Translations under genes and position numbers: made by a program
Notes under the pieces: generated by a model
Told to the model about the DNA's origin: nothing
The model's input: only the letters and a program-made list of their open reading frames with translations
Databases searched by the model: none
Source: Abditibacteriota bacterium
GTDB taxonomy: Bacteria > Armatimonadota > UBA5829
Length of the DNA: 64,000 nt
NCBI GenBank assembly: GCA_017552965.1
Contig: JAFZNQ010000099.1
Coordinates: 1 to 64,000, forward strand
Direction: 5' to 3'
Part shown: positions 1 through 64,000 of the stretch, in pieces
How the letters are laid out: each line of letters begins with the position of its first letter
How positions within the stretch are numbered: position 1 is the stretch's first letter

Positions 1-2
1 AC

Positions 3-92
3 TTTGCCAATCTGTCGGAAGGGAAGTGGCTGAAGAACGAGGCCAAGGGCGAAAAGACTATAGTGCTCAGGGACAACCAGCTGATATTCTGA
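3..92 (+). CDS. C-terminal end of an unidentified protein (partial)
   Basis: An open frame runs from the window edge to a TGA at 90-92 and encodes about 29 C-terminal residues (ending LIF). It is rich in Lys and Glu and is followed directly by a strong terminator, as expected for the last gene of an operon. Too little is visible to name a family; the rest of the gene lies upstream of the window. Confidence 0.55.
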   Translation, partial: FANLSEGKWLKNEAKGEKTIVLRDNQLIF

Positions 93-103
93 CGCCTGTT
101 CAC

Positions 104-138
104 AAAAAAAGCAGCCCCCGAAGGGGCTGTTTTTTTTG
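104..138. terminator. Bidirectional intrinsic terminator
   Basis: A CAGCCCC/GGGGCTG stem with a CGAA loop is flanked by a run of A on the left and eight T on the right. It can end the partial plus-strand gene and also the minus-strand gene whose stop is at 149. Confidence 0.85.
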
Positions 139-148
139 TCGTCGGCTG

Positions 149-2491
149 TCAGTTGATGGTCAGCTCCACTGCTCTGGGGGCTCTGGTCACCCCGTCTTCT
201 CCAGCAGGGGACTGGGTGAGCTCCAGACGGAATATACGGGCTCTGACCGGCTTGTCGAGATTGTATCTGGAATAGTATTCCGGATAAAAATCGTCTTCGG
301 TCAGCTCTTCCTCATATATGGTCTCCCAGGGGTCTTCTTCGTTCAGCTTGCCCAGCAACACGGCTTTGTTTGTCATTCTGGAGGCGCCGGTATGGTCCTT
401 CTGGAGGATCAAGTTCACCCTCTTTATCTCCAGGGGTTCCCGGGACTCAAAGGTCAGGGAGTGCACGTAGCCCTCGGGCTTGCCGTCCTCAAATAGCAGC
501 ATGCCCTTTTCCACTTCGGCAAAGGCGCCGCCGAAAAGGTCCCGCCAGTCGGACTTGCCGCCAATATCCGAGCCGTCTATCAGGGTCAGGTTGTGGTAGT
601 TAAAAGGGTCGTAGCGCTTTTCCTGTCCGGACTCGTAGAAATACTTCATCAGGGCAAAGAAGCCGTAGGGCTCCAGAAACACCACATCAGCGTCCACGTT
701 TTCCTTCATGGTCTTCTGGAAGGTGATCTGACTTTCCGGGGTCCACAGGATGTTGCGGAACATATAAAACTCCGGCAGGGTGTAGCCCATATATCTCGCG
801 TGGTTCACGGCGTCCTCCACGGGCCTGTAAACGTCGGCCTGCAGGTTGATGTAGGGCACTCCCTTATATACTCCGTCATGCTCCAGATTCATCTGTCCCG
901 CTATGCCGTCGGGGGCGATGCGGGTATAGAGGTCCCGCAGATCGTCGTCCAGAGCGGGTGCGAAGCCGTTGAGGATAAAGCCCTCCACGGAAATGTCAAA
1001 CTTGTCGAACCAGTAGCGGCAGTGCCTTTCCCAGGCATCCTTGCCGTCGGGCAGGCCGGAGAATTTGCGGGGCTCCTGCAGGCTGCCGGGGGTCACGTAC
1101 CCTGCGCCCGAGTCTCCCGCCACGAAGGTGTCTCCGGGAGCCGCGGTCCTGCGGAAGTAGTCAAAACCAAAGGCGAATCTCTGAGCCAGATTGGGGTTGA
1201 AGGCCCAGCCCAGCTCCACCTTGCCCCGGGAGGGGTTTTCCCATATCTCCGGCATGCGGCTGTAGAGCCAGGCAGCCGCGTCGTAGTCGCCCACGTAGGT
1301 GGACACGTACACACATTCTTTGACCTTGCCGTTCTCGTCGATGAGTCCTCTTGATCTCAGCTCTTCCAGGCCGGGCTTCTGCTGCCTGTACTCCTTTTTC
1401 ATGGGAGCCTTGCTGAACACGGAGGCGTTGGTCATATCCGAAAAGTCTATGGCGTCCGCGTCCTTGCAGCAGTTGAAGTTCGAAAGCAGCTCCGCGTGTC
1501 TCCATTCGGAGGCTACGCCCTCGTGAGTGCCGCCGGAGTTGCCGTAGGTCACGTATTTGTGGCCCCAGGGCACGAAGCCCGACACCTGGATGAATTCGCC
1601 GCCGGCCTGAGTATAGGCGGAGCGGAGCACCTCTTTGAAGGTCTCCAGGTCAGTGCCCGGCTTCTGGCCCCGGTCGTCCACCGGAGTCTCGTCTTCCCAG
1701 ATGTTCAGGTCCACCACGAAGCCCTTGTTGGCCACCATATAATCCAGATTGACCAGAGTGGCGTTCCGCAGCCATTTGGCGTCGGGTGAGGCTTTTTGGG
1801 CATAGTAAAAATCTATGTAGTAGCCCAGTATCTTCTTTGAGCACTTGCCCTTGTCCAGATACTTTTCCTTGGCCCAGATATACACGTCGCACTTGGCGCT
1901 GCCGGTGGACTCCCTTTTGGTGCCGGGGATGATGCCCTTGCCCGTAAACATGCTGGAGCCGTCCCTGTTCACGAGCCATCTCTTTACGGGTATCTTCAGG
2001 TCCCGGGTGAGATGGGTGTACCAGCTGTCGGGGTCGGGGTCCCAGCGCACCGCTATGAGGTCCTCAGCGCCGGCAGCCGTGGTGGCTGCGTTGGAGGTGG
2101 CGGCCACGTTGCCGTCATAGACCGCCAGACCCTTGTAGCAGGAGCGGTATTTGACCAGCAGCTCGTCCAGGGAATCGTGGAATATGCGGTGGGTGCCGTG
2201 GAGAAAGCTGCCGGGAGCGGTCATCTTGTCCAGCCAGTAGAGGTCTATGGAGCCCTTGGGCAGATACTGTCCGCTGTCCAGATGGATGTAGTAGATGCGG
2301 GGCTCCTGTCTGTTGGCCAGACCCTGCAGACAGGCTGCGGTATGAAGCCGGTCCCAGGTGTTGTACACGCCTGCCTTGGTGCCGTTCAGATGGTCGTACT
2401 CTCTGAACAGCTCATAGACGTCCAGATCGGCGGCAAAGGCAGGGATGGCGCCGATGAGAAGGACTAATGCAAAAAAGATACTGATCTTCAT
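149..2491 (-). CDS. Secreted GxGYxYP-family protein (putative glycoside hydrolase)
   Basis: This is a 780-residue exported protein. Residues 1-20 form a classic signal peptide (Lys, hydrophobic core, cleavage after AFA). The mature part has the LANR...PRIYY segment typical of the N-terminal GxGYxYP domain. A GDSGAGY motif at 459-465 followed by VTP matches the family signature, with Val in place of the second Tyr region. The family is classed as putative glycoside hydrolases of gut and soil polysaccharide degraders; the substrate is unknown. The start has a GAGGAG ribosome site eight bases upstream. The gene stands alone, divergent from the dehydrogenase operon, with its own extended -10 element. 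Naming rests on motif recall, without a profile search. Confidence 0.72.
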   Translation of the reverse strand: MKISIFFALVLLIGAIPAFAADLDVYELFREYDHLNGTKAGVYNTWDRLHTAACLQGLANRQEPRIYYIHLDSGQYLPKGSIDLYWLDKMTAPGSFLHGTHRIFHDSLDELLVKYRSCYKGLAVYDGNVAATSNAATTAAGAEDLIAVRWDPDPDSWYTHLTRDLKIPVKRWLVNRDGSSMFTGKGIIPGTKRESTGSAKCDVYIWAKEKYLDKGKCSKKILGYYIDFYYAQKASPDAKWLRNATLVNLDYMVANKGFVVDLNIWEDETPVDDRGQKPGTDLETFKEVLRSAYTQAGGEFIQVSGFVPWGHKYVTYGNSGGTHEGVASEWRHAELLSNFNCCKDADAIDFSDMTNASVFSKAPMKKEYRQQKPGLEELRSRGLIDENGKVKECVYVSTYVGDYDAAAWLYSRMPEIWENPSRGKVELGWAFNPNLAQRFAFGFDYFRRTAAPGDTFVAGDSGAGYVTPGSLQEPRKFSGLPDGKDAWERHCRYWFDKFDISVEGFILNGFAPALDDDLRDLYTRIAPDGIAGQMNLEHDGVYKGVPYINLQADVYRPVEDAVNHARYMGYTLPEFYMFRNILWTPESQITFQKTMKENVDADVVFLEPYGFFALMKYFYESGQEKRYDPFNYHNLTLIDGSDIGGKSDWRDLFGGAFAEVEKGMLLFEDGKPEGYVHSLTFESREPLEIKRVNLILQKDHTGASRMTNKAVLLGKLNEEDPWETIYEEELTEDDFYPEYYSRYNLDKPVRARIFRLELTQSPAGEDGVTRAPRAVELTIN

Positions 2492-2520
2492 GAGGGCTCC
2501 TCGATGATTTATTCCTTTTT

Positions 2521-2529
2521 ATTATATCA
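2521..2529 (-). promoter_or_regulatory. Extended -10 promoter for the GxGYxYP gene
   Basis: On the minus strand the region reads TGATATAAT (TGn plus perfect -10) about 30 bases upstream of the ATG at 2491. No convincing -35 is visible. Confidence 0.55.
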
Positions 2530-2628
2530 CAAACGGAGGGCCGGATGGCCTGCGGGACCAAAGATTTTGCCGGGACTTCCGGGGAAAAGAAAGAAAAAGT
2601 CATTTGGCCGAATTACTCCCGGCCGGGC

Positions 2629-2658
2629 TTGCTATTTGTGACTGAAGGGTAGTATAAT
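2629..2658 (+). promoter_or_regulatory. Sigma-70-type promoter for the dehydrogenase operon
   Basis: TTGCTA at 2629-2634, an 18-base spacer and TATAAT at 2653-2658, located 70 bases upstream of the first ATG of the operon. Confidence 0.6.
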
Positions 2659-2727
2659 AATAATGTATGCGTGAGTAAATCAATACTTATTTTCAGACGG
2701 TCTTTCCGTCTCAGCAAGGAGCAAGCT

Positions 2728-3987
2728 ATGAAGACAAAGGCAGTAAGAATATACGGTAAAAATGATTTGAGACTCGAAGAGTTTGAGCTTCCGGCCATCA
2801 AGGATGACGAAATATTGGCAAAGGTAGTCTCGGACTCTATTTGTATGTCCAGCTACAAGGCCGCTATCCAGGGCGCGGACCACAAGCGGGTCCCCGACAA
2901 CGTAGCGGAGAATCCCACCATCATCGGCCACGAGTTCTGCGGCGTGATAGTGGAAGTGGGCAAGAAGTGGCAGAGCAAGTTTACTGCCGGCAGCAAGTTT
3001 TCCATCCAGCCTGCTCTGGGCTACAAGGGCAGCCTTGATGCTCCCGGCTATTCCTACAACTACATCGGCGGCGACGCTACCTACATAGTGATCCCCAACG
3101 AGGTCATGGAAATGAACTGCCTGCTGGAATACAAGGGAGACGCCTATTTCTACGGTTCTCTGGCAGAGCCCATGAGCTGCATAGTCGGCGCATACCACGG
3201 CAATTACCACAAGACCTACGGCTCCTATGAGCACAAGATGGGCATAGAAGAGGACGGCTGCATGGCGATACTGGCCGGCGCCGGCCCCATGGGCATGGGC
3301 TGCATCGACTACGCTCTGCACAACCCCGAAAGAAAGCCCCGCCTGGTAGTGGTCACCGATATAGACGACGCCCGCCTTCAGAGAGCGGCTTCTCTTCTCA
3401 CCGTGGAGGACGCCAAGGAGAACGGCGTGGACCTGCATTACGTGAACACCTCCAAGTATGACAATCCCGACGAATACCTGATAGGTCTTACCGGCGGAAA
3501 GGGCTACAACGACGTGTTCGTATACGCTCCCGTCAAGCCGGTGGTGGAGATGGGCGACAGGATCTGCGCCTATGACGGCTGTCTGAATTTCTTTGCCGGC
3601 CCCACCAACAAGGCCTTTACCGCCGAATACAACTTCTACAACGTCCACTACAATTCCACCCATATAGCGGGGACCTCCGGCGGCAATACCAGCGACATGA
3701 TAGAGTCTCTCGCTCTCATGGAGAAGGGTCTTATCAATCCTGCGGCCATGATCACCCACGTGGGCGGTCTGGATGCCGTGATCGACACCACTCTCAACCT
3801 GCCCAACATCAAGGGCGGAAAAAAGCTGATCTACACGGGGATATCCATGCCTCTGACAGCTATCAGCGATTTTGAAGAGAAGGGCAAGACCGACCCCATG
3901 TTTGCCAAGCTGGCAGAGATCACCAAGGCGGCCAACGGACTGTGGTGCGCAGAGGCTGAGAAGTATCTGCTGGAGACACTCGGATAA
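2728..3987 (+). CDS. Zinc-dependent medium-chain dehydrogenase, L-sorbose-1-phosphate reductase-like
   Basis: This 419-residue alcohol dehydrogenase has an N-terminal catalytic GroES-like domain with probable zinc ligands Cys39 and His68-Glu69 (GHE motif). A Rossmann fold follows, with a GAGPMGMG nucleotide loop. Length and the unusual long insert after the GroES domain resemble sorbose-1-phosphate reductases (SorE type), which interconvert L-sorbose-1-phosphate and glucitol-6-phosphate. The in-frame codons upstream (from 2671) are not used: AAGGAG at 2716-2721 sits six bases before ATG 2728. The next gene is a glucitol-phosphate-type SDR, so the pair plausibly feeds ketose or polyol phosphates into glycolysis. 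Substrate assignment is inference; family membership is solid. Confidence 0.75.
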   Translation: MKTKAVRIYGKNDLRLEEFELPAIKDDEILAKVVSDSICMSSYKAAIQGADHKRVPDNVAENPTIIGHEFCGVIVEVGKKWQSKFTAGSKFSIQPALGYKGSLDAPGYSYNYIGGDATYIVIPNEVMEMNCLLEYKGDAYFYGSLAEPMSCIVGAYHGNYHKTYGSYEHKMGIEEDGCMAILAGAGPMGMGCIDYALHNPERKPRLVVVTDIDDARLQRAASLLTVEDAKENGVDLHYVNTSKYDNPDEYLIGLTGGKGYNDVFVYAPVKPVVEMGDRICAYDGCLNFFAGPTNKAFTAEYNFYNVHYNSTHIAGTSGGNTSDMIESLALMEKGLINPAAMITHVGGLDAVIDTTLNLPNIKGGKKLIYTGISMPLTAISDFEEKGKTDPMFAKLAEITKAANGLWCAEAEKYLLETLG

Positions 3988-3993
3988 TTGTGC

Positions 3994-4022
3994 AGGCTCT
4001 CCTTGCGAGGAGAGTCTCTTTT
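3994..4022 (+). terminator. Terminator-like hairpin between two dehydrogenase genes (possible attenuator)
   Basis: A ten-base-pair stem (AGGCTCTCCT against AGGAGAGTCT, TGCG loop) is followed by CTTTT and ends only eight bases before the next start codon. It could partly terminate transcription, or hide the only SD-like sequence (AGGAG) of the downstream gene. Confidence 0.5.
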
Positions 4023-4029
4023 ATACGCT

Positions 4030-5058
4030 ATGAACGAACAAAAGCTTTTGGAAACAGCCGTCGCCATCAGACAGAGCTACGTAAAGCGCGGCCTCGGCTG
4101 CATCGTTTCCTGTTCCGACGAGCCCGTAAAGGGGCCCTGCGGAGAATTTGATCCCGATTCTTTCGCTCCGGCTCTTCCCGCCGCTTTCAGGGTGGAGGAC
4201 GTGTATTTTGACGTCCGGCCCGCCTGCGGCAAGGGCCGTATAGCCGGCAAGACCGCCATCGTGACCGGCGGCGCCCAGGGCTTCGGCTTCGGTATCGCCA
4301 AGTCACTGGTGGCTGAAGGCGCCTGCGTAGTCATTGCCGACGTCAACGAGCCTCTCGCCCAAAAGGCGGCTGCCGAGCTGGACGCCATAGCCGGCGAAAG
4401 CCGGGCCGTGGCAGTGAAGGCCGACGTCACTGACGAAGAGTCGGTGCGGCAGCTCATGAGCGCCGCTGTCAGGGCTTTCGGAGGCATAGACCTGCTGGTA
4501 AACAATGCGGGCATAGTGCGGGCCGGCAGCCTGGAGGACATGACCCTCGCAAATATGGATCTGGTGACAAAGGTCAACTACACCGCTTATTTTCTCTGCG
4601 CCAAATACGCCGCGGCGGTGATGAAGCTGGCCCACGCTTGCAACCCGGGGCTCTTTTGCGACATCATCCAGATCAATTCCAAATCGGGGCTGGTGGGCAG
4701 CAACAAGAACTTTGCCTATGCCGGCACCAAGTTCGGCACCATAGGTCTGACCCAGAGCTTTGCTCTGGAGCTGGCCCCCTATAACATCAAGGTAAATTCC
4801 ATCTGCCCGGGCAATTTCCTGGACGGTCCTCTGTGGAGCGACCCGGAAAAGGGACTGTTCGTGCAGTATCTCAACGCCGGCAAGGTGCCCGGCGCAAAGA
4901 CCGTGGAGGACGTCCGCAGGTTCTACGAGGCCAAGGTGCCCATGAACCGGGGCTGTCTCCCCGAAGACGTGTCCAAGGCTATATTTTACGCTATTGAGCA
5001 GACCTACGAAACCGGCCAGGCGATACCGGTCACCGGCGGACAGGTAATGTTAAACTAA
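4030..5058 (+). CDS. SDR-family sorbitol-6-phosphate 2-dehydrogenase-like oxidoreductase
   Basis: This is a 342-residue short-chain dehydrogenase. The cofactor loop TGGAQGFG starts at residue 79, NNAG follows the fourth strand, and the catalytic set is Ser about 217-219, Tyr230 and Lys234 (YAGTK). About 70 residues precede the Rossmann fold, an extension absent from classical 250-residue SDRs but known from a SrlD-like clade of gut bacteria. The probable reaction is NAD-dependent oxidation of glucitol-6-phosphate to fructose-6-phosphate (inference from similarity and the sorbose-reductase-like neighbour). The ATG at 4030 is the best start, but no well-spaced Shine-Dalgarno precedes it; a hairpin occupies that position. 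Confidence 0.75.
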   Translation: MNEQKLLETAVAIRQSYVKRGLGCIVSCSDEPVKGPCGEFDPDSFAPALPAAFRVEDVYFDVRPACGKGRIAGKTAIVTGGAQGFGFGIAKSLVAEGACVVIADVNEPLAQKAAAELDAIAGESRAVAVKADVTDEESVRQLMSAAVRAFGGIDLLVNNAGIVRAGSLEDMTLANMDLVTKVNYTAYFLCAKYAAAVMKLAHACNPGLFCDIIQINSKSGLVGSNKNFAYAGTKFGTIGLTQSFALELAPYNIKVNSICPGNFLDGPLWSDPEKGLFVQYLNAGKVPGAKTVEDVRRFYEAKVPMNRGCLPEDVSKAIFYAIEQTYETGQAIPVTGGQVMLN

Positions 5059-5086
5059 ACTACTAAAACCATACAAGGAGAATGGA

Positions 5087-6799
5087 ATGGCTGTACCAGT
5101 ACTTATGCCAAAACAAGGTCAGTCTGTGGAGAGCTGCATCATCACCAAGTGGAACAAACAGGTGGGCGATGCGGTAGCCGTAGGAGAAGTGATCTTTTCC
5201 TATGAGACAGACAAATCCTCTTTTGAAGAAGAGGCAAAGACAAGCGGGACCATGCTTGTGCATTTTTTTGAAGAGGGTGACGACGTTGAATGTCTCACCA
5301 ATGTATGCGTTATAGGTGATCCCGGCGAAGACTATTCCGCCTTTGCTCCCAAAGGCGCCGCCGCTGCAGAAGAAGCCGCTCCCGCCGCAGCTCCCGCTCC
5401 CGCTCCTCAGCAGGAAGCGCCTGCCTCAGCCGCCGCTGCTCCCGTCCGCAAGGAAGGCTACTATCCCGTCCTGATGCCCAAGCAGGGCCAGAGCGTGGAA
5501 AGCTGCATCATTACCGAGTGGAAAAAGAAGCCGGGCGACACTGTCAAGGTCGGCGACGTTCTTTTCTCCTACGAAACAGACAAAGCCTCTTTTGAAGAGG
5601 AGTCCAAATACGATGGCACCCTGCTGGGCGTTTTCTTTGACGAAGGCGACGACGTGGAGTGCCTGACCACCATATGCGTCATAGGCCCTGCCGGCGGCAG
5701 CTGCGATGAGTATGACCCCAAAAAGGGCGCCGCAGCCCCTGCCGCTGCCGTATCGGCCGCTCCCGCTGCCGCTGCCGCAGCTCCCGCTGCTGCTCCCGCA
5801 GCCGTAGTCAGAGCCGAGGGCGAAAAGCTGAAGATATCCCCCAGAGCCAGGAACGCCGCCGCCAAGGCAGGCGTCAACCCCGCCTTTGCGGCAGGCTCCG
5901 GTCCTGACGGCAGGATCATCGAGAGAGATATCATCGGACTCATTGGCAACAAGGACTACGCCACCTTTGCCGCTGCGGCAGAAGCCAAGGCAGGCATGAC
6001 CGGCACCGGTCTGGGCGGACGCATTTCCACCGCCGATATCGAGGGCGCTGCCTCCGCTCCCGCCGCCAAGGCTCCCGCAGCAGCCGCTGCCGCCGCCCCC
6101 GAAGCCGATTATGTGGACGAGCCTGTCAGCAACATGAGAAAGGTGATCTCCAAGGCTATGATGGGATCGCTGCAGGGTATGGCTCAGCTCACCCTCAACA
6201 GCTCCTTTGACGCCACCGAGATAATGGCCTTCCGCAAGAAGATCAAGGACAACGCCGAGGCCCTGGGTCTGGGCAAGATCACCGTGACGGACATTATCCT
6301 CTATGCCGTCAGCAGGACTCTGCTGAACCACAAGTTCGTCAACGCCAACATGCTGGATGACAAGATGCGTTTCTTCAACAACGCTCACGTGGGTCTGGCC
6401 GTGGATACTCCCAGAGGTCTGCTGGTGCCCACCATATTCAACGCCAACAAGATGAGCCTCAACGAGATCGCCGCCGAGAGCAAGACCCTTGCTGCGGCAG
6501 CCCAGGGCGGCACCATCAGCCCCGATCTGCTGAAGGGCGCATCCTTTACCGTGACCAATCTGGGCACCTTTGGAGTAGAAAGCTTTACTCCGGTGATCAA
6601 TCCTCCCCAGACCTGCATACTGGGCGTCAACACCATAGTCCAGAGAGTCAAAGAGGTCAACGGACAGCTCACCACTTATCCCGCCATGGGTCTGTCTCTC
6701 ACCTTTGACCACAGGGCTCTGGACGGCGCTCCCGCCGCCCGCTTCCTGAAGGAGCTGGTGACCAATCTGGAAAACATTACGGTTTTAATGGCTAAATAA
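5087..6799 (+). CDS. Dihydrolipoamide acyltransferase (E2) of a 2-oxoacid dehydrogenase complex
   Basis: This 570-residue E2 carries two lipoyl domains with lipoylated Lys43 and Lys166, each in an ETDK-S/A-SFEEE context, joined by Ala-Pro linkers. A peripheral-subunit-binding domain (SPRARNAAAKAG...GPDGRIIERDI) follows. A second, shortened copy (TGTGLGGRISTADI) lacks the usual PxxR start. The C-terminal catalytic domain ends with HRALDG, giving catalytic His542 and Asp546. It transfers the acyl group from E1 to CoA in the cytoplasm. Genes run E2-E3-E1, 16 and 66 bases apart, so all three complex components are co-transcribed. Pyruvate, acetoin or branched-chain oxoacids are all possible substrates; the sequence does not decide. 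An AAGGAG site precedes the ATG. Confidence 0.9.
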   Translation: MAVPVLMPKQGQSVESCIITKWNKQVGDAVAVGEVIFSYETDKSSFEEEAKTSGTMLVHFFEEGDDVECLTNVCVIGDPGEDYSAFAPKGAAAAEEAAPAAAPAPAPQQEAPASAAAAPVRKEGYYPVLMPKQGQSVESCIITEWKKKPGDTVKVGDVLFSYETDKASFEEESKYDGTLLGVFFDEGDDVECLTTICVIGPAGGSCDEYDPKKGAAAPAAAVSAAPAAAAAAPAAAPAAVVRAEGEKLKISPRARNAAAKAGVNPAFAAGSGPDGRIIERDIIGLIGNKDYATFAAAAEAKAGMTGTGLGGRISTADIEGAASAPAAKAPAAAAAAAPEADYVDEPVSNMRKVISKAMMGSLQGMAQLTLNSSFDATEIMAFRKKIKDNAEALGLGKITVTDIILYAVSRTLLNHKFVNANMLDDKMRFFNNAHVGLAVDTPRGLLVPTIFNANKMSLNEIAAESKTLAAAAQGGTISPDLLKGASFTVTNLGTFGVESFTPVINPPQTCILGVNTIVQRVKEVNGQLTTYPAMGLSLTFDHRALDGAPAARFLKELVTNLENITVLMAK

Positions 6800-6815
6800 T
6801 ATATCTGGAGCTGAT

Positions 6816-8180
6816 ATGAGTTACGATTTGATAGTATTGGGCGGAGGCCCCGGCGGATACAACGCCGCCGAAAAAGCCGGTCACGCCGGTCTCAGCACTC
6901 TGCTGATAGAAAAGAAGGCCCTGGGCGGCGTGTGCCTCAACGAAGGCTGCGTGCCCACCAAGACCCTGCTTTACTCTTCCAAGGTGTACGGGTATGCCCT
7001 CCACGGCTCCGATTACGGCGTGTCCGTCAAGGACGTAGCCTACGATCATGCCGCGGTGGTGACCCGCAAGGACAAGGTGGTGAAGACCCTGGTCAGCGGT
7101 ATCGAGGGCCAGATGAAGGCCGCCAAGGTCACGGTGGTAAAGGAAAACGCCGTGATCAAGGGCAAGTCCGGCAATGAGTACATAGTCGAAGCCGGCGGCA
7201 AGGAATACAGCGGCAAGGCTCTCTTTATAGCCACCGGTTCCGAGTCCGCCATGCCTCCCATCCCCGGAGCAAAGGAAGCCTTTGACGCCGGAGTGATGGT
7301 CACCAACAGAGAGCTGCTGCAGATCACCGAGATCCCCAAGGAGCTGGCGGTCATAGGCGGCGGCGTGATAGGTCTGGAAATGGCAGCCTACTTTGCCTCC
7401 GTGGGAAGCAAGGTGACGGTCATCGAGATGCTGGACCATATAGCCGGCAACACTGACGGTGAGATAGCCGGTATCCTGCAGAAGCTGTACGCTGCCAAGG
7501 GCATCGTCTTCAAGCTGGGCTGCAAGGTGACCGGGATATCCAATACAGGCGTCACCTACGAGGAGAACGGCAAGGAGTGCTTTGCCCCTGCCGACAAGAT
7601 CCTCATGAGCGTGGGCAGGACCCCCAACACCAAGGGCATAGGACTGGAGAACATAGGCATCGAGATGGACCGCAGGGCCATCAAGACCGATCTGCAGTGC
7701 CGCACCAATCAGCCCAACGTGTTCGCCATAGGCGACGTCAACGGCAAGATCATGCTGGCCCATACTGCCTACAGAGAAGGAGAGGTGGCCCTCAACACTC
7801 TGCTGGGCAAGAAGGATATAGTCAGATACAACTGCATACCCAGTGTCATATACACCAATCCCGAGATAGGCTCTGTGGGTGAGACCGAAGCCTCTGCCAA
7901 GGCCAAGGGCATCGACGTCAAGGTAGGCAAGCTGCCTCTGATGTACAGCGGACGCTTTGTAGCCGAGGGCGGCAACAGGGAGTGCGTGGCCAAGATAGTC
8001 GTCAACAAGAAGTACGACTCCATCATAGGCTGCCAGTGCATCAGCCCCTACGCCTCCGAGTTCATCTGGGGCATGGTCCCGGTCATCGAGACCGAGATGC
8101 GCGTCTCCGACGCCAAGGAGCTGGTGTTCCCTCATCCCACCGTGTGCGAGATCCTGCGCGAGGTCATCTGGACCTTATAG
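6816..8180 (+). CDS. lpdA: Dihydrolipoamide dehydrogenase (E3)
   Basis: This 454-residue flavoprotein disulfide reductase reoxidises the dihydrolipoyl arms of E2 and passes electrons to NAD. The FAD loop GGGPGG is at residues 9-14, and the redox-active disulfide Cys40/Cys45 lies in GGVCLNEGCVPTK. A second Rossmann loop (GGGVIGLEMA) binds NAD, and the C-terminal HPT...E motif supplies the catalytic pair His440-Glu445 from the partner subunit. Length and domain order are standard. It lies 16 bases after the E2 gene and is clearly dedicated to this complex. Confidence 0.93.
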   Translation: MSYDLIVLGGGPGGYNAAEKAGHAGLSTLLIEKKALGGVCLNEGCVPTKTLLYSSKVYGYALHGSDYGVSVKDVAYDHAAVVTRKDKVVKTLVSGIEGQMKAAKVTVVKENAVIKGKSGNEYIVEAGGKEYSGKALFIATGSESAMPPIPGAKEAFDAGVMVTNRELLQITEIPKELAVIGGGVIGLEMAAYFASVGSKVTVIEMLDHIAGNTDGEIAGILQKLYAAKGIVFKLGCKVTGISNTGVTYEENGKECFAPADKILMSVGRTPNTKGIGLENIGIEMDRRAIKTDLQCRTNQPNVFAIGDVNGKIMLAHTAYREGEVALNTLLGKKDIVRYNCIPSVIYTNPEIGSVGETEASAKAKGIDVKVGKLPLMYSGRFVAEGGNRECVAKIVVNKKYDSIIGCQCISPYASEFIWGMVPVIETEMRVSDAKELVFPHPTVCEILREVIWTL

Positions 8181-8246
8181 AGGTATCCGGCTTGCCGGAA
8201 TCAGACTGAAACAAATCTTAAGTAATATATATATGGAGCAAAGGCT

Positions 8247-10724
8247 ATGCCAAAAAGTCAATTTGTAGATCCTGATTTTATCAGAAAGCCCGGTTTTATA
8301 GAATTTGATCAGATACCCGTCAATCAATACAATAAAACCATCAGAGACGAAAAGAAGAACTTCTCCAAGGCAGATTTTCTGCGGATATACAGAGACATGC
8401 GGTTCATACGCGAGTTTGAAAGCATGCTCTATCTCATCAAGACTCAGAGCGAGTACAACGGTGTCCAGTATTCCAACCCCGGCCCCGCCCACCTTTCCAC
8501 CGGTCAGGAGGCTGCGGCTGTGGGACAGGCGTACATATTGAATATCAACGACTATTCCTTCGGTTCCCACCGCTCTCACGGCGAGATCCTGGCCAAGGGT
8601 CTTTCCGCCATCGAAAAGCTGTCCGACAAAGAGCTGACCGACGTGATGGAAGGCTTTTTTGACGGCAAGGTGCTGAAGGCTCTGGAAAAGGGCATCGGCG
8701 ACGAGACCCTCACCGTCAAGGAAAAGGCAGTCAAGTTCCTTATTTACGGCGCTCTTTCCGAGATATTCGCCAGAGAGACCGGCTTCCACAGAGGCCTGGG
8801 CGGCTCCATGCACGCCTTCTTTACTCCCTTTGGCATTTATCCCAACAACGCTATAGTCGGCGGCTCCGCCACCGTGGCTCTGGGCGCTGCTCTGTATAAG
8901 CGCTGCAACAAGAAGGACGGCATCGTGATCTGTAACATCGGCGACGGCTCCATGGGCTGCGGCCCCGTGTGGGAAGCCATCATGATGTCCGCCATGGATC
9001 AGGTCAAGCAGCTGTGGGACAAGGGCTACAACAAGGGTCTGCCCATCCTCTTCAACTTCTTCAACAACCAGTACGGCATGGGCGGCCAGACCCGCGGCGA
9101 GACCATGGGCTATGACTTCCTGGCCCGGGCCGGCGCAGGCGTGAACCCCGAGCAGATGCACGCCGAGAGAGTGGACGGCTACAATCCTCTGGCAGTCATC
9201 GACGCCATGAAGCGGAAGAAGGAGATCCTCACCGGCGAGGGCGGCCCCGTGCTGCTGGACGTGGTCACCTACCGCTATGCCGGCCATTCCCCTTCGGACT
9301 CTTCCTCCTACAGGACCAAGGAAGAGATCGCTGCCTGGGAAGCTCAGGATGCTATCCCCGCTTACGCCGACAAGCTGATCAAGGCCAAGGTGGCTACCAA
9401 GGCCGAGATAGACGCTATCGAAAAGCACGTGGTGGAGACCATCACCCAGATCTGCGCTATGGCAGTGGACGAGAAGATCTCCCCCAGAATGGACGTCAAG
9501 GCCAATCCGAGAGTCATCGAGGATCTGATGTTCTCCAACACCAAAATGCCCAAGATGTCCGACGACGAAGTGGTGACCCTCAAGCCCAAGGAAGAGTCCC
9601 CCAGAGTCCAGGCTATCGCCAAGAAGGAGCGCTATGGCTTTGACAAGGACGGCAAGCTCTTCTCCAAGAACAAGGCCTTCCAGCTCAGAGACGGCCTGTT
9701 TGAGGCCATCATCGACAAGTATTATGAGGATCCCACTCTCATCAGCTACGGCGAAGACGTGAGAGACTGGGGCGGCGCCTTTGCAGTGTACAGAGGTCTC
9801 ACCGAGGTCATACCTTATCACAGACTGTTCAACTCTCCCATTTCCGAAGCGGCCATCGCGGGCTCTGCCTGCGGCTACGCCATGAGCGGCGGAAGAGTGA
9901 TAGCCGAGCTGATGTACTGCGACTTCCTGGGCAGAGCCGGTGACGAGGTCTTCAACCAGATCCCCAAGTGGCAGGCTATGAGCGCGGGCGTCATCAAGAT
10001 GCCTCTCGTGATCAGAGTCTCCGTAGGCTCCAAATACGGCGCTCAGCACTCTCAGGACTGGAGCTCCCTGGTGGCCCATATCCCCGGTATCAAGGTGATA
10101 TTCCCCGCCACTCCCTATGACGCAAAGGGTCTGATGGCTTCCGCCCTCAACGGCACCGATCCCGTGATCTGCTTCGAGTCTCAGAGGATCTACGACGTGG
10201 GCGAGCAGTTCCACAAGGGCGGCGTTCCCGTGGAGAGCTACGAGATCCCCATCGGCGAGCCCGACGTGAAGAGAGAAGGCTCCGACGTGACCATCCTCAC
10301 CTTTGGCGCCACTCTGTACAGAGCCATCAAGGCTGCCGACATGCTGCAGGAGAAATACGGCATATCCGCCGAGGTCATCGACGCCAGAACTCTGGTGCCC
10401 TTCAACTATGACAAGGTGCTGGAGTCCGTCAAGAAGACCGGCAAGATATTGCTGACCTCCGACGCCTGCGAAAAGGGCTCCTTTATCAACACCATGGCTC
10501 AGACCATTTCCGAGCTGGCCTTTGACGAGCTGGATGCACCTCCCGTAGTAGTGGGCGCCCGCAACTGGATCACCCCCTGCTTCGAGCTGGACAACGACTT
10601 CTTCCCTCAGCCCGAGTGGATGATAGACGCCATTCACGAGAAGATCATGCCTATACCCGGCCACACCCCCACGAACAACTTTACTCCCGTGGAGAGGATG
10701 CGCCGCGAGAAGGCAGGCGTGTAA
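8247..10724 (+). CDS. Fused alpha-beta 2-oxoacid dehydrogenase E1 component
   Basis: This 825-residue thiamine-diphosphate enzyme joins what are usually two subunits. The alpha half (to about residue 450) holds GDG at 232-234 and NN at 273-274, the TPP/Mg motif. The beta half begins near residue 460 (FQLRDGLFEAI...) and has the transketolase-type pyrimidine and C-terminal domains. It decarboxylates a 2-oxoacid and acylates the E2 lipoyl groups. Single-chain E1 proteins of this alpha-beta type occur in Bacteroidetes, chlamydiae and others. The frame is continuous, so the fusion is genuine and not a lost stop at an assembly error. It ends the operon and is followed by a strong terminator. Confidence 0.88.
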   Translation: MPKSQFVDPDFIRKPGFIEFDQIPVNQYNKTIRDEKKNFSKADFLRIYRDMRFIREFESMLYLIKTQSEYNGVQYSNPGPAHLSTGQEAAAVGQAYILNINDYSFGSHRSHGEILAKGLSAIEKLSDKELTDVMEGFFDGKVLKALEKGIGDETLTVKEKAVKFLIYGALSEIFARETGFHRGLGGSMHAFFTPFGIYPNNAIVGGSATVALGAALYKRCNKKDGIVICNIGDGSMGCGPVWEAIMMSAMDQVKQLWDKGYNKGLPILFNFFNNQYGMGGQTRGETMGYDFLARAGAGVNPEQMHAERVDGYNPLAVIDAMKRKKEILTGEGGPVLLDVVTYRYAGHSPSDSSSYRTKEEIAAWEAQDAIPAYADKLIKAKVATKAEIDAIEKHVVETITQICAMAVDEKISPRMDVKANPRVIEDLMFSNTKMPKMSDDEVVTLKPKEESPRVQAIAKKERYGFDKDGKLFSKNKAFQLRDGLFEAIIDKYYEDPTLISYGEDVRDWGGAFAVYRGLTEVIPYHRLFNSPISEAAIAGSACGYAMSGGRVIAELMYCDFLGRAGDEVFNQIPKWQAMSAGVIKMPLVIRVSVGSKYGAQHSQDWSSLVAHIPGIKVIFPATPYDAKGLMASALNGTDPVICFESQRIYDVGEQFHKGGVPVESYEIPIGEPDVKREGSDVTILTFGATLYRAIKAADMLQEKYGISAEVIDARTLVPFNYDKVLESVKKTGKILLTSDACEKGSFINTMAQTISELAFDELDAPPVVVGARNWITPCFELDNDFFPQPEWMIDAIHEKIMPIPGHTPTNNFTPVERMRREKAGV

Positions 10725-10742
10725 ATTCTGATCTGCACAACA

Positions 10743-10767
10743 TGCGCCCGTTCGCGGGCGCATTTTT
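10743..10767 (+). terminator. Intrinsic terminator of the E2-E3-E1 operon
   Basis: TGCGCCCG/CGGGCGCA stem, TTCG loop and five T, starting 18 bases after the E1 stop codon. Confidence 0.88.
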
Positions 10768-10796
10768 GTGCCCGGAAAGGGCGCCGGGGCCGGCTC

Positions 10797-10826
10797 TTGC
10801 CAAAGACCGGGGTGATGTGGTATAAT
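10797..10826 (+). promoter_or_regulatory. Promoter of the nusA operon
   Basis: TTGCCA at 10797-10802, an 18-base spacer and TATAAT at 10821-10826, preceded by TGG to give an extended -10. Confidence 0.75.
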
Positions 10827-10858
10827 ATAATCGTAAAATAGATATACCGGCATTGCTT

Positions 10859-10889
10859 ATAAGAGTGGGGTTTCTCACTCTTATGTTTT
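10859..10889 (+). promoter_or_regulatory. Leader hairpin upstream of nusA
   Basis: A nine-base-pair stem (ATAAGAGTG against CACTCTTAT) with an eight-base loop is followed by GTTTTA. It lies between the promoter and the nusA start, in the place where rimP normally sits, and may act as an attenuator or NusA-responsive leader. Confidence 0.5.
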
Positions 10890-10906
10890 AATTATTGGGG
10901 TGTGAA

Positions 10907-11974
10907 GTGAGCATAGAATACAGAGAAGCTTTACGAAGCATATCAAAAGAGAAGAATATTCCTTTTGATGAGCTTTTGCTCTTGCTTGAAAATGCGCTGA
11001 CTCGTATGTACAAGCGCAACATAGAAGCCTCCGCAAAGGGCGAGCAGCCTCAAATAAGAGCGGAGGTCGGCGAGAAGGACGTCCACATCTACTGCCTGAA
11101 AAAGGTGGTCATGTTCGTGGACGACCCGAATACGGAGATAGCCCTTTCCAATGCATTGAAGATAGACCCCGGCGCCAAAACCGGCGACTACGTGGAAGAG
11201 GAGGTCACTCCTTCCAATTTCGGCAGGATGGCCGCTCACACGGCCCGGTTCGTCCTGGAATCCAAGATCAAGGATTATGAGCGCGAGCGGGATATCAAGC
11301 AGTTTCAGTCCAGGGTGGGGGATATCATCAATACTCACGTGTCCCGTTTTGAAGGCAAGCTGGTATTCGTGGACCCGGACGGACAGCAGGACTATGCGGA
11401 GCATATAGAGGCCCTGCTCCCGCCGGAGGAGCAGATCCGCAGCGAGAGATTCAGGGTCAGAGAGATGCTGAAGGTCTACGTGCTGGAGCTGCGGGAAAAT
11501 CCCGGAGGACGCAGCCGTTATCAGCTGGTGGTCTCCAGGACCCATCCCTCCCTGGTCAGGCGTCTGGTTGAAAACGAGGTGGAGGAGATAGCCTCCGGCA
11601 AGGTGCAGATAGTGTCCATTGCCAGAGAGCCGGGCATCCGCACCAAGATAGCCGTCACCTCCGCCGATCGCAATATAGATCCCGTGGGAGCCTGTCTGGG
11701 CTCCAACGCTTCCAGACTCAAGGCCATACTCAGGGAACTGAGGGGCGAAAAGCTGGATATAGTCAAATATGACGAAGACCCGGTGAAGTATATCATCGAC
11801 GCTGTGGCTCCTGCTCACGTGGTGTCGGTGGATTGCGACACGGAGACCCGGACCGCCGTGGTCAGAGTGCCCGACAAGGAGCTGTCTCTGGCCATAGGAA
11901 AAAAAGGCGTGAACGCCAAGCTGTCGGCCAAGCTGACCGGCTGGAATGTGAAGATACAGGGGACCACGGAGTGA
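10907..11974 (+). CDS. nusA: Transcription termination/antitermination protein NusA
   Basis: This 355-residue NusA has the N-terminal RNA-polymerase-binding domain (1-125), an S1 domain (about 130-200) and two KH domains. It modulates pausing, termination and rRNA antitermination. The KH1 loop reads GSNA at 265-268 where the family has GPRG-like GXXG, while KH2 keeps GKKG. I start it at GTG 10907, just after GGGGTG; a TTG at 10895 is possible but has no ribosome site. The acidic C-terminal repeats of E. coli NusA are absent, as in most bacteria. It is the first gene of the operon and overlaps ylxR by four bases. Confidence 0.9.
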   Translation: MSIEYREALRSISKEKNIPFDELLLLLENALTRMYKRNIEASAKGEQPQIRAEVGEKDVHIYCLKKVVMFVDDPNTEIALSNALKIDPGAKTGDYVEEEVTPSNFGRMAAHTARFVLESKIKDYERERDIKQFQSRVGDIINTHVSRFEGKLVFVDPDGQQDYAEHIEALLPPEEQIRSERFRVREMLKVYVLELRENPGGRSRYQLVVSRTHPSLVRRLVENEVEEIASGKVQIVSIAREPGIRTKIAVTSADRNIDPVGACLGSNASRLKAILRELRGEKLDIVKYDEDPVKYIIDAVAPAHVVSVDCDTETRTAVVRVPDKELSLAIGKKGVNAKLSAKLTGWNVKIQGTTE

Positions 11975-12231
11975 GGGAACGCACCTGTATAGTCTGCAAG
12001 ACCAAGGGGCCCCAGCAGTCCTTTTTCCGTATAGGCAAAAAGGCCGACGGCTCCCTGCAGACCGGCTCCGGAGGACGCGGCGCCTACATATGCCGCAGCC
12101 GCAGCTGTATAACCAAAGCCATGCAAAAGCCGCGTCTCGCCATGTTTCTCAGAACAAAGCCCGACGAGGAGGCAGAGCAGCAGCTTCTGTCCTCACTGCT
12201 CCGGGAGTTGACCGAGACCCCCGAGCCATGA
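11971..12231 (+). CDS. ylxR: YlxR family RNA-binding protein
   Basis: This 86-residue basic protein starts with GTG inside the nusA stop (GTGA overlap), a translational-coupling arrangement. It has the family hallmarks: an N-terminal RERTCIVCK segment, a GRGAYICRS motif and a following Cys with a basic helix. YlxR proteins bind RNA and act as nucleoid- or ribosome-linked regulators in Gram-positive and related phyla. Placement between nusA and infB is the canonical context and confirms identity despite the small size. Confidence 0.85.
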   Translation: MRERTCIVCKTKGPQQSFFRIGKKADGSLQTGSGGRGAYICRSRSCITKAMQKPRLAMFLRTKPDEEAEQQLLSSLLRELTETPEP

Positions 12232-12337
12232 TGAGCCCGGCCGGAATAGTCTTATGAACAGAATACTTATGAGGCGGAATGTTATGATAGGATGATCCTG
12301 TTGATTGCATTTCCCCTATGTTTTACGAGGTGAATAT

Positions 12338-14269
12338 ATGAGTGCAAAAACTGTCGCTTCTTTTGCAAAGGAGCTGAAAATAACCGAGAAGGAGCTGAAC
12401 GGATACCTGAAGGAATTGGGTGTGTCGGCCAGATCAGACGAAGCTCTTGATGCAGAAACGGTGGCCTTTATCAAGGATCTGATAAAGGATCAGAAGTCAG
12501 TCAAGGTCCAGATACCTCAGGCTGTCACCGTAAGAGATCTGGCAGAAAAGCTGGGCAAGCCGGTCAGCGAGCTGCAGAAATCCCTCGTAGAGCTGGGTAT
12601 TCTGGCCACTGTCAACCAGTCGGTGGGAGCCGACGTGGCTCAGAAGGTGGCCGACAAGTGGCATATCACACTGGAAATAGTCAAGTCGGAGGCTGTCCGC
12701 GCCAAAAAGCCTGCGTCGGCCAAGGCGCCTGCGGCCAAGACCAACACGAAGCTGGCCTCCAGGCCTCCCGTGGTGACCGTGCTGGGTCACGTGGACCACG
12801 GCAAGACCACCCTCCTCGATACTCTCAGAAAAACTCACGTCACGGACCAGGAGTCCGGAGGCATCACTCAGCATATAGGCGCGTATCAGGTGGAGCTGAA
12901 GGGCCGCAAGATCACCTTTATCGACACTCCCGGACACGCCGCCTTTACCGCTATGCGCGCCAGAGGCGCCGCCATCACCGATATAGTCATTCTGGTGGTG
13001 GCAGCCAATGACGCCGTCATGCCCCAGACCGTAGAAGCCATCCACCACGCCCAGCAGGCCAACGTCCCCATCATAGTGGCCATCAACAAGATAGACCTGC
13101 CCGAGGCCAACGTGGAGCGCTGCAAGACCCAGCTCATGGACCACGGCCTCATGCCCGAGGAATGGGGCGGCAAGACCATTATGGTGGAGATATCCGCCAA
13201 GTTCAACACCAATATAGACGAGCTGCTGGAAATGGTCCTTCTGGTGGCGGATATGGAGGAGCTGAAGGCGGAGGTGTCCGCTTCCAAAGTATCCGGCGCC
13301 GTGATAGAGGCCCACGTGGAGGCCGGAAAGGGCAACGTAGCCACGGTCCTGGTGCAAAAGGGGACTCTGAAGATAGGGACTCCCATCGTGGCCGGCGAGG
13401 CCTACGGCAAGGTGAAGGCCATGTTTTCCGACAAGGGAGACAAGCTGTACAAGGCGGGGCCGTCCACTCCCATCGAGCTGGTGGGTCTGAACTCCGCTCC
13501 TCTGGCCGGAGACGTGCTCCAGTCCGTCAAGACGGAAAAAGAGGCCCGCTCCATCGCCGAGGCCAGGATAGCCAAGGAAAAGGAAGACCGTCTGGCCCGC
13601 AAGAACGCCATCACTCTGGACAGCATATATGACAAGATCAGGGAAAACGGCATCAAAAAGCTGCCTCTGGTGCTGAAGGCAGACGTCCAGGGGACTCTGG
13701 AGGCCGTCAGCGATTCACTGAGAAAGATAGAGCACGAAGAAGTCACAGTGGACATCATCCACTCGGGCATCGGCGACGTCACGGAAAACGACGTCAACTT
13801 TGCCATAGCCTCCGAGGCCATCATAGTGGGCTTCAATACGGGCATCGAGAACAACGTCAGCAGGATGCCCGAGGCCGACCGGGTGGAGATCCGCACCTAC
13901 AGCGTCATATACGACCTGATGAGAGACGTCAAGGCCGCTATGGCAGGTCTGCTGGAGCCCGTCTTTGAAGAGACGGTGAACGGTCTTGCCGAGGTGAGAA
14001 GCACCTTCAGGATACCCAATCAGGGCATCGTGGCCGGCTGCTACGTCACCGAGGGCAACGTGATCCGCAACGATTTTATCCGGATAAAGCGGGGCAAGCA
14101 GGTGGTCTTTGAGGGCCGGCTGGATTCGCTGAGGCATTTCAAGGATGAAAAGAGCGAGATAGCCCAGGGCTTTGAGTGCGGCATCATGATCAAGGGCTTC
14201 AACGAGTACGAAGAGGGAGACATCATCGAATCCTACTCCAAGAAGCAGATCGCGAGAGCCATCAGCTAA
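12338..14269 (+). CDS. infB: Translation initiation factor IF-2
   Basis: This 643-residue GTPase places initiator tRNA on the 30S subunit. Two short IF2_N modules fill residues 1-110, a brief Ala/Lys linker follows, and the G domain begins at Gly150 (GHVDHGKTT), with DTPGH and NKID further on. Domains II, III and the fMet-tRNA-binding C2 domain complete the chain. The N-terminal region is short compared with E. coli, as in Bacillus. Upstream in-frame codons are discarded because GAGGTGA at 12327-12333 positions ATG 12338. Confidence 0.95.
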   Translation: MSAKTVASFAKELKITEKELNGYLKELGVSARSDEALDAETVAFIKDLIKDQKSVKVQIPQAVTVRDLAEKLGKPVSELQKSLVELGILATVNQSVGADVAQKVADKWHITLEIVKSEAVRAKKPASAKAPAAKTNTKLASRPPVVTVLGHVDHGKTTLLDTLRKTHVTDQESGGITQHIGAYQVELKGRKITFIDTPGHAAFTAMRARGAAITDIVILVVAANDAVMPQTVEAIHHAQQANVPIIVAINKIDLPEANVERCKTQLMDHGLMPEEWGGKTIMVEISAKFNTNIDELLEMVLLVADMEELKAEVSASKVSGAVIEAHVEAGKGNVATVLVQKGTLKIGTPIVAGEAYGKVKAMFSDKGDKLYKAGPSTPIELVGLNSAPLAGDVLQSVKTEKEARSIAEARIAKEKEDRLARKNAITLDSIYDKIRENGIKKLPLVLKADVQGTLEAVSDSLRKIEHEEVTVDIIHSGIGDVTENDVNFAIASEAIIVGFNTGIENNVSRMPEADRVEIRTYSVIYDLMRDVKAAMAGLLEPVFEETVNGLAEVRSTFRIPNQGIVAGCYVTEGNVIRNDFIRIKRGKQVVFEGRLDSLRHFKDEKSEIAQGFECGIMIKGFNEYEEGDIIESYSKKQIARAIS

Positions 14270-14274
14270 GAATC

Positions 14275-14655
14275 ATGACACAGAAACAGAAAAAGGTCAA
14301 CGAGCTCATGAGGCAGGAGGTCAGCATCTCCGTCATGCGGGATATCAAGAATCCCCATCTGGGCTTTGTGACCGTGACCCGCTGCGAGGTCAGCGCCGAT
14401 ATCAGCTATTGCAAGGTGTTTGTCACCGTGCTGGGAGACGACAAGGCCAGGGAGGACAATCTGCTGCTCCTGAAGAACGCTGCGGACTTCATAAGGGTCT
14501 GCATATCCAAGCGCGTCCGCATGCGGCAGGTCCCCGCTCTGGACTTCAGGATAGACACCTCCATTGACGAGACTCAGCATCTGCTGGAGGTCATGGAAAA
14601 GGACAGGATAGCCCACAGCTATGGCGAAGGAGGGGATGAGGAACATGATGACTAA
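14275..14655 (+). CDS. rbfA: Ribosome-binding factor A
   Basis: This 126-residue KH-fold protein matures the 30S subunit. It shows the conserved basic N-terminus with EL-x-R-E-V-S, the IKNPHLGFVTVT segment and the closing IDTSIDETQHLLEVM helix. The ATG at 14275 lies five bases after the infB stop; its reading frame overlaps the next gene. The context infB-rbfA-nrnA-truB is the standard translation-maturation operon. Confidence 0.92.
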   Translation: MTQKQKKVNELMRQEVSISVMRDIKNPHLGFVTVTRCEVSADISYCKVFVTVLGDDKAREDNLLLLKNAADFIRVCISKRVRMRQVPALDFRIDTSIDETQHLLEVMEKDRIAHSYGEGGDEEHDD

Positions 14656-15622
14656 GGATATCTCGGTCTTCCTTTCGAAGCTCATGTGCTACAACCGGAT
14701 ACTCATCGCTGGTCACGTGAGCCCCGATGCAGACGCCATCGGCTCTCTCCTGGCTCTGGGCCGGTTTTTGTCCTCCAAGGGCAAGCAGGTCAGCCTGTTT
14801 GTCAAGGACGGCTGCCCCGACACCTGCTCGTTCCTGGAGGGCTCCGACAGCATCTCCGGAGAACTGGACGAGGAGGCTCTGGGCTGCGAGCTGCTGCTCC
14901 TGACGGACTGCTCCGACGTGAAGAGGACCGGCTGCGAGGCGGCTCTCGACGGCATCAAAAACAAGGCGGTGCTGGACCATCACGTATGTCACGGAGAGCC
15001 GGAGTGCAGCTTTGGCCTGGTGGACCCGGACGCCTGCTCCGCTTCCATACTGGTCTACAAGCTGATCCTGGCAGCCAACAGCCAGCCCGATATCTGCACC
15101 TCCGAGGCGATACTCACAGGCATCGCCGGCGATACGGGAGCCTTTCGCTTTTCGAACACCACCTCCGAGGTCCTGTCCGTGGTGGCGGATCTCACCGAAA
15201 GAGGCGCCCGGCTCCATGAGATCATCAAGGAATATTTTCTCTCCAGACCCATCAGGGTAGTGAGGCTCCTGGGCAAGGTCCTCCACGGCCTGCGGTTTTA
15301 TTATGACAACAAGGTGGCTGTGGCCGTGATCCTGAACGAGGATTTTGACGGCATAAACAAGACGGACCTGGAGGGCATCAACACGGAGATAAACAGCATC
15401 AGGGACCTCAGGCTGTCCGTGCTCCTGAGAGAGGAAGAAAAGGGCTCCTTCCGCTGCTCTCTCCGAAGCGACGGCTACGTGGACTGCAGCCGGCTGGCCG
15501 CGGTCTTCGACGGCGGAGGACACAAGAACGCCGCAGGCTGTACCCTGCGGAGGGCTTCCTCCGAAGAGGCTGTGGAGGATATCATGAAAGAGGTCGCCAA
15601 TTGGAAGGCTTCCTTTGTATAA
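14645..15622 (+). CDS. nrnA: DHH-family phosphoesterase, nanoRNase/pAp phosphatase (NrnA-like)
   Basis: This cytoplasmic Mn-dependent phosphoesterase of about 325 residues has the DHH motifs HVSPDADAIGS, LTDCSD and LDHH, and the C-terminal DHHA1 motif GGHKNAAG. Family members degrade short oligoribonucleotides and dephosphorylate pAp. Several in-frame ATGs exist from 14621. I prefer 14645 because AAGGAGGGG at 14628-14635 is correctly spaced for it, with 14648 equally possible. The gene overlaps rbfA upstream and truB downstream, implying coupled translation, and the rbfA-nrnA-truB order is conserved widely. Confidence 0.88.
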   Translation: MMTKDISVFLSKLMCYNRILIAGHVSPDADAIGSLLALGRFLSSKGKQVSLFVKDGCPDTCSFLEGSDSISGELDEEALGCELLLLTDCSDVKRTGCEAALDGIKNKAVLDHHVCHGEPECSFGLVDPDACSASILVYKLILAANSQPDICTSEAILTGIAGDTGAFRFSNTTSEVLSVVADLTERGARLHEIIKEYFLSRPIRVVRLLGKVLHGLRFYYDNKVAVAVILNEDFDGINKTDLEGINTEINSIRDLRLSVLLREEEKGSFRCSLRSDGYVDCSRLAAVFDGGGHKNAAGCTLRRASSEEAVEDIMKEVANWKASFV

Positions 15623-16476
15623 ACAAGCCTTCGGGCATGACCAGCCATGACGTGGTCAGCCGGGCAAGGCGTTTGCTGCGCACCAAAAAGATAGGTCATA
15701 CGGGCACCCTGGATCCTCTTGCGACCGGGGTTCTTGTTTTGTGTGTGGGCAAAGCCACCAGACTTGCCGACTATATACAGGCGGGAGAAAAAAGGTACCT
15801 GTGCAGGATGCTGCTGGGGAAGGGCACCGACACTCTGGACACGGAGGGCGTGGTGACCGCGGAGGCGCCGGCGGGACATATAGGACCGGAGCACCTGGCG
15901 GCAGCGCTCCCCTGCTTTTTGGGAGAGCAGCTGCAGACGCCGCCGTCAGTGTCGGCCATCAAAAAGGACGGCGTGCCTCTATACAGGCTGGCCCGTCAGG
16001 GTGAGATGGTGGTCCCGGAGCCCAGACGGGTGAGGGTGGAGTCTCTGGAGCTGCAGGACTTTTGCGCGGATCCGGTCCATCCTTCGGCGCTGCTCACTGT
16101 GGAGTGCTCAAAGGGGACCTACGTCAGAGCCCTTGTGAGGGATATAGGCCGCAGGCTGGGGGTCCCGGCCTGCGTGTGCAGCCTGCACCGCAGCAGGAAC
16201 GCAGGCTTTGAGGACAGTGAGGCGATCCCTCTTGCCGAGCTGGAGGAGATGACCCCCGAGGAGATAGCAGGCGCCATGCTGCCCATGGACACAGTATGCC
16301 GTTTTTTGCCCAGCTTTTCCACCGGGGAAGCCCGCAGGCTCTCCTGCGGTCTGTCGGTCTCTGCCCGGGTCCCGGATACGGACGCCATCGTGGCTCTTGC
16401 CGGCGGCGAGGTGGCCGCTCTGGGCCGCGTCGAGGAAGGCATGTTTTATCCCGGAAAGGTGTTTATAGATCCATGA
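15601..16476 (+). CDS. truB: tRNA pseudouridine55 synthase
   Basis: This 291-residue enzyme converts U55 of tRNAs to pseudouridine. The catalytic Asp38 lies in HTGTLDPLATG, and residues 1-20 read GFLCINKPSGMTSHDVV, matching the family N-terminus exactly. That match fixes the start at TTG 15601, inside the end of nrnA, with AAGAGGT a few bases upstream. A C-terminal PUA-like region is present (residues 230-291). Confidence 0.93.
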   Translation: MEGFLCINKPSGMTSHDVVSRARRLLRTKKIGHTGTLDPLATGVLVLCVGKATRLADYIQAGEKRYLCRMLLGKGTDTLDTEGVVTAEAPAGHIGPEHLAAALPCFLGEQLQTPPSVSAIKKDGVPLYRLARQGEMVVPEPRRVRVESLELQDFCADPVHPSALLTVECSKGTYVRALVRDIGRRLGVPACVCSLHRSRNAGFEDSEAIPLAELEEMTPEEIAGAMLPMDTVCRFLPSFSTGEARRLSCGLSVSARVPDTDAIVALAGGEVAALGRVEEGMFYPGKVFIDP

Positions 16477-17456
16477 AAACAGGCAAGCTGCCAAACACTC
16501 TGCTGGAGCGTCTTATCCGGACGGACAACACGGACCCTTCTGTATTGGTGGGTCCCCGGACAGGGGTGGACGGCGCCGTGGTGGCCCTGTCCGAATGCGA
16601 CCTGATAGCAGTCAGCGACCCGGTCACCTTTGAGACGGACCGGGTGGGGGAGCATCTCGCAGCCATCAACGCCAACGATATAGCGGTCATGGGGGGCTGG
16701 CCTCTCTATCTGCTGTGCGTCATCCTGCTGCCCCCTTATATGGACGAGAGCGGCGTGGTCCGGCTGTTTGAGGGAGTGAAAGAGGCTGCCTCCAAATACA
16801 ATATATCGCTTATAGGCGGACATACGGAGATCACCGACGCGGTCACAAGGCCGGTGGTCAGCGGGACCATGCTGGGGGTGTCCCTGAAGAAGGACTTTCC
16901 CACGGCAGCGCGCCCTGGAGACGTCATAATACAGATCAATCCCGTGGCTGTGGAAGGGGCTGTCATTCTGGCCGGGTGCCACAGAGAAAGGCTGACAGCC
17001 TGCGGAGCCGGGCGGGAGCTCATAGACGCTGCCGCAGGCCTCGGGGACAGATACGGCCTGTGCATCGCGGCTCCTGCGGCTCTGTGTCTGGAGCATGATA
17101 TCCGGGTGATGCATGACGTCACCGAAGGAGGCATATGCGGCGCGTTGTCCGAGATGGCCCTCTCTTCCGGCTGTGACTTCGTGATAGACCGGGCTTCCAT
17201 ACTGACAGACCCCGCCGCCTGTGAGATATGCCGCCTGCTGGGAATAGAAATACTCGGGCTCATAGGCAGCGGCAGCCTCCTTGTTGTGGTGGACGGCGCG
17301 GATGCAGACCCCCTTCTTGACGCGCTGAGAGGGCAGGGCTATGAAGCGTCGGCCATAGGCAGAGCGGTGAAGGGCTGCGGCAGGAGCCGTTTTTCCGACG
17401 GCTCGCCCTGGCCGGAGATCCTGCGCGACGAGCTGGCGCGTATCACCGAATCTTAG
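16473..17456 (+). CDS. AIR synthase-related protein (HypE-like fold) of unknown substrate
   Basis: This 327-residue protein of the PurM/HypE/SelD/ThiL fold shares features with true HypE: the ATP-binding segment (VSDPVTF...INANDIAVMGGWP), a second IGGHTE motif and the central glycine-rich region. It lacks HypE's C-terminal RIC tail and so cannot carry the thiocarbamate cyanide precursor. It overlaps truB by four bases (ATGA) and precedes an MFS gene. A bona fide hypE lies at 27809, so this paralogue presumably acts on another substrate in ATP-dependent phosphorylation or dehydration. No specific function is claimed. Confidence 0.7.
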   Translation: MKTGKLPNTLLERLIRTDNTDPSVLVGPRTGVDGAVVALSECDLIAVSDPVTFETDRVGEHLAAINANDIAVMGGWPLYLLCVILLPPYMDESGVVRLFEGVKEAASKYNISLIGGHTEITDAVTRPVVSGTMLGVSLKKDFPTAARPGDVIIQINPVAVEGAVILAGCHRERLTACGAGRELIDAAAGLGDRYGLCIAAPAALCLEHDIRVMHDVTEGGICGALSEMALSSGCDFVIDRASILTDPAACEICRLLGIEILGLIGSGSLLVVVDGADADPLLDALRGQGYEASAIGRAVKGCGRSRFSDGSPWPEILRDELARITES

Positions 17457-17492
17457 TTCAGCCGGGCTACGGCGCCGAAGCGCGCTTATAAT

Positions 17493-18689
17493 ATGAAACA
17501 ACTACCCTATTATCAAAAAAACATTATAGTTCTCGGTATATGCATTTTCCTGTGCGCCGTCAGCTATCAGATCATCATGCCCTTCTTTCCCAGGCTCCTG
17601 GCGGACCTGGGAGTGGAAGAGCAGAACATCAGCTATTGGACCGGCCTGATCTTTTCCTGTCAGTCGGCGGCCTTCATGATCGCGGCTCCTCTGTGGGGCA
17701 AGGTGGGGGATACCTACGGCCGCAAAAAGATGATCCTGAGGGCGGGGACGGTGATCAGCATATCCTATTTTGCCATGTTTTTCTGCCGGGACCCCTATCA
17801 GCTGCTGGTGGTGCGTATAGTCAACGGCTTCTTTACCGGCTTTATCCCCGCTTCCATCACCCTGGTGTCCACCAATACTCCCGAGGACAGGGTGCTCCCT
17901 TACGTGGCGGCAATGCAGACCGTGTCCGCCTCCGGGACCATAGCCGGCCCGGCGGTAGGAGGCTTTCTGGGCGCATTGTGGGGCTTTCAGTCCAGCGTGC
18001 TGGTGGGGGCCTCGGCCGTGTTTGTCAGCACCATAATGGTGCTGGCCTTTGTCAAAGAGATCAATATGCCCAGACCCGACCCGGGGCACCGGACCACCCT
18101 GTGGCAGGATATCGCCATCTCCTTTCGGAACCCGGTCATCAAAAATCTGGTGGTCATGAACTTCTTTCAGGGCATATGCGTTCAGGGAGTCATGCCCTTT
18201 ATCATCATACACATGGACGGACAGGTCTCCGATTTTGTCAGCGGCATCCTGTATTCGCTGCCGGCGGTGGCCATGATATTCACCGCTCAGCGCTGGAGCC
18301 GGCTGGGCAAGACCATGAGCCAGTATCTCATGATAATCATCGGCTTCATAGGCTCCGGGGCGGCCATAGTGCTGCTGGCCAACGTCAGGAGCCTGGTCCT
18401 CTTTGGCATATTTATGTTTCTATTCGGCCTGATGAACTCCGGCATCACCACCAATCTGACGGCCAAGACCGTGAGCAGCATAGAAGAGGATTTCAGGGGC
18501 AGGGCCCTGTCTATCCAATCCACCTTTCAGACCCTGGGCGCCGTCACGACTCCCGTCACCGCCGGCATCATCATACAGGCCCGGGGCACGGCCTTTTCGT
18601 TTTCGGCAGTGGGTATCCTGACTCTGGTGGTCGGCATCCTCTTCTGGGTGGTCCTCAAAAACGACCTCGCCAACTCCCCGGCAAAATAA
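17493..18689 (+). CDS. Major facilitator superfamily transporter (multidrug/sugar efflux type)
   Basis: This 398-residue inner-membrane protein has about twelve hydrophobic helices. Motif A between helices 2 and 3 reads GKVGDTYGRKKM, and helix 4 and 5 sequences (VRIVNGFFTGF, GTIAGPAVGGFLG) resemble drug/H+ antiporter motifs B and C. The substrate cannot be told. It follows the AIR-synthase-like gene by 36 bases without a terminator and is probably the operon's last gene. Confidence 0.85.
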   Translation: MKQLPYYQKNIIVLGICIFLCAVSYQIIMPFFPRLLADLGVEEQNISYWTGLIFSCQSAAFMIAAPLWGKVGDTYGRKKMILRAGTVISISYFAMFFCRDPYQLLVVRIVNGFFTGFIPASITLVSTNTPEDRVLPYVAAMQTVSASGTIAGPAVGGFLGALWGFQSSVLVGASAVFVSTIMVLAFVKEINMPRPDPGHRTTLWQDIAISFRNPVIKNLVVMNFFQGICVQGVMPFIIIHMDGQVSDFVSGILYSLPAVAMIFTAQRWSRLGKTMSQYLMIIIGFIGSGAAIVLLANVRSLVLFGIFMFLFGLMNSGITTNLTAKTVSSIEEDFRGRALSIQSTFQTLGAVTTPVTAGIIIQARGTAFSFSAVGILTLVVGILFWVVLKNDLANSPAK

Positions 18690-18700
18690 TTTTCCGGCGC

Positions 18701-18740
18701 AAAAAAATATCGGCAGATCACTGTGTGGATCTGCCGATAT
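18701..18740 (-). terminator. Intrinsic terminator of the thioredoxin-like gene
   Basis: A thirteen-base-pair stem ATATCGGCAGATC/GATCTGCCGATAT (18707-18740) is followed, on the minus strand, by seven T (18707-18701). It lies just after the minus-strand stop at 18751 and may also block read-through from the MFS gene. Confidence 0.82.
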
Positions 18741-18750
18741 GTCTGTCGGG

Positions 18751-19746
18751 CTATTTTGAACGCTTGTCCGTCCTTGGCCTTTCCCTGGGAGGAGCCGAGG
18801 GCTTGGTGACGGGCTTGCTCTCCTGCCGTGTCACCGAAGGTCTGGAGGCGGGGAAAGAGGGCCTCTCAGAGACGTCGGGCCTGGAAGGTCTTTCGGGCCT
18901 CCTGACATCGGGTCTCTCCGGTCTGTTGTCGCCGGGACGGCCGATGATCGGCCTGGGCCGGGCGATATTTGGTCTGGGCTCGGCAATATTGGGCCGGGGC
19001 TCGGCTATGTTCGGTCTGGGCTCGGCGATATTGGGCCGGGGCTGCATGACGTCGGGCAGAGGATGATGCGATCCGGGGCCGGGCCTGCGGCCATCCATGG
19101 CGGGCGGGAGCGGCGGCCTTCTGACCTCACCGGGGAAATCCGGTATCCTGGAAGGGAATATGTAGTCCGGATGTCTGTAATGTCTGTAACGGTCGTTGTA
19201 ATAATAGCGGTCGTCAAACCATATCCATCTGTCCGAATATCTCCACCAGTCGTTGTTGCGATATACTATGCGATTGTTGTAATAATAATCGTCATACCAG
19301 TTGTCGTTGATGAGCCAGCCGATCACAGCTCCTGCTATCAGGGCAGCCAGGATGTCGTCACTATTGGTGTAGCCGGAGGTACGCGTGTTCTTGTATTCCC
19401 TGCCGTCAGCATTCAGATATATGATGGAGGGAAGCTTTGTGACGTTGTACTCCGTGCACAGATCGCGATATCTGGCTCTGTTGGCAGGGCCGGTGAGATC
19501 TATTTTCATCCAGATCAGGTCTTCCACGGCGGCCACAAACTGGCCGTTGTCCAGCATGTTCTGCTCCATCAGGCGGCAGTCGTAGTTGTCGTCGTCGGTA
19601 AACCAGAGAGCTATGGGCATATTGTCCGAGAGGGCTCTCGTGAGAGCGGCGTCGGAATATTTGATCACCTTCAGCTCACCGCAAAAAGAAGGGGCAGCCA
19701 TAAGGATGAACAGGATGCAGATGCACCATAAGGATACCTTTTTCAT
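18751..19746 (-). CDS. Exported thioredoxin-fold protein lacking CXXC, with Tyr-rich and Pro-repeat C-terminus
   Basis: A signal peptide covers residues 1-27. Residues 30-140 resemble the thioredoxin fold of DsbD-gamma/YyaL-type proteins (IALWFTDDD...CRLMEQNML, then VTKLPSIIYLNADG). The usual WCxxC is reduced to a single Cys in a DNYDC context, so redox exchange is unlikely. A glycine/alanine helix (LAALIAGAVIGWL) and a very Tyr/Asp/Arg-rich stretch follow, then four heptads of the type EPRPNIA and a Pro/Arg/Ser tail. ATG 19746 has AGGAGG upstream; 31 upstream codons are excluded. The role may be cell-surface or periplasmic; function unknown. Confidence 0.65.
   Translation of the reverse strand: MKKVSLWCICILFILMAAPSFCGELKVIKYSDAALTRALSDNMPIALWFTDDDNYDCRLMEQNMLDNGQFVAAVEDLIWMKIDLTGPANRARYRDLCTEYNVTKLPSIIYLNADGREYKNTRTSGYTNSDDILAALIAGAVIGWLINDNWYDDYYYNNRIVYRNNDWWRYSDRWIWFDDRYYYNDRYRHYRHPDYIFPSRIPDFPGEVRRPPLPPAMDGRRPGPGSHHPLPDVMQPRPNIAEPRPNIAEPRPNIAEPRPNIARPRPIIGRPGDNRPERPDVRRPERPSRPDVSERPSFPASRPSVTRQESKPVTKPSAPPRERPRTDKRSK
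18950..19042. repeat. Tandem 21-bp coding repeat
   Basis: More than four copies of a 21-base unit (18950-18970, 18971-18991, 18992-19012, 19013-19033, then a broken copy) encode the EPRPNIA heptads of the thioredoxin-like protein. Units two and four are nearly identical, suggesting a 42-base duplication. Confidence 0.85.
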
Positions 19747-19807
19747 GATTTGGCCTCCTGTGATAGTTCTATTTATAATACGCTGTTTGGGTCTGTTTTG
19801 TTTCACT

Positions 19808-20548
19808 TTATTCGTCGTACTCTTCGTACTCGTCCTCATCGTCCGTGATGATGGGGATCGCGGGCAGGGTCTCCTCGCCCAGCACGCTGCCGGCCCAGGC
19901 CTTGAGCTGATCCGTGTCGTCGCCCAGGAGCTCTGTCAGTCCGGTCCAGAAATCGTAGGAGATGTTGGCAAAGGAAAACTCTGCCGTCAGCTGGCGGACT
20001 GTGTCTATCTCAACGGCATCCTCGCTGTCGTCCATGTATATGGCTCCCATGCTGTTGAGGCGCTGGTCCCACTCGCTGACCGGCTCCGCCTTTCTCAGAG
20101 TCTCGTAAAACTCCTCCAGATAGGTCAGATAGTTGTCTGCCAGCCTGTTCAGCTCCTCCATGGTCTTTTCGTCGGCAGCCTCGATCTCCGGGGGAGTGCC
20201 GTTGTCCCTGGCTTCGGTGAAGACAGCCTGCCAATACTCAAACACGGGCACGAGTATCAGCCTCTTTTCCATCTTCAGGAAATAATCCTCCAGCTCGCAG
20301 GCCGTGTCCTCGTCCGTCTCTTCCTCGATGATATCCAAAAGCCCGGAGGGGACGGAGGCTTCCAGACCCGTGTTCCACAGGTCATAATCCCCGGGGTCCA
20401 TGTTTTTGGACATCACGCGCCTGATGGGCCCGGTGATCTCCCGGATATAGACGTCCTCGCATTCCAGCTCGTCGCAGAAGTCTCCGGCCAGGTCGGTGGA
20501 GAGCAGCTTGACGGTTTTTATCCATAAGGGTTTTTGATTTTTCAGCAT
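19808..20548 (-). CDS. Hypothetical acidic cytoplasmic protein
   Basis: This 246-residue protein is very rich in Glu and Asp, with a DDEDEYEEYDE-type tail. It has no signal peptide, no membrane segment and no catalytic motif I recognise. Predicted helices dominate the middle (residues 90-170). The ATG at 20548 follows a GGAG site nine bases upstream. It lies 61 bases upstream of the thioredoxin-like gene on the same strand and may be co-transcribed. I do not recognise a family. Confidence 0.55.
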   Translation of the reverse strand: MLKNQKPLWIKTVKLLSTDLAGDFCDELECEDVYIREITGPIRRVMSKNMDPGDYDLWNTGLEASVPSGLLDIIEEETDEDTACELEDYFLKMEKRLILVPVFEYWQAVFTEARDNGTPPEIEAADEKTMEELNRLADNYLTYLEEFYETLRKAEPVSEWDQRLNSMGAIYMDDSEDAVEIDTVRQLTAEFSFANISYDFWTGLTELLGDDTDQLKAWAGSVLGEETLPAIPIITDDEDEYEEYDE

Positions 20549-20638
20549 ATATTGCTCCGGTGATAGTTTGCCTTTATATGTCTAATATTAGTATATATTA
20601 TGTCGGCCGCTTTTGTCAAATAAAATCCGCAGAAGGGG

Positions 20639-20667
20639 TTGATTTGCGTGTCCCGGACTGATATAAT
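20639..20667 (+). promoter_or_regulatory. Promoter with adjacent inverted repeat, upstream of the YolD-like gene
   Basis: TTGATT at 20639-20644, a 17-base spacer and TATAAT at 20662-20667, with TGA before the -10. An inverted repeat GTTGA-CGCA-TCAAC at 20674-20687 overlaps the expected transcription start and could be an operator. Confidence 0.6.
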
Positions 20668-20700
20668 CATGGTGTTGACGCATCAACAAAGGAGGTCTGC

Positions 20701-21003
20701 ATGAGAAAAAACACAGATGAATACGCTCCCTTTGACGCCCTCAGGGGTCTCGGGACCGTGCTGAGAGAGAGAGAAAGACGCCTGCTGCCGAGAGGCTCCG
20801 CGGAGGAAAAGGATATATCCGGCGTCCTGAGGAGTATAGCCTGCGGGACCACGGTGACCGTGGTGTATTCCTGGAGGGGCGAATACGCCTCCGTCACAGG
20901 CCCCGTGGAGGCTCTGTCCCGCCGGGCAAGACGCCTGAGGGTCTGCAGCCGGGATATAGCCTTTGAGGATATCATCGGCATATCCGCGCAGTATCCTCTG
21001 TGA
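20701..21003 (+). CDS. YolD-like small protein
   Basis: This 100-residue protein ends in a pattern close to YolD-like proteins: a beta strand VTVVYSWRGEYASVTGPVEAL, a basic segment RRARRLRVC and the closing IAFEDIIGI. In Firmicutes YolD proteins accompany Y-family polymerase UvrX, but no polymerase is adjacent here. AAGGAGG lies seven bases before the ATG, and the gene has a clean promoter, so it is surely expressed. Family assignment is tentative. Confidence 0.5.
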   Translation: MRKNTDEYAPFDALRGLGTVLRERERRLLPRGSAEEKDISGVLRSIACGTTVTVVYSWRGEYASVTGPVEALSRRARRLRVCSRDIAFEDIIGISAQYPL

Positions 21004-21039
21004 GCCTTCGGGGCAGAGGGCACATTATTTTTGGAATTG

Positions 21040-21048
21040 TGGTATAAT
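21040..21048 (+). promoter_or_regulatory. Extended -10 promoter for the HAD gene
   Basis: TGG followed by TATAAT (21043-21048), 30 bases before the ATG. No recognisable -35. Confidence 0.6.
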
Positions 21049-21077
21049 AGTAGTGGATACAGACAGCGAGGCGAAAT

Positions 21078-21842
21078 ATGGACGGAATAAAGAATTATAT
21101 CTTTGATATGGACGGCGTGCTGGTATTGGGCTCCACGCCCATAGCCGGCGTCACGGAGCTGATCCGGCGTATGGTGGACGATGAGACCAACTTTGCCATC
21201 CTGACCAACAATCCGTTTTATACGCCCAAGGATCTGCAGTTCAGACTGGCTCACGTGGGTCTGGATGTGCCGGAGCGCCGGATCTACACCTCCGCCATGG
21301 CGACGGCTGCGTTTCTGGACAGTCAGCGACCCGGCGGGTCTGCCTACGTCATAGGCGAGTCCGGCCTGACCACCGCTATCCACAACGTGGGCTACGCCAT
21401 CACCCAGTACAATCCCGACTACGTGGTGCTGGGCGAGACCACGAATCTGAGCTTTCAGAACATATCCACGGCCTGCACCCTGATCGAAAAGGGAGCCAGA
21501 TTCATATGCACCAATCCGGACACGGTGGGGCCCGTGGAAGGGGGAGTGGTCCCGGCAGCAGGCTCCATGGCCGCGCTGATATCCAAGACCACCGGAGTCG
21601 AGCCCTATTTCATAGGCAAGCCGAACCCTCTCATGATGCGGTCGGTGCTCAGATACATCAACGCTCACTCCGAGGAGACCGCCATGATAGGCGATCAGAT
21701 GGAGACGGATATCAAGGCGGGTCTGGAGGCAGGCATGCGCACTGTGCTGGTGCTCTCGGGGCTCATGGACAAGAAGGACGTGGAAAAGTATCCTTTCCGC
21801 CCCGACATCATAGTGAACAGTGTGACGGAGCTGGACATATAG
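21078..21842 (+). CDS. HAD-IIA family phosphatase (NagD-like)
   Basis: This 254-residue cytoplasmic hydrolase shows all four HAD motifs: FDMDGVLV near residue 9, LTNNP (motif II), the lysine in IGKPNPLMM and the acidic motif IV MIGDQMETDI. A capping domain lies between motifs II and III, as in NagD-type nucleotide or sugar phosphatases. The substrate is not predictable. GCGAGG lies upstream of ATG 21078, and the esterase gene follows after 20 bases, so they share a transcript. Confidence 0.85.
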   Translation: MDGIKNYIFDMDGVLVLGSTPIAGVTELIRRMVDDETNFAILTNNPFYTPKDLQFRLAHVGLDVPERRIYTSAMATAAFLDSQRPGGSAYVIGESGLTTAIHNVGYAITQYNPDYVVLGETTNLSFQNISTACTLIEKGARFICTNPDTVGPVEGGVVPAAGSMAALISKTTGVEPYFIGKPNPLMMRSVLRYINAHSEETAMIGDQMETDIKAGLEAGMRTVLVLSGLMDKKDVEKYPFRPDIIVNSVTELDI

Positions 21843-21862
21843 CAAGACGCGAGAGGTGAACA

Positions 21863-22570
21863 ATGAGCTGTTTTAACATTACCTTTTTTTCCAAAGCTTT
21901 GGGCAAGTCATCCCAGATGCTGGTGTTCAAGCCGGACGACCGCAGTCCTTTTCCCGTGGTGTATCAGCTCCACGGACATTCGGACGACTATACTCAGTGG
22001 GCGCGGTTTACCATACTGGAGCAATACGCCGTTGACAATCAGATAATGATCGTGCTGCCCGACGGGGGCAGGGGCTACTACACCAACGCGGCCACCGGAG
22101 ACAGATACGAGGATCACATCCTGGAGACCGTGGAGTTCATAGACAACACCTTCAACACCATAAAGGACAGAGCGCAGAGAGGCATCGGCGGTCTGAGCAT
22201 GGGCGGCTACGGCACCCTGAAGCTGGCCCTGAAGCATCCGGACGTGTTTTCCTCTGCGGCAGCTCATTCGTCGGTCATAGTGCCCGAGGAGCGCAGAGGC
22301 ACTCCTTTCTGGGACAACATCTTTGCCGACTTCAAGCCGGAGGACTCTCTGAGGAGCCTGGCTCTGAAAAACGGCTCCCGGATCAATTTCCGTTTTGACT
22401 GCGGGACGGAGGACGGGCTCCTGCCCGAAAACAGGGCCTTTGCCGCCTTTCTCAAGGAAAAAGAGATACCTCACATATATGAAGAGCATCCCGGCACCCA
22501 CAATTGGGATTATTGGCGCGCCCACGTGGGGACCGCCATCGCTTTTCACATGAAGAACTTTGGTCTGTAA
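21863..22570 (+). CDS. Alpha/beta-hydrolase, esterase D/tributyrin esterase family
   Basis: This 235-residue cytoplasmic esterase has a GLSMGG nucleophile elbow, an oxyanion region YQLHGHSDDY, a likely catalytic Asp in DCGTED and a His in GTHNWDYW near the C-terminus. These are the marks of the S-formylglutathione hydrolase/EstA group, which includes acetyl-xylan and feruloyl esterases. With no signal peptide it would act on imported oligosaccharides or acylated metabolites. It is co-transcribed with the HAD phosphatase. Confidence 0.82.
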   Translation: MSCFNITFFSKALGKSSQMLVFKPDDRSPFPVVYQLHGHSDDYTQWARFTILEQYAVDNQIMIVLPDGGRGYYTNAATGDRYEDHILETVEFIDNTFNTIKDRAQRGIGGLSMGGYGTLKLALKHPDVFSSAAAHSSVIVPEERRGTPFWDNIFADFKPEDSLRSLALKNGSRINFRFDCGTEDGLLPENRAFAAFLKEKEIPHIYEEHPGTHNWDYWRAHVGTAIAFHMKNFGL

Positions 22571-22609
22571 ACGCCGTCCGGACCGGCGGCGCTACGCGAG
22601 GAGAACGAC

Positions 22610-23020
22610 ATGAACTATGCATTATCACAAACCATCGCTCTGTGGGTCATAGCGTCCCTGTGGCTGATATCGGTAATATGCGTGTTTATCGGCATTATGT
22701 ATCTGGTCAGGTTCCTGCAGGAGGCTATGGTGGTCTTTCGCAGGATAGAGCGCGTCACCGAGGACCTCAGGACCCAGCTGTATCCCGTGCTGGAGGATTC
22801 GCGCAAGACTCTTGACGAGGTGCGCAAGACTACCCTGAAGATCAACGACCTGTCGGTCAAGGCAGACAAAATATTGTCTTCTGTCTCATCTGCCGCCGCC
22901 GCCGCGCGGTTCATCACGGGCCTGGTGCCCGTAAAGGGCAGAGGGCTTTGGAACGGACTCTTAAGCGGTCTGAATATGTTTAAGATTTTTTCAAACGGAG
23001 GAAAAAATAAAAATGAGTAA
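22610..23020 (+). CDS. DUF948-like membrane protein
   Basis: This 136-residue protein has one N-terminal transmembrane helix (about 10-32) and then a long amphipathic helix with heptad spacing (RIERVTEDLRTQL...KTLDEVRKTTLKINDL), typical of DUF948 general-stress-like proteins. It overlaps the YtxH gene by eight bases; DUF948-YtxH pairs are common in Firmicutes and relatives. It is probably a cell-envelope stress component; the molecular function is unknown. Confidence 0.7.
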   Translation: MNYALSQTIALWVIASLWLISVICVFIGIMYLVRFLQEAMVVFRRIERVTEDLRTQLYPVLEDSRKTLDEVRKTTLKINDLSVKADKILSSVSSAAAAARFITGLVPVKGRGLWNGLLSGLNMFKIFSNGGKNKNE

Positions 23021-23387
23021 CGAAAAAGATACCGGTCTCGTGTTCCTTGCCGGCATAGGCCTCGGCGCTCTGCTGGGCGCTGCCGTAGCTTTGCTCACCG
23101 CTCCCCAGAGCGGAAAGGAGACCAGAGAGGATCTGATATCCTTTGCGGAGCAGTCCAGAGACAAGGCCCAGGAGCTGGCCGCGGCGGCTGCCGAGAAGGC
23201 TCAGGAATACGCTTCCATAGCCGAAGAATACGCTGTGATAGCCAAGGAAAAGAGCCAGGAGGCCATCGCGTCCGGCAAAAATTTTATTGCAAACGCCAGA
23301 GCCGGCATGAAGTCTGCCGACGAAGAGGGCGCCGAGCCCGTGTCTGCAATAAACGAGGAGATGGACGAGGCTGAAGCCGAGGCATAG
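23013..23387 (+). CDS. YtxH domain protein
   Basis: This 124-residue protein has a Gly/Ala-rich transmembrane helix at about 8-28 (FLAGIGLGALLGAAVALLTAP), the signature PQSGKETRE, and a long Ala/Glu/Lys coiled coil with an acidic tail. YtxH proteins are stress-induced membrane proteins of unknown mechanism. ATG 23013 follows AAACGGAGG inside the preceding gene. Five bases separate its stop from hypA, so the hyp genes may be co-transcribed with it. Confidence 0.8.
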   Translation: MSNEKDTGLVFLAGIGLGALLGAAVALLTAPQSGKETREDLISFAEQSRDKAQELAAAAAEKAQEYASIAEEYAVIAKEKSQEAIASGKNFIANARAGMKSADEEGAEPVSAINEEMDEAEAEA

Positions 23388-23392
23388 CCTCA

Positions 23393-23743
23393 ATGCACGA
23401 AATGTCTATAGCCGCAGGCATATTGTCTGCGGCTGAACTTGCGTCGGAGGGCAGACCAGTAAAGGCTGTGAGCATAGTGCTGGGGGAGCTGGCGGGGATA
23501 GACGACGAGAGCCTGCGTCTCTGCTGGGAGCTCGTTTCCGAGAATACCTGCTGCAGCGGCGCCTCTCTGGACGTCAGATACGTATACGCCGACCTGAAAT
23601 GCCTGGATTGCGGCAAGGTGTTCCCACTCAGAACAAACAGGTCCCTTCTGTGCCCGGAATGCGGCGGGGAAGGGCGCCTGACAGACAGGACGGATATGCA
23701 GTATATCGAAGCTGTGGAGCTGTATGATGACCATCAGGCTTAA
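23393..23743 (+). CDS. hypA: Hydrogenase nickel incorporation protein HypA
   Basis: This 116-residue zinc metallochaperone delivers nickel to the NiFe-hydrogenase large subunit together with HypB. It begins MHEMS, whose His2 binds Ni. A zinc ribbon is formed by CLDCG and CPECG (residues about 64-90). It is the first gene of the complete set hypA-B-F-C-D-E and overlaps hypB by 20 bases. Confidence 0.92.
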   Translation: MHEMSIAAGILSAAELASEGRPVKAVSIVLGELAGIDDESLRLCWELVSENTCCSGASLDVRYVYADLKCLDCGKVFPLRTNRSLLCPECGGEGRLTDRTDMQYIEAVELYDDHQA

Positions 23744-24383
23744 GACGGACATATTGGGCGAGAACTCCCTGCGCGCCGATGAAAACCGGTCCTTTTTCCG
23801 CGGGGAGGAGCTGTGTGTCGTCAACGTGTGCGGCGGTCCCGGCGCCGGCAAGACCACTCTCATTGCCGCTCTGTGCGAGCTGCTGAAGGACCGGGTCCCC
23901 ACAGGCGTGATAGAGGGAGATATAGCTTCGGAGATAGACACGGAAGCCCTGCTGGCAAAGGGCATAAAGGCCGTGCAGATCAACACCATGGGCGCCTGCC
24001 ACCTGACAGCCATGCAGGTCTACAGGGGCGTCCGCGACCTGGGCGTCTCCGGCGGCATAGTGTTCGTGGAAAACATAGGCAATCTGGTCTGTCCTGCCTC
24101 CTTTGATCTGGGGGAGGCCTGCCGGATAGCCGTGACGGGAGTCACGGAGGGCGCCGACAAGCCCTACAAATACATCACCATGTTCCGGTCGGCCCATATG
24201 GCGGTGCTGACCAAATGCGATATGATGGACTATTGCGGCTTTGACGCGGAATACTTTCAGCGGGGTCTGAGAGCCGTCGCTCCCGACTGCGAGCTGTACA
24301 GGACCGGCATTGACCTCCGGTCGGCGGAGCCTCTGGCCGAAAGGCTGCTCCTGATCCGAAACGCATGCAGAGAAAAAGAATAA
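23724..24383 (+). CDS. hypB: Hydrogenase/urease nickel GTPase HypB
   Basis: This 219-residue SIMIBI GTPase has the P-loop GGPGAGKTTL, an EGDIASEID switch, a nickel/zinc-site segment ACHL and an FVENIGNLVCPASFDLG motif that identifies HypB. The N-terminal His-rich nickel store of some HypB proteins is absent. It uses GTP hydrolysis to hand nickel to HypA and the hydrogenase precursor. It overlaps hypA upstream and hypF downstream. Confidence 0.93.
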   Translation: MMTIRLKTDILGENSLRADENRSFFRGEELCVVNVCGGPGAGKTTLIAALCELLKDRVPTGVIEGDIASEIDTEALLAKGIKAVQINTMGACHLTAMQVYRGVRDLGVSGGIVFVENIGNLVCPASFDLGEACRIAVTGVTEGADKPYKYITMFRSAHMAVLTKCDMMDYCGFDAEYFQRGLRAVAPDCELYRTGIDLRSAEPLAERLLLIRNACREKE

Positions 24384-26569
24384 TCCTGTCGGGCATAGTC
24401 CAGGGGGTAGGCTTCCGCCCCTTTGTCTGGCGGCTGGCCTCCGGCATGGGCCTGACAGGCTTTGTGTGCAACAGAGGGGCCGAGCTGCTGTGCGAGGTCC
24501 AGGGAGACCCGGCAGCTCTGGAGACCTTCGGAGCCAGAATGATAGCCGAAGCCCCGGTCAATTCACGCATAGAAAACGTCACCCGATACGATCTGCCCCC
24601 CAAAGACGAGGCCTCCTTTTGCATCATCAAATCCCGGCGGGGAGAAGAGGGGACCGGCACCGGTCTCTCTCCGGATCTCGCCCTGTGCCGGGACTGCAGA
24701 AGGGAGATGTCCGATCCCTCGGACCGCCGGTACAGGCACCCCTTTATAAGCTGCACCGCCTGCGGCCCCAGATTTTCCATAGCGTTGTCCATCCCCTACG
24801 ACCGAACGAATACCTCCATGAAGGATTTTGAGATGTGTCCCCGCTGCGCCTCCGAATACGAAAGCCCCTCGGACAGAAGGTATCACGCCCAGCCCGTGGC
24901 CTGCCACGATTGCGGGCCGGTGGTCAGGCTGGCCGGCACGGAGCTGACGGGCTATGAGGCCATAGAGCAGACCAGAAGCATCATCCTTCAGGGCGGCATA
25001 GCGGTGGTCAAGGGCATAGGCGGCTTTCATTTCTTCTGCGACGCCGGGGACCCGGCGGCAGTGGAGAGGCTGAGGCAGGTCAAGGGCCGCAGGGACAAGC
25101 CTTTTGCGGTGATGGCTCACCCGGATGACATCAGGCGCTTTGCCCTGGTGAGCGCGGAAGAAGCGGAGCTGCTGGAATCTGCCGCCGCTCCCATTGTGCT
25201 GCTGAAAAAAAGCCCGGACTATCCTCTGGCCGGGTCCGTGTCGCCGGACAACGACCGTATAGGCGCGATGGTGCCCTATACTCCTCTGCACCATATGCTG
25301 CTCCGTCCCGGCGACGTGTTTGTGGCCACCAGCGGCAACCTGTCCGGAGAGCCGGTGTGCTGCAGTGACCGGGAAGCGGAGGAGCGGCTGCTGCCCGTGG
25401 CAGACGCGCTGCTCACCCACGACAGACCCATAGTCAGACCGGCAGACGACAGTGTGGTCCGCCGGGGAGAAGGAGATATGCTGATGCTCCGCAGGTCCAG
25501 AGGCTATGCCCCCGGGAGCGTGGAGCATTTTGTCCGGGGCAAAAAGCCGGCGGACATCCTGGCCATGGGCTCCGACCTGAAAAACACCCTGTGTCTGAAG
25601 GCGGGCAGCAAATACATACTCAGCCAGCATATAGGCGACCTGGAGCACAAGGCGGTCTTTGACCTGTTTTGCAGGACTGCGGAGGATATGAAGGCCCTTT
25701 TTTCCCGCCGGCCCTCTCTGGTGTGCTGCGATATGCATCCGGACTATCTGTCCTCCCGTTACGCCGCCGAGATATCCCCGGAGCCCCTGCGGGTCCAGCA
25801 TCACGCGGCCCACGCGGCGGCGGTGGTGGCGGAGCACGGGCTGACCGGCCCGGTGATAGGGGTGGTGTTTGACGGCACCGGCTACGGCTCGGACGGAGCC
25901 ATATGGGGCGGAGAGTTTTTGGCGGGGACTCCGGACCGCTTTGAGAGGCCCTGGCACTTCGAATATATCCCTCTTCAGGGAGGCGACGCCGCCATCCGGG
26001 AGCCTGTGAGAAGCTACGTGTCCTATATGCACTATTGCGGGGAAGACACACCAGGCTTTCCCCTGCTGCGGGAAGCCCTGGACCGGGGCGTCAATACCTG
26101 CCGGAGCTCCAGCTGCGGCCGTTTGTTTGACGCGGCCGCCTGGGTCTGCGGCATCAGGAGCGAGCCGGACTACGAGGCCAGAAACAGCATCCTGCTGGAA
26201 AATATGTCGGAGCCCACGGAGGAGTATCTGGAGGTGGAGATGTCGGAGGGCGTCCTGAGGGTGGCAGACCTCATCCCGCGGCTGGAAAAGGCCATCGGAG
26301 ACGGCATGGACCCTCACAGGGCCGCCTCGGTGTTTCACAGGACCATAGCCCGCCTCGTTCTGGCGGCCTGCTGCGATATACGCAGGCAAACGGGCTACGA
26401 CAGAGTGTGCCTGAGCGGGGGAGTGTTTCAGAACGCCCTGCTGCTGGGACAGTGCCTGTCACTGTTGAGGGACGGCGGCTTTGAGGTATATACGGGCAAC
26501 AGGGTGCCCGTGAACGACGGAGGCCTGTCTCTTGGGCAGGCTCTGATAGGGCAGATGAGGGGAGAATAG
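24365..26569 (+). CDS. hypF: Carbamoyltransferase HypF
   Basis: This 734-residue enzyme activates carbamoyl phosphate and transfers the carbamoyl group to the HypE C-terminal Cys, the source of the CN ligands. Domains in order: acylphosphatase (1-90, GIVQGVGFRPFVWRLA), two zinc fingers (CRDC...CTACGPRFS and CPRC...CHDCGP, about 105-185), YrdC-like (200-380) and a Kae1-like C-terminal domain with HHAAHAAAV and FDGTGYG. All expected motifs are intact. It overlaps hypB by 19 bases and is followed three bases later by hypC. Confidence 0.94.
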   Translation: MQRKRIILSGIVQGVGFRPFVWRLASGMGLTGFVCNRGAELLCEVQGDPAALETFGARMIAEAPVNSRIENVTRYDLPPKDEASFCIIKSRRGEEGTGTGLSPDLALCRDCRREMSDPSDRRYRHPFISCTACGPRFSIALSIPYDRTNTSMKDFEMCPRCASEYESPSDRRYHAQPVACHDCGPVVRLAGTELTGYEAIEQTRSIILQGGIAVVKGIGGFHFFCDAGDPAAVERLRQVKGRRDKPFAVMAHPDDIRRFALVSAEEAELLESAAAPIVLLKKSPDYPLAGSVSPDNDRIGAMVPYTPLHHMLLRPGDVFVATSGNLSGEPVCCSDREAEERLLPVADALLTHDRPIVRPADDSVVRRGEGDMLMLRRSRGYAPGSVEHFVRGKKPADILAMGSDLKNTLCLKAGSKYILSQHIGDLEHKAVFDLFCRTAEDMKALFSRRPSLVCCDMHPDYLSSRYAAEISPEPLRVQHHAAHAAAVVAEHGLTGPVIGVVFDGTGYGSDGAIWGGEFLAGTPDRFERPWHFEYIPLQGGDAAIREPVRSYVSYMHYCGEDTPGFPLLREALDRGVNTCRSSSCGRLFDAAAWVCGIRSEPDYEARNSILLENMSEPTEEYLEVEMSEGVLRVADLIPRLEKAIGDGMDPHRAASVFHRTIARLVLAACCDIRRQTGYDRVCLSGGVFQNALLLGQCLSLLRDGGFEVYTGNRVPVNDGGLSLGQALIGQMRGE

Positions 26570-26572
26570 ACC

Positions 26573-26797
26573 ATGTGCGTAGCATATCCTCTGAAGGTGC
26601 TGGAGACAGACGGCAACAAAGGAGTGGGGGAAGCAGGCGGGCTGAGATTTGAATTTGCCTGTGACTTTTGTCCCGAGCTCAGGCCCGGCGATTACGTGCT
26701 GGTCCACGCCGGTTGCGCCATCGAAAGGCTGGACCCTGAGGAAGCCGAAAGGACTCTGCTCCTCTTCCGGGAGCTGCGGGAGGCTCTGGATGATTGA
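26573..26797 (+). CDS. hypC: Hydrogenase assembly chaperone HypC/HupF
   Basis: This 74-residue chaperone begins MCVAYP; the Cys2 essential for binding the Fe(CN)2CO unit and the large-subunit precursor is present, with the strand pattern ending GDYVLVHAGCAIERLD. It escorts the iron centre between HypD and the hydrogenase. It overlaps hypD by eight bases. Confidence 0.9.
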   Translation: MCVAYPLKVLETDGNKGVGEAGGLRFEFACDFCPELRPGDYVLVHAGCAIERLDPEEAERTLLLFRELREALDD

Positions 26798-27812
26798 CCT
26801 CGCTCTTCTGAGAGACGGGATTTCCGGCTACCGGGGCCGGCCGGTCAGGCTGATGGAGGTCTGCGGCAGCCATACGGCCGCCGTCATGAGATACGGCATC
26901 AGAAGCATATTGCCAGACTCGGTCCGGCTCATCAGCGGCCCCGGCTGTCCCGTGTGCGCTGCCGACGAAGCGTATCTGCGCTCCGCAGCCGGTCTGGCCG
27001 GGGAGGCCAGGCTCATGTCCTTTGGGGATATGGCCCGGTCGGTGAGGCTGTGTTGCCCCGACGCCCCGGTGGAGACGGTCCTGTCACCTCTTGCGGCCGT
27101 GGAGGAGGCTGCCTGTCATCCCGATGAAAGGATAGTCTTTCTGAGCGTGGGCTTTGAAACCACCAATCCGGTCTGCGCCCTGTCCGTGCTGAAGGCAAAG
27201 GCTCTGGGCCTCACCAATTTTTCCCTGCTGGTCTGCAACAAGCGCATGCCTCCCATACTGGAGCATCTGGCCGCAGGAGACGCCGGCATCGACGGATATT
27301 TGCTGCCGGGCCACGTGTGCGCCGTGAGCGGCACCGGCTTTTATGAAGAGTTTTGCCGTAAGTACAGGGTGAAGGGCTGCGTGGCAGGCTTTGACCCGGA
27401 GCAGATACTGGGCGCTCTGTACGTCCTGCTCCTGGGCAGCGAGAGCTTTTACAACGGCTATTCATACGTAAAAAGGGAAGGCAGTCCCCGGGCCATGGCT
27501 GCGGTGGAAGAGGTGTTTGAGCCCTGCGCCGCCGTGGTGAGGGGGCTGGGGCCCATACCCGGAGCGGGACTCAGGCTCAGGGACAAATATGCAGACTATG
27601 ATGCGGCCCGGATATACCGTATGGCCGGAGGCGGGTCGGCAGAAACGGCAGGATGCCGCTGCGGAGACGTGATATGCGGCAGGATCACTCCCGAAGAGTG
27701 CCCTCTCTTCGGCATCCGGTGCCGGCCGGAGGAGCCCAAGGGGCCCTGCATGATATCCTCGGAAGGGACCTGCGCGGCCTATTACGATTATGGTGAAAGG
27801 AGACCTGTATGA
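26790..27812 (+). CDS. hypD: Hydrogenase formation protein HypD
   Basis: This 340-residue Fe-S protein is the scaffold on which the Fe(CN)2CO moiety is built with HypC. Diagnostic motifs are MEVCGSHT, GPGCPVC and VGFETT, and C-terminal cysteines (CRCGDVICG...) bind the [4Fe-4S] cluster. The ATG at 26790 lies inside the end of hypC; longer in-frame upstream codons are only the shadow of hypC. The stop overlaps the hypE start. Confidence 0.93.
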   Translation: MIDLALLRDGISGYRGRPVRLMEVCGSHTAAVMRYGIRSILPDSVRLISGPGCPVCAADEAYLRSAAGLAGEARLMSFGDMARSVRLCCPDAPVETVLSPLAAVEEAACHPDERIVFLSVGFETTNPVCALSVLKAKALGLTNFSLLVCNKRMPPILEHLAAGDAGIDGYLLPGHVCAVSGTGFYEEFCRKYRVKGCVAGFDPEQILGALYVLLLGSESFYNGYSYVKREGSPRAMAAVEEVFEPCAAVVRGLGPIPGAGLRLRDKYADYDAARIYRMAGGGSAETAGCRCGDVICGRITPEECPLFGIRCRPEEPKGPCMISSEGTCAAYYDYGERRPV

Positions 27813-28795
27813 CCGAGATCACACTGTCTGCGGGAGCAGGCGGCAGAGTGTCCCAGCAGCTGGCGGAGGAGGTGCTGTTTCCCATACTGGGCAAGGGCGT
27901 CAACGGCTATGACGCCGCCGTGATAGACCCGGGCCGCGCTGCCGTCAGCACTGATTCCTACGTGATATCCCCCTTGTTTTTCCCGGGGGGGAGCATCGGG
28001 ACTCTGGCCGCAGCCGGGAGCGTCAACGACGTGCTGACCACCGGCGCCCGGCCCAAATACCTGACCTGCGGCCTCATCATAGAAGAAGGCCTCCCCACGG
28101 AGACCCTGATATCCGCGCTGAAGGATCTGCGCAGGGAGGCGGACAGAAACGGAGTGACGGTGGTGTCGGGAGACACCAAGGTGGTCCCCCGGGGACAGTG
28201 CGACAAGATGTTTATCAATACCGCCTGCATCGGGACTCTCGGGAGGGAAGCCTTTTCCCCCCGGCGCATAGAGCCCGGAGACGCGGTCATAGTCACCGGC
28301 TGTCTGGGAGAGCACGAATGCGCTCTCATGATATGCCGCCACCGTCTGGGCGCTGAGCCCATCGCTTCGGACTGCGCAGGACTTGCGCCGCTCCTTGCGC
28401 CCTTTGCCGACGCCGTGCCCGGCATAAAGGCTATGCGGGATCCCACCAGAGGAGGCATAGCCGCCGCCCTCAACGAGATGGCTCTGCAAAGCGGCTGCGG
28501 CATAGAGATAGACGGCCCCTCTCTGCCGGTAAGCCCCCGGGTGAAGGCCTTTTGCGGAGCTATGGGGCTGGACGTCACTTGTCTGGCCAACGAGGGCAAG
28601 ATGCTCATATTTGTCAGTCCCGGGTCCGCCGGCGCCGCATTGGAATGGCTGCGCAGCCACCCGGGAGGAGAAAATGCGGCGGTCATAGGCGCTGTGACGG
28701 ACAGGAGCCCCATGCCCCGGGTGGTCCTGAAGACAGAGGTGGCTGCCAGGCTGCTGCCCATGCCCTCCATGGAGCAGGTGCCCCGGATCTGCTGA
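27809..28795 (+). CDS. hypE: Hydrogenase maturation dehydratase HypE
   Basis: This 328-residue PurM-fold enzyme dehydrates the thiocarbamate on its C-terminal Cys to thiocyanate for the CN ligands. The protein ends PRIC, the required terminal Cys. The N-terminus reads LSAGAGGRVSQQL, and VSTDSYVISPLFFPGG and MRDPTRGGIAAALNEM match the family. It closes the hyp cluster. No NiFe-hydrogenase structural gene lies in the window. Confidence 0.94.
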   Translation: MTEITLSAGAGGRVSQQLAEEVLFPILGKGVNGYDAAVIDPGRAAVSTDSYVISPLFFPGGSIGTLAAAGSVNDVLTTGARPKYLTCGLIIEEGLPTETLISALKDLRREADRNGVTVVSGDTKVVPRGQCDKMFINTACIGTLGREAFSPRRIEPGDAVIVTGCLGEHECALMICRHRLGAEPIASDCAGLAPLLAPFADAVPGIKAMRDPTRGGIAAALNEMALQSGCGIEIDGPSLPVSPRVKAFCGAMGLDVTCLANEGKMLIFVSPGSAGAALEWLRSHPGGENAAVIGAVTDRSPMPRVVLKTEVAARLLPMPSMEQVPRIC

Positions 28796-28871
28796 AAAAA
28801 TACGGAGAAAGCGTCCGCTTGGCCGGGCTTTGTGTTATAGTAATATTGAATACACCTGTTAAGGAGCCGCT

Positions 28872-31574
28872 ATGAAATATATATTCATACTGATGCTCGC
28901 TGCCTTCCTTTGCGGCAGGGCCTTTGCCGCCTATCAGGGCACCGAGCTTTTGGGTGACAAGGATACTCTGCGTCAGACCAACCTGCCCTATGACCTGCTG
29001 AAGCAGAACTCCATAGGCATCAACTATATGGAAAACCTGCTGGACGGGCGGAGCAATATCACCTCCTATAGCCATCTCAACTTCAACTCCAACGCTGCCG
29101 ACGCCTGGCATCTGCAGTTTCCCGACGACGCAGCCAGATTTCTGGAGGGACTGGCTCTGGAGGCCGACCATTCACCGGTGGTGCGGCTGGAGCTGGCCAG
29201 ACGCATAGCCAAGGGCATAGTGGCCACTCACGTTCGCGGGACTACGGGCCTCTACGGCTTCCGGGTCCGCTACGGCGGAAAGACCAACCTGCTGCTGGAC
29301 ACGGAAGGAGACGGCTGGGCCAGCCTGTGCTATCTGGGAGATTCCATGGAGCCGGGAGTGTCCATAGGCTTTGAGGCAATAAAGGGCGGCGCCACGTATC
29401 CCATAGGCGACTTTACCTGGTCGGACCCCGAAGACAGGAACGGCTCCATGGGCAGAGCCAGGTCCTCGGAATACTGGAACGAGACCCGATACGTGTGGAG
29501 ACGGGATTACAAGGCTCCCGCAGGGACCGTGAAGGCCGGCTTTACGTCCTGGATGTCCGACGAATATATGCCTATGGAGATAAACTGGAACACGAGCGCC
29601 TTTGACAAGGTGGTCACCCTGTTCGGCAAAGGGAAGGGGGGTATGAAGATCTTTTCCTCTGTCACCGGACCTGCCCGGGTCCATCTGCCGGACAGAAAGA
29701 CCGTGTATGCCTCCGACAAGGACGGAGACGTGGTCATCGACAAGCCTGACTTCAACTATATCATCCTGACCAAGACTCCCGGCTGGGCCAACAGGGGCTA
29801 CGGTCAGGCGGTGGTCATAATCTGGGAAGGAAAGGCGGAGAAGCTGGAGCTGCTGGCAGAGGACGGCTATGGACAGATCAGGCTCACCAACGCCCCCGGC
29901 AAAAAGAGCTGGATAAGCTATAGCAAGTGGATGGATCCCGACGAAATGGGCTGGCTGTTCCGCAACGCGGACTCCTTCCTGAAGACCGGCGCTTATCTGC
30001 CCCAGGATATACCTCTGCCCGAGAACAACAACGCCGATTACACCGGCCTTGCGGCCGCCGCTTATATGATGCTCAGATGGAAGGACCCCTACGCCTACAC
30101 CCTGCTGCCCCATGCCGAAAGGGCGGTGGACTCCGTCATGAAGGGCTTCCCGGACAAGCATTTCGTGAGAGCCTTTTTCCCGGTGCGGGCCTGCGCCTGG
30201 ATGATCATGGCCGCCAAAGAGAAAAAGGACCCGGAGATGGAGGCCAAATACACCGCCTATCTGGAGACGGCCATGGAGAAGCTGTGGGTCTACGGCTACC
30301 ATCCGGAATACGGGGGCTGGAACGGCACCTGGGACCACTGGAACTGCGTCCGGGCCCTCTTTATGGCCTGGACGGCCACGGGCAGGGAAGAATACTATGA
30401 CAAGTGGCAGAAGTCCCTGGAGCAGGTGACGGTGGACGAGACAGGCATGTACGTCAACGGACAGATCAAGAAAAGCCCGGGGGACTTCAACACCTATTTC
30501 GGCGCCATGCCCATGGGAGCCTGGGGCGCCGCCGGCTGGCGGGATATGTGCGAGACCTATATGCATCTGGCCGTGCCGGCCAACGAAAATAACGACAAGC
30601 CCCTCGTTAAGGACCTGTGGAACGACGCGGGAGCGGGCCCCTGGGCTCAGGACGACGCCAACCCCGAATTCGTGGGCTACTGTCTGGCAGGGATCCCCAT
30701 GCCCTACACCGGCAAGGTGTGCGTCCCCGTAGGCAGCTTTGCCAGCTATGATGACAAGGGCGATCTGACCCTGAAGAACGAGCAGCTGGTGGAAAATCCC
30801 TTCTTCCGCCCCGGCAGCGCCGGCTATGAGTTCCTGCCGGAGGGCCTGCCGAAGGAAAAGCCCGTCTATTCTCTGGAGCCGGAGCCGGACAAAAAGGGCG
30901 TCTATGAGCTGGACGCCAAGAACGCCCGCAACGGCATGTGCTTCTCAGCAGACGTGAAGGGGGAGGCCTACATCGTGTCCGCTTCCCCGGACGGCAAAAA
31001 GTGGCTGACCCTGGACGACACCCGGAACACCGACGGCTACAAGACTGCCGTGGACCTCTCGGCCTTTGTGGGGAGCAGGGACATGTATCTGAAGACAGAC
31101 AGATTTTACGGTGACAAAAAGCCTGTGAGAGAAAAGGGGACCCGGACAGACAACCGCTATAGATTCGTATCCCCCGGCGGCGAGATGGTGTACAGACTGC
31201 CTGTGGCGGGGCTGGTCTCTGCCTTTGCAGAATTGATATGCGGCAACAACTACGTGATAGAGCTGTCCCGGGACGGCGTAAGCTGGGACAGGGCCGCCGA
31301 CTCCAACTATTATGCCTCCGGCAAGGAAAACGTGGCCGGCGGATGGCTGAGGCTGGTGGATCTGGATCCCTATTTGGGCAAGGACAGCGTGTATATGCGG
31401 GTGACCTGTCTGGACAAGAAAGAATACGTCAACCCTTTGGCCAAATATCCGGACACCGCATTTCTGGAAAGGTGCACACTGTACGGGGTATATGATTCGG
31501 ACAAGGTATACTTGAAGATAGAAGCTGCAGAGGGCAAGGCGGAAGTCACGGAGCCCATGTGCAAATATTGGTAA
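28872..31574 (+). CDS. Large secreted protein, putative carbohydrate-active enzyme with duplicated C-terminal modules
   Basis: This 900-residue exported protein has a signal peptide at 1-19 (cleavage after AFA). Residues 30-330 look like beta-rich modules. Residues 370-590 are helix-rich with repeated Trp/Tyr/Asp segments (YHPEYGGWNGTWDHWN), reminiscent of the (alpha/alpha)6 fold of glycoside hydrolases and lyases. Two similar sandwich modules follow at about 675-750 and 770-860, each with an SPDGKKW- or SRDGVSW-type strand and a later DL..F/YLG..D/SVYMR/K strand. I do not recognise a named family. The gene is monocistronic, with an extended -10 (TGTTATAGT, 28833-28841) and a strong terminator. 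The enzymatic role is inference. Confidence 0.55.
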   Translation: MKYIFILMLAAFLCGRAFAAYQGTELLGDKDTLRQTNLPYDLLKQNSIGINYMENLLDGRSNITSYSHLNFNSNAADAWHLQFPDDAARFLEGLALEADHSPVVRLELARRIAKGIVATHVRGTTGLYGFRVRYGGKTNLLLDTEGDGWASLCYLGDSMEPGVSIGFEAIKGGATYPIGDFTWSDPEDRNGSMGRARSSEYWNETRYVWRRDYKAPAGTVKAGFTSWMSDEYMPMEINWNTSAFDKVVTLFGKGKGGMKIFSSVTGPARVHLPDRKTVYASDKDGDVVIDKPDFNYIILTKTPGWANRGYGQAVVIIWEGKAEKLELLAEDGYGQIRLTNAPGKKSWISYSKWMDPDEMGWLFRNADSFLKTGAYLPQDIPLPENNNADYTGLAAAAYMMLRWKDPYAYTLLPHAERAVDSVMKGFPDKHFVRAFFPVRACAWMIMAAKEKKDPEMEAKYTAYLETAMEKLWVYGYHPEYGGWNGTWDHWNCVRALFMAWTATGREEYYDKWQKSLEQVTVDETGMYVNGQIKKSPGDFNTYFGAMPMGAWGAAGWRDMCETYMHLAVPANENNDKPLVKDLWNDAGAGPWAQDDANPEFVGYCLAGIPMPYTGKVCVPVGSFASYDDKGDLTLKNEQLVENPFFRPGSAGYEFLPEGLPKEKPVYSLEPEPDKKGVYELDAKNARNGMCFSADVKGEAYIVSASPDGKKWLTLDDTRNTDGYKTAVDLSAFVGSRDMYLKTDRFYGDKKPVREKGTRTDNRYRFVSPGGEMVYRLPVAGLVSAFAELICGNNYVIELSRDGVSWDRAADSNYYASGKENVAGGWLRLVDLDPYLGKDSVYMRVTCLDKKEYVNPLAKYPDTAFLERCTLYGVYDSDKVYLKIEAAEGKAEVTEPMCKYW

Positions 31575-31601
31575 AGAGCCCCGCCGGAGGGCGGCGCTGA
31601 T

Positions 31602-31630
31602 GCCGGAAGGTCTTCCTTCCGGCTTTTTTT
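31602..31630 (+). terminator. Intrinsic terminator after the 900-residue secreted protein
   Basis: GCCGGAAG/CTTCCGGC stem with a short loop and a run of seven T, 27 bases past the stop codon. Confidence 0.87.
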
Positions 31631-31709
31631 ACAGGGACGGCATGATGCGGGAAAACACAGCCGCTGTGGTCACAGGACCGCGTCCCGGACAAGCCTGATA
31701 CGCGGGCGC

Positions 31710-31745
31710 AAAAAATGCGGCGGCCGCTCTGTGGGGGCCGCCGCG
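31710..31745 (-). terminator. Intrinsic terminator of the mrp operon
   Basis: A strong GCGGCGGCC/GGCCGCCGC stem is followed on the minus strand by six T (31716-31710 region). It lies immediately after the stop codon at 31749. Confidence 0.8.
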
Positions 31746-31748
31746 TTG

Positions 31749-32198
31749 TTATGCTCTTTCCGCAAGAAAGGCTTCCAGGATATCCGCTGCGCTTTCGATT
31801 ATGCCGGGGCAGGGGCGGCCCCGGTAATACTCCGGGGTCCTTTCTTCCGGCTCCGGGCTTTGTTTGCCTGTCCGCAGCGCCAGAAGGTCCTGGCAGATGA
31901 TGGAGCCGTTTGCCTCTCTGAAGCGTTCCGCCAGCAGCTGCACCTTTTCGTAAAGGGCCTTTTTGGTCTCTCTGTCCGACACGTCCCGGGCGTTCTCCAC
32001 CAATCCCAGCACTATCAGCATGCCGCTCATGGCGCCGCACACTTCTCTCAGGCGTCCCATACCGCCGCCAAAGGGGGCGGAGGCTTTGAGAGCCGCCTCG
32101 GATTCAGGTCCCAGAAGGTCGGCAAAGGCGCCGGTGATACACTGGCTGCAGTTGTAGCCCTCCCTGAACAGAGCGGCCGCTTTTTGGCCTCTGGTCAT
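31749..32198 (-). CDS. C_GCAxxG_C_C family redox protein
   Basis: This 149-residue protein has the family cysteine pattern: GYNCSQC near residue 15, FGGGMGRLREVCGAMSG about 45-60, then single cysteines at about 103 and 130 (CPGII). Such proteins are thought to bind a metal or carry redox-active cysteines; no biochemical role is established. ATG 32198 overlaps the mrp stop (ATGA), so the two are translationally coupled, suggesting a link to Fe-S handling. The long in-frame extension upstream is only an mrp shadow. Confidence 0.78.
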   Translation of the reverse strand: MTRGQKAAALFREGYNCSQCITGAFADLLGPESEAALKASAPFGGGMGRLREVCGAMSGMLIVLGLVENARDVSDRETKKALYEKVQLLAERFREANGSIICQDLLALRTGKQSPEPEERTPEYYRGRPCPGIIESAADILEAFLAERA

Positions 32199-33025
32199 TT
32201 GGCCCGGCCTTCCCATACCTGCTGCAGCATATAGCCTGCAGTGTCCAGATACTCGCCGGATACCTCTTCCACCAGTCCCTTGTCGCACAGGGAGGCTATC
32301 TCCGGATCTATGGGGAGCCTGGCCAGCACCGGAATGCCCCGCCGGGCGGCCGCTTCTTCTATGCGGCTCTCTCCGAAGACGCTGATCTCTTTGCCGCAAT
32401 CGGGGCAGCGGACGTAGCTCATGTTTTCCACCAGTCCCAGCACCGGTATCTGCATCATATCCGCCATCTTCACGGCTTTTTCCACTATCATGCCCACCAG
32501 CTCCTGAGGAGAGGAGACTACGACTATCCCGTCTATGGGTATGGACTGAAACACTGTGAGAGGCACGTCTCCCGTGCCGGGAGGCATGTCTATGAACATA
32601 AAGTCCACGTCGTCCCAGATGACGTCGGTCCAGAACTGAGTCACGGCGCCGCCGATGACCGGACCCCGCCATACTACGGGCTGGCTGTCGTCCGGGAGCA
32701 GCAGGTTGAGGCTCATGATCTGTATATTCCTGATGCGGGAATACACGGGCAGGATGCCGTCCTCGCTGCCCATGGCCTTCTCGGTCAGGCCGAACATTCT
32801 CGGGATTGAGGGGCCTGTGATGTCCGCATCCATTATGGCCACTCTCTTGCCGCTGGCGGCCGCCTGCAGGGCCAGCAGGCTGCAGACCAGGGATTTGCCT
32901 ACTCCTCCCTTGCCGCTGGCTACGCCGATGATCCGGCGGACCTTTGATTTTGCGTGGGGCTGCTTTATGAAGTCCTGTTTGCCGCATTTTTCGGAACAGG
33001 TGTCACAGTTGTGATTGCATGCCAT
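32195..33025 (-). CDS. Mrp/NBP35-family iron-sulfur cluster carrier ATPase
   Basis: This 276-residue P-loop NTPase has the deviant Walker A GKGGVGKS at about 38-45, Mrp-type motifs DADITGPSIPRMFG and DMPPGTGD, and a CPDCG pair that coordinates a bridging [4Fe-4S] cluster at the dimer interface. An extra Cys-rich N-terminus (Cys3, 7, 10, 14) may bind a further cluster. Mrp proteins carry Fe-S clusters to apo-enzymes in the cytoplasm. AAAAGGAG lies upstream of ATG 33025. The gene is divergent from the UroD-like gene and coupled to the C_GCAxxG_C_C gene. Confidence 0.9.
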   Translation of the reverse strand: MACNHNCDTCSEKCGKQDFIKQPHAKSKVRRIIGVASGKGGVGKSLVCSLLALQAAASGKRVAIMDADITGPSIPRMFGLTEKAMGSEDGILPVYSRIRNIQIMSLNLLLPDDSQPVVWRGPVIGGAVTQFWTDVIWDDVDFMFIDMPPGTGDVPLTVFQSIPIDGIVVVSSPQELVGMIVEKAVKMADMMQIPVLGLVENMSYVRCPDCGKEISVFGESRIEEAAARRGIPVLARLPIDPEIASLCDKGLVEEVSGEYLDTAGYMLQQVWEGRAK

Positions 33026-33098
33026 GAGATGATCTCCTTTTGAGTGCTATTTCTTATGATACTATTATTTGCCGTCTCTGTCAAACCCGGGCCGTCTA

Positions 33099-33127
33099 TT
33101 GAAAAAACGGGCCGGCTCGTTTATAAT
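33099..33127 (+). promoter_or_regulatory. Promoter of the UroD-like gene
   Basis: TTGAAA at 33099-33104, a 17-base spacer and TATAAT at 33122-33127: near consensus, 55 bases before the ATG. Confidence 0.75.
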
Positions 33128-33182
33128 GAAAATAGAGAGCCCCTGCGGCTCCACTATATTATATATATGCGAGGTACCGGCG

Positions 33183-34214
33183 ATGAAGATAGAAAGAACG
33201 CCCTGTTTCGAAGAATTTGAAAAGACTTTGAAGCGGACCGGGAGACCGGACCATATATGCTTTTATGAGCATCTGGCTTCCCCGGGGTTCATGGCAGAGG
33301 CTCAAAGGCTCATGGGGATAGATATGTCCAACGGCTACAAGGCCTACGTGGATTTTTGGCTCGGCTGCGGCTTTGACACGGTGCCTCTGGAGATATCCTT
33401 CAACTGCCCCCGTCCCGAAGGTCACAACGCCCTGTCCGAGGGCAGCGAGGCGCTGGTGTGCATCCGCAGCATGGAGGATTTTGAGAGGTATCCCTGGCCG
33501 GAGCCGGACAAATGCCTGCCCTTTGAAGAATACGAAAAATACGCCGCGTATCTGCCCGAAGGCGCCAAGCTCACCTGCGGGGTGTGCGCCGGACCCTACG
33601 AATGGGTGTCCACCCTGATGGGGACCATCGGCCTTTCCTACGCTATTGTGGACCAGCCGGAGCTGGTGGACGCCATGTTCGGCAAATTCGGCGAGCTGTA
33701 TCCCGCGGCCGTGTCCCGTCTGGCGGATATGCCTTTTGTGGGCGCTCTGAGGCAGGGGGACGACCTGGGCTTCAAAAGCTCCACCTTCCTCCGGCCCGAG
33801 CAGCTGAGACGCTGGGTCTTTCCCACCTACAAAAAGATGGTCATGGAGGCTCACAAAAGGAACAAGGCTTTCGTGCTTCATTCCTGCGGCAATCTGCAGG
33901 AGGTGTATGACGACCTTATAGACGACGTGGGCATAGACGCGAAGCATTCCTTTGAGGACACCATCCTGCCTGTGAGCGACTTCAAGAAGCGCTACGGCGA
34001 CAGGGTGACGCCTCTCGGAGGATTGGACGTGGACTTTATATGCAGAGGCAGCGAGGAGGAGATCCGAAGCTACACCCGCAAAAACATAGACGAATGCTGG
34101 TATGACGGCTTCTGGACCTGCGGTACGGGCAATTCCCTCACGGATTATATGCCTGTACAAAACTATTTTTACGTCATTGACGAAGCCATAAAATACACTT
34201 CGGGAAAGGAGTAA
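33183..34214 (+). CDS. Uroporphyrinogen decarboxylase-family protein (methyltransferase-like)
   Basis: This 343-residue cytoplasmic TIM-barrel protein is of the UroD/MtaA superfamily. Features seen are the C-terminal HSCGNLQEVYDDLIDDVGIDAKHSFE segment, typical of the non-haem branch (URO-D proteins of sugar-degrading anaerobes and corrinoid methyltransferases), and LGGLDVDFI. The HxCGN signature suggests zinc or methyl-cobamide chemistry rather than haem synthesis; no other haem gene is near. The start is ATG 33183; the upstream frame to 33069 crosses the promoter and is rejected. The substrate is unknown. Confidence 0.75.
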   Translation: MKIERTPCFEEFEKTLKRTGRPDHICFYEHLASPGFMAEAQRLMGIDMSNGYKAYVDFWLGCGFDTVPLEISFNCPRPEGHNALSEGSEALVCIRSMEDFERYPWPEPDKCLPFEEYEKYAAYLPEGAKLTCGVCAGPYEWVSTLMGTIGLSYAIVDQPELVDAMFGKFGELYPAAVSRLADMPFVGALRQGDDLGFKSSTFLRPEQLRRWVFPTYKKMVMEAHKRNKAFVLHSCGNLQEVYDDLIDDVGIDAKHSFEDTILPVSDFKKRYGDRVTPLGGLDVDFICRGSEEEIRSYTRKNIDECWYDGFWTCGTGNSLTDYMPVQNYFYVIDEAIKYTSGKE

Positions 34215-34216
34215 TG

Positions 34217-34609
34217 ATGAACGACGAAAAAGAAATGACCGAGGGGACCGGCGAAGAGACCGGGGCCCGGACCGAAGAACAGTCCGGCGACAGGACAGCG
34301 GGGCAGGAAAAGATGCCCTCTCCGGAGGAGCTGCTGGCCATGATATTTGCCGGCATGGAGACCAGGCAGGTGCTGGGCGTGATGTTCGGCATACTGGGCG
34401 AGAAGGCCTGGGAGAACCTGGGGCTGAAGCTGCCCTTCGGCAAAAAAGAAGAGCACATGGATCTGGAGTCTGCCAGGATCGCCATAGACACCATGGAGTT
34501 TATTTCAGGCAAGCTGAAGGACACTGTCTCTCCCGATGAGCAGAAAATGGTGGACAATCTGATCGCGCAGCTGCAGATCAACTATGTGAACAAGTCCCAG
34601 AGCAAGTGA
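34217..34609 (+). CDS. DUF1844 domain protein
   Basis: This protein of about 130 residues has a Glu/Thr/Gly-rich disordered N-terminus (1-35). A helical C-terminal part carries the DUF1844 pattern: ARIAIDTMEFISGKLKDTVSPDEQKMVDNLIAQLQINYV. The function is unknown, but the gene is widespread in Deltaproteobacteria, Planctomycetes and Armatimonadota. Two adjacent ATGs exist (34214 and 34217); the AAAGGAG spacing favours the second. It overlaps the next gene by four bases. Confidence 0.75.
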   Translation: MNDEKEMTEGTGEETGARTEEQSGDRTAGQEKMPSPEELLAMIFAGMETRQVLGVMFGILGEKAWENLGLKLPFGKKEEHMDLESARIAIDTMEFISGKLKDTVSPDEQKMVDNLIAQLQINYVNKSQSK

Positions 34610-35553
34610 AAAGATCCGTTGTCATAGCGCTGGTGCTGCTGCTGGCAGCCGGCACAGTCTTTTGGGTCAGATACAGACAGCACTGCACCATATACGTGAA
34701 CGGCGAGCCCTGCGTCTGTCTGTCGGACCGGGCCTCTGCTGAAAGCGTGCTGAACGATATCACCGTGGGTTATGCCGCCAAATACGGCAAGCAGGTGTCC
34801 ATCGTGGAAAAGGTGCTCCTGAAGAGGGGCAGGAAAGCTCCGGAAAAAGCCCCGGAGGAAGCAAAGGCTGTGCTCTCAAAGCGCCTTACCCCCGGAGCCG
34901 AGTGTTATGCCGTCATAGCGGACGGAGCCGTGGTGTGCGGCTTTTTGTCCAGGGATGAAGCGGGACGCTTTTTGGTGTATGCCAAGGAAAGGTTTGCTCC
35001 TTCCTCCGGCGAATACGAAGAGCCGGAATTCAGGGAAAAGGTGCTGATAGACAGCACCGTCATAGACCCGGCGATCATCTACGATTCGGCAGAGGAGGCC
35101 TTTGACGGTGTGTTTCTCAACAAAAAGCCGGCGGGGGGCAAGCAGTACAAGGTCAAAAAGGGCGATACCGCCTCTGCCATCGCAGTGAGACACGGCATGA
35201 AGCTGAAGCAGCTGGCAGCGGCCAACCCCGGCTACAATCTGAACCGGCTGAAGCCGGGCGACGTGCTGAACATATCCGCCGGGGAGGCACCCGTGTGCCT
35301 CACCGTGGAGGTCCGGCAGGAGCAGACCGTCACGGAGAGCGTCAAGCCCAAGACGGTGAAGGTGTCCAGCGAAGTGCTGCCCTACGGCAAGACCCGGGTG
35401 CTGAATCCGGGAAAGCCCGGAAAGAAAAAGACCAGATACGCATTGTGTTATCACAACGGGAGGCTGGTCTCCAGGGAAATAGTCAGCGAGGAATATCTGA
35501 CTATGCCCGTGAATCGTCAGATCGCCGTGGGGATCAAAGCCGCAATTCCCTAA
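34606..35553 (+). CDS. Membrane-anchored LysM and G5 domain protein
   Basis: This 315-residue protein starts at GTG 34606, inside the DUF1844 stop. One N-terminal transmembrane helix (4-21) anchors it. Residues 25-175 are an extracytoplasmic region of unknown fold, 181-224 are a LysM peptidoglycan-binding motif (YKVKKGDTASAIAVRHG...LKPGDVLNI) and 228-312 a G5 domain. The order resembles spore and cell-wall hydrolase accessories such as YabE-like and M23-containing proteins, but the catalytic peptidase domain is missing. It is therefore likely a wall-binding scaffold; its partner is unknown. Confidence 0.78.
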   Translation: MKRSVVIALVLLLAAGTVFWVRYRQHCTIYVNGEPCVCLSDRASAESVLNDITVGYAAKYGKQVSIVEKVLLKRGRKAPEKAPEEAKAVLSKRLTPGAECYAVIADGAVVCGFLSRDEAGRFLVYAKERFAPSSGEYEEPEFREKVLIDSTVIDPAIIYDSAEEAFDGVFLNKKPAGGKQYKVKKGDTASAIAVRHGMKLKQLAAANPGYNLNRLKPGDVLNISAGEAPVCLTVEVRQEQTVTESVKPKTVKVSSEVLPYGKTRVLNPGKPGKKKTRYALCYHNGRLVSREIVSEEYLTMPVNRQIAVGIKAAIP

Positions 35554-35569
35554 AAAAAACAAAAAAGTG

Positions 35570-35598
35570 TTGACACAAAAAAAAATAAGGTCTATAAT
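35570..35598 (+). promoter_or_regulatory. Perfect-consensus sigma-70 promoter
   Basis: TTGACA at 35570-35575, 17 bases, TATAAT at 35593-35598, with A-tracts upstream that may serve as an UP element. It drives the small membrane-protein gene. Confidence 0.9.
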
Positions 35599-35632
35599 AT
35601 AAGTGAGTAATTACTTAGCCAAGGAGCTTGAT

Positions 35633-35857
35633 ATGAAAAAAGATTTACCTATGCCCGTAGTTATCGCTGTAATAGTGGTAGTGGTCGTGATAGTGGCTGG
35701 AGTCTATCTGCTGCTCGGAAGAAACAGCGGTGGTCCTGCGCCCGAGATCCCTGCTCTGCCTATGCCTACAGACGGCAATTACGTTCCTCCTGCAGCCAAT
35801 ACCGATGGTCCTACGGCGGCACCCACATTGCCCACGCCTCCTCCTGCAGGAAACTAA
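35633..35857 (+). CDS. Small single-pass membrane protein with Pro-rich tail
   Basis: This 74-residue protein has a short basic start (MKKDLPM), one long Val/Ile transmembrane helix (7-30) and an exported low-complexity Pro/Ala/Thr/Gly tail ending PTPPPAGN. It is orphan in family terms. AAGGAG lies seven bases before ATG 35633; the in-frame ATG at 35603 is too near the promoter. A consensus promoter and a strong terminator frame it as a highly expressed single gene. Function unknown. Confidence 0.65.
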   Translation: MKKDLPMPVVIAVIVVVVVIVAGVYLLLGRNSGGPAPEIPALPMPTDGNYVPPAANTDGPTAAPTLPTPPPAGN

Positions 35858-35872
35858 AAAACATGCTATTTG

Positions 35873-35896
35873 GGCGGCCTATGGCCGCCTTTTTTT
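35873..35896 (+). terminator. Intrinsic terminator of the small membrane-protein gene
   Basis: GGCGGCC/GGCCGCC stem with a TAT loop followed by seven T, 15 bases after the stop. Confidence 0.9.
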
Positions 35897-35904
35897 GCGC
35901 GCTC

Positions 35905-35933
35905 TTGCAATGGGCCGCGGAATGTGATATAAT
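35905..35933 (+). promoter_or_regulatory. Promoter of rpsF-ssb-rpsR
   Basis: TTGCAA at 35905-35910, 17 bases, TATAAT at 35928-35933, with TGA giving an extended -10. Confidence 0.8.
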
Positions 35934-35948
35934 TATATAGAATGTTTT

Positions 35949-36004
35949 GACTTTCCTGCTTTGTAAAACCAAAGCCAAATCAGACCACAGGGAGGTGAAA
36001 AGTC
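35949..36004 (+). promoter_or_regulatory. Possible S6 operon leader structure
   Basis: GACTTT (35949-35954) can pair with AAAGTC (35999-36004), enclosing a GCTTTG/CAAAGC hairpin (35958-35975). CCT at 35955-35957 can pair with the AGG of the Shine-Dalgarno. This may sequester the rpsF start, as in known S6:S18 leaders. Confidence 0.4.
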
Positions 36005-36550
36005 ATGATTCGAACCTATGAGGCTATATATATCCTCAATCCCGAGTTCATCGAAGATGAAGTCAATGAGTTCATCGACATGATCGCCGGGATAGTAGAA
36101 CAGAACGGCGGAACGGTTCTGTCCAAGGGTATATGGGACAAGAGACCCCTTGCCTACGAGATCAACCGTCAGAAAGACGGTATTTATTGTCTGATGTATT
36201 TTGAAGCCGAAAGCACCGTTCCGGCGCTGGTGACCCGCGCTTTCCGCATCAATGATGATGTTATCAGAGGTATGATCACTCTTATCGACAAGAGATACGT
36301 GGATACCTCCGAGATCAAGGCCCCCGGCAACGCTCCCGAAGAAGAAAAGGAAGCCGACAGCATCGTACCCGATGCCGAGCCCGTGATCCCTTCCGATGAA
36401 GAGATGCAGGCTGTCGAAGAGTCTGTGGAAGCCGAGTCCGAGGAAGCCCCTGCAGAGGCAGAGGATGCTCCCGAAGCAGCTCAGGAGCCCGCAGAGGAAG
36501 CTCCCGAAGCAGCAACAGAGCCCGCGGAAGAAGCGGCTGCCGAAGAATAA
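36005..36550 (+). CDS. rpsF: 30S ribosomal protein S6 with long acidic tail
   Basis: Residues 1-98 are a normal S6: MIRTYEAIYILNPE, VLSKGIWDKRPLAYEINRQKDGIYCLMYFEAE and a final RAFRINDDVIRGMITLID segment. Most bacterial S6 proteins stop near here; this one continues with about 80 residues of Glu/Ala/Pro-rich sequence with repeated EEAPEAA-type units. The tail is in frame and shares the neighbouring base composition, so it is genuine. S6 binds S18 on the 30S platform. GGAGGTG precedes the ATG. First gene of rpsF-ssb-rpsR. Confidence 0.92.
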   Translation: MIRTYEAIYILNPEFIEDEVNEFIDMIAGIVEQNGGTVLSKGIWDKRPLAYEINRQKDGIYCLMYFEAESTVPALVTRAFRINDDVIRGMITLIDKRYVDTSEIKAPGNAPEEEKEADSIVPDAEPVIPSDEEMQAVEESVEAESEEAPAEAEDAPEAAQEPAEEAPEAATEPAEEAAAEE

Positions 36551-36565
36551 AAAGAGGGCGGCAGG

Positions 36566-37030
36566 ATGAATAACGTAGTGCTTACCGGCAGGATAGTTGC
36601 CGATCCCCAGCTCAGAAAGACCCAGTCCGACGTGTCTCTCGTCAGCTTTACCCTTGCTGTGGACAGACCCTACAGACAACGCAACAGCGAAGGACAGGAC
36701 ACCGACTTTATCGACTGCGTCGCCTGGCGCAACAACGCGGAGTATATTGCCAATTACGTGAAAAAGGGCAATATGCTGGTCGTAAGAGGCAGTATTTCCG
36801 TCAGGTCCTTCACCACTCAGGACGGGAACTCCAGAAAGGCCTTTGAGGTAGTGATAGATGACGTCACCAACCTCAGTCCCAGACCCAGAGACGGACAGGG
36901 CGCTGCTCAGCAGGTCGCTCCTCCCGATCCCTTTGCCGACAGCCAGGACAGCTCAGGCTACGCCCCTTTTTCGAACGATAACACCATAGACAAGAAGAAT
37001 CCCGATTACGATCCGTTTGCGGAAGATTAG
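36566..37030 (+). CDS. ssb: Single-stranded DNA-binding protein
   Basis: This 154-residue SSB has an N-terminal OB fold ([21 protein letters not shown]...FTLAVDR, then [32 protein letters not shown]). A disordered Gln/Pro/Asp linker follows. The C-terminal tip reads DYDPFAED, so the usual terminal Phe of the protein-interaction peptide is followed by three more residues. It lies 15 bases after rpsF and 17 before rpsR, the classic arrangement. Confidence 0.93.
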
Positions 37031-37047
37031 ACAAGGAGTCAGATAAT

Positions 37048-37311
37048 ATGCCCGGTTTTCAGAAACCCGTACGTCCCGTTGCCAAGGGCAATGGGAAGTG
37101 GAGACCCAGAAGAAAAGTCTGCCAGTTCTGTGTGGACAAGGTAGAATATATAGATTATAAGAACGTCGGCAAGCTGAAGAGATACACCACCGACAGCGGC
37201 AAGATACTCCCCAAGAGAGTGACCGGTACCTGCGCTTCTCACCAGAGAATGCTCAGCGCCGCCATCAAAAAGGCGAGAGAGATCGCTCTGCTGCCCTTTG
37301 TTGCCGACTAA
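37048..37311 (+). CDS. rpsR: 30S ribosomal protein S18
   Basis: This 87-residue basic protein has the family motifs [41 protein letters not shown] and the C-terminal [13 protein letters not shown]. Two Cys in CQFC and one in GTC suggest a zinc-binding (C+) form. It pairs with S6 on the platform. rplI, often the next gene, is absent. Confidence 0.95.
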
Positions 37312-37322
37312 AAAATCAGGAA

Positions 37323-37353
37323 TTTTTTGAAAAACCTTAATTTTTTCAAAAAA
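37323..37353 (+). terminator. AT-only hairpin after rpsR
   Basis: TTTTTTGAAAAA (37323-37334) can pair with TTTTTCAAAAAA (37342-37353), giving a 12-bp A/T-rich stem unusual in this GC-rich region. It may end the rpsF transcript or act as an UP-like element for the next promoter. Confidence 0.4.
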
Positions 37354-37371
37354 ACCTATTTACTTTTCATC

Positions 37372-37399
37372 TTGACATAATGTATAATTATGATATAAG
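37372..37399 (+). promoter_or_regulatory. Promoter of the DUF5679 gene
   Basis: TTGACA at 37372-37377, 16 bases, TATAAG at 37394-37399 with TGA before it. An alternative TATAAT at 37383 lacks a -35. Confidence 0.6.
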
Positions 37400-37432
37400 C
37401 CACTTGAGTGGCAGAACTACAGGAGACATGAT

Positions 37433-37576
37433 ATGGAAGCATATTGCGTAAAGTGCAAGGCCAAGAAAGAGATCAAGAACCCCAAGGAAGTTACCATGAA
37501 GAACGGCAAGCCTGCCGTGACCGGTAAGTGCCCTGACTGCGGGACCAAGATGTTCAGAATTGGCAAGGCCAAATAA
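37433..37576 (+). CDS. DUF5679 zinc-ribbon protein
   Basis: This 47-residue protein has two CxxC knuckles (YCVKC at 5-8 and CPDC at 33-36) around a Lys-rich middle containing KEVTMKNGKPAVTGKC. It matches DUF5679, small zinc ribbons of Chloroflexi, Armatimonadota and Cyanobacteria with unknown function. AGGAG stands seven bases upstream of ATG 37433. A -35/-10 promoter and a strong terminator make it an independent, probably well-expressed gene. Its position just after rpsR suggests a translation-linked role (inference). Confidence 0.78.
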   Translation: MEAYCVKCKAKKEIKNPKEVTMKNGKPAVTGKCPDCGTKMFRIGKAK

Positions 37577-37597
37577 AACAACATCCAATTTTATGAG

Positions 37598-37629
37598 TGC
37601 TTGAGCTGTTACAGCCAAGCATTTTTTTT
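37598..37629 (+). terminator. Intrinsic terminator of the DUF5679 gene
   Basis: Stem TGCTTG/CAAGCA extended by GCTG/CAGC with a short loop, followed by eight T. It runs into the 3' end of the convergent lptA gene. Confidence 0.88.
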
Positions 37630-38338
37630 ATTCTTCCCCGTCCTCTTCGTCGTCCACGAAAAAGCTGATGCCTGCATTCGGAGCCTTGATGTATTCGTTG
37701 CCGTCCTTCACCGAGACGGTGACCGGGCCCGGCGAAGCAAAGGTCTGACCTTCGGAGTCGGTGCCCTTTACGTTGCCCTCCAGGGTAAACACTTCGTCCC
37801 TGACGTTGTATGTGAGGCTGTCTGCCAGGATGACTCTGTCCTTTTCGGTGATGGTGATATTGCCCCTGCAAGTCAGCAGCTTGTCCTTGTAGTTGTATTG
37901 GCCGCCGTCCGCCTTGACTATGATGTCCTCGGTGATCTCCTTTTCCACGTCCGCTCTTTTTTCCGGGTCGGAGATCTTCTCGGTGAAGCGCCTGTGTATC
38001 CTGGCGGATACGTTGCTCTCTGCGGTCACGATCCTGGTCCTGAAGTTGCCCGAGCCCTTGTCGGATATGATGTCGGCTTCCGGGGAGGACAGGGTCACCC
38101 GGCCGGGAGAGACCGCCGTTTTGGCGGAGGAATTGTATTCCACGTAGTCGCTCTTTATGGTGACGTCGTCGTGGAGTATCCTGACGTTGCCCTTGAGAGC
38201 CACGTTCTTGTCCTTGTTGCCGTAGGGTATGTCCGTCATATCCGCAAATACCCTGATCTCCTTTTTGTCGGTCTCCGAATAGAGTATCCCTCCGAAAAGG
38301 ACCACAAGGATGATGATGAGAGCTGCTGTTTTTTTCAT
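37628..38338 (-). CDS. lptA: LptA/OstA-like periplasmic LPS transport protein
   Basis: This 236-residue protein has an N-terminal signal or anchor (1-20). The rest is a beta-jellyroll OstA repeat pattern: short alternating strands such as VALKGNVRILHDDVTIKSDYVEY, LLTCRGNITITEKDRVILADSLTYN and VFTLEGNVKGT. LptA proteins form the periplasmic bridge that carries lipopolysaccharide to the outer membrane. An acidic DDEEDGEE tail closes it. Its 5' neighbour is an LptC-like gene, one base away. This is direct evidence for a diderm envelope. Confidence 0.8.
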   Translation of the reverse strand: MKKTAALIIILVVLFGGILYSETDKKEIRVFADMTDIPYGNKDKNVALKGNVRILHDDVTIKSDYVEYNSSAKTAVSPGRVTLSSPEADIISDKGSGNFRTRIVTAESNVSARIHRRFTEKISDPEKRADVEKEITEDIIVKADGGQYNYKDKLLTCRGNITITEKDRVILADSLTYNVRDEVFTLEGNVKGTDSEGQTFASPGPVTVSVKDGNEYIKAPNAGISFFVDDEEDGEE

Positions 38339-38339
38339 A

Positions 38340-38861
38340 TTATTTCCCCGTATGTATAGTCATTTCCGTATCGGTGAGCCTGATGCGGCCCTCCCGGATA
38401 TCCACCTTGCCGCCGGAAGCCTTAGCCGTGGCGTCCCGGGTGCTGATCACAAGGCCGCCGGGGGCGGTGATGATGTCGTTGTCCATCAGGTATCTGCAGG
38501 TCTTGGCGGTGATCCGGGCGTCTCCTGCCGTGATGGTCACCGGCCCTGCCGCAGTCACGCCCCGCTCATTGGCGTTGTATCTGATGCCGCCGCAGGAAAA
38601 ACGGACGTCCTGCAGGGCAAAGCTGCCCTCCGCCTTTTGGGTCCTGACGGTCCCGTTCCTTTCGGACATAAAAGCCACCGCCGTATGGAACTCTACGGCC
38701 GGCTTGCCCTTATGATACAGGATGCACCGGGCGTTTTCGGCCCTGATGTCTCTGCCGGCGGGTATGAGCTCCGGGGCGTTGGCCCTGGTGAAGCTGTACC
38801 AGCTGAGGACCGCCAGCAGGATGCAGGCAGGGACGGACAATACGGCAAAGAGCTTCTTCAT
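38340..38861 (-). CDS. lptC: LptC-like LPS export protein
   Basis: This 173-residue protein has one N-terminal transmembrane helix (4-24) followed by an OstA/LptC-type beta domain (strands such as GVTAAGPVTITAGDARITAKTCRYL and ATAKASGGKVDIREGRIRLTDTEMTI). The single anchor plus one beta domain is the LptC layout, accepting LPS from LptB2FG and passing it to LptA. It overlaps csaB by four bases. Confidence 0.7.
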   Translation of the reverse strand: MKKLFAVLSVPACILLAVLSWYSFTRANAPELIPAGRDIRAENARCILYHKGKPAVEFHTAVAFMSERNGTVRTQKAEGSFALQDVRFSCGGIRYNANERGVTAAGPVTITAGDARITAKTCRYLMDNDIITAPGGLVISTRDATAKASGGKVDIREGRIRLTDTEMTIHTGK

Positions 38862-39847
38862 AGCCGGGCAATTGAGTCCGCAAAGGACATGAGCGAATCC
38901 TTGTCCGGCGGAGCAGGGGAGAGGCCGGGCTCCGCCAGCCGGGCGAGGAGGGCCTCCCGGGTCAGGCTGTCTATCTCCAGCGGCTCCTGACCGCAGGCCC
39001 GGGAAAAGGCGTCGATTTTGGGGTCATAGGATATGGCCACAAAGGGCACCTGTTCCGCGGCTGCCAGTATGAGAGAGTGGAGCCTGACGCCTACGATCAC
39101 ACGAGACCGGGCTATGACGCCCCGCATCATGGCGAAGTCCAGAGGCCCGTCCACAGAGGCGACGCCTGCTATCAGCCTGTCTTCTGCGAAGAACATGGGC
39201 AGACACAGGGGCTGAAGTCCGGTGCTCCGGGCGTATTGCTCTATGGCGGCAGTCAGAGGCTCCAGATAGGAGTTGTCCTTCCAGGGCCTGGGGCACACCG
39301 TAAAATAATCGCCTGTGATCCCCGCTGCCGCAAGGACCTGCTCCGGGTCTTTGGAGGAGCAGAGAAAGGCGGGGTCAGGTACCACCCGGGCGTCAATGCC
39401 GTATTTGGCGAGAAAAGAGGCGGAGTCTGCGTCTCTCACGGACACCAGGCTCACCTTCCGCAAAAGGCTCATGGTCCTGGATATGTGTTGTTGGCCCGAC
39501 AGAGGTCCTATGCCCTGGGCGAAGACCACGGTCTTTTTGCCCAGCAGCATGGCTGCGAGCAGCAGGGCGAGATAATAATACAGCGAGCGGCTGCTGGTGG
39601 CGTTCTGGAAGAGAGAGCCTCCTCCGCTGATGAAGACGTCGCAGTCGGCAATGGCCTTCAGGGTGGCGGGAGACATCCGGGGGGCCGCCGGCACCCCGTG
39701 CAAAGCTTCGGTGTAGGCTCTGTCGGCGGACAGAACGGTGATCCGGTGGAGACCCGCTTCCCGCAGGGAGGCTATGATGCCGGACAGGACCGCCTCGTCT
39801 CCGCCGTTGCCGTAGCCGTAAAAGCCGGATATAAGGAGCTTTTTCAT
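38858..39847 (-). CDS. csaB: Polysaccharide pyruvyl transferase CsaB
   Basis: This 329-residue enzyme is of the polysaccharide pyruvyl transferase family. Features: MKKLLISGFYGYGNGGDEAVLSGI at the N-terminus (GYGNxGDE is the CsaB signature), ISGGGSLFQ in the middle and the C-terminal VGVRLHSLILAAAEQVPFVAISYDPKI. CsaB adds ketal pyruvate to secondary wall polymers, the ligand for SLH domains. Coupling with lptA-lptC and a DUF5693 gene suggests outer-membrane or S-layer attachment through a pyruvylated polymer. Confidence 0.88.
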   Translation of the reverse strand: MKKLLISGFYGYGNGGDEAVLSGIIASLREAGLHRITVLSADRAYTEALHGVPAAPRMSPATLKAIADCDVFISGGGSLFQNATSSRSLYYYLALLLAAMLLGKKTVVFAQGIGPLSGQQHISRTMSLLRKVSLVSVRDADSASFLAKYGIDARVVPDPAFLCSSKDPEQVLAAAGITGDYFTVCPRPWKDNSYLEPLTAAIEQYARSTGLQPLCLPMFFAEDRLIAGVASVDGPLDFAMMRGVIARSRVIVGVRLHSLILAAAEQVPFVAISYDPKIDAFSRACGQEPLEIDSLTREALLARLAEPGLSPAPPDKDSLMSFADSIARL

Positions 39848-39848
39848 A

Positions 39849-41714
39849 TTATTTGCGCAGAGGCTTGCGGGCTGCGATATAGACGACGGCGCCCGCCAGG
39901 AGGCCGCACCACAGTCCGTTGGCCGCTCTGATAAGGCTGATGATCACCGGGGTGTGTATGTGACAAAAAGTATTGAACAGGCTGATGAGCGCTATGGTCC
40001 CGATGACCGCAAAGAAGCCGCCCCAGGCTCTGTTGTTGCGGAACAGCAGGAAAAAGCCCAGCAGCAGGGAAGGGTAGCCTATCAAAAACTCTTTGCTCCT
40101 GGGACGGACGTACACTATCCTGTCCAGGATGCTTCTCAGCTTCAGCTCCGCTGCGGAAACGCCGATGCCTGCGTCATTGCCGCTGCGGGCCAGCATCAGG
40201 GCCACCACCGCCAGCAGACAGGCTCCGATGATGATGAGACCTATGTTGGCGGGCTTTGACATGCAGCTTTTGAGAGCCTCCGTCATATCCCGGAGGGACA
40301 TTTTACGATAGAGGGCTCCCGTGACGCACAGCAGAGATACTATGAGAAGGGGAGCAAAGTGGACCAGCTTCACGCCTGCGTACACCTGATTGCGCATCAC
40401 GTAGGAGGTGTCCGACAGCAGAGCGAGATTGAGGATGGCTCCCCCCAGGGTCACGCCAAAGGCGATGAGCACCGCAGCCCCGGCCGTCAGAAGGTTGCCC
40501 TTTTTGAGGCTCCCGTCCGAGATGTTTTTGACTGCGCAGGCTGTGGCCAGCACGGGGACCGTGATGCCCAGGAGCAGCGTGACTATCTTGATACACATGC
40601 CGCCCTGCCATCCCATAAAGGAAAAGAGTCCTATGGCCGGGACAGCGCAGACCAGCTGCAGAGTGGGGCTGATGTTGAAGATCAGGCACACCAGGACCAG
40701 GATGGCCATGGCGGCGCCGGCGGCTGCTATGGCCTTCAGCAGCCGGTTCTCCTGCAGCTGCAGGGTGGGGTGAACGGGCTTCACTGCGCAGCCTGCCCGG
40801 GCAAGCCTCTCCGCAAGAGAGCGCGTGTAGAGACAGCACTCCTTCAAGGGGTCGGCGCCGGTCTTGTCAAAGGGCCTCACGTAGAGCAGCCGGACGTTTC
40901 GTTCCCGGGCAGCCTTTACGTAGCGTTCGATGGCGGTGTCCTGAGCCATGGAGGCCATTTCCGCCTGAGAGATGGAATGGACCCCGATGAGGTGCTTCAG
41001 GTTTTCCTCGGCCAGAGTGGTTTCTCCCTTTTGACGGGCAAACTCTATCCTGCCAAAGTATATATTGCGCCGGTCCATTTCCCGGCCCAGATACTCGAGA
41101 CAGCTCCTGTAGCCCAGGATGGTGTCGCCGTTGAATATGATCCGGTCTATCTCCAGCAGCTGCAGATAATCCAATATGCAGGCGATGGAGGCTTCGTCGG
41201 CTCCGTCGTAGGCGGGTATCCTGCCGCAGATCAGCATATTGGCACTCTTGGCGTCCTCCAGCTCCCGGTCATAAAAGCCGATAGGCAGCCGTTCTATGAG
41301 GTCCTTGTTGATGACTGTGTTGTCAAATCTGAGCAGGATGGTGGAGCCGTAGAGCACTATGCTGATCCTGTCTCCGAACACCAGATCAAAAAGGCGGGGG
41401 ATAAAGGTCAGATTGGAATAGCCGGACAGCTCGTATTCACCCGGGGTCCTCTGTATCACGTGGCCCTTGGCCGCCGCGGACGCAATGGTGTCCATCTCGA
41501 TGGCTACGGTGGTGACGCCGGACTTTTTCATCCGCTTCAGGACCTCCTCCACGGAGTTGTCTGTGACGGCGGCAATAGCCTTGACCTCGTTGTAGTCCAT
41601 GCATATCTCGACCGCCCTGTTGTGGGATTCGGCGCTGATCTTCTGCGTGGTGATGATGCATGCAGCCAAAAGGGCTGCCATCAGGACAAAAACGGCCGCG
41701 GAATACCTTAGCAT
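39849..41714 (-). CDS. DUF5693 family membrane protein
   Basis: This 621-residue protein has one N-terminal anchor, an exported domain of about 310 residues (NSVEEVLKRMKKSGVTTVAIEMDTI is typical of DUF5693) and a C-terminal half with around eight transmembrane helices. In Firmicutes and related phyla DUF5693 genes accompany csaB almost invariably, pointing to a shared role in making or moving the pyruvylated wall polymer. The biochemical function is unknown. It begins 12 bases after argH on the same strand. Confidence 0.8.
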   Translation of the reverse strand: MLRYSAAVFVLMAALLAACIITTQKISAESHNRAVEICMDYNEVKAIAAVTDNSVEEVLKRMKKSGVTTVAIEMDTIASAAAKGHVIQRTPGEYELSGYSNLTFIPRLFDLVFGDRISIVLYGSTILLRFDNTVINKDLIERLPIGFYDRELEDAKSANMLICGRIPAYDGADEASIACILDYLQLLEIDRIIFNGDTILGYRSCLEYLGREMDRRNIYFGRIEFARQKGETTLAEENLKHLIGVHSISQAEMASMAQDTAIERYVKAARERNVRLLYVRPFDKTGADPLKECCLYTRSLAERLARAGCAVKPVHPTLQLQENRLLKAIAAAGAAMAILVLVCLIFNISPTLQLVCAVPAIGLFSFMGWQGGMCIKIVTLLLGITVPVLATACAVKNISDGSLKKGNLLTAGAAVLIAFGVTLGGAILNLALLSDTSYVMRNQVYAGVKLVHFAPLLIVSLLCVTGALYRKMSLRDMTEALKSCMSKPANIGLIIIGACLLAVVALMLARSGNDAGIGVSAAELKLRSILDRIVYVRPRSKEFLIGYPSLLLGFFLLFRNNRAWGGFFAVIGTIALISLFNTFCHIHTPVIISLIRAANGLWCGLLAGAVVYIAARKPLRK

Positions 41715-41726
41715 ATATCTATCTCC

Positions 41727-43109
41727 TTACAACGATCCTTTGCCGGCTGCTATCTGAGCCCTCACCGAAGAGGGGGCGGTGCCGCCGGGAGCCTTTCTGG
41801 CGTTTATGGAGGCCATGGCGGACAGACACTCCAGGATGTCCCGCTCGGCCAGGGGCATGTGGGAGGATATCTCTTCGAAGGTCAGGTCCGTGAGCTCTTT
41901 TCCCCGGTCGGCGCAATAGGCCACCAGCCTGCCGGTCTGGGCATGGGCTTCTCTGAAGGGCAGGCCCTTGCGGACCAGATAATCCGCCAGGTCCGTGGCG
42001 GTGGAATAGCCGGTAGCGGCGGCGGCAGACATCCTGTCTGCGTTGAAGGCTGCTCCCTGCAGCATCAACGCAAATATCCTGAGACACATGTTGATGGTGT
42101 CTATGGCGTCAAACAGGGGCTCCTTGTCTTCCTGCAGGTCTCTGTTGTAGGAGAGGATGAGGCCCTTCTGGAGGGTCAGCAGGCTGATGAGGGAGCCATA
42201 GACTCTGGCGGTCTTGCCCCGGACCAGCTCCGCGGCGTCCGGATTCTTCTTCTGAGGCATGATGGAGGAGCCCGTGGTCACCTCGTCGTCCAGAGCTATC
42301 CAGCCGAACTCGGTGGAGTTCCAGTATATTATCTCTTCGGCAAATCTGGACAGGTGGGTCATGAGTATGGCTGCGCAGGACAGGAACTCGGCTATGAAAT
42401 CCCTGTCGCTGACGGAGTCTATGCTGTTCTCCGTGATGCCCGCAAAGCCCAGCTCCCGGGCTACCATCTCCCGGTCGATGGGGAAGGTGGTCCCGGCCAG
42501 AGCCCCGGAGCCCAGAGGCAGCAAGTCAAAGCGTTTCACGCAGTCGCCGAAGCGCCCTCTGTCTCGCTGGAGCATCCAGAAATAGGCCATGAGCTCGTGG
42601 CTCAGGAGGACGGGCTGAGCGTGCTGGGTGTGGGTAAAGCCCGGCATGATGACGTCCATGTTTTCCTCGGCCAGGCGTATGATCTCGCTCTGGAGCGCCC
42701 TGATGTTGTCCAGGGTCTCGCCGGCGGCCTGTTTCAGAAAGAGGCGTATGTCAGTGGCTATCTGGTCGTTGCGGCTCCTGGCTGTGTGCAGTCTGCCGGC
42801 GGCTTCGCCTATGCGCTGCTTCAGAAGCTGCTCTATATTCATATGTATATCTTCGGCGCTCTCGTCAAACGTCAGCTTGTCGTTCCGGTAGTCCTCCAGC
42901 AGGGACTTGAGACCCTCTATGATGCTGTCGGCGTCGGAGGCGGATATGATGCCGCATTTGCCCAGCATGCGGGCGTGGGCTATGCTGCCTGTGATGTCTG
43001 CCTCGGCGAGCCGGCGGTCATAGGATATGGATTCGGAAAAGCTTTCCATCAGCCTGGCCGTCTTTTTGGCAAAGCGTCCGGCCCAGAGTTTTGTGTTTTG
43101 TTCCTGCAA
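41727..43109 (-). CDS. argH: Argininosuccinate lyase
   Basis: This 460-residue enzyme of the fumarase/aspartase superfamily catalyses the last step of arginine synthesis (argininosuccinate to arginine plus fumarate). The superfamily signature GSSIMPQKKNPD, an HTHxQ-like motif (GFTHTQHAQPVLL) and the N-terminal LWAGRFAKKTARLMESFSES are all intact. argG is not in the window. Its presence upstream of the csaB group is probably operon sharing without functional link. AAGGAGAT precedes ATG 43109. Confidence 0.95.
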   Translation of the reverse strand: MQEQNTKLWAGRFAKKTARLMESFSESISYDRRLAEADITGSIAHARMLGKCGIISASDADSIIEGLKSLLEDYRNDKLTFDESAEDIHMNIEQLLKQRIGEAAGRLHTARSRNDQIATDIRLFLKQAAGETLDNIRALQSEIIRLAEENMDVIMPGFTHTQHAQPVLLSHELMAYFWMLQRDRGRFGDCVKRFDLLPLGSGALAGTTFPIDREMVARELGFAGITENSIDSVSDRDFIAEFLSCAAILMTHLSRFAEEIIYWNSTEFGWIALDDEVTTGSSIMPQKKNPDAAELVRGKTARVYGSLISLLTLQKGLILSYNRDLQEDKEPLFDAIDTINMCLRIFALMLQGAAFNADRMSAAAATGYSTATDLADYLVRKGLPFREAHAQTGRLVAYCADRGKELTDLTFEEISSHMPLAERDILECLSAMASINARKAPGGTAPSSVRAQIAAGKGSL

Positions 43110-43122
43110 TGTTATCTCCTTA

Positions 43123-45027
43123 TTATGGGAACACGGAATATACGGGCATTCCGTACACCATACTGATTATACTCCAAAATGTACCAGCCAGAGCGTCGCC
43201 GATAATAAGCCCCAGGAAAAACGGCAGAGCCCTGGTAAATACCCGAAGCCCTCCGTATTTGAGGATGACCACCTTGCACAGCCAGGCGGCAAAGGCCGAG
43301 ACCCACAGCGAATTGGTCTGGACCGAGCTCATCATGGCGTAAGCCACCGGATTCAGGGGGAACCCCGGTATCCGGAGCTTGGCTATGCTGAGCAGGATGC
43401 AGCTCACAAACCCGCCGGCGATGGCGCATATGCCGCTTGGGTCGGGTATGGTGCCGTTTTTCAGCGAGCTCTCCATGATGGCGTAGGTCTCGCTGCCCAG
43501 CAGGATGGTGATGCTGTTCATGTTGGAAGCGGCGCCCAGCCTGTAATAGTTGTTGAGAGCCACTGCGAAGCCGCAGACTATGGAAAAGGCGGCAAACAGT
43601 ATCAGCAGCAGGGCTATGGGCCGTTTGTTGACGCCGGCAGTGTCCGCCAGCTTCAGGCTTTCCATCTGGACCGGCATCATATTGGTCCTGTAGCAACGAT
43701 TGAAAAAATAGAATTGCTGCAAGCCTATGACGTTTGCGGCGCCCAGGGTGGCGGAGCCCGCATTTTCCAGCAGTATATAGGTGATGCTGGAATGATTGAT
43801 CTCGTGACAGGGCGCCCCCAGCTCCGCTCTGGTCCTGGTGACCGCTATGCTGATCACGAAATATCCCGCTATGGCGGCGACGGCCACAAGGCCGGAGCAG
43901 CCGATGGCTCTGGCATACAGCATCATGGCGCAAAGCCCCAGCAGCATGCCCCAGACGGCGTGCCTGTGATCCATGGGCTCGTCCTTGCCGGCGTCCCTGC
44001 TGCCGGAATACAGGGATGCGAATATTTCTCTGAATTCGCTGCGGCCGGCATACAGGGCTATGACGAATATACCCAGTATGAAGCCGAAGCACTGCTCCGG
44101 GATAAAGGGAAACCTCTGCATGCCCGAGATGCCTGTCGCTGCTCCGAATATGAGCTGCAGCTTGGTCAGTATATAGAAAAACCAGTACGAAAAAGACAGA
44201 TCCGCCGGGACCATAAAGAAAATGCCTATGGCCAGAGGATACAGGCGTATGGGCGTCCAGCCTATGGCGTTCCAGGGCGGCTGGGTGCAATACTGCAAAA
44301 GATCCAGATTCTTGAAGTTCACCACCGGGAAGGATGGAAACAGTCCGTTCAGCCCCTGGACCACCGTAAACAGTATGCCTATGGCGGCGCCGAGATACAT
44401 GGCTTTGTTGGTAAAAAAGCCTCCGTCCTCCCGGGTCATCTCCGCAGGTATATTGACCAGGGGAAAGGACAGCTTTTCGCTCTCGGTCCACCTGTGTCTG
44501 AGAATGGCGTTCATACACAGCATGGTGTAGAACATGATGATCATAAAGACGCCCCACAGGCACAGGGGCTTCAGCCAGTGTCTCAGATATTTCCACTGAA
44601 AAAAGCTCTCTCCGCCGGTGTAAAAAGCGTCGGCGGCGGCCTTGTCCTTGACTATGGACCAGTCGGGTATCCTGTTGATGAACAGGTTGTACCAGTTGTT
44701 TTCGGCAGTGGCGTATCGGAGAGGATGGCACATGTTGGAGAGAAACACGTGCAGATAGTCATGGCCTATCACCGCGCCGGATACGTTGAGGGCTATATAT
44801 ATGACCGCGAGCTCTCCCCGGCGCAGGACTCTGTCCGGCCGGAAGCGTCCGACTATCCCGTTGACGCCTATAAGCACCAGCAATATGAATACGGACGTAA
44901 AAAAGACGGACAAGGCCGTGGGACTGGCAGAGTAGAGCACTGCCTCTGTCCTGTGTATCCACCAGATATGGATCGGTATCAGCAGGAACGACAAAACTGC
45001 CGCGCGCAGGGTGACCGCTTTTTTCAT
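43123..45027 (-). CDS. DUF6785/DUF6784-type multi-spanning membrane protein
   Basis: This 634-residue integral membrane protein has about 14 hydrophobic segments, with no signal peptide beyond the first helix. Patterns such as ELGAPCHEINHSSITY, NPVAYAMMSSVQTNSLW and a C-terminal GLIIGDALAGTFWS match the large DUF6785/6784 membrane proteins of Armatimonadota and Planctomycetota, which are distant relatives of OPT transporters. The substrate is unknown. The start is ATG 45027 (MKKAVTLRAA); the much longer open frame upstream reads through the promoter and the divergent gene and is rejected. It may share a transcript with argH. Confidence 0.68.
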   Translation of the reverse strand: MKKAVTLRAAVLSFLLIPIHIWWIHRTEAVLYSASPTALSVFFTSVFILLVLIGVNGIVGRFRPDRVLRRGELAVIYIALNVSGAVIGHDYLHVFLSNMCHPLRYATAENNWYNLFINRIPDWSIVKDKAAADAFYTGGESFFQWKYLRHWLKPLCLWGVFMIIMFYTMLCMNAILRHRWTESEKLSFPLVNIPAEMTREDGGFFTNKAMYLGAAIGILFTVVQGLNGLFPSFPVVNFKNLDLLQYCTQPPWNAIGWTPIRLYPLAIGIFFMVPADLSFSYWFFYILTKLQLIFGAATGISGMQRFPFIPEQCFGFILGIFVIALYAGRSEFREIFASLYSGSRDAGKDEPMDHRHAVWGMLLGLCAMMLYARAIGCSGLVAVAAIAGYFVISIAVTRTRAELGAPCHEINHSSITYILLENAGSATLGAANVIGLQQFYFFNRCYRTNMMPVQMESLKLADTAGVNKRPIALLLILFAAFSIVCGFAVALNNYYRLGAASNMNSITILLGSETYAIMESSLKNGTIPDPSGICAIAGGFVSCILLSIAKLRIPGFPLNPVAYAMMSSVQTNSLWVSAFAAWLCKVVILKYGGLRVFTRALPFFLGLIIGDALAGTFWSIISMVYGMPVYSVFP

Positions 45028-45327
45028 AGTATTATGACACGTAAGGGGCCCCGCCGGACCCGCTCTTCGGCAGGAAAGAGAGACCTGCGCCCCGTATGCC
45101 GCGCATGGTCTGACGCCTCCCGCACTCATATATATTATACCAAACGGAGCCCCGAAACATAAATAGATATATATATAATACAGTAAAAAAGGCCTGCTCC
45201 CCTCGCTGGACTTTGCGGGCGGGGGAGGATATAATGGATACGGCAGGCGCAGGACTTGCGGAAAACGCCTGACATGAAAAGGCCGGGCCAAAGGAGCCCG
45301 GCATATGCCAAAAGGAGGTGCCCCGCC
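45028..45327. other. Divergent intergenic region
   Basis: This 300-base gap holds an extended -10 (TGG TATAAT) for the minus-strand gene at 45142-45134 and a TATAAT at 45230-45235 without a clear -35 for the plus-strand gene. It also contains a GCCGGGC/GCCCGGC hairpin (45282-45302). I see no RNA gene or further coding region. Confidence 0.55.
45134..45142 (-). promoter_or_regulatory. Extended -10 promoter of the DUF6785 gene
   Basis: The minus strand reads TGGTATAAT (45142 to 45134), giving a leader of about 100 bases before ATG 45027. No clear -35. Confidence 0.6.
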
Positions 45328-46074
45328 GTGTTGACAGACGAGATATACCACTGGTACGAATACCAGGCGGCTTCCGGGACCGACGACAAGGGCCTGAACG
45401 AGATGGCGAAGGGGAGCACAGACGGGATCATGGCCGTGACGGCTATCAGGATGTATGAGATCCTGTACACGGAGCGCCCGTCCCGCTGGCTGGAGGTCCT
45501 GAAGGAGCGGGCCTTGCCCTATGACTGGTACTCCATCCCGGAGGTGGCAGAGTTTACCCAGCGGGCCATCAGGGAAAACAGAAGGCAGCTGGCTGCCGAG
45601 AAAAAGAGAGCCCAAGATAAGGAAGGGGCTGCCGAGCCGAGAAAGAAAAGGGCTGCGCCAAAGAAAAAGACCGGGTCCCGGGGCCATGCAGACGAAGAGG
45701 AGCGCGTGAGAAAGGCGCCGAAGCCGCCGGCCCTGTGCCTCGCCATATATGAAGCAGGGCCCAACACAAGCCATGCGGGAGCCGTTCTGACAGGGATGCT
45801 GCGGCAGCTGGCAGGCGACATGGAAAGGGAAGGGCTCCCCGCGGCGCCGGCAGATTTCGAAAGGGAGCTCTATTGCAGGGCGCGCGCCTTTTTGGAGCAG
45901 GCGTCCCCGGAGGACCCCGCGGGGCTGTCCGGGCGGGACCGGGAATTTGTGCGCAGCTTCTTTGAACGGCGCAGGGGAAAGCGCTTGAGGGAGACCCTCG
46001 ACTTAGCCTGCGAGGAGTGCAAACGGCTCATTGCCGGGCTGTATGAGACTTATTATCCGGACGTCAAAAGATAG
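45328..46074 (+). CDS. Hypothetical protein with charged linker
   Basis: This protein of about 248 residues starts at GTG 45328 (or the adjacent TTG 45331); a full AAAGGAGGTG Shine-Dalgarno at 45311-45320 fixes the choice. Residues 1-85 are a compact helical region (TDEIYHWYEYQAASGTDDKGL). Residues 90-145 are a Lys/Arg/Glu/Ala low-complexity linker, and 150-248 a second helical region ending in a basic tail. No signal peptide, membrane segment or family is recognised. The linker could bind nucleic acid (inference). It is a single gene between divergent and unidirectional units. Confidence 0.6.
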   Translation: MLTDEIYHWYEYQAASGTDDKGLNEMAKGSTDGIMAVTAIRMYEILYTERPSRWLEVLKERALPYDWYSIPEVAEFTQRAIRENRRQLAAEKKRAQDKEGAAEPRKKRAAPKKKTGSRGHADEEERVRKAPKPPALCLAIYEAGPNTSHAGAVLTGMLRQLAGDMEREGLPAAPADFERELYCRARAFLEQASPEDPAGLSGRDREFVRSFFERRRGKRLRETLDLACEECKRLIAGLYETYYPDVKR

Positions 46075-46186
46075 CGCCGGCCCCCGGAAACGGGTCTTCG
46101 GGGGCTTCGGTGAGAGAGCGCCCTTCGGCGCGGTATTTATAATACATACTATATATCAGCCCTGTTCCCCGGGTCCGGTCCCCTGT

Positions 46187-46224
46187 GGCCGGCCCTTGTG
46201 CGGCAGGGCGTCCGAGGGCTGGCC
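46187..46224 (+). other. Long GC-rich hairpin in the intergenic region before the ABC cluster
   Basis: GGCCGGCCCT (46187-46196) pairs with AGGGCTGGCC (46215-46224), one G-U pair, with an 18-base loop. It has no T-tract. The rest of the 273-base gap (46075-46347) holds a GAAA-tetraloop hairpin at 46083-46094 and the promoter. I see no coding region there. Confidence 0.45.
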
Positions 46225-46281
46225 GCGCCTTCGGAGAGCCCGTAAAAAAAAGCGTAAACTCCCGAAAAAAGTTCAGTGAAA

Positions 46282-46311
46282 TTGAAATGTGCCTCGGGAA
46301 TATGCTATAAT
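46282..46311 (+). promoter_or_regulatory. Promoter of the pseudo-M28/FtsX-OPT-PqqD-ABC cluster
   Basis: TTGAAA at 46282-46287, an 18-base spacer, TGC and TATAAT at 46306-46311, 37 bases before the start codon. Confidence 0.75.
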
Positions 46312-46347
46312 ATAAATAACAATTATAAATGATTTTTGGATCGTGGC

Positions 46348-49300
46348 ATGAAAATAAACAAAGGCTTTATCATCAACATCGTTTATGCTATCATCTTTCT
46401 GGTAGCCCTCTTTTTCCTGTTCGTATATCCGTGGACCGATTCAAGCTTGGCCAAGAAAAAACTTGAGTTTGACCCCAATGCCGTGTCGGTAAGACCGACT
46501 CCGGAATGGCTGACCCAAAGGTACGCGGACCTCATCGGCGCAGTCAGCACAGACAATCTGCAGAAGACCGTGACGGACATGTCCGGCTTTTCATCCTCGA
46601 GAGTCACCGGCTATCCCGGCTGCGATATGGCTGCCGACTATATCATCAAGGCCTTCAAGGACGCGGGGCTCAAGGGCTTTACGTCCGACGAAGTCGAGGT
46701 GCATCCTTTCAAGGTCACCGTCCCCATAGAACACGAATCCAAGCTCGTTGTAGGTGATGAGACCATCAAGATCTATGCCCTTTGGCCCAATCTTGCCCGC
46801 ACATCACAGGTTGACAAAAACGGCATCGACGTCCATCTTATAGACGGCGGCAACAGCCTGGCTGTCAGCTTTGACGGGAAGAAGGTCAAGGATTCCGCCA
46901 CGGTACTCAACTTCAACATAGGCACCAACTGGCTGAACGCTTCCAGACTCGGCTCCAAAGCCATATTGTTCCGGGAGCCCGACGGGCAGATATCCCGCGG
47001 TGAAGCCGAAGCCAAGTTCAGCAACATCCCCATCAACATCCCTCGTTTCTGGCTGCCCAAGGAAAGCGCAGAGAGAGTGGATCAGCTCATGGCCCAGGGC
47101 AATGACAAGGCCAGGATCTATTGCGATATGTCTTGGGACAAGGTGGAAGGCAAGAATATCGTGGGAGTCATCCCCGGCACCGACCCCGAGCTGAAAGACG
47201 AGTGGGTAGTCATCAACGCCTATTACGACGGCATATCCGTCGTGCCCGGCATCGCCCCTTCTGCCGAGAGCTCCACCGGCATCGCCGCCATGCTCGAAAT
47301 GGTCAGGATCTTCTCACAGCCCGAATTCGCTCCCAAAAGAAGCATCATGTTCGTGGCTCTGTCCGGTCACTTCGAGACCCTCTCCGGCATGAGGAACTTT
47401 ATCCATCAGCAGATCGACTCCTACGTCAGGCCCTCCATGGCCGAAAGGGCGCTGCACAAGATCGGCCTCAAGAAGGGCGAGCTGAACGATCCTCCCAAGT
47501 TCTACATGTGGGCCGGCCTGGACCTCAACAGCCAGACTCCGGGCGTGGGCCTCTTTTACAAAGCCTATTTTTATGACAACAAGGAAGACATCCAGAAATT
47601 CGTTTCGCCTATAGGCACCACCGCCCGTGAGACTGCCGAAAGGCTGGCCAATATCTACGATTACAAGACCAACTTCTCCGAGCATTACGCCGACGCTATC
47701 AACCCTGTCGGCGGCAAGACCTGGCGCGGTCTGATCCCCAGCCGTTTTGCCTTTGACCAGGAGGTCATCACCGGCGCCAGCCAGAGAGGTCTGACCTTTG
47801 CCACGGTCAACGACAACCGCCGCCTGGTGGACACCCCCTTTGACACTCCCGACAGAGTCAACTATGGCAACATCAAGACTCAGATGGAGATGATCATGTG
47901 TATCACCGACCACTGGTTCCGGGATCCTGCCGTGGTGTCCGCGGAAGAGGTCATCGAGGCCGAGGTGGTGGACCGGAACACCGTCAAATACAAGGACGAG
48001 AAGGATATGGGGTATCTCATCGGCGTCTTCGTCAAGAAGAGCGGCAAGGGTGAGAACTTCTTCAGACATTCCGAGACCAGATACCTGCCCAAGGTCAACT
48101 CGAACTGTGAGTTCAAGCTGAAAAAGCCTCTTCCCAACGGCTTCAACAAGGGCGACACTATATACATCCGCCAGGAAAAGATATCCCGTCTGGGCGTCAG
48201 CAAGCCTCAGGAGTTTTCCAGGCTGACCATCAGAGGCGGCTTTTCCACCCTGTCCGGCGACGTGGTCAAATACGACCCCAAAAAGAGCTTCGTCCCCAAC
48301 CTGGAAGTTGAGGACAGTCTGGTGGTCCTCAAGAGCTGGTACAAATCCCTGACCGGCGTCCGGGCCGCCTACATAGAGCGCACCGAGGTGGTGGGCGAAG
48401 GCGAGAACAAAAAGACTGCCCACTATACTCTGCCCGGCGTAGTGAATACCACCATGACCTATTTCAACAAGCAGGTATTCATATCCGCCTTCAGGACCAG
48501 CAGGGAAAACGGCGATATCATCTCCGCGCCGGATATAGGCAACTACGGCGAATATTATCCCAAGACCTTCAAGATCACCACTGCCTACAAGGAAGTGCCT
48601 ATCATCGTATTTGACTGTACGGCCACTTCCGTGTATGAGCTGCTGGACACCCAGGGACTCAGGTCTCTGACCGGTATCTCCGTGTATGACGGTATCACCG
48701 ACGGCAACCCCAAGCAGTACTACAGAGACGTGTCCAACCCCGACAGCCCTCTGGTGGAGGATACAGCGGTCATCTTCGCCGAAGAGACTCCCGAGTCCAA
48801 AAAGGGTCTGGCCAAGGTGCCCATCAAGATCATCATGAACGCCGGCCCCAGGGCCAACAGGCTCCTCCTGGTCAACTCCAGCGACGAAAAGCCCGAGGGA
48901 GAAGGCTATGACTTTTCCAGGGGCGGAGTACTGGACGAGACCGCCTACAGAGCGGCCAAGGATATGTACGCCCTCAACAAGTTCAGACTGGACTCTCTGT
49001 CCAGCAAGGGTATCAAGAATCAGGCTCTTCAGGAGCTCAACGATATGGCCGGCGAGAACCTTCTGGCCGCCGAGCATGCCAAGAATACGGACCGCTACAG
49101 CATATTCGACTCCTACTCCAGGACCGCCTGGGGCTTCGCGTCGAGAGCATATCCCGATATAGCGGCCACCAGCCAGGACGTGGTGAACGGCGTGATATTC
49201 TACCTGTTCCTGCTGATCCCGTTTGCCTATTTCTGCGAAAGGCTCTTCTTCGCTTTTCCGGAGATCAAATGGCAGCTTGTAGGCTTTTTCGGCATATTCA

Positions 49301-51309
49301 TAGCCATATTCTTTATATTCAGATTCGTGCATCCCGCGTTTGACATCGCGGGCAACCCCCTGATAGTGCTCATCGCATTTATCATGCTGTCTCTGTCGGG
49401 CGTGGTGATATTTATAGTCATAGGCAAGTTTGAAGAGCAGCTCAAGGAGCTGGCAGCCGCATCCATGGGGTCCAAGGGCTCCGAAGGCGGCAAGGTGGCC
49501 GTGGCCGGCGCCGCATTCTCCCTGGGCGTCTCCAACATGAGAAGGAGAAAGACCAGAACGGTGCTGACCTGCGTGACCCTGATCCTGCTCACCTTCATAG
49601 TGCTGTCCTTCACCTCCGTGACCAGCGTCATCAGGATGAACAAGATACCTGTCAAGGCCAAGCCCGGTATCAAGATCTACAACGGTATTCTGGTGCGCAT
49701 GCCCAACTGGCAGAGCCTGCAGGAAGTGTCCTACAAGGTCCTGTATGACGAATACAAGCGTGACAAGAAGGTCGGCAACCTGGTAGCTCCGAGAGCTTGG
49801 TTCTACGGCATCAGCCCCATGGAATTCAACCTGCAGCCTCTTATCAACGGCGACAAGCTCTATTCTGCCAGAGCGCTGGTAGGTCTGTCGCCGGACGAAG
49901 CCGGTATCATGGGCATATACAACAGCAACAGCAAGATACTGAAATACGGCGACTGGTTCGGCTATGAAAACGGCGTCTACACGGGCAACGTGGATCCCCA
50001 CAGCCTGATCATCCCCGACACCATAGCAGAATCTCTGGAGATCACCAAGGACAACTACAAGGACAAGAAGATAGAGTTCGCCGGCAGTGTATACAAGGTG
50101 GTGGGCGTGGTCAACCCCGCAGCCATCAAGGCCCACAGGGATCTGGATAACGAGATCATCACTCCTGCCGACCTGCTGCTCATGGGCGCCACCAAGGTGT
50201 CTCAGGGCGGCGGCGAGGCCGAAGAGGACGCGGGCTTTGTGGAATTTACCCACATAGATCCTTCGGCAGTGTTCTATATCCCCTACGAGACCAGCATAGT
50301 GCTGGGCGGCGAGATCAAGAGCATCGCGGTGAAGCTGGGGTCCGGCGACGTGGAAGACAGCCTGGCCTCCCTCATGAAGAGGATCAACCTGAACCTGTAC
50401 GCAGGTATCGACGGCCGCATATACAGATTTTCCTCCCTGTCGGGCAAGTCCTCTCAGGGTATGACGAGCCTGATCATCCCTATCATCATAGCCGCTCTCA
50501 TCGTGCTCAACACCATGATGAGCTCCGTGTATGAAAGGACCAAGGAGATAGGCATCTATTCGTCCATCGGTCTGTCGCCTCAGCATATCGCCATGCTGTT
50601 TATGGCGGAGTCGCTGGTATACGCCATCCTGGGCGCCGTATCGGGCTACGTCATAGGTCAGATATTGTCCAAGATCATCATGGTGACCAACATCATGCCC
50701 GGCCTATATCTGAACTTCTCGTCCATGTCGGCCGTAATAGCCACACTGGTCGTCAGCGGCGTGGTGATACTTTCTACCATATATCCTTCCAGAATGGCCT
50801 CCCGGGTGGCGACTCCCGCCGTGGACAGGATCTGGAAGCTCGAAGAGCCCGAGGGAGATCACTGGGTGGTCAAGCTGCCCTTTGCCATTACCGGCAAGCA
50901 GACCATGGGTATCACCTACTTTATCGGAGAATGGATCAATTCTCACGAAGAGTATTCCCTGGGCGACTTCGTTACCAAGAACGTTCAGCTGAGTAATTAT
51001 GAAGAAAACGGCGAGATGGTCTATTGCATCAAGTTCCGCTCCTGGATCGCTCCCTTTGACCTGGGCGTAAGTCAGGATACCCTGATCAAGATAGTGCCCA
51101 CGGAGCTGGAGGGTACCTATGAGGTGCGGATTGAGTTTGACCGCGTCAGCGGCGACGCCAGCAACTGGATCAGAGTCAACAGGCGTTTTCTCCATGCCTG
51201 CCGCAAGCAGTTCCTCATCTGGAGGACTATCAAGGCAGAGGACAGAGAAAAGTACATGGCTGAAGCCGAAAAGGTGGTTACGTCTGCCGGATCGTTGAAC
51301 GGCGCTTAA
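46348..51309 (+). CDS. Giant FtsX-type ABC permease with a degenerate M28-peptidase-like ectodomain
   Basis: This 1653-residue membrane protein has an N-terminal helix (7-28) and then an extracytoplasmic half resembling M28 peptidases with a PA insert (about 60-480). The metal-site residues are altered: the HxD motif reads YYD (292-294), the bridging Asp is Glu307, and the EE pair is replaced by HFE (341-343), so a catalytically dead, binding-type domain is likely. About 450 residues of unknown fold follow. Then come three helices (about 945-1040), an FtsX/MacB-type permease (helix after MRRRKTRT at 1064; three helices about 1372-1490 with TKEIGIYSSIGLS) and a cytoplasmic C-terminal domain (1498-1653). 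ATG 46348 is preferred over TTG 46336. It is first in a six-gene cluster ending in its likely ATPase. Confidence 0.8.
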   Translation: MKINKGFIINIVYAIIFLVALFFLFVYPWTDSSLAKKKLEFDPNAVSVRPTPEWLTQRYADLIGAVSTDNLQKTVTDMSGFSSSRVTGYPGCDMAADYIIKAFKDAGLKGFTSDEVEVHPFKVTVPIEHESKLVVGDETIKIYALWPNLARTSQVDKNGIDVHLIDGGNSLAVSFDGKKVKDSATVLNFNIGTNWLNASRLGSKAILFREPDGQISRGEAEAKFSNIPINIPRFWLPKESAERVDQLMAQGNDKARIYCDMSWDKVEGKNIVGVIPGTDPELKDEWVVINAYYDGISVVPGIAPSAESSTGIAAMLEMVRIFSQPEFAPKRSIMFVALSGHFETLSGMRNFIHQQIDSYVRPSMAERALHKIGLKKGELNDPPKFYMWAGLDLNSQTPGVGLFYKAYFYDNKEDIQKFVSPIGTTARETAERLANIYDYKTNFSEHYADAINPVGGKTWRGLIPSRFAFDQEVITGASQRGLTFATVNDNRRLVDTPFDTPDRVNYGNIKTQMEMIMCITDHWFRDPAVVSAEEVIEAEVVDRNTVKYKDEKDMGYLIGVFVKKSGKGENFFRHSETRYLPKVNSNCEFKLKKPLPNGFNKGDTIYIRQEKISRLGVSKPQEFSRLTIRGGFSTLSGDVVKYDPKKSFVPNLEVEDSLVVLKSWYKSLTGVRAAYIERTEVVGEGENKKTAHYTLPGVVNTTMTYFNKQVFISAFRTSRENGDIISAPDIGNYGEYYPKTFKITTAYKEVPIIVFDCTATSVYELLDTQGLRSLTGISVYDGITDGNPKQYYRDVSNPDSPLVEDTAVIFAEETPESKKGLAKVPIKIIMNAGPRANRLLLVNSSDEKPEGEGYDFSRGGVLDETAYRAAKDMYALNKFRLDSLSSKGIKNQALQELNDMAGENLLAAEHAKNTDRYSIFDSYSRTAWGFASRAYPDIAATSQDVVNGVIFYLFLLIPFAYFCERLFFAFPEIKWQLVGFFGIFIAIFFIFRFVHPAFDIAGNPLIVLIAFIMLSLSGVVIFIVIGKFEEQLKELAAASMGSKGSEGGKVAVAGAAFSLGVSNMRRRKTRTVLTCVTLILLTFIVLSFTSVTSVIRMNKIPVKAKPGIKIYNGILVRMPNWQSLQEVSYKVLYDEYKRDKKVGNLVAPRAWFYGISPMEFNLQPLINGDKLYSARALVGLSPDEAGIMGIYNSNSKILKYGDWFGYENGVYTGNVDPHSLIIPDTIAESLEITKDNYKDKKIEFAGSVYKVVGVVNPAAIKAHRDLDNEIITPADLLLMGATKVSQGGGEAEEDAGFVEFTHIDPSAVFYIPYETSIVLGGEIKSIAVKLGSGDVEDSLASLMKRINLNLYAGIDGRIYRFSSLSGKSSQGMTSLIIPIIIAALIVLNTMMSSVYERTKEIGIYSSIGLSPQHIAMLFMAESLVYAILGAVSGYVIGQILSKIIMVTNIMPGLYLNFSSMSAVIATLVVSGVVILSTIYPSRMASRVATPAVDRIWKLEEPEGDHWVVKLPFAITGKQTMGITYFIGEWINSHEEYSLGDFVTKNVQLSNYEENGEMVYCIKFRSWIAPFDLGVSQDTLIKIVPTELEGTYEVRIEFDRVSGDASNWIRVNRRFLHACRKQFLIWRTIKAEDREKYMAEAEKVVTSAGSLNGA

Positions 51310-51327
51310 TATTTGAAGGGGTTATAA

Positions 51328-53334
51328 ATGGCTGAATTGAAAAAAGTTGACGAGATCAATGACGCGCGTCTCCAATTGGAGTCCATGTCAAAGGATGAAG
51401 AATCTCAGGAAAAATTTGAAGACGGCTTTACTCTTCGTACCCTGATTGGTGCGTTGTTTGTAGGTCTGATCATGATGCCCGGCGCCATGTATCTGGGCCT
51501 TGTCGCGGGACAGGGCCTGGGCTCTGCCGCCCAGTGGGTCACCATAGTGCTCTTCTCGGAAATAGCGAGAAGATCCTTCCAGCCCTTGAAGAAGCAGGAG
51601 CTCTACGTGCTCTTTTATATCACCGGCGGTCTGGCTGGCTCCGGTCTCCTGCACCTGGGCCTCTCGGGCGGACCCTTTGCCGGTCTCATATGGAACCAGT
51701 ATCTGGTCCAGAGCCCTCAGGTGGGCGAGCTGGCAGAGCTCATACCTACCTGGGTCGCCCCCAAGGCAAACGACCCCTGTCTGGTGGCCCGTACCTTCCT
51801 GTCTCAGGCCTGGGCTATACCTATCATGCTCATAGTGGTCAACGAAGTAGTGGGCAGAATGATATGGATCGGCGGCGGTTATCTCTGCTTCAGGATGACC
51901 AGTGACGTGGAAAGACTGCCTTTCCCCATGGCTCCCATCGCGGCTGCAGGTTCCACCGCTCTGGCGGAATCCGGCACCAAGGAAGAGTCCTGGAGATGGA
52001 AGGTGTTTTCCATCGGATCCGTGATCGGTCTGTTCTTCGGAGCCATATACGTCACGGTCCCCGTGGTCACAGGCGTCATGCTGCCCAAGCCGGTGCAGAT
52101 AATACCTATTCCGTTTATCGATCTGACCCAGTCCACCGAGACCTTCCTTCCCGCGGCGTGGATGGCTATCAGCGGCGATATATCCAACATTCTGGTAGGG
52201 TTCGTCATTCCCTTCAACATCTTATTCGGCCAATTCGTCAGCTGTATCATATGTAAGATATTTATCAACCCCGTATTATACAATCACGGCCTTCTGCCCA
52301 GCTGGACCGAAGGAACTCCGTATCTGCAGACAGAGCTCGCCACCAACATCGACTTCTGGATGTCCGTGGGTATCGGTACTGCTCTGGGTATCGGCGTCAT
52401 AGGTTTGGTGACCGTGTTCTTTACCGCCATGAAGATGAGAAAGGACCTGCAGCGTCCTACCATGAAGAGGACTCTCCCTGCAGGACGCGGAGACTGGAAC
52501 CTGTGGGTGTCCTTCTTTGCGTGGCTCTTCGGCGTGCTGGTCCAGATATCCATCACCAAGTGGCTGGTGCCCGACTTCCCTGTGTGGATCCTGCTCTTCT
52601 ACGGACTCATCTATACTCCGGTGATCACCTACGTCTCCGGCCGTATGATCGGTCTGACGGGTATGGGCGTCGGTCTCCCGTATCTGCGTGAAGCTACCAT
52701 CATCTGCTCCGGCTACAAGGGAGCGGACATCTGGTTTGCCGGTATCCCCATGATCGACCTGGGCGGACACGCCCAGAAGTTCAGAGAGGTGGAGCTGACA
52801 GGCACTTCCTTCAGGAGCATCATCAAGGCTGAGATCGCCATGCTCATCATACTGCTGATTTCCAGCTTCTGCTTCTGGAGCTTCTTCTGGAAGTCCGGCG
52901 CTATCCCTTCCAGCCAGTATCCCTACGCTCAGAGGATCTGGCCTGTCCAGGCGACCATGACTTCCATATGGTGGACGGCCAACTCCGGCTCTATGGCGGA
53001 CAACTGGCTCCTGAGAGCCCTGAAGCCTGCCATCATCGTGTGGTCCGGCATCGGTACTCTGGCTCTGTGGGGCGTCAGCTCCTTCTTCAAGGTGCCTCTG
53101 CTGTTCTTCTACGGATTTGTGGGAGGTATCGGAGCCAGCCCCGTAGGCATAGTGCCTCAGTTCATAGGCGCTCTCTTCGGCAAGTTCTACTTTGCCAAGC
53201 GCTTCGGTCTGGTGCAGTGGAGCTCTTACGCTCCCATCCTGGCAGCCGGCTTCGGCTGCGGAGTGGGTCTTGCCGGTATGGCAGGTATCGCTCTCGCTAT
53301 GATCGCAAAGACGGTAAACTATCTGCCTTACTAA
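51328..53334 (+). CDS. OPT-like (oligopeptide transporter superfamily) membrane protein
   Basis: This 668-residue protein has a charged cytoplasmic N-terminus (1-35) and roughly 14-16 transmembrane helices. The first helix pair (TLIGALFVGLIMMPGAMYLGLVAGQGLG) and the later PFPMAPIAAAGSTAL segment resemble OPT/YSL transporters, which import peptides or metal chelates. Similar genes in Armatimonadota are annotated as OPT or DUF6785-type. It begins 18 bases after the giant permease gene, with GAAGGGG upstream, and ends three bases before the next gene, so co-expression is certain in practice. It may import the same ligand the ectodomain senses (inference). Confidence 0.72.
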   Translation: MAELKKVDEINDARLQLESMSKDEESQEKFEDGFTLRTLIGALFVGLIMMPGAMYLGLVAGQGLGSAAQWVTIVLFSEIARRSFQPLKKQELYVLFYITGGLAGSGLLHLGLSGGPFAGLIWNQYLVQSPQVGELAELIPTWVAPKANDPCLVARTFLSQAWAIPIMLIVVNEVVGRMIWIGGGYLCFRMTSDVERLPFPMAPIAAAGSTALAESGTKEESWRWKVFSIGSVIGLFFGAIYVTVPVVTGVMLPKPVQIIPIPFIDLTQSTETFLPAAWMAISGDISNILVGFVIPFNILFGQFVSCIICKIFINPVLYNHGLLPSWTEGTPYLQTELATNIDFWMSVGIGTALGIGVIGLVTVFFTAMKMRKDLQRPTMKRTLPAGRGDWNLWVSFFAWLFGVLVQISITKWLVPDFPVWILLFYGLIYTPVITYVSGRMIGLTGMGVGLPYLREATIICSGYKGADIWFAGIPMIDLGGHAQKFREVELTGTSFRSIIKAEIAMLIILLISSFCFWSFFWKSGAIPSSQYPYAQRIWPVQATMTSIWWTANSGSMADNWLLRALKPAIIVWSGIGTLALWGVSSFFKVPLLFFYGFVGGIGASPVGIVPQFIGALFGKFYFAKRFGLVQWSSYAPILAAGFGCGVGLAGMAGIALAMIAKTVNYLPY

Positions 53335-53337
53335 CGC

Positions 53338-54252
53338 ATGGCAGAGGAAAAGTTTGTCGTCACCGGCTGGGACGGAGTCACGGTAGAGATCCCGTCCAAA
53401 TGGAGCGTGGTGGGCTTTTATTCCGAGCGTAAGGGCGGCTACCTGAGAGTGGACAGTCCCATCGAGTCGGTGCTGGAGATGAAGTGGTCTCCCTCGGGAA
53501 AAAAGCACGGCGATCTGACGAAGATAGTCCATGATTTCATAGACAAGATCAAAAAGCCTCTTGTCAAAAAGAACAAGCGTCTCAATTTCGAAAGAGACGT
53601 GAAGCCCGAGAGGGACGGCGCCGTGGATTTTGCCTGGAATATGGGCGACAAACACGGCAGAGGCAGGATCAGGGTATGTCCCGACTGCGGCAGGGTAGTC
53701 CTGCTGCACCTCTACTTTTCCAGATCAGAGGTCAAGAGTCAGACTATCAATCATATCTTTGATTCGGTGAGAGACCACACGGAGGACGGTCTGGTCCGCT
53801 ACAGCCTGTACGGCCTGGACTTCAGACTGCCTCCCGGCTACAGATACAAAAAGCCCGTGCTCATGTCCGCCTACATCTCTCTGGTGTTCACCAAAGGCAT
53901 GGAGACTGTGGTGGTGGAAGCGCGCAATCTGGCTGCGAGCCTGCTGAAGCAGCACAGTCTGGAGGAGTGGTACAGGGTGGACGTGGCTCCCGACCTGAAG
54001 GCCTACAGGCTGAGGTATCAGCCCTGCTCCGTGGGCGAATGGGAAGCCCTGTCCGTGGAAGGCAGGCCCTCGGGACTCCTGGGGCTGTTGATGCGGACCC
54101 TGGCATTCTGGAGGACGCCGCGCTATGTCAGAGGTCTCGTGTGGCATGACAGGGATCGCAACACAGTATTTACGATCCGCTGCATGCAGAACAAAGAAAC
54201 CGCGCTCCTGGACACGGTGCGCGACAGTATGACAGAGGCGGCCCTTGAGTAA
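53338..54252 (+). CDS. Uncharacterised soluble protein with two similar halves
   Basis: This 304-residue protein has no signal peptide or transmembrane helix. Residues 1-145 and 155-300 show the same order of elements: a strand ending in a Pro (VEIPSKWSVV against FRLPPGYRYK), a strand pair, then a late segment (RVCPDCGRVVLLHLYFSR against DRDRNTVFTIRCMQNKE) and a closing helix (INHIFDSVRDH against LLDTVRDSM). That suggests an internal duplication, perhaps of a DUF1795/PsbP-like fold. I recognise no family. It overlaps the PqqD-like gene by eight bases and is probably a cytoplasmic partner of the transporter. Confidence 0.7.
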   Translation: MAEEKFVVTGWDGVTVEIPSKWSVVGFYSERKGGYLRVDSPIESVLEMKWSPSGKKHGDLTKIVHDFIDKIKKPLVKKNKRLNFERDVKPERDGAVDFAWNMGDKHGRGRIRVCPDCGRVVLLHLYFSRSEVKSQTINHIFDSVRDHTEDGLVRYSLYGLDFRLPPGYRYKKPVLMSAYISLVFTKGMETVVVEARNLAASLLKQHSLEEWYRVDVAPDLKAYRLRYQPCSVGEWEALSVEGRPSGLLGLLMRTLAFWRTPRYVRGLVWHDRDRNTVFTIRCMQNKETALLDTVRDSMTEAALE

Positions 54253-54628
54253 AAGATTAGACAAAAAAGAGGTCCTGAAGGTGGTGCCGGAGCGCAATCC
54301 GAATATCACCTGGACCACCCGGGAAGACGGGCTCATCGAGCTGTGCGTGCCCATCAGGCAGGACTTTTATACCAGGCTTTTGAAAAAGCTCATACGCCAC
54401 ATCCCCGACACCAGGACCGTGGTGCTGGACGACGAAGTGGCGTCAGACGTATGGCTGGCCTGCGACGGCAAAAACAATATCAATGCCATCATCAGCCGTA
54501 TAGCCAGCAAATTCAAGCTGCAGAGGAGACAGTCGGAGACCTCGACGACTCTGTTTTTGCAGACCTTGTCCAAAAAGAAACTGATAATATTAACATATTC
54601 CGGAGGCAACAAAAAAAGTGGCAAGTGA
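54245..54628 (+). CDS. Stand-alone PqqD-like protein
   Basis: This 127-residue protein starts at TTG 54245, inside the previous stop region. Residues 15-115 follow the PqqD/RRE layout: PERNPNITWTTREDGLIEL (strands), then VWLACDGKNNINAIISRIASKF with W70 and CDG at 73-75 (the WxxCDG core), and a final helix before KKKLIIL. PqqD domains bind leader peptides of ribosomally made peptides for modification. Here no radical-SAM enzyme, PQQ gene or obvious precursor is near; instead it is sandwiched between transporter genes. It overlaps the FtsX gene by 11 bases. Function in this locus is unknown. Confidence 0.8.
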   Translation: MSKRLDKKEVLKVVPERNPNITWTTREDGLIELCVPIRQDFYTRLLKKLIRHIPDTRTVVLDDEVASDVWLACDGKNNINAIISRIASKFKLQRRQSETSTTLFLQTLSKKKLIILTYSGGNKKSGK

Positions 54629-55922
54629 CAAACCTACCATTCAAAGACAGACGAAGCTTCCCCTGAAGACTGCCTTTGATATTACCATGAGCGGCATGAA
54701 GACGCGCTTCTGGCGGTCTATGATCACCGCTGCGGGCGTGACCCTGGGCATAGCATTTTTGACTATGGTGTTTATCAATTCCCTCATGGATTGGCCCAAG
54801 CCCATCAGGATAGAGGACGGCTACGTCAGGATCGACGGCCAGATCAACAAGAACGGCTTTTACGGAGCCTACAAGGACGTTCCTCTGGAAATGGTCCAAA
54901 ACAGCGGCCTCATTCCCGAAAAGGTCATCAAGGACTGTACCAACGAATCGGGATACATAGACCTGACCAAGCTCTACAACGGCAGATACATGTACGATCA
55001 TTCCAAGGATATGATCAACATGCGTACCGAGGAGTTGAAGGGCCTGGAGAAGATAGACAAGAAGTTTTATGACACCTCCGAGGTGGACGTGAGCATCAAC
55101 AAGCGCACCGCTCAGAAGAACGGCGTGCCCGAGGGAATAATCAAGATACTCCTGCCAAAAGGCTCCAAATCCTTCAAGGCCAGTCAGCTTGCCGCCGAGA
55201 TCCAGAATACGCCTCTTAAGATCAAGTTTTGGGAACGGCAGAGAGTAAAATACTCCATATACAAAGACATCGACAAGGCAAAGCTCACCGAGTTCTGCGA
55301 GATGAACGCCAAGACCGTGGAAGGCATCATCGAAGAAGCCTCCGGCCTGGACGAGGCTACCGCCGACAAGCGCGACATCAAGATAGTCAAGCTCCTGGAG
55401 GTGGGCGGCAAGAACAAGCGCGACTCTGTGAACGTTGACCAGAGAGACAAGAGGAATTACAACGGCAACAAGCTGGTGGAGACCGGCGACTACATAGTGA
55501 TCTCCGATATCACCGCCACCTACAGAAACATCTGGCTCGCCATCATGTCGCTGCTGGTCTGCGCCGTGGGTATCACCAACAGTATGCTCATGAGCGTCAC
55601 GGAGCGCTTTAAGGAGATAGGCACCATGAAATGCCTTGGCGCTCTGGACAGCTTTATCGTGACCATATTCGTGCTCGAGTCTGCCGTCATGGGTATAGCC
55701 GCCTCCTTCATAGGCTTTGTGCTGGGCTTCATCATTTCCGTATGCTCCAACGCTGCCGACAAAGGCTGGAACTATGTCTTTGCCATGAATCCCATAGACG
55801 TGCTCAAGATATTCGGGCTTGCTATAGCCGCCGGTCTGGTGCTGACCTTCTTTGCATCCATTCCGCCGGCCAGAAAGGCAGCTACCATGCCTGCCGCCAT
55901 CGCCCTCAGAAGTGAAATATAG
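54618..55922 (+). CDS. FtsX/MacB-type ABC permease
   Basis: This 434-residue permease starts at GTG 54618. Layout: cytoplasmic start, first helix about 30-52 (RSMITAAGVTLGIAFLTMVF), a large extracytoplasmic domain (about 55-295) with many Lys and Asp, then three helices (about 300-430) with MSVTERFKEIGTMKCLGAL, the coupling-helix signature of MacB/LolC/FtsX permeases, and a final PPARKAATMPAAIALRSE. It probably pairs with the FtsX half of the giant protein as a heterodimer on the ATPase encoded 78 bases downstream. Confidence 0.88.
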   Translation: MASDKPTIQRQTKLPLKTAFDITMSGMKTRFWRSMITAAGVTLGIAFLTMVFINSLMDWPKPIRIEDGYVRIDGQINKNGFYGAYKDVPLEMVQNSGLIPEKVIKDCTNESGYIDLTKLYNGRYMYDHSKDMINMRTEELKGLEKIDKKFYDTSEVDVSINKRTAQKNGVPEGIIKILLPKGSKSFKASQLAAEIQNTPLKIKFWERQRVKYSIYKDIDKAKLTEFCEMNAKTVEGIIEEASGLDEATADKRDIKIVKLLEVGGKNKRDSVNVDQRDKRNYNGNKLVETGDYIVISDITATYRNIWLAIMSLLVCAVGITNSMLMSVTERFKEIGTMKCLGALDSFIVTIFVLESAVMGIAASFIGFVLGFIISVCSNAADKGWNYVFAMNPIDVLKIFGLAIAAGLVLTFFASIPPARKAATMPAAIALRSEI

Positions 55923-56000
55923 TATTATCAAGTTGTAGATAGCTATCCGTTGTTCATATACAGGATTGTACTGTCAGGCAAATCGTGTGGAGGTTTTTAA

Positions 56001-56741
56001 ATGTCTGATAATCAAAGAGATTATGTTGTAAGGACCCGCGGGGTTACCAAGGAATTCGTCACCGGAGACACCGTGCTCCAGGCCCTTAAGGGTATCGATC
56101 TGGATATATACGCCGGCGAATACATTTCGATCATGGGCCCTTCCGGCTCCGGCAAATCCACGTTTTTCAACATGGTGGGAGGCCTTGACAAGCCTACTAC
56201 CGGGACCGTGTTCATCAATGACGTGGATATGGCTCAGCTCGACGCTCAGGAGCTGGCTTATCTGAGATGCCGCACCATCGGCTACATATTCCAGAGCTTC
56301 AATCTGCTGCCCGTGATGACCGCTCTCGAAAACGTGACCCTGCCCACCATCTTTTCGGGTATGTCCAGGGACGAAGGCATCGAGAGAGCCATCGAGCTCC
56401 TGAACAAGGTGGGCCTCGGCCACAGACTGCACCACAGACCCACGGAGCTTTCCGGCGGTCAGCAGCAAAGAGTTGCCATCGCCCGCAGCCTGGCCAACAA
56501 TCCTTCCATCATCCTGGCCGACGAGCCTACCGGCAACCTGGACCTCAAGACAGGTACCGAGATCATCGACCTCCTGAAGACCATGAACAAGGAGCAGGGA
56601 GTCACCATCATATCCGCTACCCACGACCTGAAGATGCTCAACATCTCCGACCGTATCGTCTGGATACGCGACGGCGCCGTGGAAAAGATCGAAAACAGAT
56701 CGGATATCGACATCAAAGTCGGCGAGATGCAGCACGAATAA
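56001..56741 (+). CDS. LolD/MacB-type ABC transporter ATP-binding protein
   Basis: This 246-residue ATPase has Walker A GPSGSGKST, the signature LSGGQQQRVAIARSL, Walker B ILADEPTGNLD and a switch His in SATHD. The order and the EYISIMGPSG opening are those of type VII (mechanotransmission) ABC ATPases, which power FtsX-fold permeases to move lipoproteins, peptides or signals across the periplasm. GTGGAGG is upstream of ATG 56001. It closes the cluster before a terminator. Confidence 0.93.
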   Translation: MSDNQRDYVVRTRGVTKEFVTGDTVLQALKGIDLDIYAGEYISIMGPSGSGKSTFFNMVGGLDKPTTGTVFINDVDMAQLDAQELAYLRCRTIGYIFQSFNLLPVMTALENVTLPTIFSGMSRDEGIERAIELLNKVGLGHRLHHRPTELSGGQQQRVAIARSLANNPSIILADEPTGNLDLKTGTEIIDLLKTMNKEQGVTIISATHDLKMLNISDRIVWIRDGAVEKIENRSDIDIKVGEMQHE

Positions 56742-56752
56742 TGCATTGTATC

Positions 56753-56785
56753 AGGGGCGCCGCCGCTGGTGGCAGCCCCTTTTTA
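56753..56785 (+). terminator. Intrinsic terminator of the ABC cluster
   Basis: GGGGC/GCCCC outer stem with an inner GCCGCC/GGTGGC stem, followed by TTTTTATT, 12 bases after the ATPase stop. Confidence 0.78.
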
Positions 56786-56800
56786 TTACGGGAGACACAG

Positions 56801-58528
56801 ATGCTAAGAAAAGAGCACCCAAAACCTCAGTTTGAAAGAGACACCTGGCTGAATCTGAACGGCAAATGGAAGTACGCCTTCGACTTCGGGCTTTCCGGCG
56901 AAGAGCAGGGCTGGGCCCGGGACACCTCCGCCATGAAGGGCACCATCAACGTGCCGTTTTGTCCCGAGAGCGCTCTCTCGGGAGTGGAATACAAGGACTT
57001 TATCCCCGCCATATGGTATTCCCGCACCTTTACCGTGCCGGAGGAATGGCAGGGCAAACGGATATTCATCAATTTCGGCGCCGTGGACTACGAATGCTCG
57101 GTGTATATCAACGGAGCTTTGGCCGGGACCCACGTGGGCGGAGCCGCATCCTTTGGCTTTGAGATCACCCATTTGCTCAAAAAGCGGAACACCGTGACCG
57201 TCTGCGCCAGGGACGACTCCAGGGGCGGCTATCAGCCCATGGGCAAGCAGAGCACCAGATACGCTTCCTACGGCTGTATCTACACCAGGACCACCGGCAT
57301 ATGGCAGACCGTGTGGCTGGAGGCCAGGGGCTCTGCCTACATCGAAAGGGTCAGGACCGACACTGACGTTGACAACTCTCAGGTGACCTTTTCTCCCGTG
57401 TTCAGGGACGCCGAAAGAGGCATGCTCTTCGAGGTCTCCGTCTCCCGGGACGGCAGCGAGATCTTTTGCGGCAGATACCCGGCTTCGGGTTCGCCGGTGA
57501 CCGTGCCTATGGAGGACCCGGCGCTGTGGTGCCCGGAAGCTCCTTTTTTGTATGACACGGCTTTTGCGCTGCTGGACGCCGACGGCAATGTGATCGACTC
57601 GGTGAAGAGCTATTTCGGCTTCAGAAAGATACACATAGAGGGCAACAGGTTCTTCCTGAACAATCGGGAGATATTCCTGCGTCTGGTGCTGGATCAGGGC
57701 TTTTATCCCCAGGGCATATGGACGGCGCCCTCCGATGAGGCTCTGGAGGGAGACATCCGCATGTCTCTCGCTGCCGGCTTCAACGGAGCCAGGCTCCACC
57801 AGAAGGTGTTTGAGGAGAGATATCTCTATCACGCCGACAGACTGGGCTATCTGGTGTGGGGCGAATACTATGACTGGGGCATCAATTACGACAGCTATCA
57901 CAGCTTCTACGATCACATGGCCGAATGGTCCGAAGTGGTCACGAGAGACGTCAATCACCCCTCCATCATCGCCTGGACTCCCTTCAATGAGACTGCCGGG
58001 GGAGCAGCCGCCCACAGAAAGCTCCACGACAGGCATGTGGCGGACATCGTCGCTCTGACCAAGAGACTGGATCCCTCAAGGCCCGTCAATGATACCAGCG
58101 GCTACGTGCACGTGGCAACGGATATATACACGGTCCATGATTACAATCAGGATGCAGCCTCCTTTGCCGCCTTCTACGCCGACATAAAGCCGGGCGGCGA
58201 CTACGAGCATATGCCCAAACACATACCCACCCAGGGCTACAAGGGGCAGCCCTTTGTGATAGACGAATACGGAGGCACCTGGTGGGAGCACGACCCTGGC
58301 AAAAAGGAAAACTGGGGCTACGGCGAAAGGTGCAAGACCATCGAAGAGGTCTATGCCCGCATAGACGCCCTGACCAAGGCCATATTTGACAATCCTGCCA
58401 TAGCGGGCTTTTGCTATACCCAGCTGACGGACGTGGAGCTGGAGAAAAACGGCATCTACACCTACGACCGCAAGCAAAAGTTCGATATGGACCGTATAAA
58501 GGCTATATTTGACCGCAAGACCAGATAG
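56801..58528 (+). CDS. Glycoside hydrolase family 2 protein (beta-galactosidase/glucuronidase-like)
   Basis: This 575-residue enzyme has an N-terminal jelly-roll sugar-binding domain (about 10-170, WLNLNGKWKYAFDFG), an immunoglobulin-like domain (180-270) and a TIM barrel. The probable acid/base is Glu397 in FNETAGG after NHPSIIAWTP; the probable nucleophile is Glu489 in VIDEYGGTWW. No signal peptide, so it acts on imported oligosaccharides. The fifth C-terminal domain of E. coli LacZ is absent. The start is ATG 56801 with GGGAGA upstream; the long in-frame open region before it is a shadow of the ATPase gene. Exact sugar specificity is unknown. Confidence 0.88.
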   Translation: MLRKEHPKPQFERDTWLNLNGKWKYAFDFGLSGEEQGWARDTSAMKGTINVPFCPESALSGVEYKDFIPAIWYSRTFTVPEEWQGKRIFINFGAVDYECSVYINGALAGTHVGGAASFGFEITHLLKKRNTVTVCARDDSRGGYQPMGKQSTRYASYGCIYTRTTGIWQTVWLEARGSAYIERVRTDTDVDNSQVTFSPVFRDAERGMLFEVSVSRDGSEIFCGRYPASGSPVTVPMEDPALWCPEAPFLYDTAFALLDADGNVIDSVKSYFGFRKIHIEGNRFFLNNREIFLRLVLDQGFYPQGIWTAPSDEALEGDIRMSLAAGFNGARLHQKVFEERYLYHADRLGYLVWGEYYDWGINYDSYHSFYDHMAEWSEVVTRDVNHPSIIAWTPFNETAGGAAAHRKLHDRHVADIVALTKRLDPSRPVNDTSGYVHVATDIYTVHDYNQDAASFAAFYADIKPGGDYEHMPKHIPTQGYKGQPFVIDEYGGTWWEHDPGKKENWGYGERCKTIEEVYARIDALTKAIFDNPAIAGFCYTQLTDVELEKNGIYTYDRKQKFDMDRIKAIFDRKTR

Positions 58529-58532
58529 ACGC

Positions 58533-58561
58533 TTGACATACGGAGCGGATAGGTGTATAAT
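58533..58561 (+). promoter_or_regulatory. Promoter of secG
   Basis: TTGACA at 58533-58538, exactly 17 bases, TATAAT at 58556-58561. Confidence 0.88.
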
Positions 58562-58593
58562 ATTATAGGTAACAAGTTTGTGGGGTCATATAA

Positions 58594-58821
58594 ATGATAA
58601 ATGTTCTTATTATTCTGCAGGTCATCGCTGCGGTGGTTTTGTTTGTACTCATTATGATGCAGACTCCCAAGAGCGACGGTCTGTCTGCGCTGGGCGCTCA
58701 GACTTCCGACAGTCCTTACAAGGGCAAGATGGGCAAGGAAGAGGTGCTGGCGACCTATACCAAATATACGGCGGTGGCGTTTTTCGCTATCAGCCTGATC
58801 CTGGTGTTCGTAAGGAGATAA
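58594..58821 (+). CDS. secG: Preprotein translocase subunit SecG
   Basis: This 75-residue membrane protein has two transmembrane helices (about 3-22 and 53-73) and the conserved QTPKSDGLSALG turn between them. SecG stimulates SecYEG-dependent export. It is a single gene with its own strong promoter and a terminator. The short length and motif make the call secure. Confidence 0.9.
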   Translation: MINVLIILQVIAAVVLFVLIMMQTPKSDGLSALGAQTSDSPYKGKMGKEEVLATYTKYTAVAFFAISLILVFVRR

Positions 58822-58856
58822 TGCTGACGGACCCCGGGTCCCGACAATAAAAAGAG

Positions 58857-58888
58857 AGCGGCAAATTCGTATGAATTTGCCGCTTTTT
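58857..58888. terminator. Bidirectional terminator between secG and the ferredoxin gene
   Basis: A twelve-base-pair stem AGCGGCAAATTC/GAATTTGCCGCT with a GTAT loop, T-run at 58884-58888 on the plus strand and an A-rich left flank serving the minus strand. Confidence 0.87.
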
Positions 58889-58900
58889 CTGAGCTCAGGC

Positions 58901-59071
58901 TCAGAGTGAAAGAGCCTCGCAGGGGCAGACGCTTGTGCAAGCGCCGCAGTCGATGCATTCGTCTTCCTTGACCGTGACGGTGCCGTCCACGACCTCGAGA
59001 GCCTGCACGGGGCATTCTTCCGTACAAACGCCGCAGCCGCCGCACTTGTCTTTGTCTATGGTTACTGCCAT
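58901..59071 (-). CDS. 2[4Fe-4S] ferredoxin
   Basis: This 56-residue clostridial-type ferredoxin has two CxxCxxCxxxCP cluster motifs: CGGCGVCTEECP at about 11-22 and CIDCGACTSVCP at about 39-50. It carries low-potential electrons in the cytoplasm and suits an anaerobe. The start is ATG 59071 with GGAGG five bases upstream; an in-frame ATG at 59083 overlaps that site and is rejected. The partners (oxidoreductase or hydrogenase) are not in the window, though the hyp cluster suggests one exists. Confidence 0.93.
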   Translation of the reverse strand: MAVTIDKDKCGGCGVCTEECPVQALEVVDGTVTVKEDECIDCGACTSVCPCEALSL

Positions 59072-59101
59072 GGTATCCTCCATAAAGTATTGTCTAACTT
59101 A

Positions 59102-59110
59102 ATTATAACA
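59102..59110 (-). promoter_or_regulatory. Extended -10 promoter of the ferredoxin gene
   Basis: The minus strand reads TGTTATAAT (59110 to 59102), with a weak TTTATT at the -35 position, 30 bases before the start codon. Confidence 0.55.
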
Positions 59111-59197
59111 CTTTTGGGCAGAATAATAAATATGCGGGGCCCCGGATAATCCATATTCTTTGCCTCCGGAGGGGGCCTCTGAGGGAGAGAGCGGCAC

Positions 59198-59227
59198 TTG
59201 CCTCACACCCGCCTGTTTTGGTATAAT
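59198..59227 (+). promoter_or_regulatory. Promoter of rpiB-glyA
   Basis: TTGCCT at 59198-59203, an 18-base spacer, TGG and TATAAT at 59222-59227. The leader (59234-59264) can fold GGCAG against CTGCC. Confidence 0.68.
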
Positions 59228-59304
59228 ATAGATGGCAGTTTTGTCCCCGCGGGCAAGAGCTGCCGCATTGTTGACACGTATGTTTTATTTGGGAGAAGTT
59301 ATTT

Positions 59305-59763
59305 ATGGACGGAAAGAGCTTAAAGGTCTGCATTGCCAGTGATCACGCCGGCTTTTTGCTGAAGGAAAACGTGCGCAAATATTTGACCGAACAGGGCTAC
59401 AACGTGACGGACCTGGGGACCTGTTCCGAGGAATCGGTGGACTATACCGAATACGCCCGGAAGGCGGCCCTGGCTGTCAGCGGCGGCGAATATGACAGAG
59501 GCATCATTATCTGCGGCACGGGCATAGGAGTCAGCATCGTGGCAAACAAGACAAAGGGCATCAGAGCGGCTCTGTGTACGGATCAGTATATGGCCAAAAT
59601 GTGCCGCGAGCACAACAACGCCAACGTGATATGCATGGGAGCGAGAGTCATCGGCTTTGGCGTGGCCAGAGATATAGCGGTGGAGTTCCTGAATCATGAC
59701 TTTGAAGAAGGCGGCAGGCATCAGGTCCGCGTGGACAAGATAAACGCTATGGACAAGGCTTAG
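59305..59763 (+). CDS. rpiB: Ribose-5-phosphate isomerase B
   Basis: This 152-residue enzyme interconverts ribose-5-phosphate and ribulose-5-phosphate. Motifs: SDHAGF near residue 14, the nucleophilic Cys in IICGTGIGVSI (about 74) and the NVICMGARVIG strand. Allose- or galactose-phosphate isomerases of the same fold are possible, but linkage with glyA, as in Firmicutes and Mycoplasma, supports RpiB. AGAAG lies upstream of the ATG; glyA follows after nine bases. Confidence 0.92.
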   Translation: MDGKSLKVCIASDHAGFLLKENVRKYLTEQGYNVTDLGTCSEESVDYTEYARKAALAVSGGEYDRGIIICGTGIGVSIVANKTKGIRAALCTDQYMAKMCREHNNANVICMGARVIGFGVARDIAVEFLNHDFEEGGRHQVRVDKINAMDKA

Positions 59764-59772
59764 GAGAAGGAT

Positions 59773-61026
59773 ATGTCAAAAGATATAAATGCCCCTCTTT
59801 CGGCGGTGGATCCGGAAATATACGCCATCATCCAAAAGGAATACAAGAGACAAAACGACAAGATCATGATGATCGCCTCCGAGAACTATGCCAGCTGCGC
59901 TCAGCTGGAGGCTCAGGGGAGCGTGCTGACCAACAAATACGCCGAAGGCTATTCGGGCAAGCGCTATTACGGCGGCTGCGAATTCATCGATGAGGCGGAG
60001 ACCCTGGCCATACAGAGGGCCTGCGAGCTGTTTGGCGCGGATCACGCCAACGTGCAGCCTCACTGCGGCAGCGCCGCCAACATGGCAGCCTATTACGCCG
60101 TCATGAAGCCCGGCGACACCTTTATGGCCATGAGCCTCGACCAGGGCGGTCATCTGACTCACGGACACAAGGTGAACTTTTCCGGCACTCTCTACAATGC
60201 GGTCCCCTACGGAGTGGACAGAGAGACCGAGGTCATCAATATGGACGAGGTGGAGCGTATATCCATGGAGTGCAAGCCCCGGCTGATACTCACCGGAGCC
60301 ACCGTGTATCCCAGACTGTGGGATTGGGAGCGCTTCAGGGCCATTGCCGACAAGGTGGGAGCCCTGCTGATGTGCGACATGGCTCATATAGCCGGTCTCA
60401 TCGCAGCCGGCGTCCATCCTTCGCCCATCCCTTACTGCGACATAGTGACTGCCACCACCCACAAGACCCTCCGGGGTCCCAGAGGCGGTATGATACTCTG
60501 CAAGGAGTATCTGGCCAAGGATATAGACAGAGCCGTGTTCCCCGGCTTGCAGGGCGGTCCTCTGGAGCACGTGATAGCGGCCAAGGCCGTATGCTTCAGG
60601 GAAGCTATGAGCGCCGAATACAAGGAGTATCAGAAGCAGGTCATCGCCAACGCCAGAGCTCTGGCTGCGAGCCTGGAGGAGGGCGGCGTGAGACTGGTCT
60701 CCGGAGGCACCGACAACCATCTGATGCTGTGCGACGTGACTCCTCTCGGTATCACCGGAAAGCAGGCTCAGGAGATCCTGAACGATATCAACATAGTAGT
60801 CAACAAGAATCAGATCCCCTTTGACAAGGAAAAGCCCTTTGTTTCCAGCGGCGTCAGGATAGGTACTCCCTGCGTCACCACCCGGGGAATGAAGGAAAAG
60901 GAAATGAAGGTATTGGGTGAGGTCATCAGCTGCGCTCTCAAACAGTACACCGTAGGCGACCTGATGAATATGTGCCGCGAAAAGGTGGACGCTCTGGCCA
61001 GTGATTTCCCCGTCTATACCAAATAA
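59773..61026 (+). CDS. glyA: Serine hydroxymethyltransferase
   Basis: This 417-residue PLP enzyme interconverts serine and glycine with tetrahydrofolate. PLP binds Lys231 in [13 protein letters not shown]. The N-terminal [29 protein letters not shown] segment and the [15 protein letters not shown] motif are diagnostic. AGGAGAAGG precedes the ATG. Length is standard. Its stop directly abuts the start of the next gene. Confidence 0.96.
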
Positions 61027-62019
61027 ATGAACAATATCGCTTATGCCCTGGCAGCGGCGGCGTCCGGCTTTATCCTGACCTGTATCATCACTCCTCTGGT
61101 GGGGAGATGGGCCAGGAAGCACGGCGTGGTCGCGGTCCCGGGCGGCAGAAGACTTCACGAGCATACTACTCCGCTGTTGGGCGGAGTAGGTATGTTTGTC
61201 GGGGTCACCCTGAGCGTGCTGGGATTTGTATATTATTTCCACGCTACGGGGATGCATCCCAGCGGCTCTCTCTATGCGCGGCAGATCACCGGCGTCCTTG
61301 CCGGCGGCGCCATAGTGGCCGTGTCCGGGGTCATAGACGACAAATATGAGCTGTCCGGCAGGATCCAGCTGGCTGTGATGATCCTGGCAGGACTGGTGCT
61401 TTCGGCCTTCAACGTGACCGTGGGCTACGTGTCCGCTCCCTGGCTGAAGCACGCCTCTCTGGTGGCCCTGCCCGCATACGTGGGAGTGATCACCACGGTC
61501 ATCTGGACCGTGATGGTCACAAAAGCAGTGGATTGCATAGACGGCATGGACGGCCTGTGCGCAGGCTTTGCCTTTATCACCACCGCCACCTTTACCCTGA
61601 TGGCTCTCTGCACCAGAGGCAGCCTGAATCCCTTCGTCATCCCTCTTTCCGCTTCGGCGGCGGGGGCGTCCCTGGGCTTTCTGGTGTTCAACTTTCCGCC
61701 GGCCAAATTGTTTATGGGCACGGTGGGCTCCCAGTATCTGGGCTTTATACTGGCAGCGATCTCTGTCATAGGCGCCTACAAGGTGACTATATTCGGCATT
61801 CTGGCGCCTATCCTGGTGCTGGGGATCCCGGTCTTTGATACTACTTACGTGGTGCTGAAGCGGGTGTCCGAAAAAAGGAACATAGGCCAGGCAGACCGCA
61901 GCCACATCCATCACCGCATCCTGGATCACGGCAACTCGGTGAAAAAGGTGCTGCTCATCATCTACCTGCTGACAGTGGTCTTGTGCGCGGTGGCGTTTTA
62001 TCTGTACGTAAACGGCTGA
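61027..62019 (+). CDS. Undecaprenyl-phosphate GlcNAc-1-phosphate transferase-like (WecA/TagO family)
   Basis: This 330-residue polytopic protein has about ten helices. Diagnostic motifs: VPGGRRLHEHTTPLLGGVGMF at the start, DDKYELSG, DGMDGLCAG (the metal-binding DD/N region) and the HIHHRILDHG loop near the C-terminus. It starts O-antigen, teichoic acid or other wall-polymer synthesis by transferring a sugar-1-phosphate to undecaprenyl phosphate. It may begin the polymer later pyruvylated by CsaB (inference). The ATG lies immediately after the glyA stop. Confidence 0.88.
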   Translation: MNNIAYALAAAASGFILTCIITPLVGRWARKHGVVAVPGGRRLHEHTTPLLGGVGMFVGVTLSVLGFVYYFHATGMHPSGSLYARQITGVLAGGAIVAVSGVIDDKYELSGRIQLAVMILAGLVLSAFNVTVGYVSAPWLKHASLVALPAYVGVITTVIWTVMVTKAVDCIDGMDGLCAGFAFITTATFTLMALCTRGSLNPFVIPLSASAAGASLGFLVFNFPPAKLFMGTVGSQYLGFILAAISVIGAYKVTIFGILAPILVLGIPVFDTTYVVLKRVSEKRNIGQADRSHIHHRILDHGNSVKKVLLIIYLLTVVLCAVAFYLYVNG

Positions 62020-62041
62020 TACATAAGGCCGTTTATTTTTT

Positions 62042-62068
62042 CGCCGGCAAAGGCGCCGGCGGCGTTTT
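62042..62068 (+). terminator. Possible terminator of rpiB-glyA-wecA-like
   Basis: CGCCGGC/GCCGGCG stem with a six-base loop, followed a few bases later by TTTT. The T-run is short, so efficiency is uncertain. Confidence 0.45.
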
Positions 62069-62172
62069 GTCTCCGGCAATACCGGAAAAGGAGGGCTTTG
62101 TGATCAATATTCGTTGTCCAAAGAGGGTAGTCTTCGTTTCTTAAACCATACTATTTAAGATGCGAGGATAAA

Positions 62173-63189
62173 ATGAATATCAAGGATTACGGTTTTACAG
62201 AAGACATTATTGACGACAGGACGGCGGCCCGTATAGTCGCCGTTCACAAGGACAGATACCGGACGGTATCAGACAGAGGAGAAGGCTTCGCCAGACTCAA
62301 AAGAGGGTGCTACTACTCTTCCGGAGAGTATCCCGCCACCGGCGACTTCGTGCTCATGGAATACAATGAGACCGGCGACAGCCTCATATGCGAGACCCTC
62401 CCGCGGAAAAGCGTGTTCGTGAGAGCTGCCGTTTCCGACGCCGGACGCTCCGGAAGCCAGACGGTGGCAGCCAACTTTGACTACGTGCTCATCGCCGCGT
62501 CCCTCAACAGGGACTTCAATCCGGCCAGGCTGGAAAGATATCTCAGCATGGCCTGGGAGTCGGGAGGCATCCCGGTGGTGGTCCTGACCAAAAGCGACCT
62601 GGTGCCGGACCCACAGCCCTACGTGGAGCAGGTGCGGCAAATAGCTCCCGGCACGGAGGTGTTTGCCCTGAGCTCGGTGACGGGCGAAGGGACTGACGGC
62701 ATAGGGAAGTACTTTGCCAAGGGCAAGACCATAGTGCTGCTGGGCTCTTCGGGAGTGGGGAAGTCCACGCTGGTGAACACTCTCTGCGGCAGAGAAGTCA
62801 TGAAAACCTCGGCTATCAGAGAGGACGATTCCCGCGGGCGGCATACCACCGTCACCAGAAGCCTCATCATGCTCCCCGGCGGAGCCATGGTCATAGATAC
62901 TCCCGGCATGAGGGAGCTGGGCATGTTTGACGCCGAAGAAGGCATAGGCAAAACCTTTGCCGACGCGGAAGCCCTGGCAGGGCAGTGCAGATTCCCGGAT
63001 TGCACCCACACGGTGGAGCCCGGCTGCGCCTTGCTGGCGGCCATAGAGGAGGGGACCCTTACCAGAGAACGCTACGAGCGCTATATGAAGCTGGGCAAGG
63101 AATCCCGGTACAATTCGGACCCGGGAGAGTTCCTCAAAGAAAAGCGCAACAAGTTCAGGCAGATAGCCAAAGAAAACAAACGGAGGTAA
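62173..63189 (+). CDS. rsgA: Ribosome small-subunit-dependent GTPase A
   Basis: This 338-residue circularly permuted GTPase acts in late 30S maturation. It has an OB fold (about 20-90), then G motifs in permuted order: TKSDLV (G4), SSVTGEG (G5), GSSGVGKST (G1, near 194) and DTPGMRE (G3). A C-terminal zinc knuckle CRFPDCTHTVEPGC and a Lys/Arg tail complete it. It stands alone, with a strong terminator. Its linkage to an infB operon elsewhere in the window is coincidental. Confidence 0.93.
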   Translation: MNIKDYGFTEDIIDDRTAARIVAVHKDRYRTVSDRGEGFARLKRGCYYSSGEYPATGDFVLMEYNETGDSLICETLPRKSVFVRAAVSDAGRSGSQTVAANFDYVLIAASLNRDFNPARLERYLSMAWESGGIPVVVLTKSDLVPDPQPYVEQVRQIAPGTEVFALSSVTGEGTDGIGKYFAKGKTIVLLGSSGVGKSTLVNTLCGREVMKTSAIREDDSRGRHTTVTRSLIMLPGGAMVIDTPGMRELGMFDAEEGIGKTFADAEALAGQCRFPDCTHTVEPGCALLAAIEEGTLTRERYERYMKLGKESRYNSDPGEFLKEKRNKFRQIAKENKRR

Positions 63190-63202
63190 GTCCTCCGGTG
63201 TT

Positions 63203-63230
63203 CCGGCGACTTGGGTCGCCGGTTTTTTTT
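63203..63230 (+). terminator. Intrinsic terminator of rsgA
   Basis: CCGGCGAC/GTCGCCGG stem with a TTGG loop and eight T, 14 bases after the stop. Confidence 0.9.
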
Positions 63231-63304
63231 CATCCCGGCGAGGCTCCTGCAGCCAGGGACCGGACCGCAGGGGTCCGGCCGGGCGTGGGCCTACGCTTCC
63301 CGTG

Positions 63305-63334
63305 TTGCAGAAGGAGCGGGCTTTGTGATATAAT
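63305..63334 (+). promoter_or_regulatory. Promoter of tRNA-Leu
   Basis: TTGCAG at 63305-63310, an 18-base spacer, TGA and TATAAT at 63329-63334, 11 bases before the tRNA. Confidence 0.75.
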
Positions 63335-63344
63335 ACATTATAGC

Positions 63345-63430
63345 GGGCAAGTGGCGGAATGGCAGACGCAGTGGATTTAAAATCCACCGGTAGTGATACC
63401 GTGAGGGTTCGACTCCCTCCTCGCCCACCA
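63345..63430 (+). tRNA. tRNA-Leu (anticodon UAA)
   Basis: This class II tRNA of 86 bases includes an encoded CCA. The anticodon stem GTGGA/TCCAC (63371-63375, 63383-63387) holds the loop with UAA at 63378-63380. The long variable arm CGGTA/TACCG (63388-63401) is the Leu type, and the T stem GAGGG/CCCTC encloses TTCGACT. The acceptor GGGCAAG/CTCGCCC has one A-C mismatch (63349 with 63422). A promoter and a terminator flank it. Confidence 0.95.
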
Positions 63431-63448
63431 TGCGCTGACGCGCAAAAA

Positions 63449-63473
63449 CGCCGGACCGTGGTCCGGCGCTTTT
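63449..63473 (+). terminator. Terminator of tRNA-Leu
   Basis: CGCCGGACC/GGTCCGGCG stem with a two-base gap and TTTT after it. Confidence 0.75.
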
Positions 63474-63659
63474 CTGTCTCTCTGTGAGATCAAAACAGCA
63501 GCCGTCTCCTGCCGCCGGTAAAACAGGCCTCGTGTCTGTCAAAAGACCCTCTCTTTTGCAGAGAATGATATCTGCAGCCCTTGCCGTTCCTCAGGCGGTG
63601 ACGCTTATCCTCTGTAATATCTCCTGTTCGTTTCGCTGACTGACCTATCTGCTCCCGTC

Positions 63660-64000
63660 TTATTGCTGCATATTGACCGCTTGGTTTTTTCGGACCTTTA
63701 TTTCGCGCCAGGCTCCGTCCGAGCAGGTGAGCAGGGTGCCGGAGGCGAGGGGAACGACCAGGTTGCCCCTTGTCTCCACGGCCGCGGTGGAGATATATTT
63801 TTCCATGATACCAAGGCAGGCTGCGCCGTTCCTGATGGGGACAAGCTTTATGAGAGCCGAGTCCTTTACCTCACATTCTCCCCGCCCTATCCATCGGGCT
63901 CCGCTGAAATGCTCGCAGACGGCGCAGGGACCCTCTATGCCGAATTCTGCCGGGTCTATGCTGATGGGGGCGGAGGGCATGTCCGTCAGGTTGAATGCGG
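63660..64000 (-). CDS. Incomplete hypothetical protein with conserved-looking cysteines
   Basis: An open minus-strand frame runs from the window edge to a stop at 63660. An ATG at 63980 exists but has no clear Shine-Dalgarno, and the frame stays open to 64000, so the N-terminus probably lies outside. The visible 112 residues include CAVCEHFSGARWIGRGECEV and a later single Cys, a pattern that might bind metal. No family is recognised. Confidence 0.45.
   Translation of the reverse strand, partial: AFNLTDMPSAPISIDPAEFGIEGPCAVCEHFSGARWIGRGECEVKDSALIKLVPIRNGAACLGIMEKYISTAAVETRGNLVVPLASGTLLTCSDGAWREIKVRKNQAVNMQQ

Follow-up and report, generated by a model that had tools for sequence, protein, structure and literature searches.

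The window analysed here, a 64,000-nucleotide stretch from an Abditibacteriota bacterium of the phylum Armatimonadota, encodes a large protein in which an FtsX-type permease is fused to an M28-fold ectodomain that has lost three zinc ligands and the Glu general base of the M28 peptidases. The former active site is strongly conserved in its altered form, and the gene heads a recurrent operon, two members of which co-occur with it across the genomes of its class. We read the protein as the larger of two permease subunits in an as yet unnamed Armatimonadota type VII ABC system, in which the pseudo-peptidase would bind a peptide-like periplasmic ligand and would work together with an OPT-like carrier, and we give this reading about an even chance of being right.

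Pfam placed Peptidase_M28 at residues 270–353 of the fusion protein (9.7e-10; 38.9 bits, cut-off 21.3) and FtsX at residues 1375–1486 (1.9e-15, above the curated cut-off), and hydropathy analysis predicted membrane segments separated by a loop of ~900 residues after TM1 and one of 270 residues after TM5 (Table 1). These matches, together with the structure models described below, bore out the original prediction of an M28-like ectodomain fused to an FtsX permease. The fusion is not an assembly artefact, because colinear full-length homologues, roughly 1490–2100 aa between stops, are present all over the phylum. Insertions bring the frame to 2034–2099 aa in two genera of the same family (G007:C15 and G009:C152; loci L036 and L038). 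Despite the pattern of the membrane segments, a duplicated permease in the style of YbbP or ADOP found no support in the sequence, because a profile comparison of TM2–4 (residues 935–1066) with the FtsX TMs (residues 1360–1500) gave no match (E 0.59). Promoter-like sites were in no excess over shuffles across the whole region, so the promoter listed for the fusion is putative.

Table 1. Features of the fusion gene and its operon (positions in the window; residue numbers refer to the fusion protein, and column counts to 82 homologues).
Feature	Position	Strand	Details or basis
Putative sigma-70-like promoter, TG-extended -10 (TTGAAA-18-TATAAT)	46282..46311	+	11/12 consensus matches, just upstream of fusion
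Pseudo-M28/PA ectodomain + MacB/LolC/FtsX-type permease fusion	46348..51309	+	1653 aa, single open frame from ATG at 46348 to stop at 51309; 8 hydrophobic segments, 1+3, 1+3 pattern
TM1, residues 8-30	46369..46437	+	Hydropathy; model helix 5-26
M28-fold ectodomain with PA insert, residues ~52-525	46501..47922	+	AlphaFold2 + Foldseek
PA (protease-associated) insert, residues ~110-265, boundaries approximate	46675..47142	+	Pfam PA in homologues
Y292-Y293-D294 in place of HxD	47221..47229	+	D294 82/82; residue 292 is H in 1/82
E307, bridging-Asp loop	47266..47268	+	E 67, D 14, T 1 of 82
H341-F342 in place of EE pair (general base, Zn1 ligand)	47368..47373	+	H341 82/82; F or Y at 342 in 69/82
D392, counterpart of AAP D179	47521..47523	+	Asp 81/82, Glu 1
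DxRxxxDTPxD motif, residues 489-499, D495 for AAP H256	47812..47844	+	D489, R491 82/82
Beta-rich periplasmic domain, residues ~530-865	47935..48942	+	AlphaFold2 secondary structure; no Pfam match
TM2-TM4, residues ~944-1030	49177..49437	+	Hydropathy; no detectable homology to FtsX TMs
MacB/LolC-type permease with periplasmic domain, residues 1066-1486	49543..50805	+	Pfam FtsX, Foldseek
C-terminal domain, conserved, probably cytosolic, residues 1500-1653	50845..51306	+	Many invariant columns
OPT-like polytopic membrane protein, 668 aa	51328..53334	+	Profile match to DUF6785 family, E 3.8e-6
304-aa protein, nearly invariant CxxC	53338..54252	+	Co-occurrence with fusion
PqqD-like peptide-binding-type protein, 127 aa	54245..54628	+	Pfam PqqD 8.2e-7, over cut-off
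Second FtsX-type permease, 434 aa	54618..55922	+	Pfam FtsX 4.3e-18
LolD/MacB-type ABC ATPase	56001..56741	+	ABC_tran 3e-34; LolD model 4.1e-72, under equivalog cut-off

An AlphaFold2 model of residues 575–1653 (pLDDT 85.8) was matched by Foldseek to MacB (3e-11), LolCDE (2e-9) and isolated MacB periplasmic domains (4e-4), all with low TM-scores. The protein thus combines an FtsX-type transmembrane domain with a MacB-like periplasmic domain, and its operon encodes an ATPase of the LolD/MacB/FtsE type, which together mark a type VII ABC system. Scores against the equivalog models were far lower than the cut-offs (21.8 bits against 362.45 for LolC/LolE; 19.8 against 255 for the FtsX model TIGR00439 and 24.9 against 250 for NF038346), and these scores place the fusion outside the LolCE and FtsX families at equivalog level.

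For the other half of the protein, the AlphaFold2 model of residues 1–622 had a mean pLDDT of 90.6, and the Foldseek matches to the ectodomain were led by the M28+PA aminopeptidase 2ek8 (E 2e-24), followed by PaAP, BSAP, transferrin receptor and GCPII. Membership of the M28 fold is also indicated by the above-threshold Pfam match and by the 74 of 78 homologues that match M28. The PA domain was found by Pfam in 39 of the 78 (best 3.2e-7), the window's own copy falling below threshold. The confident model, the match to an M28+PA enzyme and the high position of the transferrin receptor, which only binds, support the reading of the ectodomain as a pseudo-peptidase receptor.

We compared the pocket with that of the Aeromonas aminopeptidase (AAP), whose five zinc ligands are H97, D117 (bridging), E152, D179 and H256, with E151 as general base. 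The HxD and EE motifs were mapped by HMMER alignments, D179 by profile alignment to an intact M28 protein from a relative, and H256 through a C-terminal YHTP/DTPxD block aligned to 2ek8 and BSAP. Three zinc ligands are replaced (H97 by Y292, E152 by F342 and H256 by D495), as is the general base (E151 by H341), while D99 and D179 are kept as D294 and D392. The original prediction had read HxD as YYD (residues 292–294) and the EE pair as HFE (341–343) and had concluded that the catalytic residues were lost; the residues lie where it placed them, they align as it proposed, and the two-zinc site is absent across the family. Its assignment of Glu307 as the bridging Asp fared less well: E307 does sit in that loop, but the loop is one residue shorter (APGAE-SACG in the family against APGADDDASG), E307 adjoins the gap, and the HMM alignments pair it with D116. 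For it to replace D117, the deletion would have to be of D116, and its equivalence to D117 is therefore ambiguous. D392, D495 and the conserved operon had not featured in the prediction.

Column counts over 82 non-redundant homologues agreed with individual inspection of the HxD and EE motifs in 49 family members, none of which had an intact HxD/EE site, so that the conservation check proposed with the prediction came out in its favour. The D495 column is Asp in 78 of the 82, Asn in 3 and Glu in 1. Judged from these alignments, the substitutions are fixed in the family and are not signs of decay. The mean entropy of seven active-site positions was 0.50 bits, compared with 1.81 for the M28 core (p 4e-5 in 100,000 random draws, the positions having been chosen a priori from the AAP active site and the p value being optimistic in that homologues were treated as independent). 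The ranking is clear: the pocket appears to be under strong selection even though it is no longer a canonical M28 zinc site, which argues against a passive scaffold. It also makes the protein a clear example of a pseudoenzyme in which selection bears more heavily on the old active site than on the remainder of the domain. With its set of five zinc ligands incomplete and its general base replaced by a His throughout, the protein is, by its residues, not an M28 peptidase in the enzyme sense.

Homologues of the fusion were found at E ≤ 1e-20 in 197 of 291 sampled Armatimonadota genomes, or about two thirds. The original prediction had called the fusion unusual, which holds with respect to known systems but not for the phylum, where it is widespread and embedded in a conserved operon. 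A single-protein query over genome contigs gave no match; a family-alignment query of named genomes did, mostly in Armatimonadota MAGs. Outside the phylum, one contig each in a Desantisbacteria MAG (L140) and an Omnitrophota MAG (L153) carried a match, and these could reflect misbinning.

The conserved six-gene order runs from the fusion through the OPT-like gene, the 304-aa protein, the PqqD-like protein and the second FtsX permease to the ATPase. MAGs named Chthonomonas calidirosea are among those with the operon. Among 45 distinct loci that had 9 kb or more of downstream sequence, the OPT-like gene was next in 40, and all five partner types were present in 27. The permease and ATPase lie upstream of the fusion instead in Zipacnadia and its relatives, and several Fimbriimonadales loci have neither the OPT-like gene nor the remaining operon beside the fusion. 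Within the window's class, the OPT-like gene occurred in 17 of the 18 genomes with the fusion and in none of the 10 without, and the counts for the 304-aa family were identical; the exception is in each case a genome in which the contig carrying the fusion ends near it (OPT-like gene, G013; 304-aa gene, G003). This genome-by-genome count of the two genes indicates that both came and went with the fusion. The OPT assignment itself is a weak one, with Pfam OPT matching 2 of 30 homologues (best 1.2e-5) and giving no match to the window's copy.

Other neighbours recur as well. In several lineages, paralogues of the fusion adjoin genes for DUF6785, a distant relative of the OPT-like protein; in the window a divergent DUF6785/DUF6784 gene (43126–45018, minus strand), also a distant relative, lies just upstream of the fusion, and DUF6785 genes sit beside the fusion or its paralogue at loci L069, L070, L072, L140 and L158. 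Searches of the open-access literature, where absence is no proof, found no paper on DUF6785/DUF6784 and none on Armatimonadetes in connection with M28, OPT and an ABC permease. A CsaB-type polysaccharide pyruvyl transferase and a DUF5693 gene form a divergent pair a few kb from the fusion (38861–41714, minus strand), and the pair occurs near the fusion in the window's genus and in two other lineages (L061:604–3610 and L077:755–3812), hinting at an S-layer or envelope link. The second permease, 434 aa in the window, measures ~250 aa in some other lineages (L131:22142–22876), which suggests that its large periplasmic loop is clade-specific. Farther away, the window carries four genes that by eye resemble the hydrogenase maturation factors HypB, HypF, HypD and HypE (23724–28792, plus strand) and one for a GxGYxYP-type putative glycoside hydrolase (152–2491, minus strand; Pfam 2.4e-22).

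When the ATPase dimer of a type VII ABC system closes around ATP, the permeases relay the motion to domains in the periplasm. We infer that the operon's products form a complex of this kind, in which the LolD-like ATPase would bind and hydrolyse ATP and the paired FtsX-type permeases would transmit the motion to the periplasm. There the M28/PA ectodomain, having given up its two-zinc site, may hold a peptide-like ligand in its remodelled, conserved pocket, and the motion would alter its hold on that ligand or the release of it. The OPT-like carrier would take or deliver the ligand, depending on the direction of transfer, and probably in concert with the ectodomain, while the PqqD-like and 304-aa proteins would act at the cytoplasmic side. 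OPT and PqqD are peptide-handling families, and the proposed link to peptides comes from family resemblance (M28, OPT-like, PqqD-like), with the OPT match being weak. The suggestion in the original prediction of a sensor or substrate receptor is still plausible. A bolder version, possible but doubtful in our estimation, is that this is a new class of type VII ABC system that is widespread or ancestral in the Armatimonadota. Its pseudo-peptidase, having evolved a new ligand-binding or catalytic site, would supply an OPT-like secondary carrier, and the ATP-driven motion in the periplasm and the secondary transporter would together form one device for peptide uptake or peptide recycling.

The ectodomain might instead carry no cargo and serve as an ATP-driven signal transducer that recruits an enzyme of the periplasm, such as a cell-wall hydrolase, or activates it. 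FtsEX–EnvC provides the precedent: the catalytically dead M23 (LytM) domain of EnvC is paired with FtsX and activates amidases (PMC7668044), much as the fusion couples a dead peptidase-fold domain of M28 type to an FtsX-type permease, and the CsaB–DUF5693 envelope genes lie within a few kb of the fusion in three lineages. We nevertheless consider such a transducer unlikely, with the FtsX equivalog models far under cut-off, an OPT-like transporter and no hydrolase as the constant partner, and a conserved pocket that suggests a small ligand over a protein surface. EnvC itself is a separate M23-type protein held via a coiled coil (PMC7668044), and the operon partners differ.

Alternatively, the pocket could be a remodelled enzyme, in which a new site built from H341, D392, D495, E307 and D294, with a single metal or no metal at all, catalyses another reaction on a membrane-derived or periplasmic substrate, in a layout like that of YbbAP–TesA. 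These five residues are almost invariant, and a different metal could still be bound by D392, D495 and E307. However, both canonical zinc sites are incomplete, with H97, E152 and H256 replaced and the bridging-Asp loop shortened, and the single-zinc site of glutaminyl cyclases requires counterparts of AAP E152 and H256 too. The His at the base position is by itself no proof of inactivity, because the title of Bzymek 2005, as cited in PMC3426542 and PMC4320195, calls an E151H AAP functional, and the Aeromonas aminopeptidase chain 2anp has His at 151 in our alignments. The claim that the domain binds rather than cuts peptides is thus favoured by the loss of the site but tempered by that mutant and by the possibility of another metal. 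In YbbAP–TesA of E. coli, a type VII ABC transporter is indeed coupled with a hydrolase-fold partner in the periplasm (PMC12646458); TesA, though, is a separate and active esterase, whereas the fusion's domain is covalently attached, has the M28 fold and is without a peptidase site. On this evidence a remodelled enzyme, too, seems unlikely to us.

That the system replaces the lipoprotein exporter LolCDE is highly unlikely: its LolD-like ATPase and two LolC/E-type permeases would suit the role, and within the window's class strong LolCE-like permeases are found in 7 of the 10 genomes that lack the fusion but in 2 of the 18 that have it (one-sided Fisher ~0.003, from the counts), but this complementarity is not upheld across the phylum, where 48 of the 197 genomes that have the fusion carry such permeases (E ≤ 1e-22), as do 14 of the 94 others, many genomes lack both, and no LolA exceeded the cut-off in any of the 28 genomes of the class.

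Our preferred reading, a peptide-binding pseudo-peptidase on a type VII ABC machine, has partial parallels among known proteins. The M28+PA aminopeptidases 2ek8, BSAP (6hc6) and PaAP share the fold and the PA insert of the ectodomain, but are soluble, active two-zinc enzymes with their ligands intact, whereas the ectodomain is without the full set. Transferrin receptor 1 and nicalin are binding-only proteins that carry an M28 fold without a peptidase site on a transmembrane anchor. By sequence and fold matches the fusion resembles both, and transferrin receptor 1 has a PA domain as well; these proteins are, however, eukaryotic and have no link to an ABC permease, and the fusion differs in that conservation is higher in its pocket than elsewhere in the domain. 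Among bacteria, the metallopeptidase-like protein CA_C2195 (DUF4910) has been proposed to be a non-peptidase, but it has other inserts, a wHTH domain and sugar-modification neighbours (PMC4000134).

With LolCDE, MacB and FtsEX, the fusion system shares a four-TM FtsX-type permease, a MacB-like periplasmic domain and a separate LolD-like ATPase, and its second permease parallels the LolC/LolE pair. Beyond these systems, it adds an N-terminal TM, a ~900-residue M28/PA and beta ectodomain, three further TMs and a conserved C-terminal domain, as well as the OPT-like, PqqD-like and 304-aa partners. It thereby offers a concrete, testable envelope system for a phylum with few experimental handles. 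To our knowledge, in the type VII ABC systems described so far the periplasmic effector is a separate protein that has to be recruited (EnvC, LolA, MacA–TolC, TesA); here, an effector-like domain has been welded to the permease, retains a conserved pocket although the peptidase site is gone, and goes together with an OPT-like carrier.
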